Part shown: in pieces, positions 1 through 64,000 of the stretch
How the letters are laid out: every line of letters begins with the position of its first letter
Numbering within the stretch: the first letter of the stretch is position 1
Origin: Saccharothrix sp. NRRL B-16314
GTDB taxonomy: Bacteria; Actinomycetota; Actinomycetes; Mycobacteriales; Pseudonocardiaceae
Assembly: GCF_000716595.1 (NCBI RefSeq)
Contig: NZ_JNXC01000007.1
Location: 62,001 to 126,000, forward strand
Reading direction: 5' to 3'
Length of the DNA stretch: 64,000 nucleotides
Translations under genes and position numbers: made by a program
Notes under the pieces: generated by a model
Told to the model about the DNA's origin: nothing
Seen by the model: only the letters and a program-made list of their open reading frames with translations
The model's database searches: none

Positions 1-636
1 CTGGGCCGCGCACGCCTGGTCGAACACCGTGCGCACACCGGTACCGGCCGGCATGCACACGATCGGGTGGGAAACCAGGTCCCCCAACGTGATCCGTCGC
101 GATGCCGCCAACGGGTGGCCGGTCGGGACCGCCGCGACCAGCCGTTCGCTGATGATCGTCAGCGCGTCCAGTCCTTCCGGGATCGCGCCCGCGACCCCGA
201 CGAGGGCCAGGTCGACGGTTCCGCCGCGCACCGCGTGGACGAGCTGGTCGGAGTTGTCCTCCAGCAGCGAGATCTCCACGCCGGGGTGCGCCCGGTGGAA
301 CGCGGCGAGGGCGTCGAACAGGGGCGTGACGGTGCAGCCCACGACCATCCCGACGGTGAGCCTGCCGCGGATCAGGTCGGCCACCTCGCCGACCGCCTGG
401 CCGACCGCTTCGGCGGCGGCCAGCGCGGCACGGGCGTGGTCGAGCGCCGCCTTGCCCGCGACGGTGAGGGTGACGACGCGAGCCGACCGGTCGAACAGGT
501 CGGCGCCCAGCTCGCGCTCCAGCTGGCGGATCTGGGCGCTGACACCGGATTGGCTGATGTGCACCCGCTCGGCGGCCCGGGTGAAGTTCCGCTCCTCGGC
601 GACCGCGACGAAGTACTCCAGCTGCCTCAGTTCCAT
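1..636 (-). CDS. LysR-family transcriptional regulator (3' end cut by window)
   Basis: The reading frame starts at an ATG at 636 and stays open to the window edge (212 codons visible of about 300 usual). The N-terminus, MELRQLEYFVAVAEERNF followed by TRAAERVHISQSGVSAQIRQ, is the classic LysR winged helix-turn-helix with the linker helix after it. The rest matches the start of the periplasmic-binding-like effector domain. It is divergent from the small gene at 707 and lies about 720 bp from the pca operon. A role in controlling aromatic catabolism is plausible by neighbourhood (LysR types such as PcaQ or CatR do this), but the effector cannot be read from sequence. Confidence 0.9.
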   Translation of the reverse strand, partial: MELRQLEYFVAVAEERNFTRAAERVHISQSGVSAQIRQLERELGADLFDRSARVVTLTVAGKAALDHARAALAAAEAVGQAVGEVADLIRGRLTVGMVVGCTVTPLFDALAAFHRAHPGVEISLLEDNSDQLVHAVRGGTVDLALVGVAGAIPEGLDALTIISERLVAAVPTGHPLAASRRITLGDLVSHPIVCMPAGTGVRTVFDQACAAQ

Positions 637-659
637 GACTGGCGATTCTAGTTCGCATG

Positions 660-677
660 AGTTCAATCTGTTGGACT
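660..677. promoter_or_regulatory. Inverted repeat between LysR gene and divergent gene
   Basis: AGTTCAA, four bases, TTGGACT form an inverted repeat (6 of 7 pairs) centred between the start codons at 636 and 707. Size and position fit a LysR-type recognition site used for autoregulation and divergent control. The site is inferred from symmetry only. Confidence 0.4.
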
Positions 678-706
678 TCTGATCGGCCCGCCACCAGGCT
701 GAACCC

Positions 707-1102
707 ATGTCGGAATACGAGAAGGCGATGCGGCCCGAAGACCTGACCCGTCTGTTCGTCGAGCGGTCGAACGCGGGGGACGCGGACGGAGTGGCGGCGC
801 TGTACGAGGAGCATGCGGTGCTGGCCTACCCGCCGGGCAGTCGGACCGAGGGCAGGGAGGCGATCCGGGCGCTGTGGGCGGAGGTGCTCGCCCGCCGCCC
901 CCACTTCGAGCCGGAACCACCGCTGCCCACGCTGATCAGCGGCGACATCGCCCTGACCGCGACGCCGCCGAAGGACGGGAGCGGCGCACGCGCGCAGGTC
1001 GTCCGGCGCCAGCCCGACGGGAGTTGGCTGCGGCTGCTCGACCAGCCCGAGTTCGCGCCCCCGGGCCGCGCCGGTGAGGGCGACCGGGATCGGGTCCGGT
1101 GA
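707..1102 (+). CDS. NTF2-like / SnoaL-fold protein
   Basis: A 131-aa protein with the cone-fold pattern of the nuclear transport factor 2 superfamily: an N-terminal helix (LTRLFVERSNAGDADGVAAL), the YEEHAVLAYPPG turn, the GREAIRALWAEVL helix, and beta strands ending in RRQPDGSWLRLLDQPEF. Members include small enzymes, carriers and stress proteins, so no reaction can be named. It is transcribed away from the LysR gene and may be its target. The ATG at 707 lacks a strong ribosome site; an in-frame ATG at 728 would remove seven residues. Confidence 0.75.
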   Translation: MSEYEKAMRPEDLTRLFVERSNAGDADGVAALYEEHAVLAYPPGSRTEGREAIRALWAEVLARRPHFEPEPPLPTLISGDIALTATPPKDGSGARAQVVRRQPDGSWLRLLDQPEFAPPGRAGEGDRDRVR

Positions 1103-1278
1103 AGCCGCCCACCGGTGCAGGCGCACCGGCGTCTGCGTCGAGTGATCACCGATCCGACCGACGCGCGGTCCCGTGCCGGCGCATCTCGCGGACGCGCTGA
1201 CATAAGGCAATTCGTCCCGCGGGCACGTCCGGTTCAGAAGGTAGGGGTTCCCGGGCTTCCGGTGAGTGGAAGTTCCCG

Positions 1279-1310
1279 TTGACCCGCGTCGAACGCGCTC
1301 AATAGCGTTC
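1279..1310 (+). promoter_or_regulatory. Candidate operator/promoter of the pca operon
   Basis: The 254-bp gap before pcaI contains a TTGACC box at 1279-1284 and two overlapping palindromes. CGCGT-cga-ACGCG lies at 1285-1297 and GAACGC-(8)-GCGTTC at 1291-1310. Overlapping dyads next to a -35-like box suggest a regulated promoter, for an IclR/PcaR-type or LysR-type protein. Nothing else recognisable lies in this gap. Confidence 0.35.
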
Positions 1311-1356
1311 GCCGCACCGGATCGCCGGTTCGGGCCGCGCACAACGGGAGGTCGGG

Positions 1357-2154
1357 TTGGCCGCCATCGCACCCCTCGCGGAAGCCGTGGCACACGTCGT
1401 GCGCGACGGCGACACCGTGGCGTTCGAGGGGTTCACGCACCTGATCCCGTTCGCCGCGGGGCACGAGGTGATCCGGCAGGGCAGGCGCGACCTGACCCTG
1501 GTCCGGATGACACCGGACGTGCTGTACGACCAGCTCATCGGTGCCGGCTGCGCGCGGAAGCTGGTGTTCTCGTGGGGTGGCAACCCCGGCGTCGGCTCGC
1601 TGCACCGGTTCCGCGACGCGGTCGAGCACGGCTGGCCACGGCCGCTGGAACTGGAGGAGCACAGCCACGCGGGCATGGCCAACCGGTACGTCGCGGCGGC
1701 GTCCGGACTGCCGTTCGCGGTGCTGCGCGGCTACACCGGCACCGACCTGCCCGCCCAGACGGCCAACATCTCGTCGGTGACGTGCCCGTTCACGGGTGAG
1801 GTGCTGACCGCCGTCGCCGCGCTGCGACTGGACGCCGCGGTCGTGCACGCGCAGCGGGCGGACCGGCACGGCAACGTGCAGCTGTGGGGGATCACCGGCG
1901 TGCAGAAGGAGGCCGTGCTGGCGGCTTCGCGCTCGCTGGTCACCGTCGAGGAGGTCGTGGACGAGTTGGACCCGCGGCCGGGAGCGGTGGTCCTGCCGTC
2001 GTGGGTGGTGGACTACGTGTCCGTCGCGCCGGGCGGGGCGCACCCGTCCTACGCGCACGACTACTCCGTGCGGGACAACGACTTCTACCAGGCGTGGGAC
2101 GGGATCAGTCGCGACCGGGACAGGTTCGCGCAGTGGTTGGAGGGTGTCGCGTGA
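1357..2154 (+). CDS. pcaI: 3-oxoadipate CoA-transferase, alpha subunit
   Basis: A 265-aa family I CoA-transferase A subunit. It transfers CoA from succinyl-CoA to 3-oxoadipate with its partner PcaJ, the penultimate step of the beta-ketoadipate pathway. The N-terminal VRDGDTVAFEGFTHLIPFAA region is the GxGxF-type oxyanion/CoA segment of alpha subunits; the catalytic Glu is in the beta subunit. The chosen start is TTG at 1357 with GGGAGG five bases upstream; no better ATG or GTG exists. The stop overlaps the pcaJ start by four bases (GTGA), giving translational coupling. First gene of a seven-gene pca operon. Confidence 0.88.
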   Translation: MAAIAPLAEAVAHVVRDGDTVAFEGFTHLIPFAAGHEVIRQGRRDLTLVRMTPDVLYDQLIGAGCARKLVFSWGGNPGVGSLHRFRDAVEHGWPRPLELEEHSHAGMANRYVAAASGLPFAVLRGYTGTDLPAQTANISSVTCPFTGEVLTAVAALRLDAAVVHAQRADRHGNVQLWGITGVQKEAVLAASRSLVTVEEVVDELDPRPGAVVLPSWVVDYVSVAPGGAHPSYAHDYSVRDNDFYQAWDGISRDRDRFAQWLEGVA

Positions 2155-2897
2155 GCGGCTTCACGCCCGACGAGATGATGACGGTCGCGGCGGCACGGGC
2201 GTTGCGCGACGGCGCGGTGTGCTTCGTGGGCATCGGACTGCCCAGCACCGCCGCGAACCTCGCCCGCCGCACGCACGCGCAGAACCTCGTGCTGGTGTAC
2301 GAATCCGGCACGATCGGCGCGAAACCGGACCGGCTGCCGCTGTCCATCGGGGACGGCGTGCTGGCCGACACGGCGGTCAGCGTGGTGGGCGTGCCGGAGA
2401 TCTTCAACTACTGGTTGCAGCCCGGCCGGATCGACGTCGGCTTCCTCGGCGCGGCCCAGCTCGACCGGTTCGGCAACATCAACACCACGGTCGTCGGCGG
2501 CGACTACCACCACCCCGGCGTCCGGCTGCCGGGTGCGGGTGGCGCGCCGGAGATCGCCGCGTCCTGCCGCGAGGTCGTGGTCGTGGTGCGGCAGAGCAGG
2601 CGGGCGTTCGTGGAACGGGTCGACTTCGTGACGTCGTTCGGGTTCGGGTCCGGACCGGGGGAGCGGGAGGCGCTGGGCCTGACCGGCGCGGGACCCCGGC
2701 TCGTGATCACCGACCTCGGCGTGCTGCGGCCCGATCCCCGCACGTGCGAGCTGGTGCTGACCCAGGTCCACCCCGGCGTCGACCCGGAGGCGGTGCGTGA
2801 GCGCACCGGGTGGGACCTGGAGATCGCCGACGACCTGGGCCGCACCGAGCCGCCGACGGACCGCGAACTCGCCGTGCTGCGCGAGCTGACCCGCTAG
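2151..2897 (+). CDS. pcaJ: 3-oxoadipate CoA-transferase, beta subunit
   Basis: A 248-aa CoA-transferase B subunit. The segment LVYESGTIGAKP carries the family's active-site Glu (E-S-G motif), which forms the glutamyl-CoA thioester. It also has the usual [20 protein letters not shown] strand-loop. It pairs with the gene just upstream (GTGA overlap). Length is close to the usual beta subunit, so it appears intact. Next comes a 37-bp gap and then pcaH, so the transferase pair heads the operon. Confidence 0.9.
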   Translation: MSGFTPDEMMTVAAARALRDGAVCFVGIGLPSTAANLARRTHAQNLVLVYESGTIGAKPDRLPLSIGDGVLADTAVSVVGVPEIFNYWLQPGRIDVGFLGAAQLDRFGNINTTVVGGDYHHPGVRLPGAGGAPEIAASCREVVVVVRQSRRAFVERVDFVTSFGFGSGPGEREALGLTGAGPRLVITDLGVLRPDPRTCELVLTQVHPGVDPEAVRERTGWDLEIADDLGRTEPPTDRELAVLRELTR

Positions 2898-2934
2898 ACC
2901 ACCACCCCTTCGGCACGACGAACAGGAGACCCCG

Positions 2935-3642
2935 GTGCCGACCTACCGGCAAGACACCGCGTCGCACCCGCCGGCGCGGTTCCCCGAATACCGGTCCAAC
3001 GTCGCACGCGCGCCGCACCAGCCGTTCGTGCTGCTGCCACAGCGGTTGGGCGAGATCACCGGCCCGCTGCTCGGCGAAGGCCGCGTCGGCCCGAACGACA
3101 ACGACCTGACCGCGGGCCACGACGGCGAGCCGCAGGGCCAGCGGATCATCGTGTCCGGCCGGGTCCTGGACGGTGACGGCCGACCGGTCGCGGGCACGCT
3201 GCTGGAGGCGTGGCAGGCCAACGCGGCCGGCCGGTACCGCCACGACGCCGACCGCCACCCCGCGCCGCTGGACCCGAACTTCACCGGCGTCGGCCGCACG
3301 ATCACCGACGCGGACGGCCGCTACTCGTTCACCACCATCCACCCCGGCGCGTACCCGTGGCGCAACCACGACAACGCGTGGCGGCCCGCGCACATCCACT
3401 TCTCGCTGTTCGGGACCGCGTTCACCCAGCGGCTGATCACCCAGATGTACTTCCCCGGCGACCCGCTGTTCGCCCAGGACCCGATCTTCAACTCGGTCCG
3501 CGACGTCCGGGCGCGCGAGGCGATGGTCGCCCGCTTCGACCTCGACACCACCGTGCCCGAGTGGGCGCTCGGCTACCGGTGGGACATCGTGCTGCGTGGC
3601 AAGAACCCCACACCGCTGGAAGAGGAGGACGACGATGAGTGA
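2935..3642 (+). CDS. pcaH: Protocatechuate 3,4-dioxygenase, beta subunit
   Basis: A 235-aa intradiol dioxygenase subunit that ring-opens protocatechuate to 3-carboxy-cis,cis-muconate. The non-haem Fe(III) ligands of the family are visible: Tyr101 (AAGRYRH), Tyr140 (HPGAYPW), His153 and His155 (RPAHIHFSLFG). The N-terminal extension before residue 65 and the GRVLDGDGRPVAGTLLEAWQ beta-sandwich entry are typical of PcaH. GTG start at 2935 preceded by AACAGGAGA. The 3' end (EEEDDDE) overlaps the pcaG start by eight bases, fitting obligate alpha-beta assembly. Confidence 0.95.
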   Translation: MPTYRQDTASHPPARFPEYRSNVARAPHQPFVLLPQRLGEITGPLLGEGRVGPNDNDLTAGHDGEPQGQRIIVSGRVLDGDGRPVAGTLLEAWQANAAGRYRHDADRHPAPLDPNFTGVGRTITDADGRYSFTTIHPGAYPWRNHDNAWRPAHIHFSLFGTAFTQRLITQMYFPGDPLFAQDPIFNSVRDVRAREAMVARFDLDTTVPEWALGYRWDIVLRGKNPTPLEEEDDDE

Positions 3643-4210
3643 ACTCCGGGTGAACTCCCTCCAGACGACTCCGTCGCAGACCGTCGGTCCGTTCTTCTCG
3701 TTCGGCCTGGTGTGGGAGGACGGGCCGCACGTCGTCCCCGAAGGAACACCGGGTGCTTTCCGCATCGGCGGCACGGTGTTCGACGGCACGGGCGCACCGG
3801 TGCCGGACGCGGTGGTCGAGACCTGGCAGGCGGACCAGGACGGCCGGTTCGACCACCCCGACGACCCGCGCGGTCCCGTCCGCTGGAAGGATTTCCGAGG
3901 GTTCGGCCGCAGCGCCACCGACCCCGACGGCGGGTACTCGCTGCTGACCGTCAAGCCCGGACCGCTGCCCGTGACCGGCGGCGGGCTGGAAGCACCCCAC
4001 CTCAACGTGTCCGTGTTCAGCCGGGGCATGCTGGTGCGACTGGTCACCCGCATCTACTTCCCCGACGAGGAGGCCAACACCGCGGACCCGGTCCTGACCT
4101 CGATCGACCCCGCCCGGCGGGCCACGCTCATCGCCGAGAGCGTTCCGCACGGCTACCGCTTCGACATACACCTGCAAGGGGAGCATGAAACCGTCTTCTT
4201 CGACCTCTGA
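3635..4210 (+). CDS. pcaG: Protocatechuate 3,4-dioxygenase, alpha subunit
   Basis: A 191-aa partner of PcaH. It shares the intradiol dioxygenase beta-sandwich (TPSQTVGPFFSFGL, then GTVFDGTGAPVPDAVVETWQ) but lacks the paired Tyr/His iron ligands, as alpha subunits do; HLNVSVFSRG replaces the HIHFSLFG segment of the beta chain. ATG at 3635 is inside the end of pcaH and is preceded by AAGAGGAGGACGACG. It overlaps the pcaB start by 26 bases. No truncation is seen. Confidence 0.95.
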   Translation: MSELRVNSLQTTPSQTVGPFFSFGLVWEDGPHVVPEGTPGAFRIGGTVFDGTGAPVPDAVVETWQADQDGRFDHPDDPRGPVRWKDFRGFGRSATDPDGGYSLLTVKPGPLPVTGGGLEAPHLNVSVFSRGMLVRLVTRIYFPDEEANTADPVLTSIDPARRATLIAESVPHGYRFDIHLQGEHETVFFDL

Positions 4211-5561
4211 GCACGGCGGCCGGTCGCCCGGCACCGCCCGCTCGCTCTGGGGCACGCTGTTCACCGATCCGGACGTCGAGGCCGAGACCTCCGACCGGGC
4301 GTGGCTGCGGGCCATGCTGGACTTCGAACGAGCCCTGGCCATCGTGCAGGCCAGGGCGGGCATCGTGACCGAGGAGGCCGCCCGGATGGTGGTCACGGCC
4401 ATCGACGTCGGGCACTACGACCCGGTCGTGATCGGCGAGGGCGCGCTCACGTCCGGCACGCCCGTGGTGCCGCTGGTCCGGGCGATCGGCGCGCACGTCA
4501 CCGCCGAGGGGCGCGCGGCCGTGCACAACGGCGCGACCAGCCAGGACGTGCTGGACACGGCGTTGTCGCTGGTCGCCTACCGGGCGCTCGGGCCGGCCCT
4601 GGACGGGCTGCGCGGCGTCGCGGCCGAGTGCGAACGGCTCGCCCGGCGGCACCGGGACACGTTGATCGCCGGCCGCACGTTGGGGCAGCACGCGCTGCCC
4701 ACCACGTTCGGGCTCAAGTGCGCCGGGTGGCTCGTCGCGGTGGACGAGGCCGAGGCGGTGCTGGCGCGGGTGCGCACGCACCGGTTGGCCGTGCAGTTCG
4801 GTGGCGCGGCGGGGACGTTGGCCGCGGTGCCCTCGGGCGGTGACCTGACCGCCCAGCTGGCCGCTGAACTGGGGCTGGCCGCGCCGCTGATCCCGTGGCA
4901 CACCAACCGGACGAGGGTCGCGGAGCTGGCGTGCGCGCTGGGTGAGGTCTCCGGGGTGCTGGCCAAGATCGCGCAGGACGTGGTGCTGCTCGCGCAGACC
5001 GAGGTCGCCGAGGTGGCCGAGGCGGACGGTGGCACGTCGTCCGCCTTGCCGCACAAGCACAACCCGGTGCGCGCGGTGCTGGTGACGGCCTGCACCCGCC
5101 GTGTGCCGGGGTTGGTGTCGACGGTGCTGTCGGCGATGGCTCAGGAGCACGAGCGCGCGGCGGGTGCGTGGCACAGCGAGTGGCAGACCGTCACCGACCT
5201 GCTGCGGTTGGTCGGCGGCGCGGTGCGGGGCACGCGTGAGCTGCTGTCCCGGCTCGTGGTCGACGCCGAGCGGATGCGCCGCAACCTGGACGTGACCGGT
5301 GGGCTGCTGATGGCCGAGAACGTGGCCGTGCGGCTGGCCGGGCGCATCGGCCGCACCGAGGCGCAGGACCTGGTCGCGGAGGTGTGCCGGACCGCGGTGG
5401 CGTCCGGCCGGTCGCTGCGCGACGCGTTGCTGGCGGACCTGCGGATCGGGTTGTCTGAGAAGGAGATCGACGACGCGCTGGACCCGACCGGGTACGTCGG
5501 CAGCGCGGGGGAGTTCGTGGACCGCGCCCTCGCGGCGCATCGGGGAAGGGGGCGGCCGTGA
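4185..5561 (+). CDS. pcaB: 3-carboxy-cis,cis-muconate cycloisomerase
   Basis: A 458-aa member of the fumarase/aspartase superfamily that lactonises carboxymuconate to 4-carboxymuconolactone. The superfamily signature SSALPHKHNP is at residues 285-294 and the second conserved block, HNGATSQDVLDTAL, is at about 114-127. The bacterial PcaB length is normal. The ATG at 4185 sits within the end of pcaG with AAGGGGAG upstream. Its last codons overlap the GTG of pcaD. Confidence 0.93.
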   Translation: MKPSSSTSEHGGRSPGTARSLWGTLFTDPDVEAETSDRAWLRAMLDFERALAIVQARAGIVTEEAARMVVTAIDVGHYDPVVIGEGALTSGTPVVPLVRAIGAHVTAEGRAAVHNGATSQDVLDTALSLVAYRALGPALDGLRGVAAECERLARRHRDTLIAGRTLGQHALPTTFGLKCAGWLVAVDEAEAVLARVRTHRLAVQFGGAAGTLAAVPSGGDLTAQLAAELGLAAPLIPWHTNRTRVAELACALGEVSGVLAKIAQDVVLLAQTEVAEVAEADGGTSSALPHKHNPVRAVLVTACTRRVPGLVSTVLSAMAQEHERAAGAWHSEWQTVTDLLRLVGGAVRGTRELLSRLVVDAERMRRNLDVTGGLLMAENVAVRLAGRIGRTEAQDLVAEVCRTAVASGRSLRDALLADLRIGLSEKEIDDALDPTGYVGSAGEFVDRALAAHRGRGRP

Positions 5562-6307
5562 AGCCGCACTACGAGTTGAGCGGGCCCGCGGAGGCGCCGG
5601 TCGTCGTCCTGGGCAACTCGCTCGGCACGACGACGGCGTTGTGGGAGCGGCAGTTGTCGGTGCTGCACCGTCGGTTCAGGGTGCTGCGCTACGACCACCG
5701 CGGTCACGGGGGCAGTCCGGCTCCGGCGGGTCCGTACCGGATCGACGACCTCGCCGACGACGTGCTGGAGCTGCTGGACTCGCTGGGGCTGGCCCGGGTC
5801 TCGTACTGCGGGGTGTCGATGGGCGGGATGGTCGGCATGTGGTTGGCCGGGCACGCGCCGGAGCGCATCGAACGGCTGGTGTTGTGCTGCACGGCGGCGA
5901 CGTTCGCCAGTTTCCAGCCGTGGGTGGACCGTGCTGCCGCCGTGCGGTCCGCCGGGACCGGTTCGATCGCTCCCACCGCTGTCGGCCGGTGGTTCACCCC
6001 GGAGTTCCGCGAGCGGTCGCCCGAGGTGGTGGCCTCCTTCGAGGCCCGTCTGTCCGAAGTGGACGACGAGGGGTACGCGTCGTGCTGCGATGCGCTGGCG
6101 TCACTGGACTTGAGGTCCGTCCTGCCCGCTATCGAAGCCCCGACCGTCGTCATCTCGGGGGTGGACGACCAGGCCACGCCGAAGGAGTGCGGGCGGCTCA
6201 TCGCCGAGGCGATCCCGGGGGCTTCCTACCACGTCGTCGCGGGGGCCCACCTGGCGAACGTCGAGTCGCACGAAGAGGTTTCGGCGATCATCGAGGCGCA
6301 CCTGTGA
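5558..6307 (+). CDS. pcaD: 3-oxoadipate enol-lactonase (alpha/beta hydrolase)
   Basis: A 249-aa alpha/beta hydrolase. The nucleophile elbow is GVSMGG with Ser87. The oxyanion region is the NSLGTTTALWERQ segment, and the DHRGHGGS turn is typical of PcaD. Asp (SGVDDQATP) and His (GAHLANVES) complete the triad. It hydrolyses 3-oxoadipate enol-lactone. In many actinomycetes pcaD and pcaC are fused (pcaL); here they are separate, sharing only the GTGA overlap. Confidence 0.9.
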   Translation: MKPHYELSGPAEAPVVVLGNSLGTTTALWERQLSVLHRRFRVLRYDHRGHGGSPAPAGPYRIDDLADDVLELLDSLGLARVSYCGVSMGGMVGMWLAGHAPERIERLVLCCTAATFASFQPWVDRAAAVRSAGTGSIAPTAVGRWFTPEFRERSPEVVASFEARLSEVDDEGYASCCDALASLDLRSVLPAIEAPTVVISGVDDQATPKECGRLIAEAIPGASYHVVAGAHLANVESHEEVSAIIEAHL

Positions 6308-6666
6308 GCTTCGAGGAAGGCATGCGGGTGCGGCGGGAAGTGCTCGGCGACGCGCACGTGGACCGGGCCGTGGCGGGAACCGACGAGTTCACCGCGGAGT
6401 TCCAGGACTTCATCACCCGGTACGCGTGGGATGAGGTGTGGACGCGTCCGGGCCTGGACCGCCGGGTGCGGTCGTGCGTCACCCTGGCCATGCTGGCGGC
6501 GCTCGGGCACGAGCAGGAGTTGGCGTTGCACGTGCGCGCGGCGTTGCGGAACGGCGTGACGGCGGGCGAGATCAAGGAAGTGCTGCTGCAGGTGGGGGTT
6601 TACGCGGGCGTCCCGGCGGCGAACCGGGCTTTCGCCGTGGCGCAACCGATCCTGGCCGAGCACTGA
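6304..6666 (+). CDS. pcaC: 4-carboxymuconolactone decarboxylase
   Basis: A 120-aa AhpD-fold protein. The block LDRRVRSCVTLAMLAALGHEQEL and the C-terminal EIKEVLLQVGVYAGVPAANRAF are diagnostic of carboxymuconolactone decarboxylases. It removes CO2 from 4-carboxymuconolactone to give the substrate of PcaD. It ends the pca operon; a strong hairpin follows. The thiolase (pcaF) and a PcaR-type regulator are not in the window. Confidence 0.93.
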   Translation: MSFEEGMRVRREVLGDAHVDRAVAGTDEFTAEFQDFITRYAWDEVWTRPGLDRRVRSCVTLAMLAALGHEQELALHVRAALRNGVTAGEIKEVLLQVGVYAGVPAANRAFAVAQPILAEH

Positions 6667-6711
6667 CCCCGTCCGCCCCGCACGATCGCGGCACGTGGCC
6701 CGGGCAGCGCG

Positions 6712-6743
6712 CAGCGCCGGTCTCCGAGCGGAGATCGGCGCTG
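6712..6743. terminator. Bidirectional hairpin between pcaC and the DUF3618 gene
   Basis: CAGCGCCGGTCTCC pairs with GGAGATCGGCGCTG around a GAGC loop: a 14-bp stem with one G-T wobble. It lies between convergent genes ending at 6666 and 6778, so it can stop transcription from both sides. Confidence 0.75.
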
Positions 6744-6777
6744 GGGCCGGGTCGACCTCACCCGGCAGGTCGTCGCG

Positions 6778-7512
6778 CTAGTACTTGTTCCTCGCTTCGT
6801 CCTTCACGTGCTGGCCCGACTCACGGGCGTGGTCGGTCACCTCGTGCGCCGAACCCTTGGCCTGCTCCACGGTCGTCTGCGTGGCGTCCTGGGCGACCTG
6901 CTTCACCTGGTCCGCGGCCTCGCCGACCATCGTGCCCGCGTCCTCCTTCAGCTTCTGCGCGGACTCGGCGAGAGCTTCCTTCACCGGCTCGACGGCACCG
7001 CTCGCGCGCTCGCCCAGTTCCCGCACGGCGTCCTGCTCGGCCCGGGTCGCCGGGATCAGGGTCGCCACCAGGGCACCCGCGCCGAACGCGATCATGCCCG
7101 CCGCCAGCGGGTTGCCGCGGGCCTGTCGCCTGGCCTGCTCGGGCGCCGCCTGGACGGCATGAGCCGCGTGCTGCGCCTTGTCGCTCATGGTGGACGCGGC
7201 GTGCTGCGCCTTGTCGCCGACGGTTGAGGCGGCGTCATGCGCGCGCTCGCCCACGGTGGACGCGACGTCCCTCGTGCGGTCACCGGCGGTGGACGCCATG
7301 CCCGCCGCGCGGTCCTGCATCGTCGAGGCGGTCTCCGGAACCGTGCCCATGACTCGCTCCTTCAGACTGCTCATGCCGTGCCGGACCCGGTCCACCCGGC
7401 GTTGTGCGATGTTGCGCGGCCTGGTGTGGTCGACGATCCGGTTGGCGTCGGCGACCAGCTCGGCGCGCGTCCGGTCGATGTCGTGCCTTATTTGGTCGGG
7501 TGACGGACCCAT
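6778..7512 (-). CDS. DUF3618 protein with 11-residue amphipathic repeats
   Basis: A 244-aa protein. The N-terminus (PDQIRHDIDRTRAELVADAN) matches the DUF3618 domain common in actinobacteria. The centre holds four tandem 11-mers of the form ASTVGDKAQHA (ASTAGDRTRDV, ASTVGERAHDA, ASTVGDKAQHA, ASTMSDKAQHA), followed by a hydrophobic segment (AAGMIAFGAGALVATLIP) and a second charged helical tail. The 11-residue period resembles group-3 LEA and apolipoprotein-type amphipathic helices, suggesting membrane-surface association. ATG at 7512 overlaps the upstream gene by 25 bases. Function unknown; a cell-envelope or desiccation-stress role is inference. Confidence 0.75.
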   Translation of the reverse strand: MGPSPDQIRHDIDRTRAELVADANRIVDHTRPRNIAQRRVDRVRHGMSSLKERVMGTVPETASTMQDRAAGMASTAGDRTRDVASTVGERAHDAASTVGDKAQHAASTMSDKAQHAAHAVQAAPEQARRQARGNPLAAGMIAFGAGALVATLIPATRAEQDAVRELGERASGAVEPVKEALAESAQKLKEDAGTMVGEAADQVKQVAQDATQTTVEQAKGSAHEVTDHARESGQHVKDEARNKY

Positions 7513-7940
7513 TCCGCATCCTCCTTCAGCGTTTCGATGGTGCGTTCCGGCTTGGGCGACACCTTGCGCAGCCGCGCCCGACCGGCGGAGAACAGGATGG
7601 CTCCGGTGATGGCCCACAGCACCGCGACGGCGAGCGCGGCCCAGCCCAGGCCCATGAACGACGCCAAGGCGAACACGAGGGCCAGGCTGAGCAGGATCAC
7701 GGTCATGTAGCCCGCGAACCCGGCCGCGCCCAGCATCCCCGCCGCCTTGCCCGCCTTGCCGGCTTCCTGCCGGATCTCGGCCTTGGCGAGTTCGAGTTCC
7801 TGGCGCATCAGGCGCGACAGGTCTTCGGTCAGCTCACCGACCAGTTCGCCGAGCGACGGCTCCTCGTCGGTCGGTGGCACCGCGGTCGCACCGGCGTCAG
7901 AGATGCGAGTGTGCGGCACGCGGGTCTCAGCGCTGGACAT
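7488..7940 (-). CDS. Putative actinobacterial Holin-X / phage holin family protein
   Basis: A 150-aa protein. An N-terminal acidic helix (SLGELVGELTEDLSRLMRQE) and ELAKAEIRQEAGKAGKAA precede two adjacent membrane helices (MLGAAGFAGYMTVILLSLAL and LGWAALAVAVLWAITGAILF). This is the pattern of the Holin-X family (PF07332). The name is historical; the protein is chromosomal, sits in a three-gene set with DUF3618, and need not lyse cells. It overlaps both neighbours (14 and 25 bp), so the three genes are one operon. Confidence 0.8.
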   Translation of the reverse strand: MSSAETRVPHTRISDAGATAVPPTDEEPSLGELVGELTEDLSRLMRQELELAKAEIRQEAGKAGKAAGMLGAAGFAGYMTVILLSLALVFALASFMGLGWAALAVAVLWAITGAILFSAGRARLRKVSPKPERTIETLKEDAEWVRHPTK

Positions 7941-8595
7941 ACGGCACCCCCTCGGGCTGGTAGGGCGCGCGCGGCGACGGCGCCGGGTCCGCCGGGAACT
8001 GCGGCGCCAACGTGCCGTACTCGGACGGCGGTGTCGCCGACGTCGGCGGCACGGCGGTCGGCGTCGTGACCGGAGTCGTCGGCGTCTGGTCGGTGTACCC
8101 GCGCTGCGGTCGCGGCTCGTTGGCGCCGCTCATGCTCTTGGCCGTGCGGGCGACCAGGAAACCGGCCACCGCCGCGCCGATCAGGAACGTCCCCGGCTTG
8201 CGCCGGGCGAAGTCCTGGGCCGAGTCCAGCAGCCCTCGCGCGCCCCGTTCGTCCAGGTACCGGGCCGCTTGCCGGCCCGTGTCGGCGACTTGGCGCAACG
8301 CGCCCGCGGTCAGCGAGTCCGGACCCGAGCCGTCGGCCATCGAGCCCAACTCGTCGGCGATCCGGTTGATCTGCCGCGACACCCGGTGCGCCTGCTCCTC
8401 GGCCTCGTCGGCGACCCGTGCCCGCATGTCACGTGCGACGTGCTTGGCCTGACCCGTCGCCTCGTGGGCCACGTGCCCGGCCTGCGCACGCGCGGTCGCG
8501 CCCACGTTTCCGGCGGCCTGCCTGGCGTGCTGCGCCATGGCCGTGCCCTCCTGCTGGGCGGTCTCCCGGACCGCACCCACTTGGTTCTCGTCCAC
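7927..8595 (-). CDS. Amphipathic-helix protein with one membrane segment
   Basis: A 222-aa first gene of the Holin-X/DUF3618 operon. Residues 1-110 are Ala/Gln/His-rich amphipathic helix (ATGQAKHVARDMRARVADEA). A hydrophobic stretch FLIGAAVAGFLVAR follows, then a Pro/Thr-rich tail (TPVTTPTAVPPTSATPP). I do not recognise a named domain. The architecture and conserved partnership point to an envelope-associated structural protein. Confidence 0.65.
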   Translation of the reverse strand: MDENQVGAVRETAQQEGTAMAQHARQAAGNVGATARAQAGHVAHEATGQAKHVARDMRARVADEAEEQAHRVSRQINRIADELGSMADGSGPDSLTAGALRQVADTGRQAARYLDERGARGLLDSAQDFARRKPGTFLIGAAVAGFLVARTAKSMSGANEPRPQRGYTDQTPTTPVTTPTAVPPTSATPPSEYGTLAPQFPADPAPSPRAPYQPEGVPYVQR

Positions 8596-8736
8596 GGCTG
8601 ACTCCTCATGTCGGCGTGCTCTCGCCTACCCACCTACCCACCTGGCGGCCGGCTAACCTCCTTCGCAACGGCAACGATCCGCCGGGGCGCGGCGGGGTGG
8701 GCACCCGTGATCAAGAAATGGCGGTAGATGTGCGGC
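8596..8736. other. Intergenic region, no gene seen
   Basis: About 140 bp upstream of the amphipathic-protein operon. It includes CCCACCTACCCACCTGGCGG near 8630 and must hold the promoter of the leftward operon, but no clear -35/-10 pair stands out. No short coding frame is convincing. Confidence 0.5.
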
Positions 8737-8767
8737 GACCCCGCAGCCGGTGTTCGGCCGCGGGGTC
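8737..8767 (-). terminator. Terminator of the protease-inhibitor gene
   Basis: GACCCCGC-a-GCCG, loop GTGTT, CGGC-c-GCGGGGTC: a 12-bp interrupted stem directly downstream of the leftward gene ending at 8790. Confidence 0.65.
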
Positions 8768-8789
8768 GGATGATTGTCGGGTCAGATGG

Positions 8790-9185
8790 TCAGAACGAGA
8801 AAACCGTGCCGGTCTTCTGCTTCATCACGCACCGGTTCGGGAATTCCTCGACGTACTGCACGGGCGTTCCGCGCCACGAGCCGAACGCGGCCACGGTGAC
8901 GGGCCGGTAGTCGAACGTGCACAACTGCGGGTCGGTGCCGCTCAGCTGGGTGAAATCACCGTCGGCAGCTTCGATCTCGTTGCAGGCGACCTGGGCCCGC
9001 ACGTGCTCACCAGCCGCCGGGTCGCACGTCAGCCGCGTGCTCTCGACCCCCGATTCCTCCTGGTAGACGGCCAGTACGAGGTCGGTCTCCGGCGGTGCGG
9101 CGGACGCCGTGCCGGTGCCGATCAGCGGTGCGGCCAACAGGCTGGATGCGAACAAGGACGCGATGAGAGTTCGTGTTCGTCGCAT
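8790..9185 (-). CDS. Secreted subtilisin-inhibitor-like (SSI) protein
   Basis: 131 aa. A Sec signal peptide occupies residues 1 to about 29 (MRRTRTLIASLFASS, ending TASAAPP). The mature domain has four Cys (54, 68, 89, 119), the two-disulfide pattern of the Streptomyces subtilisin inhibitor family. The reactive loop aligns as Cys89-Thr-Phe-Asp-Tyr-Arg-Pro-Val against Cys-Pro-Met-Val-Tyr-Asp-Pro-Val of SSI, placing Phe91 at P1. That predicts inhibition of subtilisin/chymotrypsin-like proteases; Asp at P1' is unusual. ATG at 9185 was chosen because it begins the signal peptide. Confidence 0.88.
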   Translation of the reverse strand: MRRTRTLIASLFASSLLAAPLIGTGTASAAPPETDLVLAVYQEESGVESTRLTCDPAAGEHVRAQVACNEIEAADGDFTQLSGTDPQLCTFDYRPVTVAAFGSWRGTPVQYVEEFPNRCVMKQKTGTVFSF

Positions 9186-9288
9186 GGCCCCGGGGTGACC
9201 CGATCGAGTGGAACGTATTCGGCTTGATTGGCATGTCACCGAGATGTCGTAATGCCCGAATTCGCCTTTCCAAATCGCGCGGAATTGC

Positions 9289-10038
9289 TCACCAGGTCGG
9301 TCGCGCGGTGATCCCGCCGTCCACTACCAGGTTGTTCCCGGTAATCCACGAAGCCATCGGTGACGCGAGGAAAACGCAGGCGTCACCAACGTCCTCGGGT
9401 CGGCCGAGTCGGCCCAGCGGCACGGCGCTCGTCCACCGCTCGACCCCGTCGGGCCAGTCGTCGGCCAAACCCGGTCGGTCGATCAAACCGGGGGAAACGG
9501 TGTTGACCCGGACACCCCGCGGCCCGTACTCCAGGGCGGCTGACCGGGCGAACATGATGAGCGCGGCCTTCGACGCGCTGTAGTGCGCGTGCCCGGCGGC
9601 GGGGTTGACGCCCTCGACGGAGGCGATGTGGGTGACCGACCCGCCCTCCGCCAGCACCTCGACCGCGGCCTGGGTGCAGGAGAACGCGCAGGTCAGGTTC
9701 ACGTCCACCACCGCGCGCCACTGCGCGTCCGTCATGCCCGGCAGTTCCTGCACCGGCTGCGCGCCCGCGCTGTTGACCACCGCGTCCAGCCGCCCACCCC
9801 AGGACGCCGCCTCGTGCACCATCCGGCGGCACTCGTCCGCGGCGGAGAGGTCGGCCCGCACTGCGGTGGCTCGACCACCCGCCGTAGTGATCTCCGCGAC
9901 GAGCGCCCGCACGTCACCCCGGTGCCCGTGCACCACCACCGCGGCCCCTGCCTGCGCGAACCGCACCGCAACCCCGTGCCCGATGCCGCCGCTGGCCCCG
10001 ACGACGAGCGCGACCCTGCCCGCGAGAAGTCCTGTCAC
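9289..10038 (-). CDS. SDR-family oxidoreductase
   Basis: A 249-aa classical short-chain dehydrogenase: the nucleotide-binding motif GASGGIGHG (TGxxxGxG variant starting GA), NSAG in place of NNAG, active-site HIASVEG then YSASKAA (YxxxK), and the C-terminal GNNLVVDGG. NAD(P)-dependent; substrate unknown. The GTG at 10038 is used; another GTG two codons upstream (10044) is possible. It is divergent from the S66 peptidase at 10127, sharing an 88-bp promoter region. Confidence 0.9.
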   Translation of the reverse strand: MTGLLAGRVALVVGASGGIGHGVAVRFAQAGAAVVVHGHRGDVRALVAEITTAGGRATAVRADLSAADECRRMVHEAASWGGRLDAVVNSAGAQPVQELPGMTDAQWRAVVDVNLTCAFSCTQAAVEVLAEGGSVTHIASVEGVNPAAGHAHYSASKAALIMFARSAALEYGPRGVRVNTVSPGLIDRPGLADDWPDGVERWTSAVPLGRLGRPEDVGDACVFLASPMASWITGNNLVVDGGITARPTW

Positions 10039-10126
10039 GGGCACGGAGAGTAGCGCCAAGTTCGGTAGTGGGACGTTCAGGGATCGGCCCGTGCGCGTCC
10101 GCCCAGCAGGTGATTTGATCTTCGGT

Positions 10127-11176
10127 ATGGTGTTCGACCCGGTCCACCCACCGAAGGCCCGCACCGGTGACCGCATCGCGGTCCTCTCGCCGTCGTTCGC
10201 CGCCGCCAGCGCCTTCCCGGCAGTGCACGAGCAGGCGATGCGCCGGCTCACCGAGGTCACCGGCCTCGTCCCGGTCGAGTACCCGACGACGCGCGACCTC
10301 ACGGCAACACCCGCAGCGCGCGCTGCGGACATCAACGCAGCCTTCGCCGACCCTCGGATCCGCGGCATCCTGGCCGTCGTCGGCGGCGAGGACCAGATCA
10401 CGGTGGTCCCGCACCTGAACGCCGACCTCGCCCGGCTGGACCCCAAGCCGTTCCTGGGCACCAGCGACAACACGAACCTGCACCACTGGCTCTGGGCGAA
10501 CGGGATCGCGAGCTTCTACGGCGGTTCCTCCCAGGTCCACCTCGGTCCCGGACCCGCCGTGGACGACATCCACGCCCGGTCCCTGCGCGCGGCCCTCCTG
10601 ACCGGAGGGCGGCTCGAGATCACCGACCCGGGCGAGTCCGAGGACACCGGCGTCGACTGGGCCGATCCGCGCGCCCTGGACTCCTTCGGCGAACGCGAGG
10701 CGACCGAGCCCTGGAGCTGGCACGGACCGTCCCGATCGGTGACCGGCCGCACCTGGGGCGGCTGCATCGAGGTGATCGAGTGGATCCTCACCGCCGGGCG
10801 GTTCCCGTTCCCGCCGGACGTCCTCCAGGGCGGCGTGCTCATCATCGAGACGTCGGAGGAACTCCTCCCGGCGCGCAACGTCGGCTGGATCGTCCGCTCC
10901 CTCGGCGAACGCGGCATCCTCGGCGCGGTGGACGCGGTCCTGGTGGCCCGGCCGCCGGTGTCCGACTTCACCCACCGCCCGTCCGCCGAGGACCGGTCAC
11001 GGCTGCGCGCCGAGCAACGTGACGTGGTCGTGTCGGTGGTGGGCCGTTACAACCCGGACGCCGTCGTCTGCGTCGGCGTTCCGTTCGGCCACACCAGGCC
11101 TCAGTGGATCCTCCCGCACGGCGGCGCCATCACCGTCGACGGCGCCGAACGCCGGATCTTCGCCGACTACGCGTAG
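10127..11176 (+). CDS. S66 peptidase, MccF-like (LD-carboxypeptidase fold)
   Basis: 349 aa. The S66 nucleophile motif is GTSDNT with Ser113. The Glu is in GGVLIIETSEE and the His in GVPFGHTRPQW, completing the Ser-Glu-His triad. The long insertion with WSWHGP and GGCIEVIEWILTAG is characteristic of the MccF-like branch rather than LdcA. MccF cleaves aminoacyl-nucleotides such as processed microcin C and confers self-immunity; other members recycle murein peptides. It lies one gene from the NDPK-like protein and within 15 kb of a peptide operon, but its substrate is not determined by sequence. Confidence 0.85.
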   Translation: MVFDPVHPPKARTGDRIAVLSPSFAAASAFPAVHEQAMRRLTEVTGLVPVEYPTTRDLTATPAARAADINAAFADPRIRGILAVVGGEDQITVVPHLNADLARLDPKPFLGTSDNTNLHHWLWANGIASFYGGSSQVHLGPGPAVDDIHARSLRAALLTGGRLEITDPGESEDTGVDWADPRALDSFGEREATEPWSWHGPSRSVTGRTWGGCIEVIEWILTAGRFPFPPDVLQGGVLIIETSEELLPARNVGWIVRSLGERGILGAVDAVLVARPPVSDFTHRPSAEDRSRLRAEQRDVVVSVVGRYNPDAVVCVGVPFGHTRPQWILPHGGAITVDGAERRIFADYA

Positions 11177-11282
11177 CGGCGCGCGGGCACAGGGGCGCGG
11201 AATGCCGTACATGACAGCGGGGTGCTCACGTCCTAAGCTCGAACCGCAAGCAGGATCGATCTAGACGGACGGAAAGAGGCCG

Positions 11283-12242
11283 ATGAACCCCGGAGCCGTG
11301 ATCGACCAGGACCCCGGTGAACAGGAGTGGGCGGGGCTCACCCGGTCGGCCCGCAAGCGCGAGCTCTTCACCGAAGACCTGTACTTCCGGGAGGCGTGGG
11401 CCGACGCCCTGAGCGTCTTCGGGGACCGCACCACCGCCGTCATGGGTGAGTTGGCGCTGCTGAACTTCAAGTGCGACGGGTTGATCGGCCGGCGGATCGG
11501 CGCCACGCTCGACTTCCTGTCCGCCAACGGCTTCCAGGTCGTGGGCGTCGCGCCCATGCGGCACAACCGGCACTCCATGCGCGAGCTGTGGCGCTACAAC
11601 TGGCACGTCTACACGATCGACCGGCTCGCGCTGACCACCGTGATGCACGACGCCACCGACACCATGCTGCTGATCCTGCGCGACACCCGCTACGACGGCG
11701 TGGTGCCCGGATCGGTGCGCCTGGCGGACATGAAGGGCTCGGCGAACCCGGCGGGCCGCGACCCGAACAGCCTGCGTTCCGTGTTGCAGCCGCCCAACCG
11801 GGTCATCAACTTCGTGCACGTCGCCGACGAGCCCTCCGACATCGTCCGCGAGGTCGGCATCTTCCTCGACCGGGTGGAACGGCGTGAGCTGTTCGCCCAG
11901 ATCCGCGACCGGTTCACCACGGGCGCGGACGTCGAGGCCGCCGCCCTGCGCGCGAAGCTGGAAGCCCGGTACCCCGAGAACGACTTCGACATCGGCAAGG
12001 CGCTGCTGCGCGTCGAGCAGACCGAGTCGGTGAGCGCGGCGGACCTGGCCGAGCTCCGGGCCGCGATCGACGGGGGAGAACCGCTGAGCTGGGACCGGCT
12101 GCGGGCGATCTTCCCGCCGGACTCGCCGGTGGACCGGTGGGACTTCGTCATGATCGCGACCGAGACGATGGTCCCCGAGCGCACGGGCGTCGTCGACCTG
12201 CTCCCGGCCAGCAGCCGCGCGGAATGGGCCGGACCCGCCTGA
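11283..12242 (+). CDS. Nucleoside-diphosphate-kinase-like protein 1
   Basis: 319 aa, twice the size of ordinary NDPK (about 140). Residues 50-190 follow the NDPK plan: LALLNFKCDGLIGRRI replaces the xLIKPDxxxRxLxG opening, and SLRSVLQPPNRVINFVHVAD matches the TIRGDF...NxxHGSDS region, keeping the His that carries phosphate in NDPKs. The C-terminal 120 residues are helical and unrecognised. A paralogue of identical length lies at 26289-27248. ATG at 11283 has GGAAAGAGG upstream. Its stop codon is inside a 20-bp tandem duplication. Kinase activity is unproven because several active-site positions differ. Confidence 0.6.
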   Translation: MNPGAVIDQDPGEQEWAGLTRSARKRELFTEDLYFREAWADALSVFGDRTTAVMGELALLNFKCDGLIGRRIGATLDFLSANGFQVVGVAPMRHNRHSMRELWRYNWHVYTIDRLALTTVMHDATDTMLLILRDTRYDGVVPGSVRLADMKGSANPAGRDPNSLRSVLQPPNRVINFVHVADEPSDIVREVGIFLDRVERRELFAQIRDRFTTGADVEAAALRAKLEARYPENDFDIGKALLRVEQTESVSAADLAELRAAIDGGEPLSWDRLRAIFPPDSPVDRWDFVMIATETMVPERTGVVDLLPASSRAEWAGPA

Positions 12243-12262
12243 CGAGCGACAGGCCCGCCTGA

Positions 12263-12299
12263 GGAGCGACAGGGGAGCGGCGGTCAGACCTGTCGCTCC
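12263..12299. terminator. Convergent hairpin after NDPK-like gene 1
   Basis: GGAGCGACAGG pairs perfectly with CCTGTCGCTCC (11 bp). It overlaps the end of the leftward aminotransferase gene (stop at 12284). The left arm also occurs once more at 12244-12253 through a tandem duplication. Confidence 0.6.
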
Positions 12300-13384
12300 C
12301 CGGCGCACCGCGCTCGCAGCTCGGCCCACCGCGCGTCGGCGAGGGGCACGCTGATCCGCCCGACGTGCCGCAGCTCGCCCCGCCGGGCGGACCACGCCGG
12401 GTGCGCCTTGCCCTGGATTCCCAACGCCGCCAAGCGTTCCAACGCACCCTGCGGATCGGTGTACAGGAGGTAGGGCAGGAACTCGGCGGCCTGGAGGTCC
12501 GGCTCCACCCCGGCCGAGGCCAGCACGGCGTGCGCGTCCCGCTTGCGCGCCACCACGAGATCGCGCAACCGACTCGTCACGTCACCCAGGTCGAGCACTC
12601 GACGCCCGATCCGCAGCGACAGCGACGACGGGTGCAGCGGCGGCACCACCGACCGCACCGACTCGGTCAACGCCGCCGACGCGACGCAGTACCCGAGCCG
12701 CAGACCACCCAGCCCGTACGCCTTGGAGAGACCCCGGACCACGACGAGGTTCCGCACGACGTCCACGACGTTCACCGCGCTGTAGGCGGGCGGGTAGTAG
12801 TTCGCGTTGGACTCGTCCACCAGCACCACGGCACCGCGTTCCGCCGCGCCCTCGCACAACGCCACCACCCGGTCCAGGTCGGCGAAGTCGTCGCCGGTGA
12901 TGCCCGGCCGTTCGAGGAACAGCACCGCGGCATCGTGGTCGGCCGCGGCGCGCAGGTGCGGCGTCACGGGGTCCGCCGCGTCCCACTCGTCGGCGAACAC
13001 GCACCGCCCACCGGCCTTGTCCACCCAGAACGGGAAATCCGGGTAGATGTCGGACACCACGTGCACGCGTGGAGCCAGCGTGCTGAGGCAGTGCAGCAAC
13101 GGTCCGACGCCCGCGCCGACCGTCGTGCCCGCCGACCACCCGGCCCTGCCGAAGTGCCCGGCCACCGCAGGACCCAGCGCGGCTTCACCGTACGGGTCGC
13201 GCACCAGGTAGCTGTTGACGTACGGCAGCCCCGAGGCGACCTCGTCGGCGAGTTCCGCGGACACCACCGCCATGAGGTCGACGTCCAGCAGGTCCCGCTC
13301 GTCCTGCGTCCAGGCCAGGTTCAGCACGTCGGCGTCGTCGGCCAACGCACCCAGGCCCGCGTAGGACCCGATCGCCAACGGCAT
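12284..13384 (-). CDS. PLP-dependent aminotransferase, class I/II
   Basis: 366 aa, fold type I. The Schiff-base lysine is Lys221 in [19 protein letters not shown]. The Asp that binds the pyridine nitrogen is in [17 protein letters not shown]-phosphate residues lie near the N-terminal glycine-rich turn ([15 protein letters not shown]). Closest by motif to histidinol-phosphate/threonine-phosphate decarboxylase-like enzymes, but the substrate cannot be read. ATG at 13384 has GGGGGA seven bases upstream. Divergent from the ClpX-like gene with a clear palindrome between them. Confidence 0.85.
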
Positions 13385-13429
13385 GGATCCCCCAGGAGTC
13401 GAGCCGGCGATTCCTTCCCGATCGAACGT

Positions 13430-13450
13430 ACACGGGTCTTGTCCCCGTGT
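13430..13450. promoter_or_regulatory. Palindrome between aminotransferase and ClpX-like genes
   Basis: ACACGGG-N7-CCCGTGT is a perfect 7-7-7 inverted repeat in the 129-bp divergent intergenic region. The geometry equals that of the HspR element HAIR (CTTGAGT-N7-ACTCAAG) although the sequence differs. Likely operator for a dimeric regulator. Confidence 0.5.
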
Positions 13451-13513
13451 GGATCCGTCACGAGGATGGAAGCCGAGCCGAACGTGACGTGTTTCGGAGA
13501 ACGGGGGAATCCG

Positions 13514-14812
13514 GTGACGGTTGTCGCGGACACCGCGGAGTCGCAGACCTGTTCGTTCTGCGGCAAGGGCGAGGACCGGGTTGAACAGCTGGTCTCCGGA
13601 CCGGGGGTGCGCATCTGCGACGGCTGCGTGGACCTGTGCGCCGAGGCCATCGCCGAGGAACGGGCGGCGCCGCGAGGTGGCACCGACCGCGTGCTGCCGA
13701 AACCCCGTGAGCTCAGGGCTTTCCTGGACCAGTACGTGGTCGGCCAGGACCGGGCCAAGCGGTCCCTGTCGGTGGCGGTCTACAACCACTACAAGCGCAT
13801 CGCGCCCGCCGATCCGTCCGATCCCGACCGCGAGGTCGAGATCGCCAAGTCGAACATCCTGCTGCTCGGCTCCACCGGTTCGGGCAAGACGCTGCTCGCG
13901 CAGACCCTCGCCCGGATGCTGCACGTGCCGTTCGTCGTCGCGGACGCCACCGGGCTCACCGAGGCCGGGTACGTCGGCGAGGACGTGGACGGCATCCTGC
14001 TGAAGCTGTTGCAGGCCGCCGACTACGACGTGGCGCGGGCGCAGAACGGCATCGTCTACATCGACGAGATCGACAAGATCGCACGTCGGTCGAACGGCGG
14101 TTCCGCGGGCCGCGACGTGTCCGGCGAGGGCGTGCAGCAGGCGTTGCTGAAGGTGCTGGAAGGCGCTGTCATCCCCATCTCGCCGCAGGCCAAGGGCGGT
14201 GGCGCGCAGCCGGGTCGCAGCCGCAGCAACAACGACCAGATCAAACTGGACACCAGCGACATCCTGTTCATCGCGGCGGGCGCGTTCCCCGGGCTGGACA
14301 AGGTCGTGGCCGCACGCCTGGGCCGCAAGGGGATCGGCTTCGGCAGCAAGATGGACCCCGCCGCCACCGCCGACGCGGACGGCCTCCTGGACAACGTGCT
14401 GCCCGAGGACCTGGTGGAGTTCGGGATGATCTCGGAGTTCGTCGGCAGGCTCCCGGTGATCACCTCGACCCGCAAGCTGGACGAGGAATCCCTGCTGCGC
14501 GTGCTCACCGAGCCCAAGAACGCGCTCGTCCGGCAGTACCGCTGGCTGCTGCGCCGCGACGACGTCGACCTGGTCTTCGCCGACGACGCGCTGGCCGCCG
14601 TCGCGGGCCGCGCCATCGAGCGCGGCACCGGCGCGCGTGCCCTGCGGTCCATCCTGGAGGAGGCGCTGATGCCGGTCATGTACGACGTGCCGTCCATGGT
14701 CGAAGTGGCGTCCGTGCACGTCACCAAGGACACGATCCTGCACGGCGCGCTGCCGGAACTGCGCACTGCCGAAGGCGAAGCGGTGCCGTGGACGCAGGAG
14801 GTCGTCCGGTGA
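13514..14812 (+). CDS. ClpX-family AAA+ unfoldase (apparent paralogue)
   Basis: 432 aa. It has the zinc-binding domain (Cys13, 16, 35, 38), Walker A GSTGSGKT (119-126), Walker [10 protein letters not shown] (about 180-188), the pore loop GYVGED (152-157), the ClpP-docking GIGFG loop and sensor-2 GTGARALR. All parts needed to unfold substrates and dock on ClpP are present. Housekeeping actinobacterial clpX lies next to clpP1P2 and begins ARIGDGGDLLKCSFCGK; here there is no clpP and the N-terminus is divergent, so it looks like an extra copy. GTG at 13514 follows GGGGGAATCC; an ATG at 13466 is possible. It may serve the neighbouring pathway or protect against an inhibitor (inference). Confidence 0.85.
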
Positions 14813-14818
14813 GCGACG

Positions 14819-15112
14819 TCAGTCCTCCGGGCTGACGTCGAGCACGCGGTGCACGACCAGCTGGTGGACCAGGTCCGCGGTGTCCGCGATGGCCTGGTCC
14901 ACCGGCAGGTCGTAACGCACGGCAAGGCGTTCGCCCAACTGGTGGACGGTGCGCGCGCCGTCGATGTCGCGGAACACGAACTCGGCCAGCTCGTCCAGTT
15001 CGAACGCCTGGTCCGCGTTGGCCACCAGGAGACTGCCCCGGTACCGGCGCGCACGGCAGCCCAGTGCGCGACGCGGCACGGCCTCGGCCGCGAGCGGCAT
15101 CGGCAACGTCAT
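14819..15112 (-). CDS. PqqD-family peptide-binding (RRE) protein
   Basis: 97 aa. The sequence SLLVANADQAFELDELAEFV, then DGARTVHQLGERLAVRYDLP, is the winged-helix PqqD pattern that binds RiPP leader peptides (RiPP recognition element). C-terminal helix ADTADLVHQLVVHRVLDV. It overlaps the nucleotidyltransferase gene by four bases (ATGA). No radical SAM partner or other PqqD client enzyme is adjacent, which is unusual. It is convergent with the ClpX-like gene, six bases apart. Confidence 0.8.
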   Translation of the reverse strand: MTLPMPLAAEAVPRRALGCRARRYRGSLLVANADQAFELDELAEFVFRDIDGARTVHQLGERLAVRYDLPVDQAIADTADLVHQLVVHRVLDVSPED

Positions 15113-15978
15113 CGGATCTCCACCTCCAGCGACAGGTCGCGGCACAGGGTGAGCACCCGGTCCAGCCAGACCCGCGGCGCGGTGGGGTCGTAGTCCCGCA
15201 TGGTCTCCAGGTCCCAGTACTCCTGGAAGCTCAACTGGCGCGGCGCCGTCTCCAGGAACCGCTTGGCCCGCCACTTGGGGATGCGCGAGCCGAAGTTCCC
15301 GTGGCTCTCCAGCAACGCGTCCACGGCGTGGCCCAACGCCTTGCGCGCGGACAGCACGGCGCTGGTGAAGTCCTGCTCCTCGGCCTGGCCCAACGCGTCC
15401 TCGACGCTGGAGTCCGTTTCGGCCAGTGACGCGGTGACCAGGAAGGCCTGGAACGCCGACTCGGCCAGCGCGCGCCGCCGGTCCGCGACCCAGTCCGCGC
15501 CGCTGACCGGCACGCACGTGATCAACCGCTCCAGGAACAGCTCCTCGGTGTCCACCAACACCTTCGTCGACGACGTGCCGCGCTCGAACTGGTCCCAGGT
15601 GACCTTGGCCATCATCTGGTCGACCTGGGACACCGTCCAGTACTTGACCTCGCACCGGAAACCGGACACGGTCGCGGACCGGCTGGGCACCGCGTTCGGG
15701 CGCAGCGGGACCGGGAGCGTGCGGGAACTGCCGCCGCGCCAAGGAGATCCGGTGATCACGTAGAAGTCGTGGTCGCTGTTGGCGTTGGCCCAGCCCCGGG
15801 CCACCGAGCCGACGAGGCACACCGCCACGTGGTCACGGGGTACCAGACCGGACGCCGTCAGCGCTTCGAGCGCGATCGCCCTCACCGGCGCGCTTGCGGT
15901 TCCCCACACGCAGCCTCCCCCAGAATCGGCCGTCGGGAATTCGAGTTCACCAGCTAAGGTGGGCAGCGTCAAGACCAT
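15109..15978 (-). CDS. Nucleotidyltransferase-like protein (MNT fold) with helical C-terminus
   Basis: 289 aa. Near residue 55 it has VGSVARGWANANSDHDFYVI, the GSxxxGxxxxxSDxDxxV motif of pol-beta-type nucleotidyltransferases, with both metal-binding Asp. The C-terminal two thirds (AESAFQAFLVTASLAETDSS, then LSARKALGHAVDALLESHG) are helical and HEPN-like. Possible roles are nucleotidylation of a small molecule or peptide, or a toxin-antitoxin-type AMPylator. The operon with PqqD favours biosynthesis. ATG at 15978 begins the conserved part; no strong ribosome site is seen. Confidence 0.65.
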   Translation of the reverse strand: MVLTLPTLAGELEFPTADSGGGCVWGTASAPVRAIALEALTASGLVPRDHVAVCLVGSVARGWANANSDHDFYVITGSPWRGGSSRTLPVPLRPNAVPSRSATVSGFRCEVKYWTVSQVDQMMAKVTWDQFERGTSSTKVLVDTEELFLERLITCVPVSGADWVADRRRALAESAFQAFLVTASLAETDSSVEDALGQAEEQDFTSAVLSARKALGHAVDALLESHGNFGSRIPKWRAKRFLETAPRQLSFQEYWDLETMRDYDPTAPRVWLDRVLTLCRDLSLEVEIR

Positions 15979-16001
15979 GACAGGACAGTGGGGAGTCCCC
16001 G

Positions 16002-17723
16002 GTGGTCGAACACCTCGTCGCCCGTTTCCTCCGCTCGGTCGACACCGCAAGGACGATGGACGACCTCCGGCGGATTGCCGGTTTCGACCGGTACCAGGCA
16101 TCGCTCGGGCTCGAAAGGGCCGCACGGGTCGTGGCCGGAGCCGCGGTGGACGCCGGTCTGCAAAACGTTGCGGTGCACGGTTACCAGGCGGACGGCAAGG
16201 CGCAGTGGTGGACGTTCGAGGCTCCGGTTTCGTGGACCCCGCTCAGCGCGACGCTCAGGGTGGTCGGGGCCGGCGGTCCGGTCGTGGAGCTCGATCACGG
16301 GATTCACCCGTTTGCCGTGGCGACTTACTCCGCGTCCACCCCCGGCGGAGGTGTCACCGTGCCGTTGGTGCGAAGGGGTGGGGATCTCGACGGCGCGTTG
16401 GTCGTCGTGGACCGCGATGAGTACCGCGACGGTGCCCTGCTCGCCGAACTGGACGCCGGCGGAGCGCTCGGGTTCGTCACCGACGCCACCAACAAGGGCG
16501 ATGAACGTGGTCGCGTCGAACTGCCGACGACGAGCCGGCTGCTGGCGTTCAGCCTGACGCCCGCGGAGTTCGCCCGGGTTGCGGACCTCCGCGACGCGAC
16601 GGCCCGGGTCGAGGTCTCCGTGGACCGCACCGCCGGGATGCCCGTGGTGTCCGGGGTGCTGCCCGGTGACGGTGACGGGGAGGTCTGGCTCACCGCGCAC
16701 CTGTGCCACCCGCGGCCGAGTGCGAACGACAACGCCTCCGGTGTCGCCGCGCTCCTCGGTGCCGCCCGTGCACTTGCCGCCGTGCCGGGCAGGCGTGCCG
16801 CCGTGAGGTTCTTCTGGGGCCCCGAATTCGTGGGCACCGCCTCGATCCTGCACCGACGGCTGGCGGTCGAGGGCGGACCGCCCCCGATGGCGGTGATCAA
16901 CCTCGACATGGTCGGTGAGGACCAGGCGCTGTGCGCGTCGCCGTTCGTGGTGGAGCGGTCGCCGGACACGTTGCCTTCGCTGCTGACGCCGTTGGCGGAA
17001 CGGGTGGTGCACGAGGCTTTCGCCGCCACCGCCGACTCGCCCGGCACGTGGCAGTCCTCGCCGTTCCTGGGCTTCTCCGACCACGCGCTGTTCGTCGACC
17101 CGTCGGTCGGCAGCCCCGCGGTGCAGTTCTGCCACCCCGCCGACCGGTTCAACCACAGCGCCGCGGACACGATCGACAAGGTGTCGCCGGTCGAACTGAC
17201 CCGCGCCACCGCCGCTGCCGCCGCGCTGGCGCACCTCGTGGCCTCGGGCGGTCCCGGGCCGGACGAGCTGGGGCGGGTGCTGGACTGGTGGTGCGAGCGC
17301 GAGGTGGCGCGGGCGGAGGAAGTCGCTGCGGCGCAAGGGGGAGAGTGGGGCCGACGCCTGCGCGGGCACGTGGAGCGGGGCAACGCGCGGCTGCGTGCGC
17401 TGGCCGCCGGCGTCGACCCGGACCGGACGACGGCGGAGGACGATGAGCCGCCGGTCCGCGCGGCGTGGGACGGACCGTTGAACCTGCGGGCGATGATCGC
17501 CCACCTGCCCGAGGCGAGCAGGCACGCGCTCGGGAGCCTGATCGCCGCGGACAAGCACTGCCTCGCGGTCCTGTTCAACCTGGCGATCAGGGCGGACGGT
17601 CGGACAGGGCGGTCGGCGATCATCGAGGACACCTCGCTGGCCCTGGGCCGGCCGTTGGACGGGGTGGTGGCGGGCAGGTTGTTCGACGCGCTGGAGGAGT
17701 CCGGTTGGGTGGTTCGGGCCTGA
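16002..17723 (+). CDS. M28-type aminopeptidase with extra C-terminal domain
   Basis: 573 aa. The zinc-peptidase core shows HLCHPRPSANDNASG (residues 233-247), the acid in FFWGPEFVGT (Glu275), NLDMVGED, and HPADRFNHSAADTIDKV as the last ligand segment. This matches the DUF4910/M28 aminopeptidases often found in biosynthetic loci. After about residue 440 an added helical/winged region follows (NLRAMIAHLPEASRHALGSL), so it is longer than the usual 420 aa. GTG at 16002 follows GTGGGGAG. Divergent from the nucleotidyltransferase/PqqD pair with only 23 bp between starts. Confidence 0.8.
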   Translation: MVEHLVARFLRSVDTARTMDDLRRIAGFDRYQASLGLERAARVVAGAAVDAGLQNVAVHGYQADGKAQWWTFEAPVSWTPLSATLRVVGAGGPVVELDHGIHPFAVATYSASTPGGGVTVPLVRRGGDLDGALVVVDRDEYRDGALLAELDAGGALGFVTDATNKGDERGRVELPTTSRLLAFSLTPAEFARVADLRDATARVEVSVDRTAGMPVVSGVLPGDGDGEVWLTAHLCHPRPSANDNASGVAALLGAARALAAVPGRRAAVRFFWGPEFVGTASILHRRLAVEGGPPPMAVINLDMVGEDQALCASPFVVERSPDTLPSLLTPLAERVVHEAFAATADSPGTWQSSPFLGFSDHALFVDPSVGSPAVQFCHPADRFNHSAADTIDKVSPVELTRATAAAAALAHLVASGGPGPDELGRVLDWWCEREVARAEEVAAAQGGEWGRRLRGHVERGNARLRALAAGVDPDRTTAEDDEPPVRAAWDGPLNLRAMIAHLPEASRHALGSLIAADKHCLAVLFNLAIRADGRTGRSAIIEDTSLALGRPLDGVVAGRLFDALEESGWVVRA

Positions 17724-17927
17724 TTGGTCGGTTCCGGGAGTGTGGTGCCGGCGCTGGGTTCGGTGGTGGCGGCAGGCTGCCGGACTGGGTGGTGGTGGGT
17801 GAGCCGCTGGGCCGGGTGGGAGCGGGCGGTCCGCTGGTCGGGGTGGTGGCGGGTAGGCCGCCGGAACGGACGTGGCCTGGTGGGAGCGGGCGGGCTGCTG
17901 GACTTGGCGTGGCCGGCCGTTGGGCGT
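17724..17927. other. Convergent intergenic spacer with G-rich degenerate repeats
   Basis: About 200 bp between the ends of the M28 and amidase genes. GGTGGGAGCGGGCGG occurs twice (near 17816 and 17880) among GGTGGTG tracts. No gene and no clean hairpin terminator is visible. Confidence 0.5.
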
Positions 17928-19367
17928 TCAGCGAAGCGGGTCTCCGATGCCGAAACCCGGCGGGCGCACCGTCGGATGCCCCAGCGCGCGCTCCAGCGTC
18001 GCCGCGACCCGCAAGATCATCGCCTCGCCGAACGCGTGACCGACCAGCTGGAGCCCGGTCGGCAGACCGTTGCCCGCCAAGCCCGTCGGCAGCACCAGCG
18101 CGGGATGCCCGGTGACGTTGAACGGGATCGTCTGCATCGCGGTCGCCGTCTTGGGTGGTGGCCAGTCGCGGCCGAAGTCGGTGAACTTGGCGGCGGTGGT
18201 CAACCCGGCGGCGGTGAGCAGCACGTCGTGCCCGTCGAGCACCTGCTGCACCTGCTCCGCCAACTCCCGGCGCAACCGCAGCGCCTGCACGAAGTCCGCC
18301 GCGGTCAGCCCCGCGCCCGGCGCGACGCGGTGGTACGTGTACCGACCGAACAACTGCGGGCGCTCGCGCAGGTCACGCTCGTGGATGGCGAACGCCTCCG
18401 CCGTCATGATCACCCGCCCGCAGGCGTTGAACAGCTCGAACGGCGGCAGCTCCACCTCCTCCACCACCGCACCCGACGAGCGCAGCACCGCCACCGCGCG
18501 CTCGATCCCCGCCAGCACTTCCGGTGACGTGACCGCGTCGGCGGCGAACATGCCGGGGGAGTAGGCGACCCGCAGCCCCCGCACCCCCGACCCCAACTCC
18601 GCGTCGAACGGCGGCACGGCCCGGTCGACGCTGCTCGGGTCCCCCGGGTCGTGCCCGGCGATCACCCGCATGGCCAGCGCCGCGTCCTGCACGGTCCAGG
18701 CCAGCGGTCCGCAGTGGTCCATCGAGTACGACAGCGGGAACACCCCGCGCCGCGACACCAACCCGTACGTCGGCTTCAACCCCACCGTGCCGCAGTGGTA
18801 CGCGGGCCCGCGCACGGAACCGCTGGTGTCCGAACCGATCGCCACGCGGACGAACCCCGCGGCCACCGCCGCACCCGCCCCGGACGACGACGCGCCGGTG
18901 AAGTGGTCGAGGTTCCACGGGTTGCGCGCGGGCGGGAACGGCAGTTCGGGGCTCGGGCCGCCGAGCGCGAACTCGTGGGTGGCCAGCTTGCCCACCATCA
19001 CCCCGCCGCCGGCCAGCAGCCGCTCCTGCACGCCGCAGTCCCTCGCGGGCACGTGGTCGACGGTCAGCCACGAGTGGTTCGTGGTGCGGATGCCCTCGGT
19101 GTCGAACACATCCTTCAACGCGTACGGGATGCCGTGCAGCGGGCCGCGGTCGACGCCTGCGGCAAGTTCCCGGTCCGCCTGCTGCGCGCGCTCCAACGCG
19201 TGCTCGTCCGTCACCGTCACGAACGCGCGGACGTCACCGTCGTGCCTGGCGATCCGGTCCAGCGCGTTGCGGGTAAGGTCCACCGAAGACACCTGGCGCG
19301 CCCGCAGCAACGCCCCCGCCTCGGCGACCGACAGCGCGTGCAGCTCGGTCGTGGTCGTCCCGGTCAC
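17928..19367 (-). CDS. Amidase-signature hydrolase (AtzE/GatA-like)
   Basis: 479 aa. The amidase-signature triad is readable: Lys85 (PYALKDVFD), the cis-Ser in TGASSSGAGAA (about 161) and nucleophile Ser184 in GSDTSGSVRGPA. Enzymes of this family hydrolyse amides or carbamates, or act in amidotransferases. The small gene upstream resembles AtzG, the GatC-like partner of AtzE (1-carboxybiuret hydrolase), so the two likely form one enzyme. Last gene of the seven-gene leftward operon that begins with the 70-aa peptide; GTG start overlaps the upstream stop. Confidence 0.88.
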   Translation of the reverse strand: MTGTTTTELHALSVAEAGALLRARQVSSVDLTRNALDRIARHDGDVRAFVTVTDEHALERAQQADRELAAGVDRGPLHGIPYALKDVFDTEGIRTTNHSWLTVDHVPARDCGVQERLLAGGGVMVGKLATHEFALGGPSPELPFPPARNPWNLDHFTGASSSGAGAAVAAGFVRVAIGSDTSGSVRGPAYHCGTVGLKPTYGLVSRRGVFPLSYSMDHCGPLAWTVQDAALAMRVIAGHDPGDPSSVDRAVPPFDAELGSGVRGLRVAYSPGMFAADAVTSPEVLAGIERAVAVLRSSGAVVEEVELPPFELFNACGRVIMTAEAFAIHERDLRERPQLFGRYTYHRVAPGAGLTAADFVQALRLRRELAEQVQQVLDGHDVLLTAAGLTTAAKFTDFGRDWPPPKTATAMQTIPFNVTGHPALVLPTGLAGNGLPTGLQLVGHAFGEAMILRVAATLERALGHPTVRPPGFGIGDPLR

Positions 19368-19549
19368 CCGACCTCCCCCTCCGGCACCCGGAACACGGCG
19401 GCGGGCTCGCTCATCGCCGACCGCGGCCCACGCAGCAGCTCCACCATCCGCAACAACTCCCGGTAGCCGACCGCGGTGCCCGCCCGCAGGTCTTCCGGCA
19501 CCTCCAGCCCACCCCGGCGCAGCGCCGCCTCGACCTCGTCATCCCACAT
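19364..19549 (-). CDS. AtzG-like small amidase subunit
   Basis: 61 aa. A helical body (YRELLRMVELLRG) and the C-terminal SEPAAVFRVPEGE resemble the EPAPVFRP end of AtzG/DUF4089 proteins, which clamp their amidase partner as GatC does GatA. It is immediately upstream of the amidase with a 4-base overlap, and its ATG lies one base after the LLM gene stop. Too short to be an enzyme itself. Confidence 0.6.
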   Translation of the reverse strand: MWDDEVEAALRRGGLEVPEDLRAGTAVGYRELLRMVELLRGPRSAMSEPAAVFRVPEGEVG

Positions 19550-19550
19550 T

Positions 19551-20885
19551 TCAGACCACCTCCCGACGCTCGGGCCGCGGCAGACCGAGGTGGTCCCGCA
19601 GGGTCGTGCCCTCGTAGCCCTCGCGCACCAGGCCACGCCGGCGCAGCTCGGGCACCACGTGGTCGACGAAGTCGGTCAGCCCGTCGGGCAGCTGCGGCGC
19701 CATCACGATGTAGCCGTCCGCGGCCTCCTCGCGCACCCACTCCTCCAGGTGGTCGGCGACCTGCTCCGGCGTGCCCAGCACCTGGTGGTGCCCGCGCGAC
19801 CCGGCGACCCGCAGCGCGAGTTGCCGGATCGTCAGCCCTTCGGCCCGCGCCACGTCCGCCAGCAGCTCCTGCCGCGACCGGCCCGCGTTCGACGGGGGCA
19901 GCGGCGGCAGCGGGCCGTCCAGCGGGTGCCCGCCGAGGTCGACGCCGCCCAGCTCGCTGCCCAGCAGCGACACCGCGATGTCCGGGTCGATCAACTCCTG
20001 GAGCCGCTCGTACTTCGCCACCGCCGCCTGCTCGGTGTCGCCGACGAAGGGCGACACGCCGACCAGGACGCGCACGTCGTCCGGGTCACGGCCGAACTTG
20101 GCCGCCCGCGCCTTCACGTCGGCGTAGAAGGCCTGCGCCGACGGCAGTGACTGCTGCGCGGTGAACACCACGTCCGCCGCCCGTGCCGCCAGGTTCCGAC
20201 CCGGATCGGACGACCCCGCCTGGATGGTCACCGGGTGCCCCTGCGGCGACCTGGGCAGGTTCAGCGGCCCGCGCACGGTGAAGTGCTCGCCGCTGTGGTC
20301 CAGCACGTCCACGCCGCCCGGGTCGAAGAACCGGCCGGACGCCTTGTCCCGCAGGAACGCGTCGTCCGCCCAGCTGTCCCACAGGCCCTTCACCACGTCC
20401 GCGAACTCCTCGGCCCGCGCGTACCGCTCGTCGTGGTTCTGCTGGGCGGCGAACCCGAAGTTCAGCGCCTCCTGCGGGTTCTGCGACGTGACCAGGTTCC
20501 AGCCCGCACGTCCCGCGCTCATGTGGTCGAGCGAGGCGACCACCCGCGCCACGCTGTACGGGTGGTTGTACGTGGACGACAGGGTCGCGGTCAGCCCGAT
20601 CCGCTCGGTCACCGCCGCCAGCGCGCCCAGCAGCGTCATCGGCTCGAACTGCGCCACGTACCGGATCGCGGCACGGCTGAGCGCGTCCAGGTCGGTACCG
20701 CGCACGCCGGCGCTGTCGGGCAGGAACAGGAAGTCGAAGCCGCCGCGCTCGGCGGTGCGGGCGAGGTCGGCGTAGTGCCGGAGGTTCACCCCGGCGTCGG
20801 CGGGCACGTCCGGGTGCCGCCACGCCGCGAGATGGTACCCCGTCGGGTACAGGAACGCGCCCAGTGCCACGTGCTTTCGCGTCAT
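19551..20885 (-). CDS. LLM-class flavin-dependent monooxygenase (NtaA/SnaA/DszA family)
   Basis: 444 aa. A full TIM-barrel LLM protein of the long NtaA type: HVALGAFLYPTGYHLAAWR start, NLRHYADLARTAERGGFDFL, TLSSTYNHPYSVARVVASLD, then GRAGWNLVTSQNPQEALNFG, the flavin/phosphate segment diagnostic of the family. These enzymes use FMNH2 delivered by a separate reductase to hydroxylate or cleave C-N and C-S bonds. No flavin reductase lies nearby, unless the FAD/NAD(P) protein upstream serves. Start overlaps the upstream stop (TGATG). Confidence 0.9.
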   Translation of the reverse strand: MTRKHVALGAFLYPTGYHLAAWRHPDVPADAGVNLRHYADLARTAERGGFDFLFLPDSAGVRGTDLDALSRAAIRYVAQFEPMTLLGALAAVTERIGLTATLSSTYNHPYSVARVVASLDHMSAGRAGWNLVTSQNPQEALNFGFAAQQNHDERYARAEEFADVVKGLWDSWADDAFLRDKASGRFFDPGGVDVLDHSGEHFTVRGPLNLPRSPQGHPVTIQAGSSDPGRNLAARAADVVFTAQQSLPSAQAFYADVKARAAKFGRDPDDVRVLVGVSPFVGDTEQAAVAKYERLQELIDPDIAVSLLGSELGGVDLGGHPLDGPLPPLPPSNAGRSRQELLADVARAEGLTIRQLALRVAGSRGHHQVLGTPEQVADHLEEWVREEAADGYIVMAPQLPDGLTDFVDHVVPELRRRGLVREGYEGTTLRDHLGLPRPERREVV

Positions 20886-21961
20886 CGGGTTCCTCCAGCG
20901 GCGGTCCGGTCGGGCTCCCACACCGTGAACGGCGTCAGCACCTCGTCGTCGGCGTCCGACCCGTGGTCGTGGGTGTAGGCGGGATCGGTCAGGAACAGCT
21001 CGCCGTCCGCGACCAGGCTCACCGGGCCGATCCGGTTCCTGGCGAGCGAACCCGGCGGCAGCAGCAGGTCGGAGTCCACCACCCGGATCGACGGTGGCAG
21101 CGAGCGCCTCAGGTCGCGGACGAGCGGGTCGACGGCCGTGCAGTACAGCCACCGCACCCGGCCGGCGCCGCCCATGCGCGCACCGTGGCGGGCGAGCAGG
21201 TCGTCCAGCAGCGCTTGGAGGACCGGGTCGTGGCGGGTGGGCACCAGGCCGTGGTCGGAGTGCGCGACCACCACCGTGCCGGCGTCGGCGAGCCGTCGTG
21301 CCAGTGCGCCCAGGCCGTCGAGGGCGGCCGACACGTGGTCGTCGTAGCCGTGGTGGTGCACGTGCCGGTCCAGCTCGACGAAGCACCAGACGAACCGGGG
21401 ACCGTCGCGCCCCAACGCTTCCTCGATCGCCGTGTCGACGTCGGCGACGACGGTGGCCGGATCGCGCGGTCGGTACGGGCCGCCGCCGAGGGTGTAGAAG
21501 CGGTGCCCGGGAACGATCTCCGCGTGGCGCAGCAGCGCGTCCCGCCAGGCGCACGGGTAGGCGTCCAGGTCGGCCGGCACGGCCAGCGGCCGGTAGCCGC
21601 GGTCCGCCGCGTCGCTGAACACGGTGCCGTCCGCGGCGGTCAGCCGGTCGCCCCGGTAGTCGAACGCGTTGATCAACGCGTCGGAGCCGTCCGGGTCCGC
21701 GAACACCACGCCGGGCACGCCGTGGTCGCCCGGCGCGAGCCCGGTCAGGCTGCTCAGCCAGGCCGCGGACGACGTGGTCGGCAGCACCGATGCCAGCGGC
21801 TCGGTCACCGCGTCGGGCCAGCGGCGCTCCACCAGCCGGTGCGGCAGACCGTCGACGGCCAGCACGACCACGTCACGCGGGTGGGACCGCTCAAGCAGGG
21901 CGGCTACCCGGCCCCGGAACGAGGTGATCGACGCCGTGCGACCCGGCGCGAGGGCGGTCAC
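20882..21961 (-). CDS. Alkaline-phosphatase-superfamily phosphodiesterase/nucleotide pyrophosphatase
   Basis: 359 aa. Metal and nucleophile motifs of type I phosphodiesterases are present: VVVLAVDGLPH (first Asp), LPTTSSAAWLSSLTG (Thr nucleophile) and VVAHSDHGLVPTRHD (Asp-His pair). No signal peptide, so it is cytoplasmic. In an operon with a PP-loop adenylating enzyme it could hydrolyse a nucleotide or phosphodiester intermediate (inference). GTG start overlaps the FAD-gene stop by four bases. Confidence 0.85.
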   Translation of the reverse strand: MTALAPGRTASITSFRGRVAALLERSHPRDVVVLAVDGLPHRLVERRWPDAVTEPLASVLPTTSSAAWLSSLTGLAPGDHGVPGVVFADPDGSDALINAFDYRGDRLTAADGTVFSDAADRGYRPLAVPADLDAYPCAWRDALLRHAEIVPGHRFYTLGGGPYRPRDPATVVADVDTAIEEALGRDGPRFVWCFVELDRHVHHHGYDDHVSAALDGLGALARRLADAGTVVVAHSDHGLVPTRHDPVLQALLDDLLARHGARMGGAGRVRWLYCTAVDPLVRDLRRSLPPSIRVVDSDLLLPPGSLARNRIGPVSLVADGELFLTDPAYTHDHGSDADDEVLTPFTVWEPDRTAAGGTR

Positions 21962-23943
21962 CGGCGCACGCTCCGCGCGACGGCCCGAACGGCCCACGCC
22001 GCCGCGTTGTTCAGCACCGCGCTGTTGGACCCGGGCCGTGCCGCGGTGAGCTGGAAGACCCGCAGCCCTTCCGCCGGCGCGCCCAGGAACGTCAACGCGT
22101 CCTCCACCGACCCGTCCGGCAGCACGGGGTGGAACTCGTCGGTCAGGTCGAGCGCGCCGGGCACGTGGTCCGCGCTCCCGTCGGCCGACGGGTTGCGCCA
22201 CTGGCGTGCCAGACCGCGTCGCAACAGGTTCCGGTAGAGCGGGGACGCGTCGTGCCACGGGTCGAACGGGTGCACCCGCGCCTCGACCGCGACCTCGACG
22301 GTGCGCGCCACGCCCGTGCGGCGGCCTTCGACCAGCAACCCGGTGCCGTGCGCGCGGACCACCGGGTCCGGCCCGATCGCCAGGTCCACCAGCCCCGCGT
22401 CCACCAGTGCCGACAGCTTGCGCATCGGCTCGACCCCGGCGCCGTTGGACAGCCGGTTGTAGTGCCGCAGGTGCACTTCGGTGAAGCGGCGGTGCGACTC
22501 GGGGGTGAGGCCGCCGTCGTCCACGGCGGCCGAGAACACCGCTCGCAGATCGCGCCACACCCCGTCGCACGCGGCCTTCACCGGGTTGGCGACGTTGCCC
22601 TCCAAGCAGTCGGCGAGATCCCGCGCCAGGCGCGTCCGGACCAGGTCGTGCCAGTCGACGCCGGGTTGTGCCAGGTGCGCGGGCAGCGGGTCCAGCGCCG
22701 CGCGCCAGTCGAAGTCCCCGGCCTGCGCGGCGTGCAGCAGGAGGTCCGCGCCCTCTTCGCCTTGGGCGAGGGAGCCGGACAGGAAGCGCTGGTAGGCGTC
22801 GTCCACCCGGTCCCGCAGCTCACGGCCTGCCTGCTCGCCGTGCTTCGTGCGGTGGTGCACGTACGCCATCTCCAGCACGACGAGCGGCAGCAGGTGCAGG
22901 TCGAAGTCCAGCCGTGGACGCCGACCGCGCGGGTCCGGGAAACCGCAGGACAGCCGCAGCCGGTCGATCGCCGGTTCGGTGAAGAACACGCCGCGGTGTT
23001 CGAGCGCGGGGTCGGCCAGCTTGTCGTTGCGGGGCCGGCCGCTGCCCGGCACACCGCTCGGGCTGATCCCGACGATCCGCGACGGCTCCCGGCCGCTGGG
23101 CACGTACCGCAGCAGCGCCGGGTCGTCGGGCGACGGCGTGAATTGGCCGCCGCGCCCCTCGGTGAGGTGCAGGACTACGTCCAGCGCGGTCAGCCCCAGC
23201 CCTCGAACCAGGACCGGCCTGCCCGGCGGCACGGACCGCTCGGTGACCCTGACGTCCAGCGGGTAGGCGTACGGCACCCAGCGCGGGTCGTCGGTGTCCG
23301 AGCCGGGGTAGTGGTTCCACGAGTGGCCGGTGGCGAACAGGACGTCGTCGGCGGGCACGGCCACCGCCGGGTCGTCGGTCCGCAGCAGGAACCGGTGGCC
23401 GTCGTGGTCGCCGGGCACCACGTCGACCACCGCGCACGCGTGCAGGTCCACCTCGACACCGGGCGTCGAGCGCAGCCGCCGCACGAACCGGTCGAACACG
23501 TCCCGCAGCGCCAGTCCGTGCACGTAACGCCGGGGCACGTCCTCCGGCCGCACGTCGAAGTCCGGGTCACCGGTCTCCGCGTGCCGCGCCCGGCACCACT
23601 GGAGGAACGTCGGCCGCAGCGCCGGCGGCAGCAGCCGCACCGGTGGCCGCGCCGACTCGTCCGGCGCGAACGCGATCTGCCCCGCCACCCGGTTCAGGTG
23701 GCTGGTCCTGGGCTGCCGGTCGCTGTGCACCTCGCCCGCGCCGAACCTGCCGCCGCCCTCGAAGACCACCACGCGCACACCGCCGGCGGGCGTCTCGTGC
23801 GGCAGTTCGGCGGCCAGCTGCGCCAGCGCGTACGTGCCCATCGGACCCGCGCCGACGATCGCCAGGACGCGCCGGCGCTCTCCGCCGGTGGCGCCGACGG
23901 CGGACGGTTGCCCGCCGTCGGCCTTCGTGGTCCCGAGGGTCAC
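21958..23943 (-). CDS. FAD/NAD(P)-binding protein (NAD_binding_9 type)
   Basis: 661 aa. N-terminal dinucleotide fold VLAIVGAGPMGTYALAQL (about residues 27-44). The following FGAGEVHSDRQPRTSHLNRV segment and DDVLFATGHSWNHYPG are characteristic of the large FAD-NAD(P)-binding family (PF13454) found in secondary-metabolite loci. The C-terminal half (EPMRKLSALVDAGLVDLAIG, then LNNAAAWAVRAVARS) belongs to the same family. A redox role on a tethered or free intermediate is likely; the reaction is unknown. GTGA overlap with the PP-loop gene. Confidence 0.8.
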   Translation of the reverse strand: MTLGTTKADGGQPSAVGATGGERRRVLAIVGAGPMGTYALAQLAAELPHETPAGGVRVVVFEGGGRFGAGEVHSDRQPRTSHLNRVAGQIAFAPDESARPPVRLLPPALRPTFLQWCRARHAETGDPDFDVRPEDVPRRYVHGLALRDVFDRFVRRLRSTPGVEVDLHACAVVDVVPGDHDGHRFLLRTDDPAVAVPADDVLFATGHSWNHYPGSDTDDPRWVPYAYPLDVRVTERSVPPGRPVLVRGLGLTALDVVLHLTEGRGGQFTPSPDDPALLRYVPSGREPSRIVGISPSGVPGSGRPRNDKLADPALEHRGVFFTEPAIDRLRLSCGFPDPRGRRPRLDFDLHLLPLVVLEMAYVHHRTKHGEQAGRELRDRVDDAYQRFLSGSLAQGEEGADLLLHAAQAGDFDWRAALDPLPAHLAQPGVDWHDLVRTRLARDLADCLEGNVANPVKAACDGVWRDLRAVFSAAVDDGGLTPESHRRFTEVHLRHYNRLSNGAGVEPMRKLSALVDAGLVDLAIGPDPVVRAHGTGLLVEGRRTGVARTVEVAVEARVHPFDPWHDASPLYRNLLRRGLARQWRNPSADGSADHVPGALDLTDEFHPVLPDGSVEDALTFLGAPAEGLRVFQLTAARPGSNSAVLNNAAAWAVRAVARSVRR

Positions 23944-25166
23944 GTCGTGGGCACCGCGTCGCTGAGCATCTTGCGGAACCGGCGCAGCAGCGGGAACGGC
24001 ACGCTGCGCTCGACGTGGAACCCGAGCTCCTCGTGGAACGTGTACTCCACCGGCTCCTTCAGGCTCAGCGCGGACATCCCGCGCGCCAGCTGCTCCAGGT
24101 AGCCGGGGAACTGCGACTGCATCGCGTAGACCACGCTGTAGTACAGGTTGCGCCCCAACGAGAAGCACGGGTAGCGCGCGTCGTAGTTCTCCAGCGAGTA
24201 CTTGGGGAAGCAGCCGTCGATGATCCGCTTGGGGCACATCCACAGCGGCAGCACCAGCGTCACGTCGCCGATGGGGCGCACCGGGAAACCGGCGGGCTTC
24301 ATGCCGTTGGACACCCGGAACAGGTTCTCGCAGACGATGTCCTCGAGGTTCACGCCGGTGCAGATGTACGGCGTGCCGAGGTCGCGGGCCGCCTTCGACA
24401 GGGCGAGCCGGATCAGCAGGGTGCCCAGGAACTCGAAGTCGTCACCCTGGAACTCGCGCTCGAACCGGTCGATCAGCGCCACCGAGTCGCGCGGGATGCC
24501 CAGCAGCTCCTTGACCTCGTCCGCCTCGATCACGCGCAGCGGCAGCCCGTACTTCTCGCACAGCGCCTGCGCCCGCGGCACGCCCGCGTCCCAGTCCGGG
24601 ATGCCCTTGAGGATCACCGGGTGCACCGTGACGCCGTGGTCGGTGAGCTGGCTCAGGCCGTAGAGCAGCGCGTTGCTGTCCCCGCCGCCGCTGACGCCCA
24701 CCACGATGTCCGCGCCCGCCGGCACGTGCGCCCTGATCGTCTCGCCGACCCGGTCGGCGATGATCGACTGGCACTCCTCGGGGCTGAGCTTCTTCAGGAA
24801 CGCCTCGGCCGACCCCTGCTCGTTGTCCATCCGCTGGTAGACGTACTCGGTCGCGCCCGCACCCTCGCTGTCGATCGTGGCGAAGTCGTCGATCGAGAAC
24901 AGGAACGGGTTGACGTTCCGGTTGAAGTAGAGCAGCACCTCCGCCGCGTCCTCGAAGTCCTCCAGCCGCTGGTCCAGGCACGGCGTCAGGCGCGGCTCAC
25001 CGCCGGAGGCGGGCAGCACGTACACCGCGACGGCCGACCACGGCACGTTGTTCCGGTTCAGGATGTCGATCAACCGCTCGTCGCTGGATCCGGTCAGTCG
25101 TTGGCGGCCGTGGGAGGTCACGACCGACACCGTGGGGACGCTGCGGAAGGTGGGGTTCGTCGGCAT
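23940..25166 (-). CDS. PP-loop ATP pyrophosphatase with beta-grasp-like N-terminal region
   Basis: 408 aa. The N-type ATP-pyrophosphatase P-loop, GVSGGGDSNALL (SGGxDS at 159-164), is preceded by about 90 residues (TVSVVTSHGRQRLTGSSDER...AEVLLYFNRNVNPF) resembling a beta-grasp domain. The second half has clustered Cys (PLWMCPKRIIDGCFPK and YPCFSLGRN), as in thiolating TtcA/TilS relatives. Such enzymes adenylate a carbonyl or amide and add a nitrogen or sulfur nucleophile. It follows the peptide gene and hairpin directly, so the peptide is a possible substrate (inference). The ATG at 25166 has AGGAA upstream; a TTG two codons earlier is possible. Confidence 0.75.
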   Translation of the reverse strand: MPTNPTFRSVPTVSVVTSHGRQRLTGSSDERLIDILNRNNVPWSAVAVYVLPASGGEPRLTPCLDQRLEDFEDAAEVLLYFNRNVNPFLFSIDDFATIDSEGAGATEYVYQRMDNEQGSAEAFLKKLSPEECQSIIADRVGETIRAHVPAGADIVVGVSGGGDSNALLYGLSQLTDHGVTVHPVILKGIPDWDAGVPRAQALCEKYGLPLRVIEADEVKELLGIPRDSVALIDRFEREFQGDDFEFLGTLLIRLALSKAARDLGTPYICTGVNLEDIVCENLFRVSNGMKPAGFPVRPIGDVTLVLPLWMCPKRIIDGCFPKYSLENYDARYPCFSLGRNLYYSVVYAMQSQFPGYLEQLARGMSALSLKEPVEYTFHEELGFHVERSVPFPLLRRFRKMLSDAVPTT

Positions 25167-25203
25167 GGTCAATTCCTGTTCGGCCGTCGGGACGAGTAGT
25201 GAA

Positions 25204-25233
25204 CGGGCGGGCCGCCCGGAGACGGCCCGCCCG
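25204..25233 (-). terminator. Hairpin between peptide gene and PP-loop gene
   Basis: CGGGCGGGCCG pairs perfectly with CGGCCCGCCCG (11 bp, 8-base loop), nine bases after the peptide stop codon. A leaky terminator here would give more peptide transcript than enzyme transcript, as in many bacteriocin operons. Confidence 0.65.
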
Positions 25234-25241
25234 CCGGGGAA

Positions 25242-25454
25242 CTACTGGGCGCCGGTCTCGCAGCTGGCGCCGCAGATCGTCTCCAGGCCGTGCTTGGAGG
25301 CCGGGACGGACAGCCCCGCCACCCGGAACGACTCCAGCTCACGGACGCTCATGACGACGCGCTCGGCGACGCCACCCGTCGGGATGAGCTGGACAACCTC
25401 GTTCTTGAGGTTGAAGTTGCCACTCTGAATGGCAGGAGAAAATGCGTGCTGCAT
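25242..25454 (-). CDS. Putative ribosomal precursor peptide, 70 aa, C-terminal Cys-x3-Cys
   Basis: 70 aa starting MQHAFSPAIQSGNFNLKNEV and ending LETICGASCETGAQ. The first 50 residues (VQLIPTGGVAERVVMSVREL) would be a leader; the last part holds the only two Cys, three bases-of-codon apart as C-G-A-S-C, plus Ser and Thr. ATG at 25454 has AGGGAGCAG upstream and a strong promoter. It is the first gene of a seven-gene coupled operon and is followed by a hairpin. It matches no peptide family I recognise; the precursor assignment rests on size, position and composition. Confidence 0.6.
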   Translation of the reverse strand: MQHAFSPAIQSGNFNLKNEVVQLIPTGGVAERVVMSVRELESFRVAGLSVPASKHGLETICGASCETGAQ

Positions 25455-25501
25455 GTCTCTGCTCCCTTATTCAAGGCGGGCGTAAGGTCCCCGCGATGGT
25501 C

Positions 25502-25532
25502 AGCCTACAATCGCTTCGACTCGTCCTGTCAA
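25502..25532 (-). promoter_or_regulatory. Promoter of the precursor-peptide operon
   Basis: On the minus strand TTGACA (25532-25527), 17 bases, then TGTAGG (25509-25504, extended TGTAGGCT). This is a perfect consensus -35 with an acceptable -10, giving a 5' leader of about 45 bases ahead of the ATG at 25454. Confidence 0.65.
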
Positions 25533-25559
25533 GCATTGCGAGGCTGATTCGAGGAGACT

Positions 25560-25614
25560 TTGTCTCACGTGGATCGGTGTTTTTATTCGAATTCTTCGAA
25601 TGTTGTCTCACGTG
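25560..25614. promoter_or_regulatory. Direct repeats flanking a palindrome upstream of the peptide promoter
   Basis: TTGTCTCACGTG occurs perfectly twice (25560-25571 and 25603-25614). Between them, at 25585-25601, lies the perfect inverted repeat ATTCGAA-TTC-TTCGAAT. The array is 28 bases upstream of the -35 box, and its right part overlaps the end of the transposase-like gene. It looks like a multi-site activator or repressor region. Confidence 0.6.
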
Positions 25615-26083
25615 ATGGCGGGCCACCGTGGGAGGTGCGCCACCGGCGCGGGCCGAACAACTGCTCCACGAAGCCGCCGCTGAACTGCCGCTTGATGTAC
25701 GGCCGCGGCGCGGGCGCCCGCCGGCCCGACGTGTCCCCGCGCGCCTCGCGCAGTCGTTCGTCCGCCGCCTCCGCCAGCGTCCGCGCCCACCCGGTCAGGT
25801 CACCGGCGGCCTGTTCACGCTCCGGCGCGCGCGACTCGGCTTCGGCCGCGGCGTCGACCAGTCGGCGCCACAGGTCCGCGTTGCACCACTGGGTGAAGCG
25901 GCGGTGCGTGGTCTGCCACGACGTGCCGAACACCTTGGGCACCTCGCGCCACGCGGACCCGCTCGCGAGCACGTGGACGACCGCGCCGAACACCGCCTCG
26001 TCGTCGGTCCGACGCGTTCCGCCGCCTTGCGGACGGGCGACCGGTCGCGGTATCAGCGGCCGGGCGAGGGGCCACAGCGACAT
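25583..26083 (-). CDS. Transposase N-terminal-domain (DUF4096-like) protein, stand-alone
   Basis: 166 aa. Residues 5-60 (RTDDEAVFGAVVHVLASGSA, WREVPKVFGTSWQTTHRRFT) match the helix-turn-helix N-terminal domain of IS5-type transposases (compare the real IS5 OrfA at 29389, NGMLFKAKTGVAWRDLP). The DDE catalytic half is absent; instead there is an Arg/Ala-rich helix and an unrelated tail (PYIKRQFSGGFVEQLFGPRR). No terminal repeats are visible. It could be a degenerate transposase or a domesticated DNA-binding protein controlling the adjacent peptide operon. Start ATG 26083; a GTG at 26113 is possible. Confidence 0.55.
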   Translation of the reverse strand: MSLWPLARPLIPRPVARPQGGGTRRTDDEAVFGAVVHVLASGSAWREVPKVFGTSWQTTHRRFTQWCNADLWRRLVDAAAEAESRAPEREQAAGDLTGWARTLAEAADERLREARGDTSGRRAPAPRPYIKRQFSGGFVEQLFGPRRWRTSHGGPPSRETTFEEFE

Positions 26084-26288
26084 GGGGGCCAACCACTCGT
26101 ATTTTGACCGCACCTCGACATGATGCGCGGAACTGTGGACAATGTCACGGGTCGTTGTCCGGCGACGCGCTGTTAGGATTGCGACCGGCCGACAGCGGAA
26201 GCCGCCGACATCGCACTACCCGGCATTGGGCGACTCCGGCTTCGGACAACTCCGGCAAATGGACCACGCGCCTTGGGGGCCCGCCAAC

Positions 26289-27248
26289 GTGAACACTCTC
26301 CCGTCGTTGACCCGGCTGCCGCTGAAGGCGGAGTTGTACCAGCGCGAAACGTACTTCCGGGAGGGGTTCAGCGACGCGGTCGAATCCTTCGGGCCCGCGG
26401 TCGGCGAACTGCTGCACCGGTCCGCCCTGCTGATGGTGAAGCCGGACGGGCTGGTCGCGGCCAAGCTCCGCACCGTCGTGGAGTACCTGGGCGAGCACGA
26501 CTTCGAGATCGTCGCCGCGCAGCCGATGTCGTTCACCCCGCACAGCTGGCGCGAGCTGTGGCGCTACCAGCTCACGTCCGCCACCCTCGACCGGCTCAAG
26601 GTCAACGAGCACGTCCTGTCCCGTCCCGCGCTGCTGCTCCTGCTGCGCAGCGGCGAGGGCCACGAGGTGCCCGGCACCGTGCGCCTCAGCGGCCTCAAGG
26701 GCTCGGCCACGCTGTCCGCTCAGCGCCCCGGAACCCTGCGCAGCCTCCTCGGCCAGCCGAACCGGGTGCTGAGCTTCATCCACGTCGCCGACGAGCCCGC
26801 CGACCTGGTCCGCGAACTCGGCCTGCTCTGCGACCGCGCGACCCGGCTGCGGCTGCTGACGGCGCTCGCGGAGGGCCGCCTGTCCGCCGAAGGCCGTGCG
26901 GTGCTGGACGAAGAGCTGCGCCGCTGCGACGAGGGCGGCCTCGACCTGTCGCCGGAACCGGCGGTCGAGCGGGTGGCCAGGGCCGTGCGCGAGTGCCCGC
27001 AGGCCGACGACCCGGCCGCCGGCTGGCTGCTGGAGCAGCTCGCGGCGATGTCCCGGGGCGAGCGCGTGGCGTGGCGCCCGTTCGTCCGCGAGCTCGAACG
27101 CCTCGACCTGGAGCTGGACCACTGGGACCTGGCCGTGCTGGGCACCCACTTCATCACCTACGACGAGCCGGGGTGGGCCAAGGTGCTGGAGAACCCGCCG
27201 CCCGGTGCGTGGTCGACGCCGATGGCGGGCTCCGACCACCGCTCGTGA
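26289..27248 (+). CDS. Nucleoside-diphosphate-kinase-like protein 2
   Basis: 319 aa from GTG 26289 (ATG at 26259 is possible), the same length as the paralogue at 11283. The NDPK core is closer to canonical here: SALLMVKPDGLVAAKL at about residue 37, ELWRYQLTSATLDRL, then TLRSLLGQPNRVLSFIHVAD with the phospho-acceptor-equivalent His. The C-terminal 130 residues (EGRLSAEGRAVLDEEL...DLELDHWDLAVLGTHF) are specific to this pair. The two copies bracket the 12-26 kb gene block. Phosphotransfer to a non-standard acceptor is possible; activity unproven. Confidence 0.6.
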   Translation: MNTLPSLTRLPLKAELYQRETYFREGFSDAVESFGPAVGELLHRSALLMVKPDGLVAAKLRTVVEYLGEHDFEIVAAQPMSFTPHSWRELWRYQLTSATLDRLKVNEHVLSRPALLLLLRSGEGHEVPGTVRLSGLKGSATLSAQRPGTLRSLLGQPNRVLSFIHVADEPADLVRELGLLCDRATRLRLLTALAEGRLSAEGRAVLDEELRRCDEGGLDLSPEPAVERVARAVRECPQADDPAAGWLLEQLAAMSRGERVAWRPFVRELERLDLELDHWDLAVLGTHFITYDEPGWAKVLENPPPGAWSTPMAGSDHRS

Positions 27249-27257
27249 ACGCCTCCC

Positions 27258-28737
<1,480 letters not shown>

Positions 28738-28752
28738 CCACCAAGCACGACC

Positions 28753-28788
28753 GGTGCCCGCTCGTCCCAGCCGGGACGGGCGGGCACC
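28753..28788 (+). terminator. Terminator of the enolase gene
   Basis: GGTGCCCGCTCGTCCC, loop AGCC, GGGACGGGCGGGCACC: a 16-bp stem with one G-T wobble, 16 bases after the stop codon. Confidence 0.8.
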
Positions 28789-28825
28789 GCGCTGTTCGGG
28801 GCGAAAATGTTGCGGGCAGCGTGGA

Positions 28826-28853
28826 GTCGGGCCGGAGCGCCCTGCCGGGCCGC
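28826..28853. repeat. 28-bp direct repeat, left copy
   Basis: GTCGGGCCGGAGCGCCCTG plus CCGGGCCGC. A copy differing at two bases lies at 29872-29899 on the far side of the IS element, and GCGGTGGTGCTG-containing repeats abut the element on both sides. The insertion therefore split a degenerate tandem array. Confidence 0.7.
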
Positions 28854-28907
28854 TACCGGCCGGTGCGGTGGTGCTGCGGGCCGGAGCGGTGGTGCTAGAG
28901 CGTGTCC

Positions 28908-29450
28908 TCAAGGCCAGATGAGCAGCGTGGCGAGATCGATCATGGCTCGGTATGAGATGGCGGTCTTGTCGAAGCGGGTAGCGATGGCGCGGAACTGCTT
29001 GAGTCGGTTGAAGCAGCGTTCCACGACGTTGCGGCGTTTATAGGCGGCGCGGTCGAAGGCCGGCGGGCGCCCGCCCGCGCGGCCCTTGCGTTTGCGGTTG
29101 GCCTGCTGGTCACGGCGTTCGGGGATGGTGGCCGGGATGCCTCGTTTGCGCAGGTGGGCGCGGATGGCCTTGGAGGAGTAGCCCTTATCCGCGATGACCC
29201 GTGCGGGCCTGGTCGCCGCGCGGCCGGGACCCGGTCGTCGGAACTCGACGCCGGCCATGACACGGGTGAACTGGGTGCAGTCGTTGACGTTGCCGCCGGT
29301 CAGCACCACCGACAGCGGTCGACCGTGGCCGTCGCAGGCCAGGTGGATCTTCGTGGTGGGTCCGCCGCGGGAGCGGCCGATGGCATGATCAGCTGGTTCG
29401 CTGTGCCCGCCGCACGGCCCGTCCGCCCCCTGTGTGGGACGCGGTCGTGC
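28908..29450 (-). CDS. IS5-family transposase, OrfB (catalytic part)
   Basis: In this frame the protein continues from the OrfA C-terminus: GRSRGGPTTKIHLACDGHGR, then VIADKGYSSKAIRAHLRKRG, then KRRNVVERCFNRLKQFRAIA. The last supplies the catalytic Glu of the DDE set (Y-(2)-R-(3)-E pattern). It has no good start of its own and is presumably made by ribosomal frameshifting near 29450. It appears intact to the stop at 28908. Confidence 0.75.
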   Translation of the reverse strand, partial: ARPRPTQGADGPCGGHSEPADHAIGRSRGGPTTKIHLACDGHGRPLSVVLTGGNVNDCTQFTRVMAGVEFRRPGPGRAATRPARVIADKGYSSKAIRAHLRKRGIPATIPERRDQQANRKRKGRAGGRPPAFDRAAYKRRNVVERCFNRLKQFRAIATRFDKTAISYRAMIDLATLLIWP

Positions 29451-29790
29451 GGCGGGCGCCGGCGGCGTGCTGATGGGCACGCACGATGCTGGAGTCCACC
29501 GACACCTCGCGGTCGAGTTCGTCGATCGCCTCGGCGACCACCCGGACCCGCGACACCAGCGTCGTGAGGGTGCCGTTGCGCGACCAGCGCCAGAACCGGT
29601 TGTAGACCGTCTTCCACGGCCCGTACCGTTCCGGCAGGTCACGCCATGCCACACCCGTCTTCGCCTTGAACAGCATCCCGTTGACCACCCGCCGGTCGTC
29701 CACCCGAGGGCGACCTCTCACACCCGAAGCGGGCAACAACGACTCGATCACCTGCCACTGCTCATCGGTCAACTCATGCCTGCGTACCAC
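29389..29790 (-). CDS. IS5-family transposase, OrfA
   Basis: 133 aa. MVRRHELTDEQWQVIESLLP and NGMLFKAKTGVAWRDLPERY form the N-terminal helix-turn-helix; DSSIVRAHQHAAGAR carries the first catalytic Asp region. The last about 20 residues run into the alternative frame, where OrfB continues. A frameshift product would be a full DDE transposase. Confidence 0.85.
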   Translation of the reverse strand: MVRRHELTDEQWQVIESLLPASGVRGRPRVDDRRVVNGMLFKAKTGVAWRDLPERYGPWKTVYNRFWRWSRNGTLTTLVSRVRVVAEAIDELDREVSVDSSIVRAHQHAAGARRTTASHTGGGRAVRRAQRTS

Positions 29791-29871
29791 GGCCCAAGAT
29801 CAAAGCAGATCAGCCACATCTGCTTTGAGGACAGGCCCTAGGTCGCGGTGGTGCTGGGACCGAGCGGTGGT

Positions 29872-29899
29872 GTCGGGCCGGAGCGCCCTGTCGGGGCGC
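29872..29899. repeat. 28-bp direct repeat, right copy
   Basis: Second copy of the sequence at 28826-28853 with two differences. It sits 15 bp before the end of the last permease gene. Confidence 0.7.
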
Positions 29900-29914
29900 A
29901 GCGCCGGCGGGCGG

Positions 29915-30712
29915 TCAGTCGCCGAACTCGATGGAGCCGTCCCGCCGCCCGCTCTCCGCGAGGTGCCGGAAGGCGAGGCCCGCGACCACCAGCCAGCCGG
30001 TCGCCACGCACAGCTCCAGCGCCGCACCACCCACCACCACACCCGCCGGCGCGCCGGACAGCAGGTCACGCACCGCGCCAAGCCCGTGCGTCAGCGGCAG
30101 CACTTCGGCCAGTTGCGGGAACGGGGCGGGCCAGAACGTGGTCGGCACCTGGACCCCGCACACGAGCATCAGCGTCAGTGAGCTGAGCCCGCTCACCAGG
30201 TTGCGCACCTCAACCTTGCGCAGCACGAACGCCGACAGCACCAGGCCGAAGCAGTAGGTCGACCACGACACCAAGGCGATCAGCGGCAGCGCGAGCAGCG
30301 CCCGTGGCATCGGCATCGGCAGGCCGAACAGCGGCGACAGCACGAACAGCGCGATCGAAGCGCACATCGTCCCGTCCAGCAGCCACTGCGCGCTGCGCCC
30401 GACGAACAGCGGGAACGGGCTGGTCGGCGCGGCCACCAGCAGCGGCAGCGTGCCGGCCTGCCGCTCCCACGCCGTCGACGCGCACACCAGCAGCGACACC
30501 AGCGCCGCGATGAACACCGCGTTCCCGACGAGCAGGTACTGCGTCCGCTCCGCCGACCCGAGAAGCCGCCCGATCACGGCGTAGAACGCCACCTGCGCCA
30601 AGATCCGGGACAGCCAGGCGAACGACCACGTGCGCCACGTGTAGATCGCCCGCAGGTCCGCCAGCGCGCTGGTGAACGCGGCGGCCAGCACCCTCGCGTT
30701 GTCGCGGATCAC
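29915..30712 (-). CDS. ABC-2 type permease (second subunit)
   Basis: 265 aa with six predicted membrane segments, for example FIAALVSLLVCAS, ALLALPLIALVSWSTYCFGL and VVVGGAALELCVATGWLVVA. The ABC-2 signature lies around LAEVLPLTHGLGAVRDLL. It pairs with the next permease upstream (GTGA overlap) and the ATPase to make an exporter. Last gene of the M16-peptide operon; the IS element lies just downstream. Confidence 0.85.
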   Translation of the reverse strand: MIRDNARVLAAAFTSALADLRAIYTWRTWSFAWLSRILAQVAFYAVIGRLLGSAERTQYLLVGNAVFIAALVSLLVCASTAWERQAGTLPLLVAAPTSPFPLFVGRSAQWLLDGTMCASIALFVLSPLFGLPMPMPRALLALPLIALVSWSTYCFGLVLSAFVLRKVEVRNLVSGLSSLTLMLVCGVQVPTTFWPAPFPQLAEVLPLTHGLGAVRDLLSGAPAGVVVGGAALELCVATGWLVVAGLAFRHLAESGRRDGSIEFGD

Positions 30713-31476
30713 GCGAAGCTCACCGCCCCCGTCGTGCGGACCCGCTCCAGGATGCGCCGCAGCACCCACACGCCCGCCACCATCGCGGCCAGCCCCAGAC
30801 CGGCCACCACCGCCAACCGCGTTAACGCGTTCGGCACGGCACCCGGACGCAGGCAGTCGCGGATCAGGTCGGTCGACCACGACAGGAAGACGACCTTGGT
30901 GATCGGCTGCAGCCACTCCGGCAACAGCGGTGCGGGCACTACGGCGCCGCTGAGCAGGTAGAAGGGGTAGGACAACGCGTTCTGGAACGTCCGCGCCGAC
31001 CGGGACAGCACGAAGATGCCCGCCAGCGCCGAAGCCGTCATCGCCATCGACACGGCGGTCAGGACCAGCGTCACCGCGAAGAGCCACCCGTGGTGGACGT
31101 CCACCACCACGCCGAACACGAGCCGGGCCACGATGACGCTCTCGACCAGCGACAGCAGGCTGATCACGGTCACGGTCACGGTCCGGCCGAGCACCACCAG
31201 CGCCAACGGCGCGGGCGTGCTGATCAGCGCTTCCAGCGTGCCCTGGCCGCGATCCGCGTCGATGATGCCGCCGGACTCGACGATCGCCATGTTCCACACC
31301 GCGATCACGGTCGCGCCCACCACCGCGTAGGGGGCCAGGTCCGACCGCCCGGAGTGCACCATGATCGCCACCAGGGCGAGCGTGAACAGCGGTGTGTTGA
31401 CGAGCGCGCTCAGGTTGGCGACCCGGCGCATCTGAAGCCCCTGGAACCACACCGCGGCGCCGAAGACGGTGATCAC
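30709..31476 (-). CDS. ABC-2 type permease (first subunit)
   Basis: 255 aa with six membrane spans (TLALVAIMVHSG, VVGATVIAVWNMAIVES, AVTLVLTAVSMAMTASALAG). The ABC-2 motif LPEWLQPITKVVFLSWSTDLIRDCLR is present. The heterodimeric permease with the following gene would export the peptide product. GTG start overlaps the ATPase stop by four bases. Confidence 0.85.
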   Translation of the reverse strand: MITVFGAAVWFQGLQMRRVANLSALVNTPLFTLALVAIMVHSGRSDLAPYAVVGATVIAVWNMAIVESGGIIDADRGQGTLEALISTPAPLALVVLGRTVTVTVISLLSLVESVIVARLVFGVVVDVHHGWLFAVTLVLTAVSMAMTASALAGIFVLSRSARTFQNALSYPFYLLSGAVVPAPLLPEWLQPITKVVFLSWSTDLIRDCLRPGAVPNALTRLAVVAGLGLAAMVAGVWVLRRILERVRTTGAVSFA

Positions 31477-32432
31477 CGCACCACGCTTCCCCGGTCGCCG
31501 ATGACGTGCAGGTAGACGTCCGCCAGCGACGGCTTGCCGGTGGAGATCCGCGCGACACCGGCCTTGACCAGCAGTTCGACCACCCGTCCCGCCGCGCCTG
31601 CCGCGTCGGTCTCCACCACCAGCGAGCCCTCGGACCGGGTGGCGTCACGCACGCCCGGCACCGCACGCACGGACACCGCGACGTCCTCGGGAACGTCCTC
31701 GGCGACCACCCGCTCGTAGGTGCTCAGCCAGTCGCCGATCGTCTTCGGGTTCTCCGTGGCCACGAGCTTGCCGCCGTCGATCAGCGACACCCGGTCGCAG
31801 ACCGCCTCGGCCTCGGCCATGTCGTGCGTGGTGATCAGGATCGTCCGGCCCTCGGCGCGCAGTTCGCCGACGAGGGTGCGGAAGTCCCTGGCCGCCACCG
31901 GGTCCATGCCGATGGTCGGCTCGTCGAGCACGAGCAGCTTGGGGTCGCCGATCAACCCCCGCGCGAGGTGCAGGCGCTGCTTCATGCCGCGCGAGAACGT
32001 CTCGACGCGCTCGTCGGCCCGGTCGGCCAGGCCCACCCGCTCCAGCAGCGCGGCGGACCGCTGCCTGCCCACGGCTCGCGGCTGCCGGTACAGCGCCGAC
32101 CAGTAACGCAGGTTCTGGCGCGCGGTGAGCCTGCCGTACAGGCCGCGTTCGCCGCCGAACACGATGCCGAGCAGGCGGCGCACCGCCGCGGTGTCGGTGA
32201 CGACGTCGTGGCCGAAGACCTCGACCCGTCCGCCGGTCGGCAGCAGCACGGTGGAGAGGATCTTGCACAGCGTGGTCTTGCCCGCGCCGTTGGGCCCGAG
32301 GAGCCCGTGCACCTCACCGACGGCGACGGACAGGTCGATCCCGTCCAACGCGACCCGCGGCTCCTGCCGCTTGCGCTCGTACGAACGCCGCAGCCCTTCG
32401 ACCACGACGGCAGAACCGGTCGGCTCGCCCAT
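31473..32432 (-). CDS. ABC transporter ATP-binding protein (peptide/drug exporter type)
   Basis: 319 aa. Walker A GPNGAGKTTL, signature FSRGMKQRLHLAR (SRGM in place of LSGGQ, common in ABC-2 exporters), Walker B KLLVLDEPTIGMD and the switch His in LITTHD. A C-terminal ACT/beta domain (SVRAVPGVRDATRSEGSLVV) is typical of DrrA/CcmA-like proteins. Powers the two permeases downstream. Its ATG overlaps the nucleotidyltransferase stop (TGATG). Confidence 0.9.
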   Translation of the reverse strand: MGEPTGSAVVVEGLRRSYERKRQEPRVALDGIDLSVAVGEVHGLLGPNGAGKTTLCKILSTVLLPTGGRVEVFGHDVVTDTAAVRRLLGIVFGGERGLYGRLTARQNLRYWSALYRQPRAVGRQRSAALLERVGLADRADERVETFSRGMKQRLHLARGLIGDPKLLVLDEPTIGMDPVAARDFRTLVGELRAEGRTILITTHDMAEAEAVCDRVSLIDGGKLVATENPKTIGDWLSTYERVVAEDVPEDVAVSVRAVPGVRDATRSEGSLVVETDAAGAAGRVVELLVKAGVARISTGKPSLADVYLHVIGDRGSVVR

Positions 32433-33499
32433 CAGTCCCTGCCGTCCAGTTCCGCGAGCGCCCGGTCGTACTGCTCCTGGGTCACCTCGACGCGGTCGAC
32501 CATCAGGTAGTCGCCCACCGGCGTCTCCATCAGGACACCGCCGTCGTAGCGGTGCACGCGGGCCTGCTCCATGTCGTCACGCCTCGCCTCGCGCAGCAGC
32601 AGACCGCCGACCGACCTGCCCGCGGCCAACGCCGCCGCGATCGGGTCGTCCGGCGGTTCCGGTCGTGCCCAGGCGAGCCGCCGCTCCCGTTCTCGTCCAG
32701 CCGCGGCGCGCAGCGGCACGAGCGCGTCGCCGAGCGGACCGAGGTCGATCTTGGCCGCCGCCAGCTCCAGCAGCTCCAGCGCTTCCGGCGCGAGGTTCCA
32801 CTGCTCGGCCGCGGCGGTGAAGTCCGCGCACGACGTGACCAGCGGGCCGAGCACGGCCACGTCGGTCAGGTCCTTGGCGGTGAAGGCGCGCTGGAACCGC
32901 TCCTCGGCCAGCGCGAGCAGGTTGGACGTGATCGGGTCGTCCGGCAGCGGCGCCCGGACCGGCACCGGCCCCTGGTCACCGGGGAACGCCGCGGTGGACA
33001 GCTCCACGATGTGCTGCTTGTCCAGCAACGGGTCCGCGCCCGGCCAGAACAGCTCGACGACCAGGTGCTGCTCGGGGTGGCCGAAGACCGACACCCCTAT
33101 CGACTCGATCGGGCACAGCTCCAGGACCGCCCGCACCGCGCGCCACAGCGTCGGCTCGTCGGCCACCACCAGGTCCAGGTCGCCGACGGGGCGCACCAGC
33201 CCTTCCGGGTAGTGCCGGGCCACCGACGGTCCTTTGAGGACGGTGACGGGCACCCGCGCGGACAGCTCGGCGAGGGCTTCGGCGTAGAGCGCACGGCGGG
33301 TCTTGGTGCGGTTCAGCTCGTCCGACGAGCCGCTGCCCAGCGCCACGCCCTCGTGCGCGAACGCCGACAGCACCAGCGCGGGGAACGACCAGCCGTGGGC
33401 GCGCGAGGCGCGCACCAGCACGTCGGGTGTCTCGTCCTCGTCCACGTCCAGCAGCCGGTGGAACAGGGCGAGGTCGACCCTGGTGGCGGTGGTGGTCAT
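32432..33499 (-). CDS. Nucleotidyltransferase family protein (NTP_transf_5)
   Basis: 355 aa. The motif VLKGPSVARHYPEGLVRPVG-DLDLVV (residues 87-112) is that of the PF14907 uncharacterised nucleotidyltransferases, with Lys89 and the Asp107/Asp109 metal pair. Members recur in RiPP-type loci. It may nucleotidylate the peptide, or produce or remove a phosphate tag. The C-terminus (GGVLMETPVGDYLMVDRVEV) is a small beta domain. Seven bases separate it from the upstream M16 gene, so it belongs to the same operon. Confidence 0.8.
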   Translation of the reverse strand: MTTTATRVDLALFHRLLDVDEDETPDVLVRASRAHGWSFPALVLSAFAHEGVALGSGSSDELNRTKTRRALYAEALAELSARVPVTVLKGPSVARHYPEGLVRPVGDLDLVVADEPTLWRAVRAVLELCPIESIGVSVFGHPEQHLVVELFWPGADPLLDKQHIVELSTAAFPGDQGPVPVRAPLPDDPITSNLLALAEERFQRAFTAKDLTDVAVLGPLVTSCADFTAAAEQWNLAPEALELLELAAAKIDLGPLGDALVPLRAAAGRERERRLAWARPEPPDDPIAAALAAGRSVGGLLLREARRDDMEQARVHRYDGGVLMETPVGDYLMVDRVEVTQEQYDRALAELDGRD

Positions 33500-33506
33500 G
33501 GTGCGG

Positions 33507-34700
33507 TCATCCTCCGGCTCGTACCACTGTCGTCAGGTTGGCCAGCACGGTGGCGGCGGCCTCGGCGATCGCGCCGGCCGGCACCGTCGTCAGGGCCGCC
33601 AGGTCGGCGTCCGCGGACCACGGGACGCTGCCCGCACGGGACCGGACGCCCGCCAACTTGGCCAGTTCCAACGGGTCCTCGGTCCGGAGCAGCAGCTGCA
33701 CCTCCGCCCGCCGCTTGGCCGTGAGCAGGTCTTCGTCCGCCGGACCGCGGTCGGCGAGTTCGCCGAGCAGGTCGCGCACGATCCGCTCGACCCGGTCGCC
33801 GTTGCCGTCGTCGACACCGACGAGCATCCGCCACGCGCCGGCCTCGGTGTAGCCGCGGTCCCACGTGTCGAACGCGTAGCCGAGCGCGTGCTCGTCACGC
33901 AGCCGTTGGTAGAGCAGCGACGCGGGGCTGGAGTCCAGCAGCAGCGCCAGCAGGTCGTACGCCGGACGGCCCGGGTCGCCCATGGCGGGGGAGCGGACGC
34001 CGAAGCACAGCCAGAAGTAGCCCTGGGGCCACGTGATCGGGTCCCGCCGCACGGGGGTGAGCGGCGCGTGGTCGTCGGGCAGGCGGTCACCGGCCAGGTC
34101 ACCGGCCAGGTCGGCGATCACGTCGTCGGGCAGGCCCGGCACCTCGGGCCCGACCACGGACAGGCTCACCGGGCGGGTCAGGACCGCGTTCGCGTGGTGC
34201 GCGCGCACGTGCTCGGGGCTGATCGCGCGGATGCCCTCCGGGGTGCCGCCGACCGGCGCGCCGAGCGGGTGGTCGGGGAACAGCGCGTCGAGGATGGCGT
34301 CCTGCGCCTGCTCGCTCGGGTCGGCCGCGCCACCGGCCAACTCCTGGAGCACGACGTCCTTCTCCCTGGCCACGGTCGCCTCGTCGGGGTCGAGCGCGTA
34401 CACCGCCTCCAGCAGCAGCTCCAGCACCTTCGGCGCGTCCTGCGCGTGCACCTGTGCGTAGAACTGCTGTTCCTCCAGGCCGGTGTGCGCGTTGACCGTG
34501 CCGCCCATCCGCTCGGTGCGCCGGCTGAACGACTCGCCGCCGCGCAGCGGTGCGGACATCACCAGGTGCTCCACCAGGTGGGTCAGGCCACCGAGCCCTT
34601 CCGGGTCCGACCGCGACCCGCAGGTGACGGTGAGGCAGAAGCTCGTGGTCCGCAGACCGGGTTGGACCGTGGGCAACAGGGCCAAGCGGCGGTCAGCCAC
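33507..34700 (-). CDS. M16-family zinc peptidase, second copy
   Basis: 397 aa. The inverted zinc motif HxxEH is HLVEH at residues 41-45; the third Glu ligand lies in the EKDVVLQEL helix. The C-terminal lobe has SLLYQRLRDEHALGYAFDTW, the Arg/Tyr substrate-binding signature of M16B. Length matches one M16B chain. It should pair with the copy at 35591-36805. Unlike most M16B heterodimers, both chains keep HxxEH. GTG at 34700 overlaps the GNAT stop by eight bases and was chosen because the homologous region begins there. Confidence 0.9.
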   Translation of the reverse strand: MADRRLALLPTVQPGLRTTSFCLTVTCGSRSDPEGLGGLTHLVEHLVMSAPLRGGESFSRRTERMGGTVNAHTGLEEQQFYAQVHAQDAPKVLELLLEAVYALDPDEATVAREKDVVLQELAGGAADPSEQAQDAILDALFPDHPLGAPVGGTPEGIRAISPEHVRAHHANAVLTRPVSLSVVGPEVPGLPDDVIADLAGDLAGDRLPDDHAPLTPVRRDPITWPQGYFWLCFGVRSPAMGDPGRPAYDLLALLLDSSPASLLYQRLRDEHALGYAFDTWDRGYTEAGAWRMLVGVDDGNGDRVERIVRDLLGELADRGPADEDLLTAKRRAEVQLLLRTEDPLELAKLAGVRSRAGSVPWSADADLAALTTVPAGAIAEAAATVLANLTTVVRAGG

Positions 34701-35607
34701 CGGGAACCACCTCCGCGGGCAGTGAGGGCGAGGCCAGTGGGAGCGAGGGCGGTGAGGGCGACACCAGTGGGAGTGCGGACAGCGGGAGGGACCAGTACGT
34801 CGTGTCCGGTCGCCAGCCCTTGGCCACCAGCGCTTCGTAGACCCGGTCCGCGGTGGGGCCACCACCGGACACGTAGCCGCGCAGCGGCAGACCGCACGCG
34901 CGGGCGTGCTCCACCGCCGCCGACGTGAGCAGCGACCCCGCGGGGGTGCCGTGCGCGCGTGGCAGCACGAACTGGTCGAACAGCTCCAGGCGGTCCCGCC
35001 CGGTCAGGTCGTCCTGGTCGGGCAGCACGGTGGCGTGGCCCGCGAAGCCGTCGGCGTCGTGCGCGACGAACACCGCGCCGACCTCCAACGCCTGCCCGAA
35101 CAGCCCGACCGCGTACTCGTCCACTGTGGACTCGTCGGTGGCGACGCCGGCCAGGCGGTAGCCGTCGACCAGCGCGGCGACGAACAGCGGCACGACGTCG
35201 TCGGCGTCGTCCGCGGTCGCTTGCCGGACCTGCCAGCCGGGTGCCGGACCCGTGGTCACCAGTCGATCGGTGGCGAGCACGTAACGCATGTAGGCCGTCC
35301 CACCGGGAGTGGCGAGCGGCTCGCTACCGGGTGGTAGCACCAGCACCAGCCGGTCGATCCCCGGGTGGAGCGCCGTCGCGGCCACGGCCAGTTCCGCCAC
35401 CAGCTCCGGTCCGGTGTGGACGGACGACGTGAGGAAGGTGACCAGCGCGCGGGCGTCGCCCGTGACGTCGTCCACCTCGGGGGTGATCACCACCAGCCGG
35501 TCCGCCACCCGGGCGAGCGCGTCGGACTCGGCCAACAGGTCGGCGACGTCGTCCGCGACACCGAGCGCGCGCAGCTCGGCCGCGTCGGCGTCAGGACGCG
35601 ACGACAT
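34693..35607 (-). CDS. GNAT-family acetyltransferase with N-terminal extension
   Basis: 304 aa. Residues about 125-275 form a GNAT fold: QVRQATADDADDVVPLFVAA, the AVFVAHDADGFAGHATVLPD strand pair, QFVLPRAHGTPAGSLLTSAA (acetyl-CoA pyrophosphate loop, divergent from Q/RxxGxG/A) and DRVYEALVAKGWRPD. The first 120 residues may be a degenerate second GNAT domain (double-GNAT). A repeat-like tail, SPSPPSLPLASPSLP, ends the protein. Inserted between the two M16 genes and overlapping both, it is probably a peptide-modifying acetyltransferase (inference). Confidence 0.75.
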   Translation of the reverse strand: MSSRPDADAAELRALGVADDVADLLAESDALARVADRLVVITPEVDDVTGDARALVTFLTSSVHTGPELVAELAVAATALHPGIDRLVLVLPPGSEPLATPGGTAYMRYVLATDRLVTTGPAPGWQVRQATADDADDVVPLFVAALVDGYRLAGVATDESTVDEYAVGLFGQALEVGAVFVAHDADGFAGHATVLPDQDDLTGRDRLELFDQFVLPRAHGTPAGSLLTSAAVEHARACGLPLRGYVSGGGPTADRVYEALVAKGWRPDTTYWSLPLSALPLVSPSPPSLPLASPSLPAEVVPGG

Positions 35608-36805
35608 GCGTGTAGCCCTTCAAAACCCGTGCAGCCGCGGCGCGGACGTCCTCGTGGTCGACCCCGGCGATCAGCCGCCGGACCGCGTCCACCGGCGGTT
35701 CACCCGAACCGACCAGGGGCAGCCACGCGCAGTCCAGGTGGGCCAGCGCGACCGGGTCCTCGTTGTCCAGCAGCACCGAGCCGACCGCCTGCCGCTTCGC
35801 GGCGTCCAGGTGACCGCCCGCCAGCCGGCCGGACGCCACGGCGTCGAGGCAGTCGTGGACCGTCCGCTCCACCAGGGGCACGTGTTCCGGCGGCGCGCCC
35901 ACGACGACCGACCACGAGCCGACGTCGCGGTAGGCGGTGTGGAAGGACTGGAGCTGATATCCCATCCCGAGTTCGCCGCGCAGCCGTTCGTACAGCACCG
36001 AGCCGGGGGTGCCGCCGATCGCCGCCGCGAGCACCTCGGCCGCGGCCCACTGCGAGGTGGACCGGCCCGCGCCGGGTCCGCCCGCGACCAGGTAGGCGTA
36101 CTCGGCGTCCGGGTCGGCTGCGGGGAGGGGCGGCGCGGCCACCGCGCGGTCGGACAACGCCGGTGCGCCGGTCCGCTCGAGCCGTGCCAGTTCGCCGCCG
36201 GTGAGGACGTCGAACGACTCGGCGAGCAGGTCGGGCGGTCCCACCAGGCTGATGTCGACCGGGTGCGCCGCCAGGGTGCGCGAGTGCGCCCGGAGCACGT
36301 CCTCGGCGGGTAGTTCGGGGAAGTTTTCGACGTCGCCGCCGACCGGGCGGGCGAACGGGCCGCCGGCGAACAGCGCGCCGTGGAACGATTCCCTGGCCAC
36401 GTCGATCGGATCGGCCGCCGCGGCGAGGAGTTCCTGGAGGACGACCGAGCGCTCGGAATCGCACAGCTCGTCGGTGATCCGGGGCCGGGCGACCGCGCGG
36501 TCCAGGTGGCGCACGCACTCGACCGCGGCCTCCGGGGGCACGCGCGCCCAGAACACCACCGCTTCGTGCGAGGTGGAGGCGTTGGACTGGCCGCCGACCG
36601 AGTCGACCCACTTGGCCAGCGGGGTGTCACCGTCGCAGGGCGCCTCGAGCACCAGGTGCTCCACCAAATGAGACAGTCCACTCTGGTCTGGAGCATCGTG
36701 CGCCGCACCCGCGCCAAGTGAGACGCACACCGTCACGCTTCGCACTCCGAGCGAGCCGTCCAGCGCCACGCGAACCCCGTTGTCCAGGGCCTTCACCACG
36801 AACAT
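35591..36805 (-). CDS. M16-family zinc peptidase, first copy
   Basis: 404 aa. HLVEH zinc site at residues 46-50 and the third ligand in ERSVVLQELLAA. The C-terminal lobe has SVLYERLRGELGMGYQLQSF. It is related to PqqF/AlbE-type peptidases that mature small peptides. It directly follows the 20-aa peptide gene and hairpin, so the peptide or its leader is the obvious candidate substrate. Its last 17 bases overlap the GNAT gene. Confidence 0.9.
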   Translation of the reverse strand: MFVVKALDNGVRVALDGSLGVRSVTVCVSLGAGAAHDAPDQSGLSHLVEHLVLEAPCDGDTPLAKWVDSVGGQSNASTSHEAVVFWARVPPEAAVECVRHLDRAVARPRITDELCDSERSVVLQELLAAAADPIDVARESFHGALFAGGPFARPVGGDVENFPELPAEDVLRAHSRTLAAHPVDISLVGPPDLLAESFDVLTGGELARLERTGAPALSDRAVAAPPLPAADPDAEYAYLVAGGPGAGRSTSQWAAAEVLAAAIGGTPGSVLYERLRGELGMGYQLQSFHTAYRDVGSWSVVVGAPPEHVPLVERTVHDCLDAVASGRLAGGHLDAAKRQAVGSVLLDNEDPVALAHLDCAWLPLVGSGEPPVDAVRRLIAGVDHEDVRAAAARVLKGYTHVVAS

Positions 36806-36840
36806 TCCGCTCCCGTGGGGTCGCGATCCGGAGGAAGAAG

Positions 36841-36874
36841 AGCGGGGACGGAGTCAGCAGACTCCGCCCCCGCT
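36841..36874 (-). terminator. Hairpin between the 20-aa peptide gene and the M16 genes
   Basis: AGCGGGG-a-CGGAGT, loop CAGCAG, ACTCCG-c-CCCCGCT: 13 paired bases with one mismatch, followed on the minus strand by CTTCTTCC. It begins five bases after the peptide stop codon and ends 35 bases before the M16 start, the position of leaky terminators in bacteriocin operons. Confidence 0.7.
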
Positions 36875-36879
36875 CATGA

Positions 36880-36942
36880 TCACTTGCCCTTGCCCTTGAT
36901 CACCAGCTTGGGGCGGAGCGTCGCAGTGTGCTTGCGAGTCAT
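36880..36942 (-). CDS. 20-aa cationic putative precursor peptide
   Basis: A 21-codon frame, MTRKHTATLR followed by PKLVIKGKGK. ATG at 36942 is preceded by GGGAGG at ideal spacing, a much better ribosome site than most in this window. The peptide has three Arg/Lys in the first ten residues and four Lys alternating with Gly/Ile at the end, three Thr, one His, and no Cys or Ser. It is the first gene of an eight-gene operon with two M16 peptidases, GNAT, nucleotidyltransferase and ABC exporter. Too short for homology; the call rests on translation signals and context. Confidence 0.65.
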   Translation of the reverse strand: MTRKHTATLRPKLVIKGKGK

Positions 36943-37297
36943 GATGAACCTCCCTTCAACGTGGCCTCCGGTCGCCGTGGGGCCACCGGATTCGAGGCTG
37001 GACAAGGAGATCACGAGAAGGCGTGAGGCCGTGTTCCCGAGGTCTCCCCCTGTTGCACGTTGCCGCCGCCGGTCTTCGGGAGGCGGCGCCGCGTTGGCCA
37101 GACTACGTGCGGTGAACGGACGGTGACCGAAGATTATGAACCTCGTGTAGTGACGATCACCACGTTGCTGTAACGCCACCGATCTGGAATACGACGATCA
37201 CCGCTGCCGAGGCCGCTCGGGCGGGCACCCGGTAAGACTTCGCGGGGTCGCGGCGATAACCCCAGTGCACAACTACTGGGGACGACGGTGAAAGATC
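36943..37297. promoter_or_regulatory. Divergent promoter region of the peptide operon
   Basis: 355 bp without a gene, upstream of both the leftward 20-aa peptide gene and the rightward gene at 37298. On the minus strand GGTGAT (37161-37156), 17 bases, CATAAT (37138-37133) is a reasonable promoter, giving a leader of about 185 bases. A second candidate is GGTCAC-17-TAGTCT ending at 37100. GCCGCC...GGCGGC near 37062-37087 could fold in the leader. Confidence 0.4.
37260..37281. promoter_or_regulatory. Inverted repeat before the 78-aa gene
   Basis: CCCCAGT-gcacaact-ACTGGGG, a perfect 7-bp dyad, 16 bases upstream of the ATG at 37298 and just after GATAAC. Possible operator or leader hairpin controlling the small gene. 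Confidence 0.45.
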
Positions 37298-37534
37298 ATG
37301 GATGACGAGTTGAACCACCGCGCGCGGGCCCTGCTCCGCGCGATCGAGGCCGGGCGGGTCGAGGTGACCCGCAGCAGCGAGCCGGATCTGAAGGTGGACG
37401 GCCTGCTGTGCTGCGACCAGGTCGCCGCGCGCGAACTGGCCCACGCCGGACTGCTCCGTCCGGCGCAACCGGGTTCCACCGGGCCGTGGGTGCGGGCGGA
37501 GTTGACGCCCGCCGGACGCGCGGTCCTGGCCTGA
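37298..37534 (+). CDS. Small hypothetical protein (possible winged-helix)
   Basis: 78 aa: MDDELNHRARALLRAIEAGR, VEVTRSSEPDLKVDGLLCCD, then ELAHAGLLRPAQPG...AELTPAGRAVLA. The end resembles the wing and last helix of MarR/PadR-like regulators (xLxxAGLLxxxxG...xLTxxGxxxL). It may bind DNA and regulate the divergent peptide operon, but there is no complete helix-turn-helix. Upstream palindrome at 37260. Confidence 0.5.
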   Translation: MDDELNHRARALLRAIEAGRVEVTRSSEPDLKVDGLLCCDQVAARELAHAGLLRPAQPGSTGPWVRAELTPAGRAVLA

Positions 37535-37598
37535 CCACGGCGAATCCCGGCCGGAGGACTCTTGACGCTGCGTGCGCGTACCGGTTGACTGCGTGTCC

Positions 37599-37622
37599 GT
37601 AACCGGTTTCGGTACCGGTTAC
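37599..37622. promoter_or_regulatory. LacI-type operator upstream of the LacI gene
   Basis: GTAACCGGT-ttcggt-ACCGGTTAC is a perfect 9-bp inverted repeat 42 bases before the GTG start; a half-site GTACCGGTT lies at 37578. Symmetric CCGG-centred sites are usual for LacI/GalR regulators, so autoregulation is likely. Confidence 0.6.
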
Positions 37623-37663
37623 GCAGCAGCTTGCGCCGGGGTCAGCAGCCGAGGAGTGTCACC

Positions 37664-38650
37664 GTGCGGGTCACGATCGCCGAAGTCGCCCAACGGGCAC
37701 AGGTGAGCAAGGCGACCGTGTCCCGGGTGCTCAACGGCAAACCGGACGTGGACGCGGCCACCGCCGCACGGGTGCGGCAGGTGATCGCCGACGTCGGCTA
37801 CGTGCCCAGCGCACGGGCGGTCGGCCTGGCCCGCGGTCGCGCGCGCACCGTCGGCATGCTCGTGCCGTCGTTGACGTGGCCGTGGACCGGTGAGGTCGTG
37901 CAGGGCGCGGTGGACGAGCTGGAGGCCGAGGGGTACGGCCTGCTGCTGTACACGGTGAACCGGGGCGCGGAGTCGTTGGCGCAGTTCGCCAGCCACGTGT
38001 CGGCGAAGGCGTTCGACGGGCTGCTGGTGATCGAGCCGCCGGACACGTTGAGCTACATAGAGACGTTGCACGACCAGGGCCTGCCGGTGGTGATGATCGA
38101 CGACCGGGGCAGCAGGCCCGGTTTCCCGTCGGTGAGCACCACGAACCGGGAAGGTGCGCAGCACGCGGCGCAGCACCTGATGTCGGCCGGCCGCACCGCG
38201 TTCGCCGTGGTGACGGGGCCGTCGGACTTCGGGTGCGTGCGGGAGCGGCTGGACGGTTTCCTCGACGCCCTTGGCGACGCGGGCGTGCACGTCGACCCGA
38301 GACTGGTGGTGGAGGGCGACTTCGGCACCGACCGCGGTGCGGAGGCGACGGAGAAGATGCTGGCCACCGGGCTTCGCTTCGACGCGGTGTTCGCGCACAA
38401 CGACTTGTCGGCGCTGGGTGTCATCCGGGCGTTGAACGCGGCCGGACGGACCGTGCCGGAGGACGTCGCGGTGGTCGGCTTCGACGACGTGCCGATCGCC
38501 GCGCACGCCGAGCTGACGACCGTCCGGCAGCCGATGCGGGCGATGGGCGAAGCCGCCGCGCGGCTGCTGCTGTCCCGGCTCGAAGGCGCGGTCCTGGCGC
38601 CGGAACCGGTCGTGCTGCCCACCGAGTTCGTCGTCCGCCGGTCGGGCTGA
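37664..38650 (+). CDS. LacI-family transcriptional regulator
   Basis: 328 aa. N-terminal helix-turn-helix TIAEVAQRAQVSKATVSRVL and hinge GYVPSARAVGLARGRA, then a periplasmic-binding-like core (VGMLVPSLTWPWTGEVVQGA ... EDVAVVGFDDVPIAAHAELT, the conserved LacI C-terminal block). The effector is probably a sugar. GTG at 37664 has GAGGAG upstream. The convergent neighbour is an SGNH hydrolase; a strong terminator separates them. Its regulon is not visible beyond the operator upstream. Confidence 0.93.
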   Translation: MRVTIAEVAQRAQVSKATVSRVLNGKPDVDAATAARVRQVIADVGYVPSARAVGLARGRARTVGMLVPSLTWPWTGEVVQGAVDELEAEGYGLLLYTVNRGAESLAQFASHVSAKAFDGLLVIEPPDTLSYIETLHDQGLPVVMIDDRGSRPGFPSVSTTNREGAQHAAQHLMSAGRTAFAVVTGPSDFGCVRERLDGFLDALGDAGVHVDPRLVVEGDFGTDRGAEATEKMLATGLRFDAVFAHNDLSALGVIRALNAAGRTVPEDVAVVGFDDVPIAAHAELTTVRQPMRAMGEAAARLLLSRLEGAVLAPEPVVLPTEFVVRRSG

Positions 38651-38652
38651 GC

Positions 38653-38685
38653 CGAACCGGGCCTGCCTGGTGCAGGCCCGGTTCG
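38653..38685. terminator. Bidirectional terminator
   Basis: CGAACCGGGCCTGC and GCAGGCCCGGTTCG form a perfect 14-bp stem with a 5-base loop between convergent genes ending at 38650 and 38696. Confidence 0.85.
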
Positions 38686-38695
38686 CCTTGCGGTG

Positions 38696-39913
38696 TCAGC
38701 GGAACAGGCGGAGCGGGATCGCCTCGGCCATCGCCTCGTTGCCCTTGTCGTTGGGGTGCAGGTGGTCGCCGCTGTCGAACGCCGCGAGGAGGCGGTCCGG
38801 TGCGGCGGGGTCGCGCAGCGCCCGGTCGAAGTCGATCACGGCGTCGAACGCGCCACCGGTGCGGATCCACCGGTTCACCTCTTGCCGGGTGGCCTCGTTC
38901 TCGGGGCTGTAGAAGCCGAACGTGTCGTCGCGGAACGGCGTGATCGTGCCGCCGTACACCTTCAGCCCGCGTTCGTGCGCCCGTGCGATGAGCTGCGAGT
39001 GGCCGGCGATGATGTCCGCGGCCGTGACCTTCTCCGACGCGGGCGCGGTGGGCGTGCCGGGGTGGCCGATGTCGTTGACGCCCAGCAGGACGATCACGTA
39101 CCGCGCGCCCGGTTGGACCAGCACGTCGCGGTCCAGTCGGCGCAGGCCGCTCTCGCCGAACAGCGCCGCGTACCCCTCGGCCGGCGAGCCCGCCGGGGGG
39201 TTGGGGTCGTGCAGCAGGCGGTTGCCCGCGATGCCCTTGTTCAGCACGCCGAGGTGCGGTGCGCGCCGGGCCAGGTAGTCGGACCAGCGGTTGTTGGCGT
39301 TGAGGGACGTCCCGGCGGTGATCGAGTCGCCGAACGCCACCACGGCCGAAGCCGACGACCGCACGCTCACGCCCGACAGGAAGTACCACCGATCGGTCGT
39401 GCCGGTCGGCGTGATGTCCGCGCTGCCGGTGACGTTGCCCGCCGCGATGTAGTTCTGCTGGTACGCGAACGCGCTGGTGGTCGTGCCGGGCGTGTGGTCC
39501 GGCAGGTGGATGCTGACCAGCAGGTCAACCCGGGCCTTGAGCCGCAGCGGGATCGGGTCGCTCAACGCCGGCGCGCCGGGCGGGATGGTGACCGACTCGC
39601 GCCCGCCGAACGTGACCAGGCGGTCGGTCGACGGCACGGCACGCGCGCCGGAGTCGCGGAGCGCCACGTGCGTCTCGCCGACGACGAGCGGTGCCGTGCC
39701 GAACTCGTTGGACAGCCGCACGCGCACGGAGTCGCCGCCGACGCTGGTCCGCACGACCTGCCGGATCGTCTGGTCCTCGAACGCGGTCGAGTCGCTCGCC
39801 GGCACGGTGGTGACCGCGCCGGACCACGTGCCGACCCAGCGATCGGGCGGCGCCGCCGCCGCGGGGGCGACTCCGAGCAACGCCAACACCAGTGCGGCGA
39901 CCAGAGCTCTCAC
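38696..39913 (-). CDS. Secreted SGNH/GDSL hydrolase
   Basis: 405 aa. Signal peptide MRALVAALVLALLGVAPAAA. An N-terminal beta domain (WVGTWSGAVTTVPASDSTAF) is followed by the SGNH catalytic part: block I AFGDSITAG (Ser nucleophile), block III VLLGVNDIG (Asn) and block V GDHLHPNDKG (Asp-x2-His). Such two-domain enzymes are extracellular esterases or carbohydrate deacetylases. GTG start with GAGGAGAG upstream. A 14-bp palindrome lies in its promoter region. Confidence 0.9.
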   Translation of the reverse strand: MRALVAALVLALLGVAPAAAAPPDRWVGTWSGAVTTVPASDSTAFEDQTIRQVVRTSVGGDSVRVRLSNEFGTAPLVVGETHVALRDSGARAVPSTDRLVTFGGRESVTIPPGAPALSDPIPLRLKARVDLLVSIHLPDHTPGTTTSAFAYQQNYIAAGNVTGSADITPTGTTDRWYFLSGVSVRSSASAVVAFGDSITAGTSLNANNRWSDYLARRAPHLGVLNKGIAGNRLLHDPNPPAGSPAEGYAALFGESGLRRLDRDVLVQPGARYVIVLLGVNDIGHPGTPTAPASEKVTAADIIAGHSQLIARAHERGLKVYGGTITPFRDDTFGFYSPENEATRQEVNRWIRTGGAFDAVIDFDRALRDPAAPDRLLAAFDSGDHLHPNDKGNEAMAEAIPLRLFR

Positions 39914-39952
39914 GGCGGCACTCTCCTCGACTGCTCGGGACAGAAAGTTTCG

Positions 39953-39966
39953 ATCGAGTGCTCGAT
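39953..39966. promoter_or_regulatory. Palindrome upstream of the SGNH hydrolase gene
   Basis: ATCGAG-tg-CTCGAT, perfect symmetry, 40 bases upstream of the GTG at 39913 and next to the stop of the preceding gene. Likely operator. Confidence 0.5.
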
Positions 39967-39968
39967 AG

Positions 39969-40616
39969 CTAAAGCCGTGCGCGGCCCCCGGTCAAGAGCG
40001 GATCGCCGTGGCCGACGCACAGGACGTCCGGTCCCAGGTCGAGCAGGCGTCGCACCGACTCCAGGAGCAGCGGCCGGTCGAGGTTGAAGACGCCGGGGAT
40101 CGGCGCGCCCTCCCACGTCGCCACGGTGTCGCCGGTGAACAGGACGCCGGCGTCCGGCAGGTGGAGCGCGATGCTGCCCGGCGTGTGCCCGGGGATCGAC
40201 AGCACCCGCGCGCCGCCGCCGAAGTCCAGCACGTCGCCCTCGTCCACCTCGCGGTCGACGGGGGAGTGGGGCGCGACCGGCACGCCGGGCGTCACGCGGT
40301 CGTACAGCTCCCGTTCCTCCGGCGGCACGATCGGCGGCGGCGCGGGTGCGTCGCCGCGGATGACCGGCGCCTCCAGCCCGTGCGCGTACACCGGCGCATC
40401 CGTCAACGCGCGCAGTTCCGCCGCCGACCCGATGTGGTCGTCGTGGAAGTGCGTCAGCACGATCCGCTCGATCCGACCCAGCGCGGCGATCTGCTCGGCG
40501 TACCCGGCTGTACCGGTGTCGATCACGGTCAGCGCGTCGCCTTCCTGCCACACGTACGCCTGCCCCACCGGGAACCGCAGCATCCGCAGGTTCGGCACCA
40601 CATCGATGATCTCCAC
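39969..40616 (-). CDS. Metallo-beta-lactamase-fold hydrolase
   Basis: 215 aa. The zinc motif is THFHDDHIG (HxHxDH), with further ligands in IPGHTPGS, FTGDTV and VGHGDP. Family members hydrolyse thioesters (glyoxalase II), lactones or other substrates; nothing in the sequence fixes which. GTG start at 40616. Two bases separate its stop from the palindrome preceding the SGNH gene. Confidence 0.88.
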   Translation of the reverse strand: MEIIDVVPNLRMLRFPVGQAYVWQEGDALTVIDTGTAGYAEQIAALGRIERIVLTHFHDDHIGSAAELRALTDAPVYAHGLEAPVIRGDAPAPPPIVPPEERELYDRVTPGVPVAPHSPVDREVDEGDVLDFGGGARVLSIPGHTPGSIALHLPDAGVLFTGDTVATWEGAPIPGVFNLDRPLLLESVRRLLDLGPDVLCVGHGDPLLTGGRARL

Positions 40617-40769
40617 GCGCCAACGCTAAGCCGCCGGGCCGCGACCGTGCACCCGCTTTCGCCACGGGCGGACCGATCGCGGGTCGTGATCACCCGGAGG
40701 TGTCCGGAAGGGCGCTCCTGGGTACCACTGGAGCCGACACGGGGGTACGACACCACGTTGGGAGCAGAC

Positions 40770-40919
40770 ATGCCCTGGGTTCAGCGACACCGCAGACGCG
40801 TGCCGTACAGCTGGTTCCGCAAGACCACGGTGCACAGCCACTACCGCAGGTCGCCCGCCACGATCCCGACCGTCGTCGCGATCATCCTCGCGATCGTCCT
40901 GCTGATCGTCATCTTCTAG
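40770..40919 (+). CDS. 49-aa single-span membrane peptide
   Basis: MPWVQRHRRRVPYSWFRKTT then a C-terminal membrane helix TIPTVVAIILAIVLLIVIF. ATG has GGGAGCAG upstream. A positively charged N-terminus and one hydrophobic tail predict an N-in membrane peptide. Similar mini-proteins are common in actinomycetes and rarely characterised; a toxin or regulatory peptide role cannot be excluded. Confidence 0.6.
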   Translation: MPWVQRHRRRVPYSWFRKTTVHSHYRRSPATIPTVVAIILAIVLLIVIF

Positions 40920-41098
40920 TTCCACGCGGTAACGCCGGATTCGGTGGGACCGGCGCTCGCGGCGGGACACTCGTCGCGGTGGCGCCAGCCGGGGTCGATG
41001 GCGCTCAGGTGCGGTATCACCAGAGCCGCTGCCGCCGCGCGGCTGCGGGCGCCGGTGCGGTCGAAGATGTGCTCCATGTGCTTGCGCACGGTGCTGGT
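40916..41098 (-). pseudogene. LuxR-family regulator remnant (3' end only)
   Basis: A minus-strand frame reading TSTVRKHMEHIFDRTGARSR-AAAAALVIPHL is the second half of a LuxR helix-turn-helix (usual: SPxTVRKHLExIYxKLGVRSR). Nothing of the first helix or receiver/sensor region precedes it. The stop at 40916 overlaps the end of the membrane-peptide gene. Confidence 0.6.
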
Positions 41099-41192
41099 CC
41101 TGCACTTCCACGGATGCAGCGGCGACCTGCCGTTCGACGTGGCCGGTGGCCCCGACTACGACCTCTACCTCAGGGTGATCCGCACGGCGTAG
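41099..41192 (+). pseudogene. Possible 3' fragment of an unknown gene
   Basis: The plus-strand frame ending DLPFDVAGGPDYDLYLRVIR-TA looks protein-like but has no plausible start of its own; it abuts the LuxR remnant. This may be the joined edge of a deletion or rearrangement. Confidence 0.25.
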
Positions 41193-41200
41193 TGGCAGCC

Positions 41201-41238
41201 GGTGATCGCGGCACCCGGATTCGGGCGCCGCGATCACC
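41201..41238 (-). terminator. Terminator of the ABC exporter operon
   Basis: GGTGATCGCGGC-a-CCCG, loop GATT, CGGG-c-GCCGCGATCACC: a 16-bp stem with one mismatch, 15 bases after the leftward stop at 41253. Confidence 0.8.
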
Positions 41239-41252
41239 GCTGTGCCGCCGTG

Positions 41253-42977
41253 TCAGGACCGGGTTCCGGACCAGGCCGACCACAGCTCGGCGTACCGACC
41301 GCCGGCGGCCAGCAGCTCCTCGTGCGTGCCGCTCTCCACCACCCGACCGGCCTCCAGCACCACCACGCGGTCCGCGGTCGCGGCCTGGGTGAGGCGGTGC
41401 GCCACCAGCAGCCCGGTCCGCCCGTCCAGCGCCCGCGCCGCCGCCGCCTCCAACTCCCGCGCGCCGGCGCTGCCCGCGTCCGCCGTCGCCTCGTCCAGGA
41501 TCGCCACCGGCGGATCGGCCAGCACGAGCCGGGCCAGCGCCAACTGCTGCGCCTGCGCCACCGTCAGCCGGTGCCCGCCCTCGCCCACCACGGTGTCGAG
41601 CCCGGACGGCAACGCCGACACCCAGCCTCGCGCGCCCACCCGCTCCAGCGCGGCGAGGACGTCGGCATCCGTCGCGTCCGGCCGTGCCAGCCTCAGGTCG
41701 TCGGCCAGCGGACCGGCGAAGACGTGCACCTCCTGGGTGATCAACGCGACCGACCGCACCGCCGAACCCAGGTCGACCCCGCCGAGGCTGATGCTCCCGC
41801 TCGTCGGCTCGTGCACGCCCGCGATCAGCTTGGCCAGCGTCGTCTTGCCCGCTCCGGACGCGCCGACCAGCGCGACCCGTTCGCCGACGCCCAGCTCCAG
41901 GTCAACGTCGCGCAACACCGGATGTCCGTCCACATAGGAGTGGCAGACCCCGGCGAGCTTGATCGTCGTGTCCACCGGCCGGACCCGCCCCTCCAGCACG
42001 GGCATCGGCTCGTCCGTCACGCCCACCAGTCGGGACAACGACGCGGTCGCCGCCTGCACGTCGTCCGCCAGCGCCAGCGCCGCGTTGATCGGGTTGAACA
42101 GCCCGTGGAAGTACAGGGCCGCGGCGGTCGCCGTGCCGACCGACGCGGAACCCGCGCCCACCAACAGGAACCCGGTCACCAGCACGCCGGCCAGACCGAT
42201 GAACTCGGCCAGGTTCAGCCGTCCGTAGAACCGCGTCAGCAGCCGGATGCCGCGCAACGCCAGGTCCACCGCCTCCTGCGACCGCGACCGCACCCGCGAC
42301 ACGTGCGACGACGCCAACCCGAACGTCCGCACGGTCGCCGCACCGCCGATGGAGTCCAGCAACTGCTGCTGCTGGACACCGACGGCGACCCGCTGCGCCG
42401 CGTACAGCCGCACCGCCCGCCCCCCGTACCAGCGCACGGTGTGCACGTGGATCGGCAGCGCCAGCAGCACCGGGATCAGGAACCGCCAGTCCAGCACCGC
42501 GATGCCGACCACGGTCAACCCGATCGTCAACGCCGACCGCGCCATCACCGGCAGCGCGTTGCGCACCGCGTCCCCGATCACCTGCACGTCCCGCGTCACC
42601 CGCGAGGTCAGGTCGCCCGAGCCCGCCTTCTCCACCCGCTCCAACGGCAGGTGCAGCGCGCGCTCCACGAACCTCTCGCGCAGGTCCGCGAGCATCCCCT
42701 CGCCCAACTTCGCCACCAGGGACGTGCCGAACGCCGTCGACACGCCCTGGGCGATCGCGACCAGCGCCAACACCACCACGGGCCACGTGAGGTCGGACGA
42801 CCCCGCGCCCACCAGGTCGACGATCCGACCCAGCACCGGCGCGGTCACCAGCCCGACCGCCGTGCCCGCCAGCAGCACCAGCAGCGCCGCCCACGCCAAC
42901 CCGCGGCGCGGTCGCACCAACTCGCCCACCGCGGCCCAGGTCCGCGTCCCGGACGCGGTCGCCAACAGCTCGCGCAT
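41253..42977 (-). CDS. ABC exporter half-transporter (TMD-NBD), intact Walker A
   Basis: 574 aa. Six membrane helices, then a nucleotide-binding domain with Walker A GASGAGKTTL and Walker B VAILDEATAD. The signature motif is degraded (LTVAQAQQLALARL in place of LSGGQ). It must pair with the next gene upstream, whose defects are complementary. Adjacent to the iron-regulated siderophore genes, so it probably exports the siderophore, or imports the ferric complex as mycobacterial IrtAB does. Stop/start overlap (TGATG) with its partner. Confidence 0.85.
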   Translation of the reverse strand: MRELLATASGTRTWAAVGELVRPRRGLAWAALLVLLAGTAVGLVTAPVLGRIVDLVGAGSSDLTWPVVVLALVAIAQGVSTAFGTSLVAKLGEGMLADLRERFVERALHLPLERVEKAGSGDLTSRVTRDVQVIGDAVRNALPVMARSALTIGLTVVGIAVLDWRFLIPVLLALPIHVHTVRWYGGRAVRLYAAQRVAVGVQQQQLLDSIGGAATVRTFGLASSHVSRVRSRSQEAVDLALRGIRLLTRFYGRLNLAEFIGLAGVLVTGFLLVGAGSASVGTATAAALYFHGLFNPINAALALADDVQAATASLSRLVGVTDEPMPVLEGRVRPVDTTIKLAGVCHSYVDGHPVLRDVDLELGVGERVALVGASGAGKTTLAKLIAGVHEPTSGSISLGGVDLGSAVRSVALITQEVHVFAGPLADDLRLARPDATDADVLAALERVGARGWVSALPSGLDTVVGEGGHRLTVAQAQQLALARLVLADPPVAILDEATADAGSAGARELEAAAARALDGRTGLLVAHRLTQAATADRVVVLEAGRVVESGTHEELLAAGGRYAELWSAWSGTRS

Positions 42978-44674
42978 CAGCTCAACACCACCAGTCGGTA
43001 GTCCTCGTCCGCCACCAGGTCCGCGTGCGCGCCGGACGAGACGACGGCGCCCGAAGCCAGGAACACCACGCGATCCGCCGCCGCCAGCAACGCCGGGCTC
43101 GTCGCCACCACGATCGTCGTCAGCCCCGTCCGCACCTGCTTGATCCCGGCGGCCAGCGACACCTCCGTCACCGCGTCCACGGCCGTGGTCGGGTCGTGCA
43201 CCACGAGGACCGGGGGAGCGGCGGCCAGGGCGCGCGCCAGCGCCACCCGCTGCCGCTGCCCGCCCGACAACGACCGGCCGCGCGCCGAGATCACCGTGTC
43301 CAGCCCGTCCGGCAACGCCCGTGCGACGTCGTCCACCCGCGCCGCGTCCATCGCCTCGTCCACGCCACCGGTGTTCATCCCACCGGCTGACACGTTGTCC
43401 AGCACCGATCCCTCGAACAGGTCCGCGTCGTGCGCCGCGACCAGCACCGCCGACCGCAGCGCCGCACCCTCCACAGTGGACAGTGGCAGTCCGTCCAGCG
43501 TCACCGAACCGCCCGTCGGGTCCACCTCGCGCGCCAGCACGGCGAGCAACGACACCGCGTCCGCCGGATCACGCGCGACCACACCCAGCAGCTCGCCGGG
43601 TGCGGCCGTCAACGACACCCCGCGCAGCGACCCGGACACCACGTCGGCCAACTCGACCCGCCCGGCCACCGAAGCCGGCAACGCGGACGAGCCCGGCGGC
43701 ACGGCCGGGGGAGCGGACAGCACCTCGGCCACCCGCGCGGCCGACGCCCGCCCCTGCGCGAACAGCCCGTTCACCCAGGAGAAGATCGACAGCGGCCACA
43801 GCAGGAACTGCGCCAACCCGACCGCCGCCACCAGTTCGCCGACGGTGATCGACCCGGCCGCCGCCAACCGGCCGCCGACCAGCGCCACGATCGCCAGGAA
43901 GACACCGGTCATCGCCAGCATCGACCCGTCCAGCCAGGCGCGGGACCGCGCCGCCCGGATCGCCGCCTCCATGGACGACCGGCTGGTCACCCGGTACCGC
44001 TGCGCCGCGGTCGCCTCCGCGCCGATGCCCTTCAACGCCCGCAGCCCGGCGACCAGGTCGGCCGCCACCCCGGACGCCAGCGCGGCCCGGTCCTGCTCGG
44101 CGTCGCTGCGCCGTTCGAGTGGCTTGCCGAGGAAGTGCGCCAAGCCCAACAACACCGGCGCGGCCACGAGGACGAGCAGCCCCAGCACCACCGACACCCG
44201 CAGCAGCGCCACCGCGCCCACGAGCACGCCGATCACGGCGGAGAACGCGATGGGCAACGCGAGGTTCACCTGCCCGACGCGTTGCGCGTCGCTGGTGGCG
44301 ATGTTCGCCAGCTCGCCGGACAGCCTGCCCTCCGCCACGCCGCCGTCCGTCGCCAGCACCCGTGCGGCCAGCTTGGACCGCACCTCGTGCGCGGCCTGGT
44401 GGGACGCCTTCTCCCCGTTGCGCAAGGAGAACCGGAAGCTCAGCGACAGCGCCACGAACACCGCGGCCAGCACGCCGACCCAGAACGCCAGCCGCCCGCC
44501 CGCGCCGGTCCGCACCGCTTCGTCGATCACCACGCCGATCAGCAGGGGCACCGCGGCCTCGCCGGCCTGGTGCGCCGCACCGAGCGCCGAAGCGAGGGTC
44601 ACCGACTTCCACTGCCCGGTCACCGCTTCCCGGAGAACAACCTTGGGGACAGCAGTCTTGAGGTCGGGTTCCAC
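42977..44674 (-). CDS. ABC exporter half-transporter (TMD-NBD), degenerate Walker A
   Basis: 565 aa. The membrane domain is normal. In the NBD the Walker A site reads GVVARDPADAVSL (about 364-376) with no GKT/S, and Walker B ends VVHDPTTAVD, Pro in place of the catalytic Glu. The signature RSLSGGQRQRVALARAL (468-483) is perfect. With its partner this leaves one complete composite ATP site. The GTG at 44674 lies 24 bases from an iron box, so the pair is iron-repressed. Confidence 0.85.
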   Translation of the reverse strand: MEPDLKTAVPKVVLREAVTGQWKSVTLASALGAAHQAGEAAVPLLIGVVIDEAVRTGAGGRLAFWVGVLAAVFVALSLSFRFSLRNGEKASHQAAHEVRSKLAARVLATDGGVAEGRLSGELANIATSDAQRVGQVNLALPIAFSAVIGVLVGAVALLRVSVVLGLLVLVAAPVLLGLAHFLGKPLERRSDAEQDRAALASGVAADLVAGLRALKGIGAEATAAQRYRVTSRSSMEAAIRAARSRAWLDGSMLAMTGVFLAIVALVGGRLAAAGSITVGELVAAVGLAQFLLWPLSIFSWVNGLFAQGRASAARVAEVLSAPPAVPPGSSALPASVAGRVELADVVSGSLRGVSLTAAPGELLGVVARDPADAVSLLAVLAREVDPTGGSVTLDGLPLSTVEGAALRSAVLVAAHDADLFEGSVLDNVSAGGMNTGGVDEAMDAARVDDVARALPDGLDTVISARGRSLSGGQRQRVALARALAAAPPVLVVHDPTTAVDAVTEVSLAAGIKQVRTGLTTIVVATSPALLAAADRVVFLASGAVVSSGAHADLVADEDYRLVVLS

Positions 44675-44697
44675 CCGGTGCCGCCTTCCGCTAAGTG

Positions 44698-44716
44698 GTA
44701 GGTGAGGCTACCCTAA
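44698..44716. promoter_or_regulatory. Iron box 1 (IdeR/DmdR type)
   Basis: GTAGGTGAGGCTACCCTAA closely matches the consensus TTAGGTTAGGCTAACCTAA. It is placed to control the leftward exporter genes. Confidence 0.75.
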
Positions 44717-44755
44717 TGAAAAGAGAGGCCTGGATCACTCCCGCTGCGGACAAGC

Positions 44756-44774
44756 TTAGGTTAGGCTCACCAAA
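44756..44774. promoter_or_regulatory. Iron box 2 (IdeR/DmdR type)
   Basis: TTAGGTTAGGCTCACCAAA, near-consensus, 37 bases upstream of the ornithine monooxygenase start. Confidence 0.85.
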
Positions 44775-44810
44775 GTTCGATCATCTTGTTGTCGCACCGA
44801 TGGGACACCC

Positions 44811-46157
44811 ATGCCACAGCCACCGGTCTTCGACGTCCTCGGCGTCGGCTTCGGGCCCTCCAACCTGGCCCTGGCGATCGCCGTCACCGAGTACAACGCC
44901 GCCGCGCGCCCCGAAGACGTGGTGACCGCACACTTCCTGGAGCGCCAGTCGCGGTTCGGCTGGCACCGGGGGATGCTGATCGAGGACGCGACGATGCAGG
45001 TGTCGTTCCTCAAGGACCTGGTGACCCTGCGGAACCCGAACAGCACCTTCACGTTCCTCAGCTACCTGCACGAGCGGGGCAGGCTGGTCGACTTCATCAA
45101 CCACAAGAACCTGTTCCCGCTGCGGGTCGAGTTCCACGACTACTTCGAGTGGGCCGCCGGTCGCGTGGACGACCTGGTGTCCTACGACCACGACGTGGTG
45201 GACGTCCGGCCGGTCACCGAGGACGGCGTGATCACGCACTTCGACGTCGCCTCGCGCACGTCGTCCGGTGAGGTGGAGGTGCGCCGCGCCCGGAACCTGG
45301 TGCTGGCCACCGGTCTGCGCGCGGCCCTGCCCGACGGCGTCCGGCCGTCCGAGCGGGTCTGGCACAACCGGGACTTCCTGCACCGCGTCGAGTCCCTGAC
45401 CGACCCGCGCCGGCTGGTCGTGGTCGGCGCGGGGCAGAGCGGCGCCGAGGTCACCGCGTTCCTGCACGAGCGGTTCCCGTCCGCCGAGGTGTGCGCGGTG
45501 TTCGCCCGCTACGGCTACAGCCCGGCCGACGACAGCCCGTTCGCGAACCGGATCTTCGACCCGGACGCCGTCGACGACTTCTTCACCGCGCCCGAGCAGG
45601 TCAAGCGCAGGCTCATGGACTACCACGGCAACACCAACTACGCGGTGGTCGACAACGACCTGATCGCGGAGCTGTACCGGCGGGTGTACCGGGAGAAGGT
45701 GTTGGGGGAACAGCGGTTGCGGCTGCTCAACCTCTCCCGCGTCGCCGAGCTGGACGACCGCGAGGACGGCGTCACGGTGACCGTCGAATCGCTCGGCACC
45801 GGCGAGCGCGCCGTGCTGGAGGCGGACGCGATCGTCTACGCCACCGGGTACCACGAGGCCGACCCGACGGCGCTGCTCGGCGGCCTCGCCGACCGCTGCG
45901 CGCGGGACGAGCACGGCCGGCTCAGCGTGGGCCGCGACTACCGCCTGGACACCGACGACCACTTGCTGGCCGGGCTGTACCTCCAGGGCGGCACCGAGCA
46001 CACGCACGGCATCTCGTCGTCCTTGCTGTCCAACACGTCCGTGCGGGTCGGGGAGATCCTCCAGTCCGTGCTCGGCCGCCGCGAGCCCGCGGTGCCGGCC
46101 CAGTCGGTCGAGCCGGTGCGGCCCGAGTACGCGATCAGCGTCTCACCGTCTCACTGA
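44811..46157 (+). CDS. L-ornithine N5-monooxygenase
   Basis: 448 aa. FAD site GVGFGPSNLALAIA, substrate region MQVSFLKDLVTLRNPNSTFT, NADPH site VVGAGQSGAEV, then DDSPFANRIFDP and YATGYHEADPTALL, all hallmarks of SidA/PvdA-type hydroxylases. It makes N5-hydroxyornithine for the hydroxamate groups of the siderophore. The adenylation code of NRPS module 3 matches this substrate, which favours ornithine over lysine. Iron box upstream. Confidence 0.92.
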   Translation: MPQPPVFDVLGVGFGPSNLALAIAVTEYNAAARPEDVVTAHFLERQSRFGWHRGMLIEDATMQVSFLKDLVTLRNPNSTFTFLSYLHERGRLVDFINHKNLFPLRVEFHDYFEWAAGRVDDLVSYDHDVVDVRPVTEDGVITHFDVASRTSSGEVEVRRARNLVLATGLRAALPDGVRPSERVWHNRDFLHRVESLTDPRRLVVVGAGQSGAEVTAFLHERFPSAEVCAVFARYGYSPADDSPFANRIFDPDAVDDFFTAPEQVKRRLMDYHGNTNYAVVDNDLIAELYRRVYREKVLGEQRLRLLNLSRVAELDDREDGVTVTVESLGTGERAVLEADAIVYATGYHEADPTALLGGLADRCARDEHGRLSVGRDYRLDTDDHLLAGLYLQGGTEHTHGISSSLLSNTSVRVGEILQSVLGRREPAVPAQSVEPVRPEYAISVSPSH

Positions 46158-46173
46158 AACCCCTCGTCATGGG

Positions 46174-46192
46174 TTAGGTTATGCAAACCTAA
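46174..46192. promoter_or_regulatory. Iron box 3 (IdeR/DmdR type)
   Basis: TTAGGTTATGCAAACCTAA, perfect 7-bp arms (TTAGGTT/AACCTAA), 47 bases before the binding-protein start. Best of the three iron boxes. Confidence 0.88.
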
Positions 46193-46239
46193 CTGGTGTT
46201 ACTGCGGCGCGCCGCCGCGCCTCCGAAAGGGAAACCCTG

Positions 46240-47247
46240 ATGTCCACGAAGTTCAGGCTGGTCGCGGTCGTCTCGGCCGCAGCGCTGGCGCTGGTCGCCT
46301 GCGGGGGCGGCGGCGACGCCGGCTCCGGGACGGTCCCGACCGGTGTTGCCTCCTCGGGCGCGTTCCCGGTCTCGGTCGAGCACAAGTACGGCACCACCGA
46401 GATCAAGGCCGAGCCGAAGAAGGTCGTCACGCTCGGCCTGTCCGACCAGGAGCCCGTGCTGGCGCTCGGCGTCAAGCCGGTCGGCGTCGTGGACTGGTTC
46501 AAGGAGCGGCCGTTCGGCAACTGGCCGTGGACCAAGGAACTCTGGGGCTCCACCCAGCCGGAGATCGTCGGCGAGCGCGACGAGTACAACCTGGAGAAGG
46601 TCGCCTCGCTCAAGCCCGACCTGATCGTCGCGGTCTACTCCGGGATGAAGAAGGAGCAGTACGAGACGCTGTCGAAGATCGCGCCCGTGGTGGCGCAGCC
46701 GAAGGCGTTCCCGGACTACGCCGCGCCGTGGCAGGACCAGACCCTGCACATCGGCAAGGCGCTGGGCAAGGAGAAGGAGGCCAAGGCGCTGATCGACGGC
46801 GTGGCCAAGCGCTTCGCCGACGCCAAGGCCGCGCACCCCGAGTGGGCCGGCAAGACGATGGTGGTGGCCGACAGCTTCAAGCCCGGCCAGTACTCCGCGT
46901 TCGCGCCGACCGACCCGAAGGCCATCTTCATGAAGGAGCTGGGCTTCACCCTGGTGGACGAGATCGGCAAGCTCGCCGGGCAGATGAACGTGGCCGAGTT
47001 CAGCGAGGAGCGGTTCGACCTGCTCGACGCCGACCGGCTGGTGTGGATCATGTTCGACCAGACCGCGTGGGAGCGGATCAAGTCCGTGCCCGCCTACCAG
47101 CGGCTGGGCGTCGTCAGCGAGAAGCGCGACCTGTTCCTCACCTACATGGACCCGCCGATCGGCGCGGCCATGTCGTTCAACACCGTGCTGAGCGTGCCCT
47201 ACGGCATCGAGCAGGTCGTGCCGCTGCTCGAAGCGGTCAAGAACTAG
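46240..47247 (+). CDS. Ferric-siderophore ABC transporter substrate-binding lipoprotein
   Basis: 335 aa. Lipobox LALVAC with Cys21 as the lipidation site. A class III binding-protein (FepB/FhuD) fold: KKVVTLGLSDQEPVLALGVK, VASLKPDLIVAVYSGMKKEQ, WIMFDQTAWERIKSVPAYQR. It captures the loaded siderophore outside the membrane. The FecCD-type permease and ATPase are not in the window. An iron box lies in front; a hairpin separates it from the NRPS gene. Confidence 0.92.
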   Translation: MSTKFRLVAVVSAAALALVACGGGGDAGSGTVPTGVASSGAFPVSVEHKYGTTEIKAEPKKVVTLGLSDQEPVLALGVKPVGVVDWFKERPFGNWPWTKELWGSTQPEIVGERDEYNLEKVASLKPDLIVAVYSGMKKEQYETLSKIAPVVAQPKAFPDYAAPWQDQTLHIGKALGKEKEAKALIDGVAKRFADAKAAHPEWAGKTMVVADSFKPGQYSAFAPTDPKAIFMKELGFTLVDEIGKLAGQMNVAEFSEERFDLLDADRLVWIMFDQTAWERIKSVPAYQRLGVVSEKRDLFLTYMDPPIGAAMSFNTVLSVPYGIEQVVPLLEAVKN

Positions 47248-47258
47248 TCGGTTCGATC

Positions 47259-47296
47259 CCACGGGTGGGGGTGCCGACGTGCATCCCCACCCGTGG
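47259..47296 (+). terminator. Hairpin between binding protein and NRPS genes
   Basis: CCACGGGTGGGG pairs perfectly with CCCCACCCGTGG (12 bp, 14-base loop), 12 bases after the binding-protein stop. It may attenuate transcription into the NRPS. Confidence 0.6.
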
Positions 47297-47334
47297 TGTG
47301 TGCGGAGAAGTCGGGAAGAAGCGGGAAAGGTTTC

Positions 47335-50300
47335 GTGACCATGGCGCTGCCCTTGACCGGTGCTCAGACCGGTGTCTGGTTGGCACAGCAGCTGGAGCCC
47401 GACAACCCCGTCTACAACATCGGCTGGTACCTGGAGCTGCGCGGCGCGGTCGACCTCGACCGGTTGGAGACGGCCGTGCGGCAGGCGGTGGGCGAGGCCG
47501 GCGCGCTGCACGTCCGGTTCACCGAAGAGGGGCAGGTTTCGGCGCCGGTGACGACCGACGTCACGCACCTGTCGTTCGACTCGGCCGCCGACGCTCGGGC
47601 GTGGATGGACGACGACCTCGGCCGGTTGACCGACCTCGCCAACGGGCCGATGTTCCACCAGGCGTTGCTGCGCGTCGCCGACCACGTGGTCTGGTACCAG
47701 CGCTACCACCACCTCGTGATCGACGCCTACGGCTTCGTGCTGCTCGCCCGACGGGTGCACGAGCTGTACGCGGCTCCCGACGAACCGCGCCCCAAGCCCG
47801 CGAGCGCGCTCGTCGACGCCGACCTCGCCTACCGCGATTCCCCGGCGCAGCACCAGGACCGGGAGTTCTGGCACGCGAAGATGACGGACCGCCCGGAGCC
47901 CGTGCGGCTCGTGCCGCGTGCCGCCGGACAGGTGCGCGAGGTCGTCCGCCGGACCTTCGAGCTGCCGAACGCGTTGTCGTCACGGGAGGCCATCGCCGCC
48001 GTCGCCACCTACGTGCACCGCGTGACCGGCGCGTCCGACCTGGTGCTGGCCATGCCGATGACCGGTCGACGCGACGAGGCCGGCCGGGTCACGCCGGGGA
48101 TGTCGTCCACCGTTCTGCCGCTGCGCGTCACCGTGCGGCCGGACAGCACCGTCACCGGCCTGGTCGCGGACGTCGACCGCGGGGTGCGCGAGGTCGTGCC
48201 GCGCAGCGCCTACCGGGGAGAGGACCTGGCGCGCGAACTCGGTCTGCGCGACGGCATCCCCGAGCTGGTCGGGCCCACGGTCAACTACCTGGGGTTCACC
48301 CGGGAGGACCTGTTCGACGGCCTCGACGTCACGTTCCACGTGCTGTCGCTCGGCCCGGTCAACGACCTCACCACGTCGTTCCTCCCGCGCGCCGACGGGA
48401 GCATGTCCGTCACGTTCGAGGCGAACGCGGCCGTGTGCACCCCCGAGGAGCTGGCCGACCACGAGCACCGGTTCCTCCGCGTGCTCGGCGCGGACCCGGA
48501 CCAGCCGGTCGCGTCGATCGACCTGGTGGACGACGCGGAACGCGCCCGGCTGCTGGACTTCGGCACGTCACCCCGCGAGGTGGACGAGGTGACGTGGCCC
48601 GGGGCGTTCGAACGCCAGGCCCTGCGGACGCCCGACGCCGTCGCGGTCGTGTGCGAGGACGTCCGACTCACGTACGCCGAGCTGAACGCCGCGGCGAACC
48701 GGCTCGCCCGCGCCCTCGTCGCCGAAGGCGTGCGCGCGGAAGACGTGGTGGGCGTGGCACTCCCGCGCTCGGCCGACCTCGTCGTCACGCTGCTCGCGGT
48801 GATGAAGGCCGGCGCCGCGTACCTGCCGCTGGACCTCGACCACCCGCGTGACCGGGTCGACTACATGGTGGCCGACGCGGGCGCGAAGCTGGTCATCACG
48901 CCGGACACGCGGTTCGAGCTGCCCTCCGACGGCTCCGACCTCGGCCTGGACATCGCGCTGGACCAGGCCGCGTACGTGATCTACACGTCCGGGTCGACCG
49001 GTCGGCCCAAGGGCGTCGTCGTGACGCACGAGGGCATCGGCAGCCTGATCGCGACCGCGACGGACCGGATCGGGATCACCGCGGACAGCCGGGTCGTGCA
49101 GTTCGCGTCCGTCGGCTTCGACGTGGCCGTGTGGGACCTGTGCATGTCGTTGGGCGTCGGCGGTCGGGCGATCGTCGTGCCGTCGCACCGGCGGGTCGCG
49201 GGTGAGGCGCTGACCTCGTACATCGCCGAACACCGCGCCACGCACATGATCCTGCCGCCGTCGCTGGTCGCGGCGCTGCCGGCGGACTGCGAGCTGCCCG
49301 AGGGCGCGGTGCTGGTCGTCGGCACCGAGACCGTGCCGACCGAGCTGATCGCCCGGTGGGCGCGGAGGCTGCGCGTCGTCGCGGCCTACGGGCTCACCGA
49401 GGCCACCGTCAACTCGACGCTGTGGGCCGCGCAGCCGGACTGGACCGGGCCGGTGCCGATCGGTGTGCCGGACCCCAACACGCGGTGCTACATCCTCGAT
49501 TCGGCGCTGCGGCCCGTGCCGGTGGGGGTCGAGGGCGAGCTGTACGTCGGCGGGCGCGGGCTGGCGCGCGGTTACCGGGGGCAGGCGGCGCTGACCGCGT
49601 CCCGGTTCGTGGCCGACCCGTTCGGCGGTGCCGGCGCCCGCATGTACCGGACGGGTGACCGTGCCCGGTGGCGGGCGGACGGCAACATCGACTTCCTGGG
49701 GCGCGCGGACGGCCAGGTGAAGATCCGGGGGTTCCGGATCGAGCCCGGCGAGGTCGAGAGCGTGCTCATGGCGCACCCCGACATCGCGCAGGCCGCCGTG
49801 CTGGTGCGGGAGGACCACCGGCGGGTCAAGCGGCTGGTCGCGTACGTGGTCGGGTCGGCGGCTCCGGCGGACGCGCGGGAGCACGTCGCTTCGACGCTGC
49901 CCGAGTACATGGTGCCGTCGGTGGTGCTGCCCCTGGCCGGGCCGTTGCCGTTGACGCCGAACGGGAAGCTCGACCGGGCGGCGCTGCCGGAACCGGACTG
50001 GACGGCGTTGGGCGGCGACGCGCCGGCGACGAACCCGGTCGAGCAGACCCTGGTGGATGTGGTGGAGGCCGTGCTGGGCCTGACGCCGGGTATCCACGAC
50101 AACTTCTTCGAGCTGGGCGGCGACAGCATCGTCACCATGCAGCTGGTGTCGCGGGCCCGTGACGCCGGTCTGGTGATCACGCCGCGCGAGGTCTTCGAGC
50201 ACCGGACCGTGGCAGGGCTGGCCCGCGTCGCCCGCGCGGTGGGTACCGCTGCTCTGGACGTGACCGGGTTCGACGGTCCGGTGCTGCCGGTGTCGCCGTT

Positions 50301-53300
50301 GCAGGAAGGCTTCTTCTTCCACGCGCAGTACGACGCGGACGACTCGTACGTGGTGCAGGAAGTGCTGGCGCTGAAAGCCGGCCGGGACGACGTGCAGGGG
50401 TTGCTGGACCGGCACCCGTTGCTGCGCGCCGGTTTCCGGCAGACCGAGCGCGGGCGGGTGGAGCAGGTGATCGCTGAGGCGGTGACGCTGCCCTGGCGCG
50501 AGTACCCGGCCACCGATGACGTGGAAGACGTCCTGGCCGCCGAACGCGCCCCGGGCTTCGACCTGTCGGCGCCGCCCCTGATGCGGGCCGCGCGGCACGG
50601 TGACCGGCTCGTGCTGACGGTGCACCACATCCTGCTGGACGGGTGGTCGGTCGGGCTGATCCGGCGGGAGCTGGTCGGCGGTCGGGTGGAACCGGTCGAT
50701 CACCGCCGCTACTTCGCGTGGCTGGCAAGCCGCGACCGCGACGCCGCGCACGCCGCGTGGCGCGCCGCGCTGTCCGATGTGGACGAGCCAACCAGAATTG
50801 TCGGACCCGGCCGGCAGAATAAAAGCAGGGGTCCCCGGGGAGGGGACCTCCGCGAAGCATCCTCGGCGACCGAAAGCCCGCTGGGCACGTCGGGCGCGCC
50901 AGGCACGCGCGGCACGTCGGACACGCTTGGCACGTCGGGCACGTCGGGCACGTCGGGCACGTCGGGCACGTCGGGCACGTCGGGCGCGTCGGGCACGTCG
51001 GGCACGTCGGGCACGTCGGGCACGTCGGGCACGTCGGGCACGTCGGGCACGTCGGGCACGTCGGGCACGTCGGGCACGCTTGGCACGTCGGGCACGTCGG
51101 GCACGTCGGGCACGTCGGGCGCGCCGGGCACGCTTGGCACGTCGGGCACGTCGGGCGCGCCGGGCACGCTTGGCACGTCGGGCACGTCGGGCGCGCCGGG
51201 CACGCTTGGTGCGTCGGGTGCGTCGGGTGCGTCTGCTGCGTCCGGCGCGCCTGCTGCGTCCGGCACGGCGGGCATGTCGGGCGCGCTGGGCACATCGGGC
51301 GTGCCAGGCACTCCGGGTGTGTCGGGCACGTCGGGCACGCTGGGTGCGCTGGAGGCGTCGCCCCGGCACGGTCAGCACCGCGTGCGGTTGTCCGCCGAGT
51401 CGACGGCAGCCCTGACCGCCGAAGCGCGACGGCGCGGCCTCACGCTCAGCACTGTCCTCCACGGCGCCTGGGGCCTGCTGCTCGGCGCGCTCACCGGCCG
51501 CACCGACGTCGTGTACGGCACGACGGTCGCGGGCCGCCCGGCCGAGGTGCCCGGCATCGAGAACGCCGTGGGCCTGTTCATCAACACCGTCCCAGTCCGC
51601 CAGCGCTGGAAGGGCGGCGACAGCCTCGCCACCGTCTTCCAGCGCTTCCAGGACGAGCAGACCCGCCTGCTGGACCACCAGCACCTCGGTCTGGCCGAGA
51701 TCCAGCGCATCACCGGGCACGGCGAGCTGTTCGACACCCTGGTGGTGGTCGAGAACTTCCCGGACGTGGTGGACGACGTCGAGGTCCGCGACCAGGTCCA
51801 CTACCCCCTCGCCCTCGTGGTCATGCCCGGCGAACGCATCGAACTCCGCCTCAAGCACCGTCTCCCGGACGCCGAAGTGGCCGCGCTCGGCGACCGGCTG
51901 GTCCGGCTGCTGACCGCGTTCGCCACCACCCCCGACCGCCCGGTGGCCCACCTCGGCCTCGTCTCCGCGCAGGAAACCGACTGGTTCGCGGAACTCAACG
52001 CCACGGCTGTCGACGTCCCGGACGGCACGCTCGTCAGCCGGATCGACGCCCAGACCGCCCGCACCCCGAACGCCGTAGCGGTCGTCCACGACGGCACCTC
52101 GCTCACCTACGCCGAACTGGACCGCCGCGCCACCACACTGGCACGCAGGCTGCGCGCCGCCGACGCCGGTGACGTCGTGGGCGTGGCCGTGCCCCGGTCG
52201 GTCGAACTGATGGTGGCGCTGCTGGGCGTGCTCAAGTCCGGCGCCGCCTACCTGCCCCTCGACCTCGACTACCCCGCCGAGCGGATCGAGTTCATGCTCG
52301 CCGACTCCGGCGCGACGACGGTCGTCCGGCCGGAGGACTGCGTCGCGGAGACCGCGCCGGACGTCGAACTACCCGCCCCGCACCCGGACCGGCCCGCCTA
52401 CCTGATCTACACCTCCGGCTCGACCGGACGGCCCAAGGGCGTCGTCGTCACGCACCGCGCCATCGTGAACCGCCTCGCGTGGATGCAGCACGAGTACGGC
52501 CTGACCGCCGACGACCGCGTGCTCCAGAAGACACCGTCGAGCTTCGACGTGTCCGTCTGGGAGTTCTTCTGGGCGCTGTGCGAAGGCGCGGCCGTCGTCC
52601 TCGCCAAGCCGGACGGCCACCGCGACCCCGCCTACCTGGCCGACCTCATCCACCGCGAACGCGTCACCACGCTGCACTTCGTGCCGTCGATGCTGGCCGC
52701 GTTCCTCGGCGTCCCCGAGGTGTGCGACGACGCCCGGTGGTCGACCAGCCTGCGCCGCGTGTTCAGCAGCGGTGAGGCGTTGACCGGTGACGTGGCCGCC
52801 AGGTGGCTGGCGCTCACCGCCGTGCCGCTGCACAACCTCTACGGCCCGACGGAAGCGGCCGTGGACGTCACCTACTTCGAGTACGACGGCGCGCCGGACC
52901 CGGCCGTGCCGATCGGCCGCCCGGTCTGGAACACCCGGCTGCACGTGCTCGACCCGTTCCTCCGGCCCGTCCCGACGGGCGTGCCCGGTGAGCTGTACCT
53001 CGCCGGCGCGCAGCTCGCCCTCGGCTACCACGGCCGGTTCGCGCTCACCGCCGAGCGGTTCGTGGCCGACCCGTTCGGCGAGCCCGGCTCCCGCATGTAC
53101 CGCACGGGCGACCTGGTGGTGCGCCGCCCGGACGGCGTGATCGTCTACCTGGGGCGCACGGACCGCCAGGTCAAGGTGCGCGGCAACCGGATCGAGCTGG
53201 GCGAGGTCGAGTCCGCGCTGGCCACGCTGCCGGGCGTCCGCCGGGCCGCCGTGATCGCGCGGGACAACCAGCTGCTCGGGTACGTGACGCCGGCGGACGT

Positions 53301-56300
53301 CGACCTGGACGCGCTGAGGACCGGCATCGCCCGCGCGCTGCCCGCCGCGATGGTCCCGCACGCCCTGGTGGCGCTGCCCGACTTCCCCCTCACCCCGAGC
53401 GGCAAGCTCGACCAGAACGCGCTGCCGTCCCCGACCTCCGCGACCACGGAACGACGTGCCCCGCAGACCGACCGGGAACGCCTGCTGTGCGGTGTGTTCG
53501 CCGCCGTGCTCGGCGTGCCGGAACCCGGGGTGGACGACGACTTCTTCGGCCTCGGCGGCGACAGCATCACGTCCATCGCGGTGTCCAGCCGGGCCCGCAA
53601 ACTGGGCGTCGAGATCAGCCCGCGTGACGTGTTCGAGCACCGCACGGTCGCAGCCCTCGCGACCGTGGAGACCGTCGGCCGGCACGTCGAGGACGCCCCG
53701 CTGCTGGTGCTGACCGACGACCAGCGCCGCGCCCTGCCGGAGGCCGAGGACGTCTGGCCGCTCTCGCCGCTGCAGGAGGGCCTGTACTTCCACTCCAGCT
53801 ACGACACCGACGCGCTCGACGTCTACCTCTCCCAGGAGACGATGGACTTCGCCGGCCGGTTGGACGTCGACCGGCTGCGCCGCGCCGTAGCCGTGCTCCT
53901 CGACCGCAACCCGAGCCTGCGCGCGGGGTTCACCGGCGAAGGCGTGCCCGGACCGGTGCAGTTCATCGCGCCCGGCGTGGAGATCCCGCTGCGCGTGGTC
54001 GACCTGGCGGACGAATCCGAGACGGCCGATCTCCTGGCCGCCGACCGCCGCGAGCGCTTCGACCTCGCCGCGCCACCGCTGTGCCGGTTCCTGGTGCTGC
54101 GCCTCCCGGACGGCCGGGACCGGCTCGTCATCACGCACCACCTGATCCTCTGGGACGGCTGGTCGGCGTGGCTGTTCCTGGAGCAGCTGCTGGAGCTGTA
54201 CCGCGACGCCGAAGCCGAACTACCGCCACCCGGCTCCTACCGGGACTACCTGACGTGGCTGGCCCGTCAGGACCACGAAGCCGCACGTCAAGCATGGCGC
54301 ACCGCCCTCTCCGGCCTGCGCGAGCCGACCCTGGTCGCGCCGGTGGACCGGTCCCGCGAGCCGGTCATCCCGGCCGAGTTCCACCAGGAGTTGACCGCAG
54401 ACCTGACCGACCGGATCCGCGCCGAGGCCCGGCGGCACGGCCTGACCGCCAACGCCGTGTTCAACGTCGCGTGGGCGCTGGTGCTGGCGAGCCAGGTCGG
54501 CCGGGACGACGTCGTGTTCGGCACCGCCGTCGCGGGCCGCCCGGTCGAGGTGGAGCACGTCGAGCACGTCATCGGCATGTTCCTCAACACCATCCCCACC
54601 AGGGTCACGGTCGACCCCCGCGAGACCGTGCTGGACCTGCTGCGGCGCTTCCAGGCCGAGCGGACCGCGCTGATGTCGTACGAGCACGTCGGTCTCGGCG
54701 AGATCCAGCAGGAAGCCGGGCACCGGCAGCTGTTCGACACGCTGTTCGTGCTGCGCACCGGCGACGGCGAGGACCGGCAGGCGGAGCTGGCACAGGCGCA
54801 CGACGTCCTGGACGTGTCCAATGTGGACGGAACGCACTTCCCGCTGACGCTCGTCATCACGCCGGGTGCCCGGACCCGCGTCACGCTCGCGTCCCGGCCG
54901 GACATCTTCACCGCCGACGCGGCCGAAGCCCTGCTCACCCGCTACACGACCGTGCTGGAGCGGCTGGTCGACGCACCGGACGCGCTGCTCGGCACGCTCG
55001 ACGTGCTGCCCGACCACGAGCGCCGCGCGTTGGCCGCGGAGTGGGACGCCGGCGCGGACAGCATGGTCGAGGACACCATCGCCGACCTGCTGGTCGCCCA
55101 GACGAGGAAGACACCGGACGCGACCGCGCTGGTGTTCGGCGACCGGCGGCTCACCTACGCCGAGTTGCAGGACCGGATCGACACCCTCGCCCGGCTGCTG
55201 ATCAGCCGGGGCGCCGGGCCGGAACGGGTGGTCGCGCTGGCGTTGCCGCGCACGATCGAGATGGTGGTGGCGCTGTTCGCGGTGCTGCGCACCGGCGCCG
55301 CCTACCTGCCGCTGGACCTCGACCACCCGGCGGACCGGCTGCTGATGATGATCGACGACACCAAGCCGCTGTGCGTGCTGTCGACCACCGCGGTCGGGCT
55401 GGTGCCGGACGCGCTGTGCCTGGACGACCTGAATCTGGACGCGTTGAGCTCGGACGATCCGGGCCGGGACGACCTGCCGCTAGCGCCGGAGGACGTCGAG
55501 TGGCCGCGGTTCTCGCTCGAGCACCCGGCGTACGTGATCTACACGTCGGGTTCGACCGGCCGCCCCAAGGGCGTGGTCACGCCGTACCGCGGCCTGACGA
55601 ACATGCAGCTCAACCACCAGCAGGCGATCTTCGAGCCGGCCATCGCGGCGGCAGGCGGGCGGCGGCTGCGGATCGCCCACACGGTGTCGTTCGCGTTCGA
55701 CATGTCCTGGGAAGAGCTGCTGTGGCTGGTGGAAGGCCACGAGGTGCACGTGTGCGACGAGGAGTTGCGACGTGACGCCGCGGCCCTGGTCGCGTACTGC
55801 GACGAGCACCTGATCGACGTGGTCAACGTGACCCCGACCTACGCGCAGCTGCTCATCGAGGAGGGCCTGCTCGACAACCACGTGCCCGCGCTGGTGCTGC
55901 TCGGCGGCGAGGCCGTGCCGGAATCGGTGTGGCAGCGGCTGCGCGAGACTCCCGGCACGTACGGCTACAACCTGTACGGGCCGACCGAGTACACGATCAA
56001 CACGCTCGGAGCGTCCACAGAGGACAGCGAGACGGCGACCGTCGGCAAGGCGATCCGCAACACGCGTGCGTACGTCCTCGACGCGCGCCTCCGGCCGGTG
56101 CCGCCCGGCTCACCCGGTGAGCTGTACATCGCGGGCATCGGCCTGGCCCGCGGCTACCACGACCGGTTCGGCCTCACCGCCGAGCGGTTCGTCGCCGACC
56201 CGTACGGGCCGCCCGGCACCCGCATGTACCGCACCGGAGACCTGGTGCGCGCCCGCCGTGACGGGAACCTGGACTTCCTCGGCCGCACGGACGACCAGGT

Positions 56301-59300
56301 CAAGATCCGCGGTTACCGGGTGGAGCTGGGCGAAGTCGAGTCGGCGCTGGCCGCGCAACCCGGCGTGACGCACGCCGCGGTCGTGGTGGACGCCGGACCG
56401 GGTGGCGTGAAGCGGCTCGTCGGGTACGTGGTGTCGTCCGTCGACCCGGCGGTGCTGCGGGACGGGCTCAAGTCCGGCCTGCCCGACTACATGGTGCCCG
56501 CGGCGATCATGCCGGTGGACGCGTTGCCGCTGACCGTGAACGGCAAGCTCGACGTCCGCGCCCTGCCCAAGCCGGTGGTGACGGGCGCGGCGTCGTCGCG
56601 TGCCGCCGCCACCCGGGAAGAGGAAGTGCTGTGCGGGTTGTTCTCCGACGTGCTCGGGGTGCCGTCGGTGGGCGTGGACGACGACTTCTTCGACCTGGGC
56701 GGCCACTCGCTGCTCGCCACGCGGCTGATCAGCCGGGCCCGGTCGGTGCTGGGCGTCGACCTGGCGATCCGGGACCTGTTCGACGCGCCCACGGTCGCCG
56801 AGCTGGCGTCACGGGCCGGTGGCGGCTCGGTCGGGTCGCGCTCGGCCCGGCCGCCGCTGGTGCCCGTGGAACGGCCCGCCGAGCTGCCGCTGTCGTCGGC
56901 CCAGCAGCGGTTGTGGCTGATCCAGCAGATGGAGGGCACGTCCGCCGCCTACAACTTCCCGCTGGTGTTCAAGGTGGGCGGCCCGCTGGACGTGGATGCG
57001 TTCACCGCCGCCGTCGGTGACGTCGTCGACCGGCACGAGGCGCTGCGGACCGTGTTCGGGGAGCACGAGGGCACGCCGTTCCAGCGGGTGCTGCACGACG
57101 TCACGCCCGAGGTCGTGGTGCGTTCGGCGACCGAGGACGACGTGGCCGGGATCGTGCGGGACGAGGTCGAGCGGCCGTTCGACCTGCGCACCGAACTGCC
57201 GTTGCGGGTGACCGTCGCGTCCCTGTCCCCGGACGAGCACCTGGTCGTCATCCTGCTGCACCACATCACCACCGACGAGTGGTCCGACCGGCCGTTCCTG
57301 CGTGATCTCGCGTCGGCCTACCGGGCGCGGCGGACCGGCGGGGCTCCGCGGTGGACGCCGTTGCCGGTCCAGTACGCCGACTACACCGTGTGGCAGCGGG
57401 ACGTGCTGGAGGTCGTCGGCGAGGAGCAGCTGGACTTCTGGGCGCGGACGCTGGCCGGTGCGCCGGAAGAGCTGGAACTGCCGGTGGACCGGCCGCGTCC
57501 CGGACGTCCGACGTTCCAGGGCTCCGACCTGGAGATCGAGTTCGAGCCGGAGTTGGCGGACGGGCTGCGGGCTTTCGCGCAGACGTCCGGCGCGTCGATG
57601 TTCATGGTGTTGCAGGCCGCCGTCGCCGCTCTGCTGGCCCGGTTGGGCGCCGGCGACGACATCCCGTTGGGCGCGCCGATCGCGGGCCGCACCGACGAGG
57701 CGTTGGACGACCTGGTCGGGTTCTTCGTGAACACGCTGGTGCTGCGGGCCGACCTGTCCGGCGACCCGGCGTTCACCGAGCTGGTGGCGCGGGTGAAGGA
57801 GACCTCGCTGGCCGCGTTCTCGCACCAGGACGTGCCGTTCGAGGCGGTGGTGGACCGGCTCAACCCGACCCGTTCGGCGGCCCGGAACCCGCTGTTCCAG
57901 GTCATGGTCGGGTACCACAGCCGCGGTCGTGACGCGGGGGAGTTCGACGGCCTGCCGGTGACGTGGGTCGGCCACGAGACCACGACGGCGAAGTTCGACC
58001 TGGTGTTCAGCTTCACCGAGGTGGTGGACGGGCCGGTGGTGTGCCGGCTGGAGTACGCGACCGACCTGTTCGACCGGGTGACGGTGGAACGCCTCGGCGC
58101 TCGGCTGACCACGTTGGTGGGCGCGGTGCTGGCCAGGCCGTCCGCGCCGGTGAGCGAGGTCGACCTGCTGGCGCCCGACGAGCGCCGCCGGGTGGTGGAC
58201 GAGTTCAACCGGACCGCCCGGGTGGTGCCGGAGGAGACGTTCCCGGTGATGTTCGCCCGGTGCGTGGCCACGACGCCCGACGCGGTGGCCGTGGTCGACC
58301 GCAACCGGTCGGTCAGCTACGCGTGGCTGGACGACCGGTCCGACCGGATCGCCCGGCTGCTCGCCGCGCGCGGTGTCGGTCGGGAGTCCGTGGTGGGCAT
58401 CGCGGTGCCGAAGTCGGCGGACATGGTCGCCACCGTCGTCGCCACCCTGAAGCTCGGCGCGGCCTACCTGCCGCTCGACCTCTCGCACCCCGCCGACCGG
58501 ATCGCGTACATGATCCAGGATTCCGCGGCCACGCTCGTGGTCACCACCTATGACGCGCCCGTCCCCGACGTCGTGGAGATCCTGACCCTCGACGCGGATT
58601 CCGTGCGCGAAGAACTGGCCGCTGTACCCGACAGCCAGTCGACTGCGTGCAGTGGACCGTTGGGGCTCGACTCGGCGATGTACGTCATCTACACGTCGGG
58701 CTCGACCGGCCGGCCGAAGGGCGTGGTGGTGCCGCACGAGGGCATCTCCAGCCTCGCCGCGACCGCCATCGACCGGATGGGGCTCACGTCGGAGAGCCGG
58801 GTGCTCCAGTTCGCGTCGGTCGGCTTCGACGTGGCCGTGTTCGAGCTGACGATGGCGCTGTGCGTCGGCGGGCGGCTGGTGTTCGCGCCCGACGAGGTGC
58901 GCGTCGCCGGACCGGAGCTGACCGACTTCCTGCGCGACCGCCGGATCACGCACATGATCCTGCCGCCGTCGCTGGTGTCCGCCCTGCCCGCCGACTGCGA
59001 ACTGCCCGAGGGCTCCACCATCCTGGTCGGCACCGAAACCGTGCCGCCGGACGTGATCGGGCGCTGGGCGGGACGGCTCAACCTGCTGGCCGCGTACGGC
59101 CTCACCGAGGCCACCGTCAACTCCACGCTGTGGAAAGCGGAGCCGGAGTGGGACACCGCCGTGCCCATCGGCATCCCCGACCCCAACACCACCGTGTACG
59201 TGTTGGACGACCGGCTGCGGCCGGTGCCACCCGGTGTGGTCGGCGAGCTGTACGTGTCCGGGCGCGGTCTGGCCCGCGGCTACCTCGGCCAGTTCGCGCT

Positions 59301-61167
59301 CACCGCGTCCCGGTTCGTCGCCTCACCGTTCGGTCCGCCCGGTGCCCGCATGTACCGCACGGGCGACCGCGCGCGTTGGCGTGCCGACGGCAACCTCGAC
59401 TTCCTCGGCCGGGTCGACACCCAGGTCAAGATCCGCGGCTTCCGGATCGAGCTCGGCGAGATCGAAGCCGCCCTGGCCCGGCACCCCGCGGTGGTCCAGG
59501 CCGCCGTGGTCGCCGACCGGGCGGGCGACGTGACCAGGCTCGTCGGCTACGTCGTCGGCTCGACTGAGGACGACCTGCGGGCGTTCGCCGCCGAACGGCT
59601 CCCCGAGTACATGGTCCCGGCCACGGTGATCTTCCTCGACGGGCCGCTCCCGCTGACGCCGAACGGCAAGCTCGACCGCCGTGCCCTGCCGCAGCCCGAC
59701 TGGTCGGCGCTGACCGGCGACGACCGTCCGGTGACGCCCGAGCAGAAGGCGATCGCGGAGCTGTTCGCCGAGCTGCTGGGCGTGTCACCGGGCATCCACG
59801 ACAACTTCTTCACCCTCGGCGGCCACTCGATGGCGTCCATGCGGCTGGTCGGCAAGATCCGGTCGGCGTTCGGGGTGGACATCGCGTTGCGCGACGTCTT
59901 CGACTCGCCCACCGTCGCCGGGCTGGCCGGGCGGCTGACCGGCGCCACGTCGGCCCGTCCCCGGTTGCGCCGGTTCGACCGTCCGGTGGACCTGCCGCTG
60001 TCGCCCGTGCAGCGCGGCCGGGCGTCGGGCAGGTGGGATCACGCGTTGGCGCTGCGGGCTTCCACGCCGTTCGACGTGCCCGCGCTGGTCGCCGCGTACG
60101 CGGATGTCGTCGACCGCCACGAGCCGTTGCGGACGGTGGTCGACGGTGGCGTGCAGCGGGCGGTTCCGGCGCCACCTCTGGAAGTAGTGGGCGTACTCGG
60201 CCTGGACGGTGCGCTGCGCGCGCTCGCGGGTGGGCGGGTCGACCTGGCGTCCCAGCCGCCAGTCCGTGCGCAGCTGGTGGTGGACGACCGCGACGGCGCT
60301 CAGGCGTTCCTGCTGACCATGAGCTACCTCGCGGTGGACGAGTGGTCCGTGGTGCCGCTGTTCCGCGACCTCCAGCACGCCTACGCCGCCCGCCGGGCCG
60401 GTGAAGCTCCACAGTGGACAGAGCTGCCGGTGACCTACGCCGACTACGCGCTGTGGTCGCTGGAGGTGGTCGAGTCGGTGGGGGAGGAGCAGCACGCGTT
60501 CTGGCGCGAGACCCTGCGCGACCTGCCCGTGCTCGACCTGCCCTATGCCGGCGAACCCGGACCCGGACGCCACCCGGCCGAAGTGATCCCGTTCGAGCTG
60601 CCGGCGTCACTGCACGCGTCCGTCGACCACCTGGCGACGGGCACCGGGACCAGCATGTTCATGGTGGTGCAGGCCGCCCTGGCCGCCGCGCTCACGCCGT
60701 ACGGCACGGACATCCCGATCGGCACGATGGCCGCCGGGCGGACCGAGGAAGCCCTGGCGGACCTGGTCGGCTCGTTCTTCAACCGGATCGTGCTGCGCAC
60801 CGACACCGCCGGGCACCCCAGCTACGCCGAACTGCTGTCCCGCATCCGCGCCACCAACCTGGCGGCCCTGGACAACGCCGACGTGCAGGTGCCCTACGAC
60901 CCGCAAGTGATGATCGTCCACCACGAGAAGGCGGTCCTGTCGACCCTGGAGGCCGACACCGGCAGCCTGGAAGCCATCCCCACCGGCACCACCCCCGCCG
61001 AACTGACCCTCAGCTTCTACGAACCGAGGGACGACGGCCCCGTGCCGTGCTACCTCGTCTACGCGACCGACCTGTTCACCCCGACCACAGCCCAAGACCT
61101 GGTCGACGCGGTACTGCGCCACCTGCACGCCGCGACGACCGACCCCGACCGGAGGATCGAGCCGTGA
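47335..61167 (+). CDS. Tetramodular siderophore NRPS, C-A-T-C-A-T-C-A-T-C-A-T-C
   Basis: 4,610 aa. Approximate domains: C1 1-400 (HHLVIDAYG, starter-like), A1 420-885, T1 about 927 (LGGDS), C2 980-1550 (HHILLDGWS, interrupted by a Gly-Thr-Ser insert at about 1183-1334), A2 1565-2030, T2 2075, C3 2140-2560, A3 2580-3075, T3 3122 (LGGHS), C4 3180-3620 (HHITTDEWS), A4 3632-4120, T4 4162, C5 4220-4605. Specificity residues as I read them: A2 DVWHFSLVD (Ser), A3 DMENLGLIN (N5-hydroxy-Orn), A1 DVWILVAVN and A4 DVFIIVAVN (alike, unassigned). No E or TE domain; C5 lacks the catalytic His (SYLAVDEWS) and may release a diketopiperazine. Order and residues resemble erythrochelin synthetase. The GTG at 47335 or ATG at 47341 are the likely starts after GGGAAAGG. 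Confidence 0.93.
50884..51336 (+). repeat. 9-bp minisatellite (GGCACGTCG)n inside the NRPS
   Basis: About 50 units of GGCACGTCG with variants (GGCACGCTT, GGCGCGCCG, GGTGCGTCG), all in frame, encoding mostly Gly-Thr-Ser with Gly-Thr-Leu and Gly-Ala-Pro units. The central run at 50939-51077 is nearly pure. It lies between the two lobes of the second condensation domain. Confidence 0.95.
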
Positions 61168-61361
61168 CCAACCCGTTCGAAGACCCAGAAGGCCGCTTCC
61201 ACGTCCTCGTCAACGACGAGGGCCAGCACTCCCTGTGGCCGTCGTTCGCCGACGTCCCGGCGGGCTGGGCCACCAGGTTCGGCCCGGACACCCGGGACGC
61301 GTGCGTCGCCTACGTGGAGGAGCACTGGACCGACCTGCGCCCCCTCAGCCTGCGCGACTGA
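61164..61361 (+). CDS. MbtH-like protein
   Basis: 65 aa. [33 protein letters not shown] and the [16 protein letters not shown] end match the MbtH signature (NxExQxSxWP...PxGW). It binds and activates adenylation domains of the NRPS. GTG start overlaps the NRPS stop by four bases, so the two are made together. Confidence 0.95.
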
Positions 61362-61558
61362 CCGGCGACGGGGTCGACTGCGAGCGGTGGATCGAACGCG
61401 CGATCGAGAAGTGCCTCGTCGCCACACGTGCCGAGCGCGTCCGCGAACTCGCGGGGACCATCGACGTTCTCGTGCTGATCGAGGAGGTGGAGGCGTTCCG
61501 CGACGAGGAGTTGCCCCGGGTGCAGAGCCGGCCTCGTGGACCGGAGTCGAACCTCTGA
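61362..61558 (+). other. Protein-like reading frame without a clear start
   Basis: After the MbtH stop a frame reads DCERWIERAIEKCLVATRAE, then RVRELAGTIDVLVLIEEVEA, to a stop at 61558. Composition is protein-like, but the only in-frame ATG/GTG starts lie inside mbtH in another frame (61235). It could be a small overlapping gene or the relic of a larger one. Confidence 0.25.
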
Positions 61559-61564
61559 CGTTCC

Positions 61565-61876
61565 TCAGTCTGCGCTGACGTCGCGCTGGTCGGGGGATCG
61601 CGGGAGGCGCACCACGCCGTCGTCCAGGTCGACGCGGAGTGGTGGGGCGCCCTGCGACTCCTCCTCACGCATCACGGCGACGGAATCCCGGTAGTCGAGC
61701 TCCATCCGCTTGCTGCCGTAGAACATCGCCGTGATCTCGTTGACGGTCGTCGTGGCCAGCGGCGTGCCCTTGCGCTTGCGCCGCTTCTGGCGCAGCAACT
61801 CGTACACCGCCACCCCGACCACCGTGAGAGTCCCGCCGGGGATGCTCCAGGCCAACACCGTCTCCACCGCGTCCAC
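61565..61876 (-). CDS. DUF6191-type small membrane protein
   Basis: 103 aa from GTG 61876. One N-terminal membrane helix (VLAWSIPGGTLTVVGVAVYE), a basic patch (RQKRRKRKG) and the conserved-looking NEITAMFYGSKRMELDYRDS seen in DUF6191 proteins of actinomycetes. Function unknown. A 17-bp hairpin lies upstream, isolating it from the snapalysin gene. Confidence 0.6.
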   Translation of the reverse strand: MDAVETVLAWSIPGGTLTVVGVAVYELLRQKRRKRKGTPLATTTVNEITAMFYGSKRMELDYRDSVAVMREEESQGAPPLRVDLDDGVVRLPRSPDQRDVSAD

Positions 61877-61917
61877 GCAACCCCAACGGCGGGTCGTCCG
61901 ACGGAGTTCCAGGTGTC

Positions 61918-61958
61918 GGGGTTCGTGGGGTGGGACGCGAGCCCACCCCACGAACCCC
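61918..61958. terminator. Strong terminator after the snapalysin gene
   Basis: GGGGTTCGTGGGGTGGG and CCCACCCCACGAACCCC form a perfect 17-bp stem with a 7-base loop, eight bases beyond the stop at 61966. Confidence 0.88.
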
Positions 61959-61965
61959 GGCCGCG

Positions 61966-62541
61966 TCAGTACACGAAGCACTCAGTGCTGCTGCTACCCG
62001 TGTACCCGGCCGCACGCACGTCCCCAGCGGCCAGCGTGCCGGCGAACCGGCGGTCGACCTCGGCCCGCTCCGCCGCGTTCGGCAGGTCGTTGCGGCACGA
62101 GACGGGTGCGCTGGAGCCGGACATCAGGTCGGCGCACAGCCCGGTCCGCCGGTCCGGCAGGCCGAGGATGTGGCCGATCTCGTGGGTGGTGATCCGGGGC
62201 CGGTAGTAGCCCTGCTGCACGGCCTGGCGTCCCATGTAGACGGTGCCGTTGCCGAGCGACGAGACGTACGCCCGGGGCCAGCCGTTGTCCGCGTAGATCC
62301 GGATGTTGGTCGGCGTGCCCGAGGCCCGGCGGGCCAGCTTCACGTTGACCACGGAGTTGTTCCAGTTCACCGCGGCGCGATCCCAGTCCGCCGCGAACTC
62401 CTGGGCCTGGCTGACGTCGTAGTACAGCGTGCGCACCAGAGCGTGCGCGTCCGCCGACGCGCTGGGTGCGGCCACCGCGACGAGCGGGAACAGCAGGCCC
62501 AGCACTGCGGTGACGACCCACGCGGCCTTTCGTACGAACAT
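61966..62541 (-). CDS. Snapalysin-family (M7) extracellular zinc metalloprotease
   Basis: 191 aa. Signal peptide with hydrophobic core AAWVVTAVLGLLFPLVAVAA. Zinc motif THEIGHILGLPD: His120, Glu121, His124 and Asp130, the HExxHxxGxxD of family M7. Two Cys pairs near the C-terminus (LCADLMSGSSAPVSC) fit the known disulfides. Compared with Streptomyces snapalysin the propeptide is nearly absent. ATG at 62541 has AAGGAGA upstream. Secreted general protease. Confidence 0.9.
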   Translation of the reverse strand: MFVRKAAWVVTAVLGLLFPLVAVAAPSASADAHALVRTLYYDVSQAQEFAADWDRAAVNWNNSVVNVKLARRASGTPTNIRIYADNGWPRAYVSSLGNGTVYMGRQAVQQGYYRPRITTHEIGHILGLPDRRTGLCADLMSGSSAPVSCRNDLPNAAERAEVDRRFAGTLAAGDVRAAGYTGSSSTECFVY

Positions 62542-62569
62542 CGTTGGTCTCCTTGGGGGCAGGGAAGTG

Positions 62570-62596
62570 CGGGAGCCGGTGACAGGGAGGCTCCCG
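62570..62596. promoter_or_regulatory. Inverted repeat upstream of the snapalysin gene
   Basis: CGGGAGCC-(11)-GGCTCCCG, 8-bp perfect arms, 29 bases before the start codon. Possible operator; Streptomyces snapalysin genes are controlled by a LysR-type activator. The rest of the 62542-62813 gap shows no gene. Confidence 0.4.
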
Positions 62597-62813
62597 TACC
62601 CAACGAACCAGCAGTAGCCGGATGTCACCAGACCCATACGTAGGGTGTTCCGGTGGGCGGCTGTGTTCGCCGTTGCCCCGAACAGTCGCTGCGGTGGACG
62701 TTCCGCCCCCGGTAACCTCTTCGCACATTCACCGCCCCGCCCCTGCCCCGAAACGTCCGGGGGGACGCTGAGACCTCGGCAGGGACGTCAGCGGCTATCA
62801 GGGGGGACGGATC

Positions 62814-64000
62814 ATGTCCGTTGACGATGTCGCGCGCCCACGTGCGGCCCGCGACCGTGTGCTGAGAACCGCCTTGGCGGCCGTGCTGGCCGTCGCCACC
62901 GCGTTGGGGGGCGCGCCGGCCTGGGCGCAGGAGACGACCGCCGAGTCACCTGCCGAAACGACCACGGCCGCCGGCACCACCGCCACCACCACGCCCACGA
63001 CGGCGCCCACGACGACCACGGCCACTGCGCCCGAGACGCCGACCGAGACGCCGACCGAGAGCCCGACCGAGAGCCCGGTGCCGCCCGAGAACCCGCCCAC
63101 GCCCGACCGGCCCGACCCGACGTCACCGCGCGCCCCCGACCCCGCACCCGTGTCCGCCCCCGACCCCGCCGCCGACGCAGCCGAAGCCGACCTGAGGATC
63201 ACTGCCGCGTTCGACCGCGCCGAGTACCCGCCGGAGTCCGACCTCCCCATCACGGTCACCGTCGACAACGTCGGTGACGAGGTTGCCACCGAGGTGCAGT
63301 TCGTCGTCTTCGACGGCAACGTGTGGCTGAGGGAAGGCTGGAACGAGATCTCCGGCCGCTACACGCTGGCCCCCGGCGAGCGGATGGTCGTCGACCTCGT
63401 CGCACGGCCGCTCGACCACCAGACCGACCACGCGGAGTTCAACATCCGCGTCTTCCGGGCAGAAGGCACGATCGCCGACCCGACGCCGGTCGACAACACG
63501 GCCACCACGCGGGCGGGCATCGCGCAGAAGAGGGGCGCGGTCTCCGCGGTCGTCTACGCCGACGCGAACGGCAACGGCCGTGCCGACGCCGGTGAAGGCA
63601 CGGCGGGCCTGCACTTCTCCGCGTACGGCGGCGCGCCGGCCACGTCGCTGAGCGCGGTGACCGACGGGGAGGGCCGCGTCGCGTTCACCGACGTGCCGAC
63701 CGGCCGGTATCGGCTGCACCTCCCGGACGACGACGTCGTGGTCAAGCCGGGGTTCGGCGAGTTCACGGTCGAGGACGGCACCACCGCCGACCTGGCGATC
63801 CCGACCGCGACCCCGGTGTCCGACGTGCTCACCGCCCGACTCGAACTGGACCGGGACACCTATGTGCGTGCCGACCAGGTCAACGTGCGGATCACGCTGA
63901 CCAACTCCGGTGCGGTGCCGCTGGTGGGCGTGGTGGCGGTCTGCAACCACGCGGGCGAGCCCTACGTGCTGGACGGCACCGGCCCGGGTTGGGCGCCCCT
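62814..64000 (+). CDS. Large secreted protein with Thr/Pro linker and CARDB/SdrD-like beta domains (3' end cut)
   Basis: 395 codons visible. The signal peptide ends AWA at residue 38. Residues 40-120 are a Thr/Pro/Glu linker with tandem ETPTETPTESPTESP units. Then a CARDB-like beta-sandwich (DLRITAAFDRAEYPPESDLP, ITVTVDNVGDEVATEV), an SdrD-B-like domain with a calcium-loop motif (YADANGNGRADAGEG) and another beta-sandwich (RADQVNVRITLTNSGAVPLV). Probably a cell-wall or extracellular adhesion protein. ATG after GGGGGGACGG. Confidence 0.8.
   Translation, partial: MSVDDVARPRAARDRVLRTALAAVLAVATALGGAPAWAQETTAESPAETTTAAGTTATTTPTTAPTTTTATAPETPTETPTESPTESPVPPENPPTPDRPDPTSPRAPDPAPVSAPDPAADAAEADLRITAAFDRAEYPPESDLPITVTVDNVGDEVATEVQFVVFDGNVWLREGWNEISGRYTLAPGERMVVDLVARPLDHQTDHAEFNIRVFRAEGTIADPTPVDNTATTRAGIAQKRGAVSAVVYADANGNGRADAGEGTAGLHFSAYGGAPATSLSAVTDGEGRVAFTDVPTGRYRLHLPDDDVVVKPGFGEFTVEDGTTADLAIPTATPVSDVLTARLELDRDTYVRADQVNVRITLTNSGAVPLVGVVAVCNHAGEPYVLDGTGPGWAP

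Follow-up and report, generated by a model that had tools for sequence, protein, structure and literature searches.

PQQ and mycofactocin are small products that derive from short, highly conserved peptides. PEARL scaffold pathways, for example that of 3-thiaglutamate, combine a peptide with small-molecule enzymes and a protease, and Microcin C (MccB/MccF) involves adenylation at the C-terminus of a peptide. Asparagine-synthetase-like enzymes such as PesC are members of the PP-loop superfamily, as is the enzyme described here. For nitrilobacillins and PesC, asparagine-synthetase-like RiPP enzymes are reported to use ATP to adenylate a ribosomal precursor at its C-terminus (PMC13060819); the present system would be alike in C-terminal precursor adenylation, which is here a proposal. 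It differs in that the enzyme belongs to a TtuA/NcsA/TilS-like branch with a ubiquitin-like domain, and in having other precursors and other partner enzymes; Pfam finds no asparagine-synthase domain in it, only a match to ATP_bind_3 below that model's cut-off (E 0.0034). Compared with the tRNA thiolases TtuA/TtuB and NcsA, the catalytic fold is the same, whereas the CxxC Fe-S positions are lost, the domains are fused, there is no GlyGly tail and a peptide gene lies adjacent.

The window, a 64,000-nt stretch of a Saccharothrix contig, probably carries the genes for making a natural product from a peptide, a cluster that would be one type within a broader and so far undescribed RiPP-like class in which the C-terminal region of the peptide would be adenylated. 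As in PQQ and mycofactocin biosynthesis the peptide is short and conserved, and a PqqD-family protein is encoded in some clusters (4 of the 9 genomes searched); in contrast, the window cluster genes scanned include a PP-loop enzyme but none of the radical SAM kind, and there are several tail types. The resemblance to PEARL pathways extends to the peptide, the small-molecule enzymes and the protease, but no PEARL/LanB gene was found among the window cluster genes scanned. With Microcin C the system would share C-terminal adenylation, and a gene for an S66 (MccF family) peptidase adjoins the window cluster; however, none of the genes scanned encodes a ThiF-like enzyme, and the S66 gene has no match in the other loci examined. 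When the window cluster genes were scanned with Pfam, no lanthipeptide, YcaO, radical SAM, lasso or ATP-grasp class enzymes appeared, in agreement with the earlier note, which had remarked on the lack of standard RiPP enzymes; an ATP-grasp protein is present in L017, a type I relative. The general RiPP feature, a gene-encoded precursor beside modifying enzymes, is represented by a candidate in 42/43 testable loci. Among the titles and abstract openings listed from open-licence PubMed Central, which for some queries were the top of long result lists, none describes such a PP-loop enzyme with a RiPP, and this enzyme type appears not to have been tied to peptide natural products before.

Organization of the cluster

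All seven frames of the minus-strand operon proposed in the earlier note are present, at the coordinates given there. Peptide and PP-loop genes are separated by a 75-nt gap, four junctions are 4-nt overlaps, and the LLM and AtzG-like genes lie 1 nt apart. The operon is, however, only half of the cluster; conserved cluster genes span ~11283 to 28737 and the limits first drawn (17928..25454) are too narrow. Outside it lie genes for an M28/DUF4910 peptidase, a nucleotidyltransferase, a PqqD protein, an aminotransferase, two NDK-like proteins, a second ClpX and a second enolase (Table 1). Overall, the cluster comprises ~15 genes of an actinobacterium and appears to lead from a small gene-encoded peptide to a further molecule. 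Of the consensus promoter reported ahead of the peptide gene, a perfect TTGACA 78 nt upstream of the ATG is there, but the rest is non-consensus (best -10 TAGGCT, 19-nt spacer, 3/6 matches to TATAAT), and a consensus promoter scan found no site in the peptide upstream region. The 61-aa frame matches no Pfam or NCBIfam model, and it is putatively AtzG-like from its position before the amidase. A PhyH-like gene is found in 4 type I loci other than the 8/20 with an LLM gene.

Table 1. Features of the cluster, with positions in the window
Feature	Position	Strand	Evidence
Precursor-like peptide, 70 aa, type I, F-x-L-K leader motif	25242..25454	-	152 homologues
SKHGLE, an instance of [ST]xxx[LIVM]E, exactly 12 residues from the C-terminus	25281..25298	-	38/42 peptides vs 4/5,885 other small frames (motif defined on the peptides counted)
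C-terminal 12-residue tail TICGASCETGAQ, proposed core	25245..25280	-	second Cys in 120/120 aligned (best 120 of 152); purifying selection
PP-loop ATPase, TtuA/NcsA-like fold (98-408), N-terminal ubiquitin-like beta-grasp domain	23940..25166	-	ATP_bind_3 below cut-off; fold matches
FAD/NAD(P)-binding protein (NAD_binding_9)	21958..23943	-	Pfam E 3.4e-24; 15/20 type I loci
Type I phosphodiesterase / alkaline-phosphatase-superfamily protein	20882..21961	-	Phosphodiest E 8.8e-11; 12/20 type I loci
LLM flavin monooxygenase, NtaA/DmoA subfamily	19551..20885	-	Bac_luciferase E 4.7e-57; 8/20 type I loci
AtzG-like small protein, 61 aa	19364..19549	-	putative, named from place before amidase; adjoins amidase repeatedly
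Amidase, AtzE/GatA-like	17928..19367	-	Amidase E 5.1e-99
M28/DUF4910 zinc peptidase-like protein	16002..17723	+	19/20 type I loci
Nucleotidyltransferase-like protein	15109..15909	-	NTP_transf_2 match below cut-off
PqqD family protein, possible RiPP recognition element	14819..15112	-	E 2.7e-9
Second ClpX-like ATPase	13466..14812	+	55.7% identical to the genome's other ClpX
PLP aminotransferase class I/II-like enzyme	12284..13384	-	domain match
NDK-like protein 1, extra C-terminal part	11283..12242	+	Pfam NDK E 8.4e-5, below cut-off
NDK-like protein 2	26259..27248	+	Pfam NDK E 5.2e-7
Second enolase, catalytic motifs intact	27457..28737	+	PF00113 E 8.9e-126

The peptide and its association with the PP-loop gene

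The comparison covers 45 PP-loop loci, down to 26% identity (the window, L002-L029, L067-L071, L095-L104 and L106), of which L014 and L027 end at contig edges, leaving 43 testable. L072 and L093 are omitted because they repeat L029 and L070, and L112, on a Pantoea plasmid, was found via its peptide and stands outside the count. Gene calling gave wrong frames in some high-GC loci, and the presence of a gene was therefore judged from protein searches against frames in all six readings; loci from one genome were merged for presence/absence only (L002/L051 being two contigs), and missing genes in short flanks do not count as true absences. Protein search results refer to the best 120 of 341, of 152 and of 285 matches. 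The PP-loop gene of L101 and the HisRS gene of L100 are each read in two frames, so that readable PP-loop sequences number 44.

In 42 of the 43 testable loci a candidate peptide gene lies near the PP-loop gene. Similarity supports 40 of these candidates (the limit was also passed by one unrelated frame, in L022, at E 0.032), and those of L021 and L024 are assigned by position. L071 alone gave no peptide gene on searching, making this the one homologous operon without a peptide (1/43 testable loci), a situation that the earlier note had regarded as adverse to its peptide-pathway idea. That idea is borne out in the pairing. The cluster is larger than was thought, and the CxxxC ending is not its hallmark. 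Some type I peptide genes lie 2-9 kb away from the PP-loop gene, those of L005 and L010 being on the opposite strand.

The window peptide (ATG at 25454, stop at 25242) ends in ...ETICGASCETGAQ. Among the best 120 of its 152 homologues the C-terminal end is nearly fixed; the first Cys is replaced by Thr in 13/120, and only the second is invariant (120/120). Over the last 21 codons, pN is 0.06-0.13 against a pS of 0.23-0.64 in eight comparisons against the window copy, and on these values and the number of homologues the conservation is judged to be far beyond chance. As the peptide matches no Pfam or NCBIfam model, it does not correspond to a known small protein, the other adverse outcome foreseen for it. 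The precursor peptides are roughly 46-79 aa long, and from their sequences the uniting feature is [ST]xxx[LIVM]E-x12-COOH rather than CxxxC: the motif stands exactly 12 residues before the C-terminus in 38/42 peptides, the set on which it was defined, against 4 of 5,885 other small frames. The exceptions are three type IV peptides with IAK/IVK in place of LE, and L021 with LN. Tails vary between types while the distance from motif to end is constant; that of type I is almost fixed across phyla, and each of the five type III tails found is [SP]ALTAH and then F, Y, L or I. The conserved segment and fixed distance lead us to infer that the tail is the core, although a fixed tail could equally be a protease site or a marker of product length.

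Other cassettes combine the PP-loop enzyme with P450 and TauD-like enzymes; in others again its partner is a histidyl-tRNA synthetase (HisRS), which is a second copy in 3/3 genomes checked. The latter, type III, is a cassette of three genes (peptide, PP-loop enzyme and extra HisRS), and HisRS is the only further gene shared by 5/5 loci. The peptide and PP-loop pair is the element common to the types. The distribution of the PP-loop gene is sporadic, with presence in 2/397, 6/394 and 13/394 genomes of three sets; a Gammaproteobacteria search gave 1/266, namely the centre genome, and a search of the genus Streptomyces 3/315, all already known loci. Phage searches added nothing, and neither did the Pantoea stretch with peptide and PP-loop gene when searched against E. 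coli genomes.

The PP-loop enzyme and competing explanations

In fold the catalytic domain best matches TtuA and NcsA, and the ubiquitin-like N-terminal domain has TtuB among its matches. TtuA and NcsA thiolate tRNA by means of a ubiquitin-like sulphur carrier, and the PP-loop enzyme might accordingly be a sulphurtransferase that thiolates the peptide (as thioamide, thiocarboxylate or Cys persulphide), for which the invariant Cys of type I tails and C203, a Cys in 43/45 sequences, can also be cited. However, the CxxC ligand positions align to F244..L247 and neither is Cys in any of 45 sequences; the [4Fe-4S] ligands are gone. Types IV and V have lost C319, and C203 may be a fold residue, because the aligned residue in NcsA is also Cys and lies outside its CxxC. 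The beta-grasp domain has no C-terminal GlyGly and continues into RNxNPF. Thiolation is for these reasons rather improbable. Far less credible still is a catabolic LLM/AtzG/amidase operon headed by an unrelated small protein: LLM enzymes of the NtaA/DmoA subfamily and AtzE-like amidases are typically catabolic, yet in types II, III and V the peptide and PP-loop genes travel together with no LLM or amidase found, and the PP-loop gene is sporadic.

A more serious alternative, albeit one we consider unlikely, makes the peptide a reusable scaffold in the manner of PqqA or PEARL, on whose C-terminus a small molecule is built and cut off with little or no tail in the product. The many small-molecule enzymes, PqqD in some clusters and a type I tail that hardly changes across phyla, where a RiPP core would vary, are consistent with it; tails that differ by type at constant distance, as a core would, and the lack of a LanB/PEARL-like gene among the window cluster genes scanned argue against it. 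The enolase and HisRS copies may confer self-resistance. It is about equally likely that these copies and ClpX are instead pathway enzymes or hitch-hikers, with enolase, for example, supplying PEP for phosphoryl chemistry. Two Pantoea clusters (L009, L112) encode a PEP-binding protein together with one resembling thymidylate kinase; enolase and NDK-like genes were looked for and not found in L009, and neither is annotated in L112. Accessory enolases 69-86% identical to that of the cluster occur in 8/200 genomes of the order without a PP-loop match, which weakens the idea of self-resistance. On the other side, catalytic motifs are retained in the cluster enolases, the L069 HisRS retains both HisRS domains, and HisRS is the sole further gene common to type III.

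Proposed pathway and implications

In the preferred reading, with adenylation of the precursor, the upstream part of the peptide would dock on the ubiquitin-like domain, with PqqD as a further docking partner in clusters that encode it. The [ST]xxx[LIVM]E motif would fix the register, and the C-terminal end would therefore reach the ATP site. Adenylation would fall on a carbonyl at this site, most probably the C-terminal carboxylate, which would then be transferred to a nucleophile other than sulphur. In type I the tail would then be elaborated by the FAD enzyme, LLM (or PhyH), aminotransferase, NDK-like proteins, nucleotidyltransferase and phosphodiesterase, and trimmed by the M28 peptidase and amidase, releasing a small product. 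Enolase (HisRS in type III) would be either a target copy for self-protection or a pathway enzyme. The bolder view, a new RiPP class of target-specific antimetabolites with one PP-loop enzyme and its built-in ubiquitin-like domain activating the C-terminus of precursors that have a 12-residue tail, and with resistant target copies of enolase (and ClpX) in type I and HisRS in type III, seems doubtful.

If the reading is true, it would add a class of ribosomal peptide products with one common, searchable enzyme; with precursors that mostly obey a rule, products would therefore be predictable from genomes, across Actinomycetes, Myxococcota, Proteobacteria and others. The three-gene cassette of type III is small enough for direct testing, and two cluster types would link their products to enolase and histidyl-tRNA synthetase, conserved enzymes of bacteria.

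The operon in the window and the features around it

All seven frames are found, tightly packed, on the minus strand where the earlier note had placed a coupled operon, which is confirmed; the junctions are four 4-nt overlaps, a 1-nt gap, and a 75-nt gap 3' of the peptide gene. The promoter, claimed to be consensus, has a TTGACA 78 nt upstream of the peptide gene but a weak -10. For the FAD protein, phosphodiesterase, LLM and amidase, Pfam and NCBIfam models bear out the assignments; the PP-loop protein has a Pfam match below the cut-off, and no model from either collection matched the peptide or the AtzG-like frame.

Features around the operon in the window
Feature	Coordinates	Strand	Remarks
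S66 peptidase (LD-carboxypeptidase family)	10115-11176	+	Pfam E 6.9e-25; directly adjoins cluster
Transposase fragment DUF4096	25583-26113	-
Transposase fragment DDE_Tnp_1	28908-29309	-
ABC transporter ATPase, NTP_transf_5-type nucleotidyltransferase, two M16 peptidases in a row	31473-36805	-	Possibly another small peptide-processing cluster
ABC transporter pair with NRPS region	41253-44674
Siderophore-like NRPS region	44811-61167	+	4,624-aa NRPS, ornithine/lysine N-monooxygenase, periplasmic binding protein

The S66 peptidase, kin of MccF, has no match in the other PP-loop loci examined. Both transposase fragments bracket the NDK2-enolase segment, and a DUF4096 frame also adjoins the peptide gene in another PP-loop locus (L005).

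Peptides with a motif 12 residues from the C-terminus

PP-loop homologues are rare and scattered, occurring in 2 of 397 genomes of the order (the window genome and G215), 6 of 394 of the class and 13 of 394 of the Streptomyces family, centre genomes included. The 45 loci examined fall mostly into five types, the window's being type I. In the PP-loop tree, types II, III, IV and V are clades (support 0.990, 1.000, 1.000 and 1.000), and type I enzymes do not form a single clade.

PP-loop loci by type
Type	Characteristic genes	Loci	Peptide found
I	As in the window	20	19, one truncated
II	P450, TauD-like enzyme	8	7, one truncated
III	HisRS-like gene	5	5
IV	M28, aminotransferase, NDK-like	4	3 (none found in L071)
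V	Methyltransferase, TIM-barrel neighbours	3	3
Further loci		5	One candidate apiece

Three of the candidates from the further loci resemble type I peptides (best E 0.001-0.014); those of L021 and L024 were picked by position alone. In 38 of the 42 candidate peptides the motif [ST]xxx[LIVM]E stands exactly 12 residues before the stop; among the 5,885 other small frames in these loci, 4 have it there. When [LIVM]E is scanned at distances of 5 to 20, 12 stands out: it accounts for 38 candidates and 15 for one, the remaining distances for none. Of 49 additional proteins recovered with a mixed profile, a set that is not independent, 48 keep the spacing. It is broken by L021 and by the three type IV peptides, which end in TTCTDCVPN[YF]. 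The type IV enzymes (L070, L071, L102, L103) carry a C-terminal CxxC...CxxC ribbon-like stretch. Residues after the motif vary from type to type. We read the motif as a register that would place the C-terminus in an active site; alternatively, the constant 12 residues might mark a protease site at a fixed distance.

The type I peptide has 152 homologues among ~5.8 billion proteins (153 candidates scored). In an alignment of the best 120 of the 152, all keep the 12-residue spacing, the F-x-L-K motif is nearly universal (F 119, L 117, K 118), and there is almost no variation at the end, ASK(H)GLE-x-I-C/T-GASCETGAQ; the second Cys is present in 120, the first in 107 (Thr in 13) and the final Gln in 114. 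Across eight pairwise comparisons of the window copy, dN/dS for the whole peptide spreads from 0.22 to 0.94 because its front part diverges, while the last 21 codons show pN of 0.06-0.13 vs pS of 0.23-0.64, which shows that the peptide is made and under constraint at its end.

The interpretation in the earlier note is partly supported: the window cluster looks like a peptide pathway, but its hallmark is a PP-loop enzyme paired with a tail of fixed register rather than CxxxC. No description of this pairing was found in the portion of open-licence PubMed Central consulted.

Cluster genes, extra enzyme copies and a proposed pathway

Frame clustering over 28 related loci, with gene matching, enlarges the type I cluster. 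Of its 20 loci, 19 have an M28/DUF4910 peptidase, 15 an aminotransferase, 13 NDK-like proteins, 10 an enolase and 6 a ClpX; a nucleotidyltransferase and PqqD are further additions. The FAD protein and phosphodiesterase occur in 15 and 12 loci; not all absences are real, because flank lengths vary. LLM is found in 8 of the 20 loci and a PhyH-like dioxygenase in 4 others, never together, as if they substituted for one another. A compact version sits on a plasmid of Pantoea agglomerans, where the peptide and PP-loop genes are annotated as hypothetical and are accompanied by genes for a PEP-binding protein and a thymidylate-kinase-like protein. Two genomes of Candidatus Burkholderia/Paraburkholderia leaf-nodule symbionts (L011, L014) also have the type I cluster. 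A carbamoyltransferase-family gene follows type II cassettes L026 and L029.

Type III cassettes (L067, L068, L069, L100, L101) consist of three genes, for the PP-loop enzyme, histidyl-tRNA synthetase and a peptide ending in [SP]ALTAH[FYLI]. This HisRS is an extra copy in the three genomes checked (G716, G632 and G497, the genomes of L067 to L069). The G497 cassette HisRS shares 77% identity with that of G716 and 70% with that of G632, but only 37-38% with the second HisRS that each of the three genomes encodes; G497 has in addition a short HisRS fragment (62%).

Enolase and ClpX are each encoded twice in the window genome. Eight cluster enolases were compared, from Actinomycetes, Myxococcus, Lysobacteraceae and Alphaproteobacteria; they share 64-92% identity with one another and their catalytic motifs are intact, whereas the window's cluster enolase is 60% identical to its housekeeping counterpart. 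Eight of 200 genomes of the order, the window genome excluded, have an enolase 69-86% identical to the window's cluster copy; five of these genomes (G083, G150, G118, G090, G076) have no PP-loop match. One such enolase, in Actinokineospora, lies outside its cluster. These accessory enolases count against a simple reading of the cluster enolase: the cluster draws on a broader clade of them.

Gene content, co-occurrence, the 12-residue rule, the predicted fold and the motifs are direct results, around which a pathway may be proposed. The peptide would dock via the beta-grasp domain of the PP-loop enzyme, and via PqqD, and its tail would be adenylated; in type I, oxidative and phosphoryl or nucleotidyl tailoring may follow, with release by M28 and the amidase. 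Enolase or HisRS may provide self-protection.
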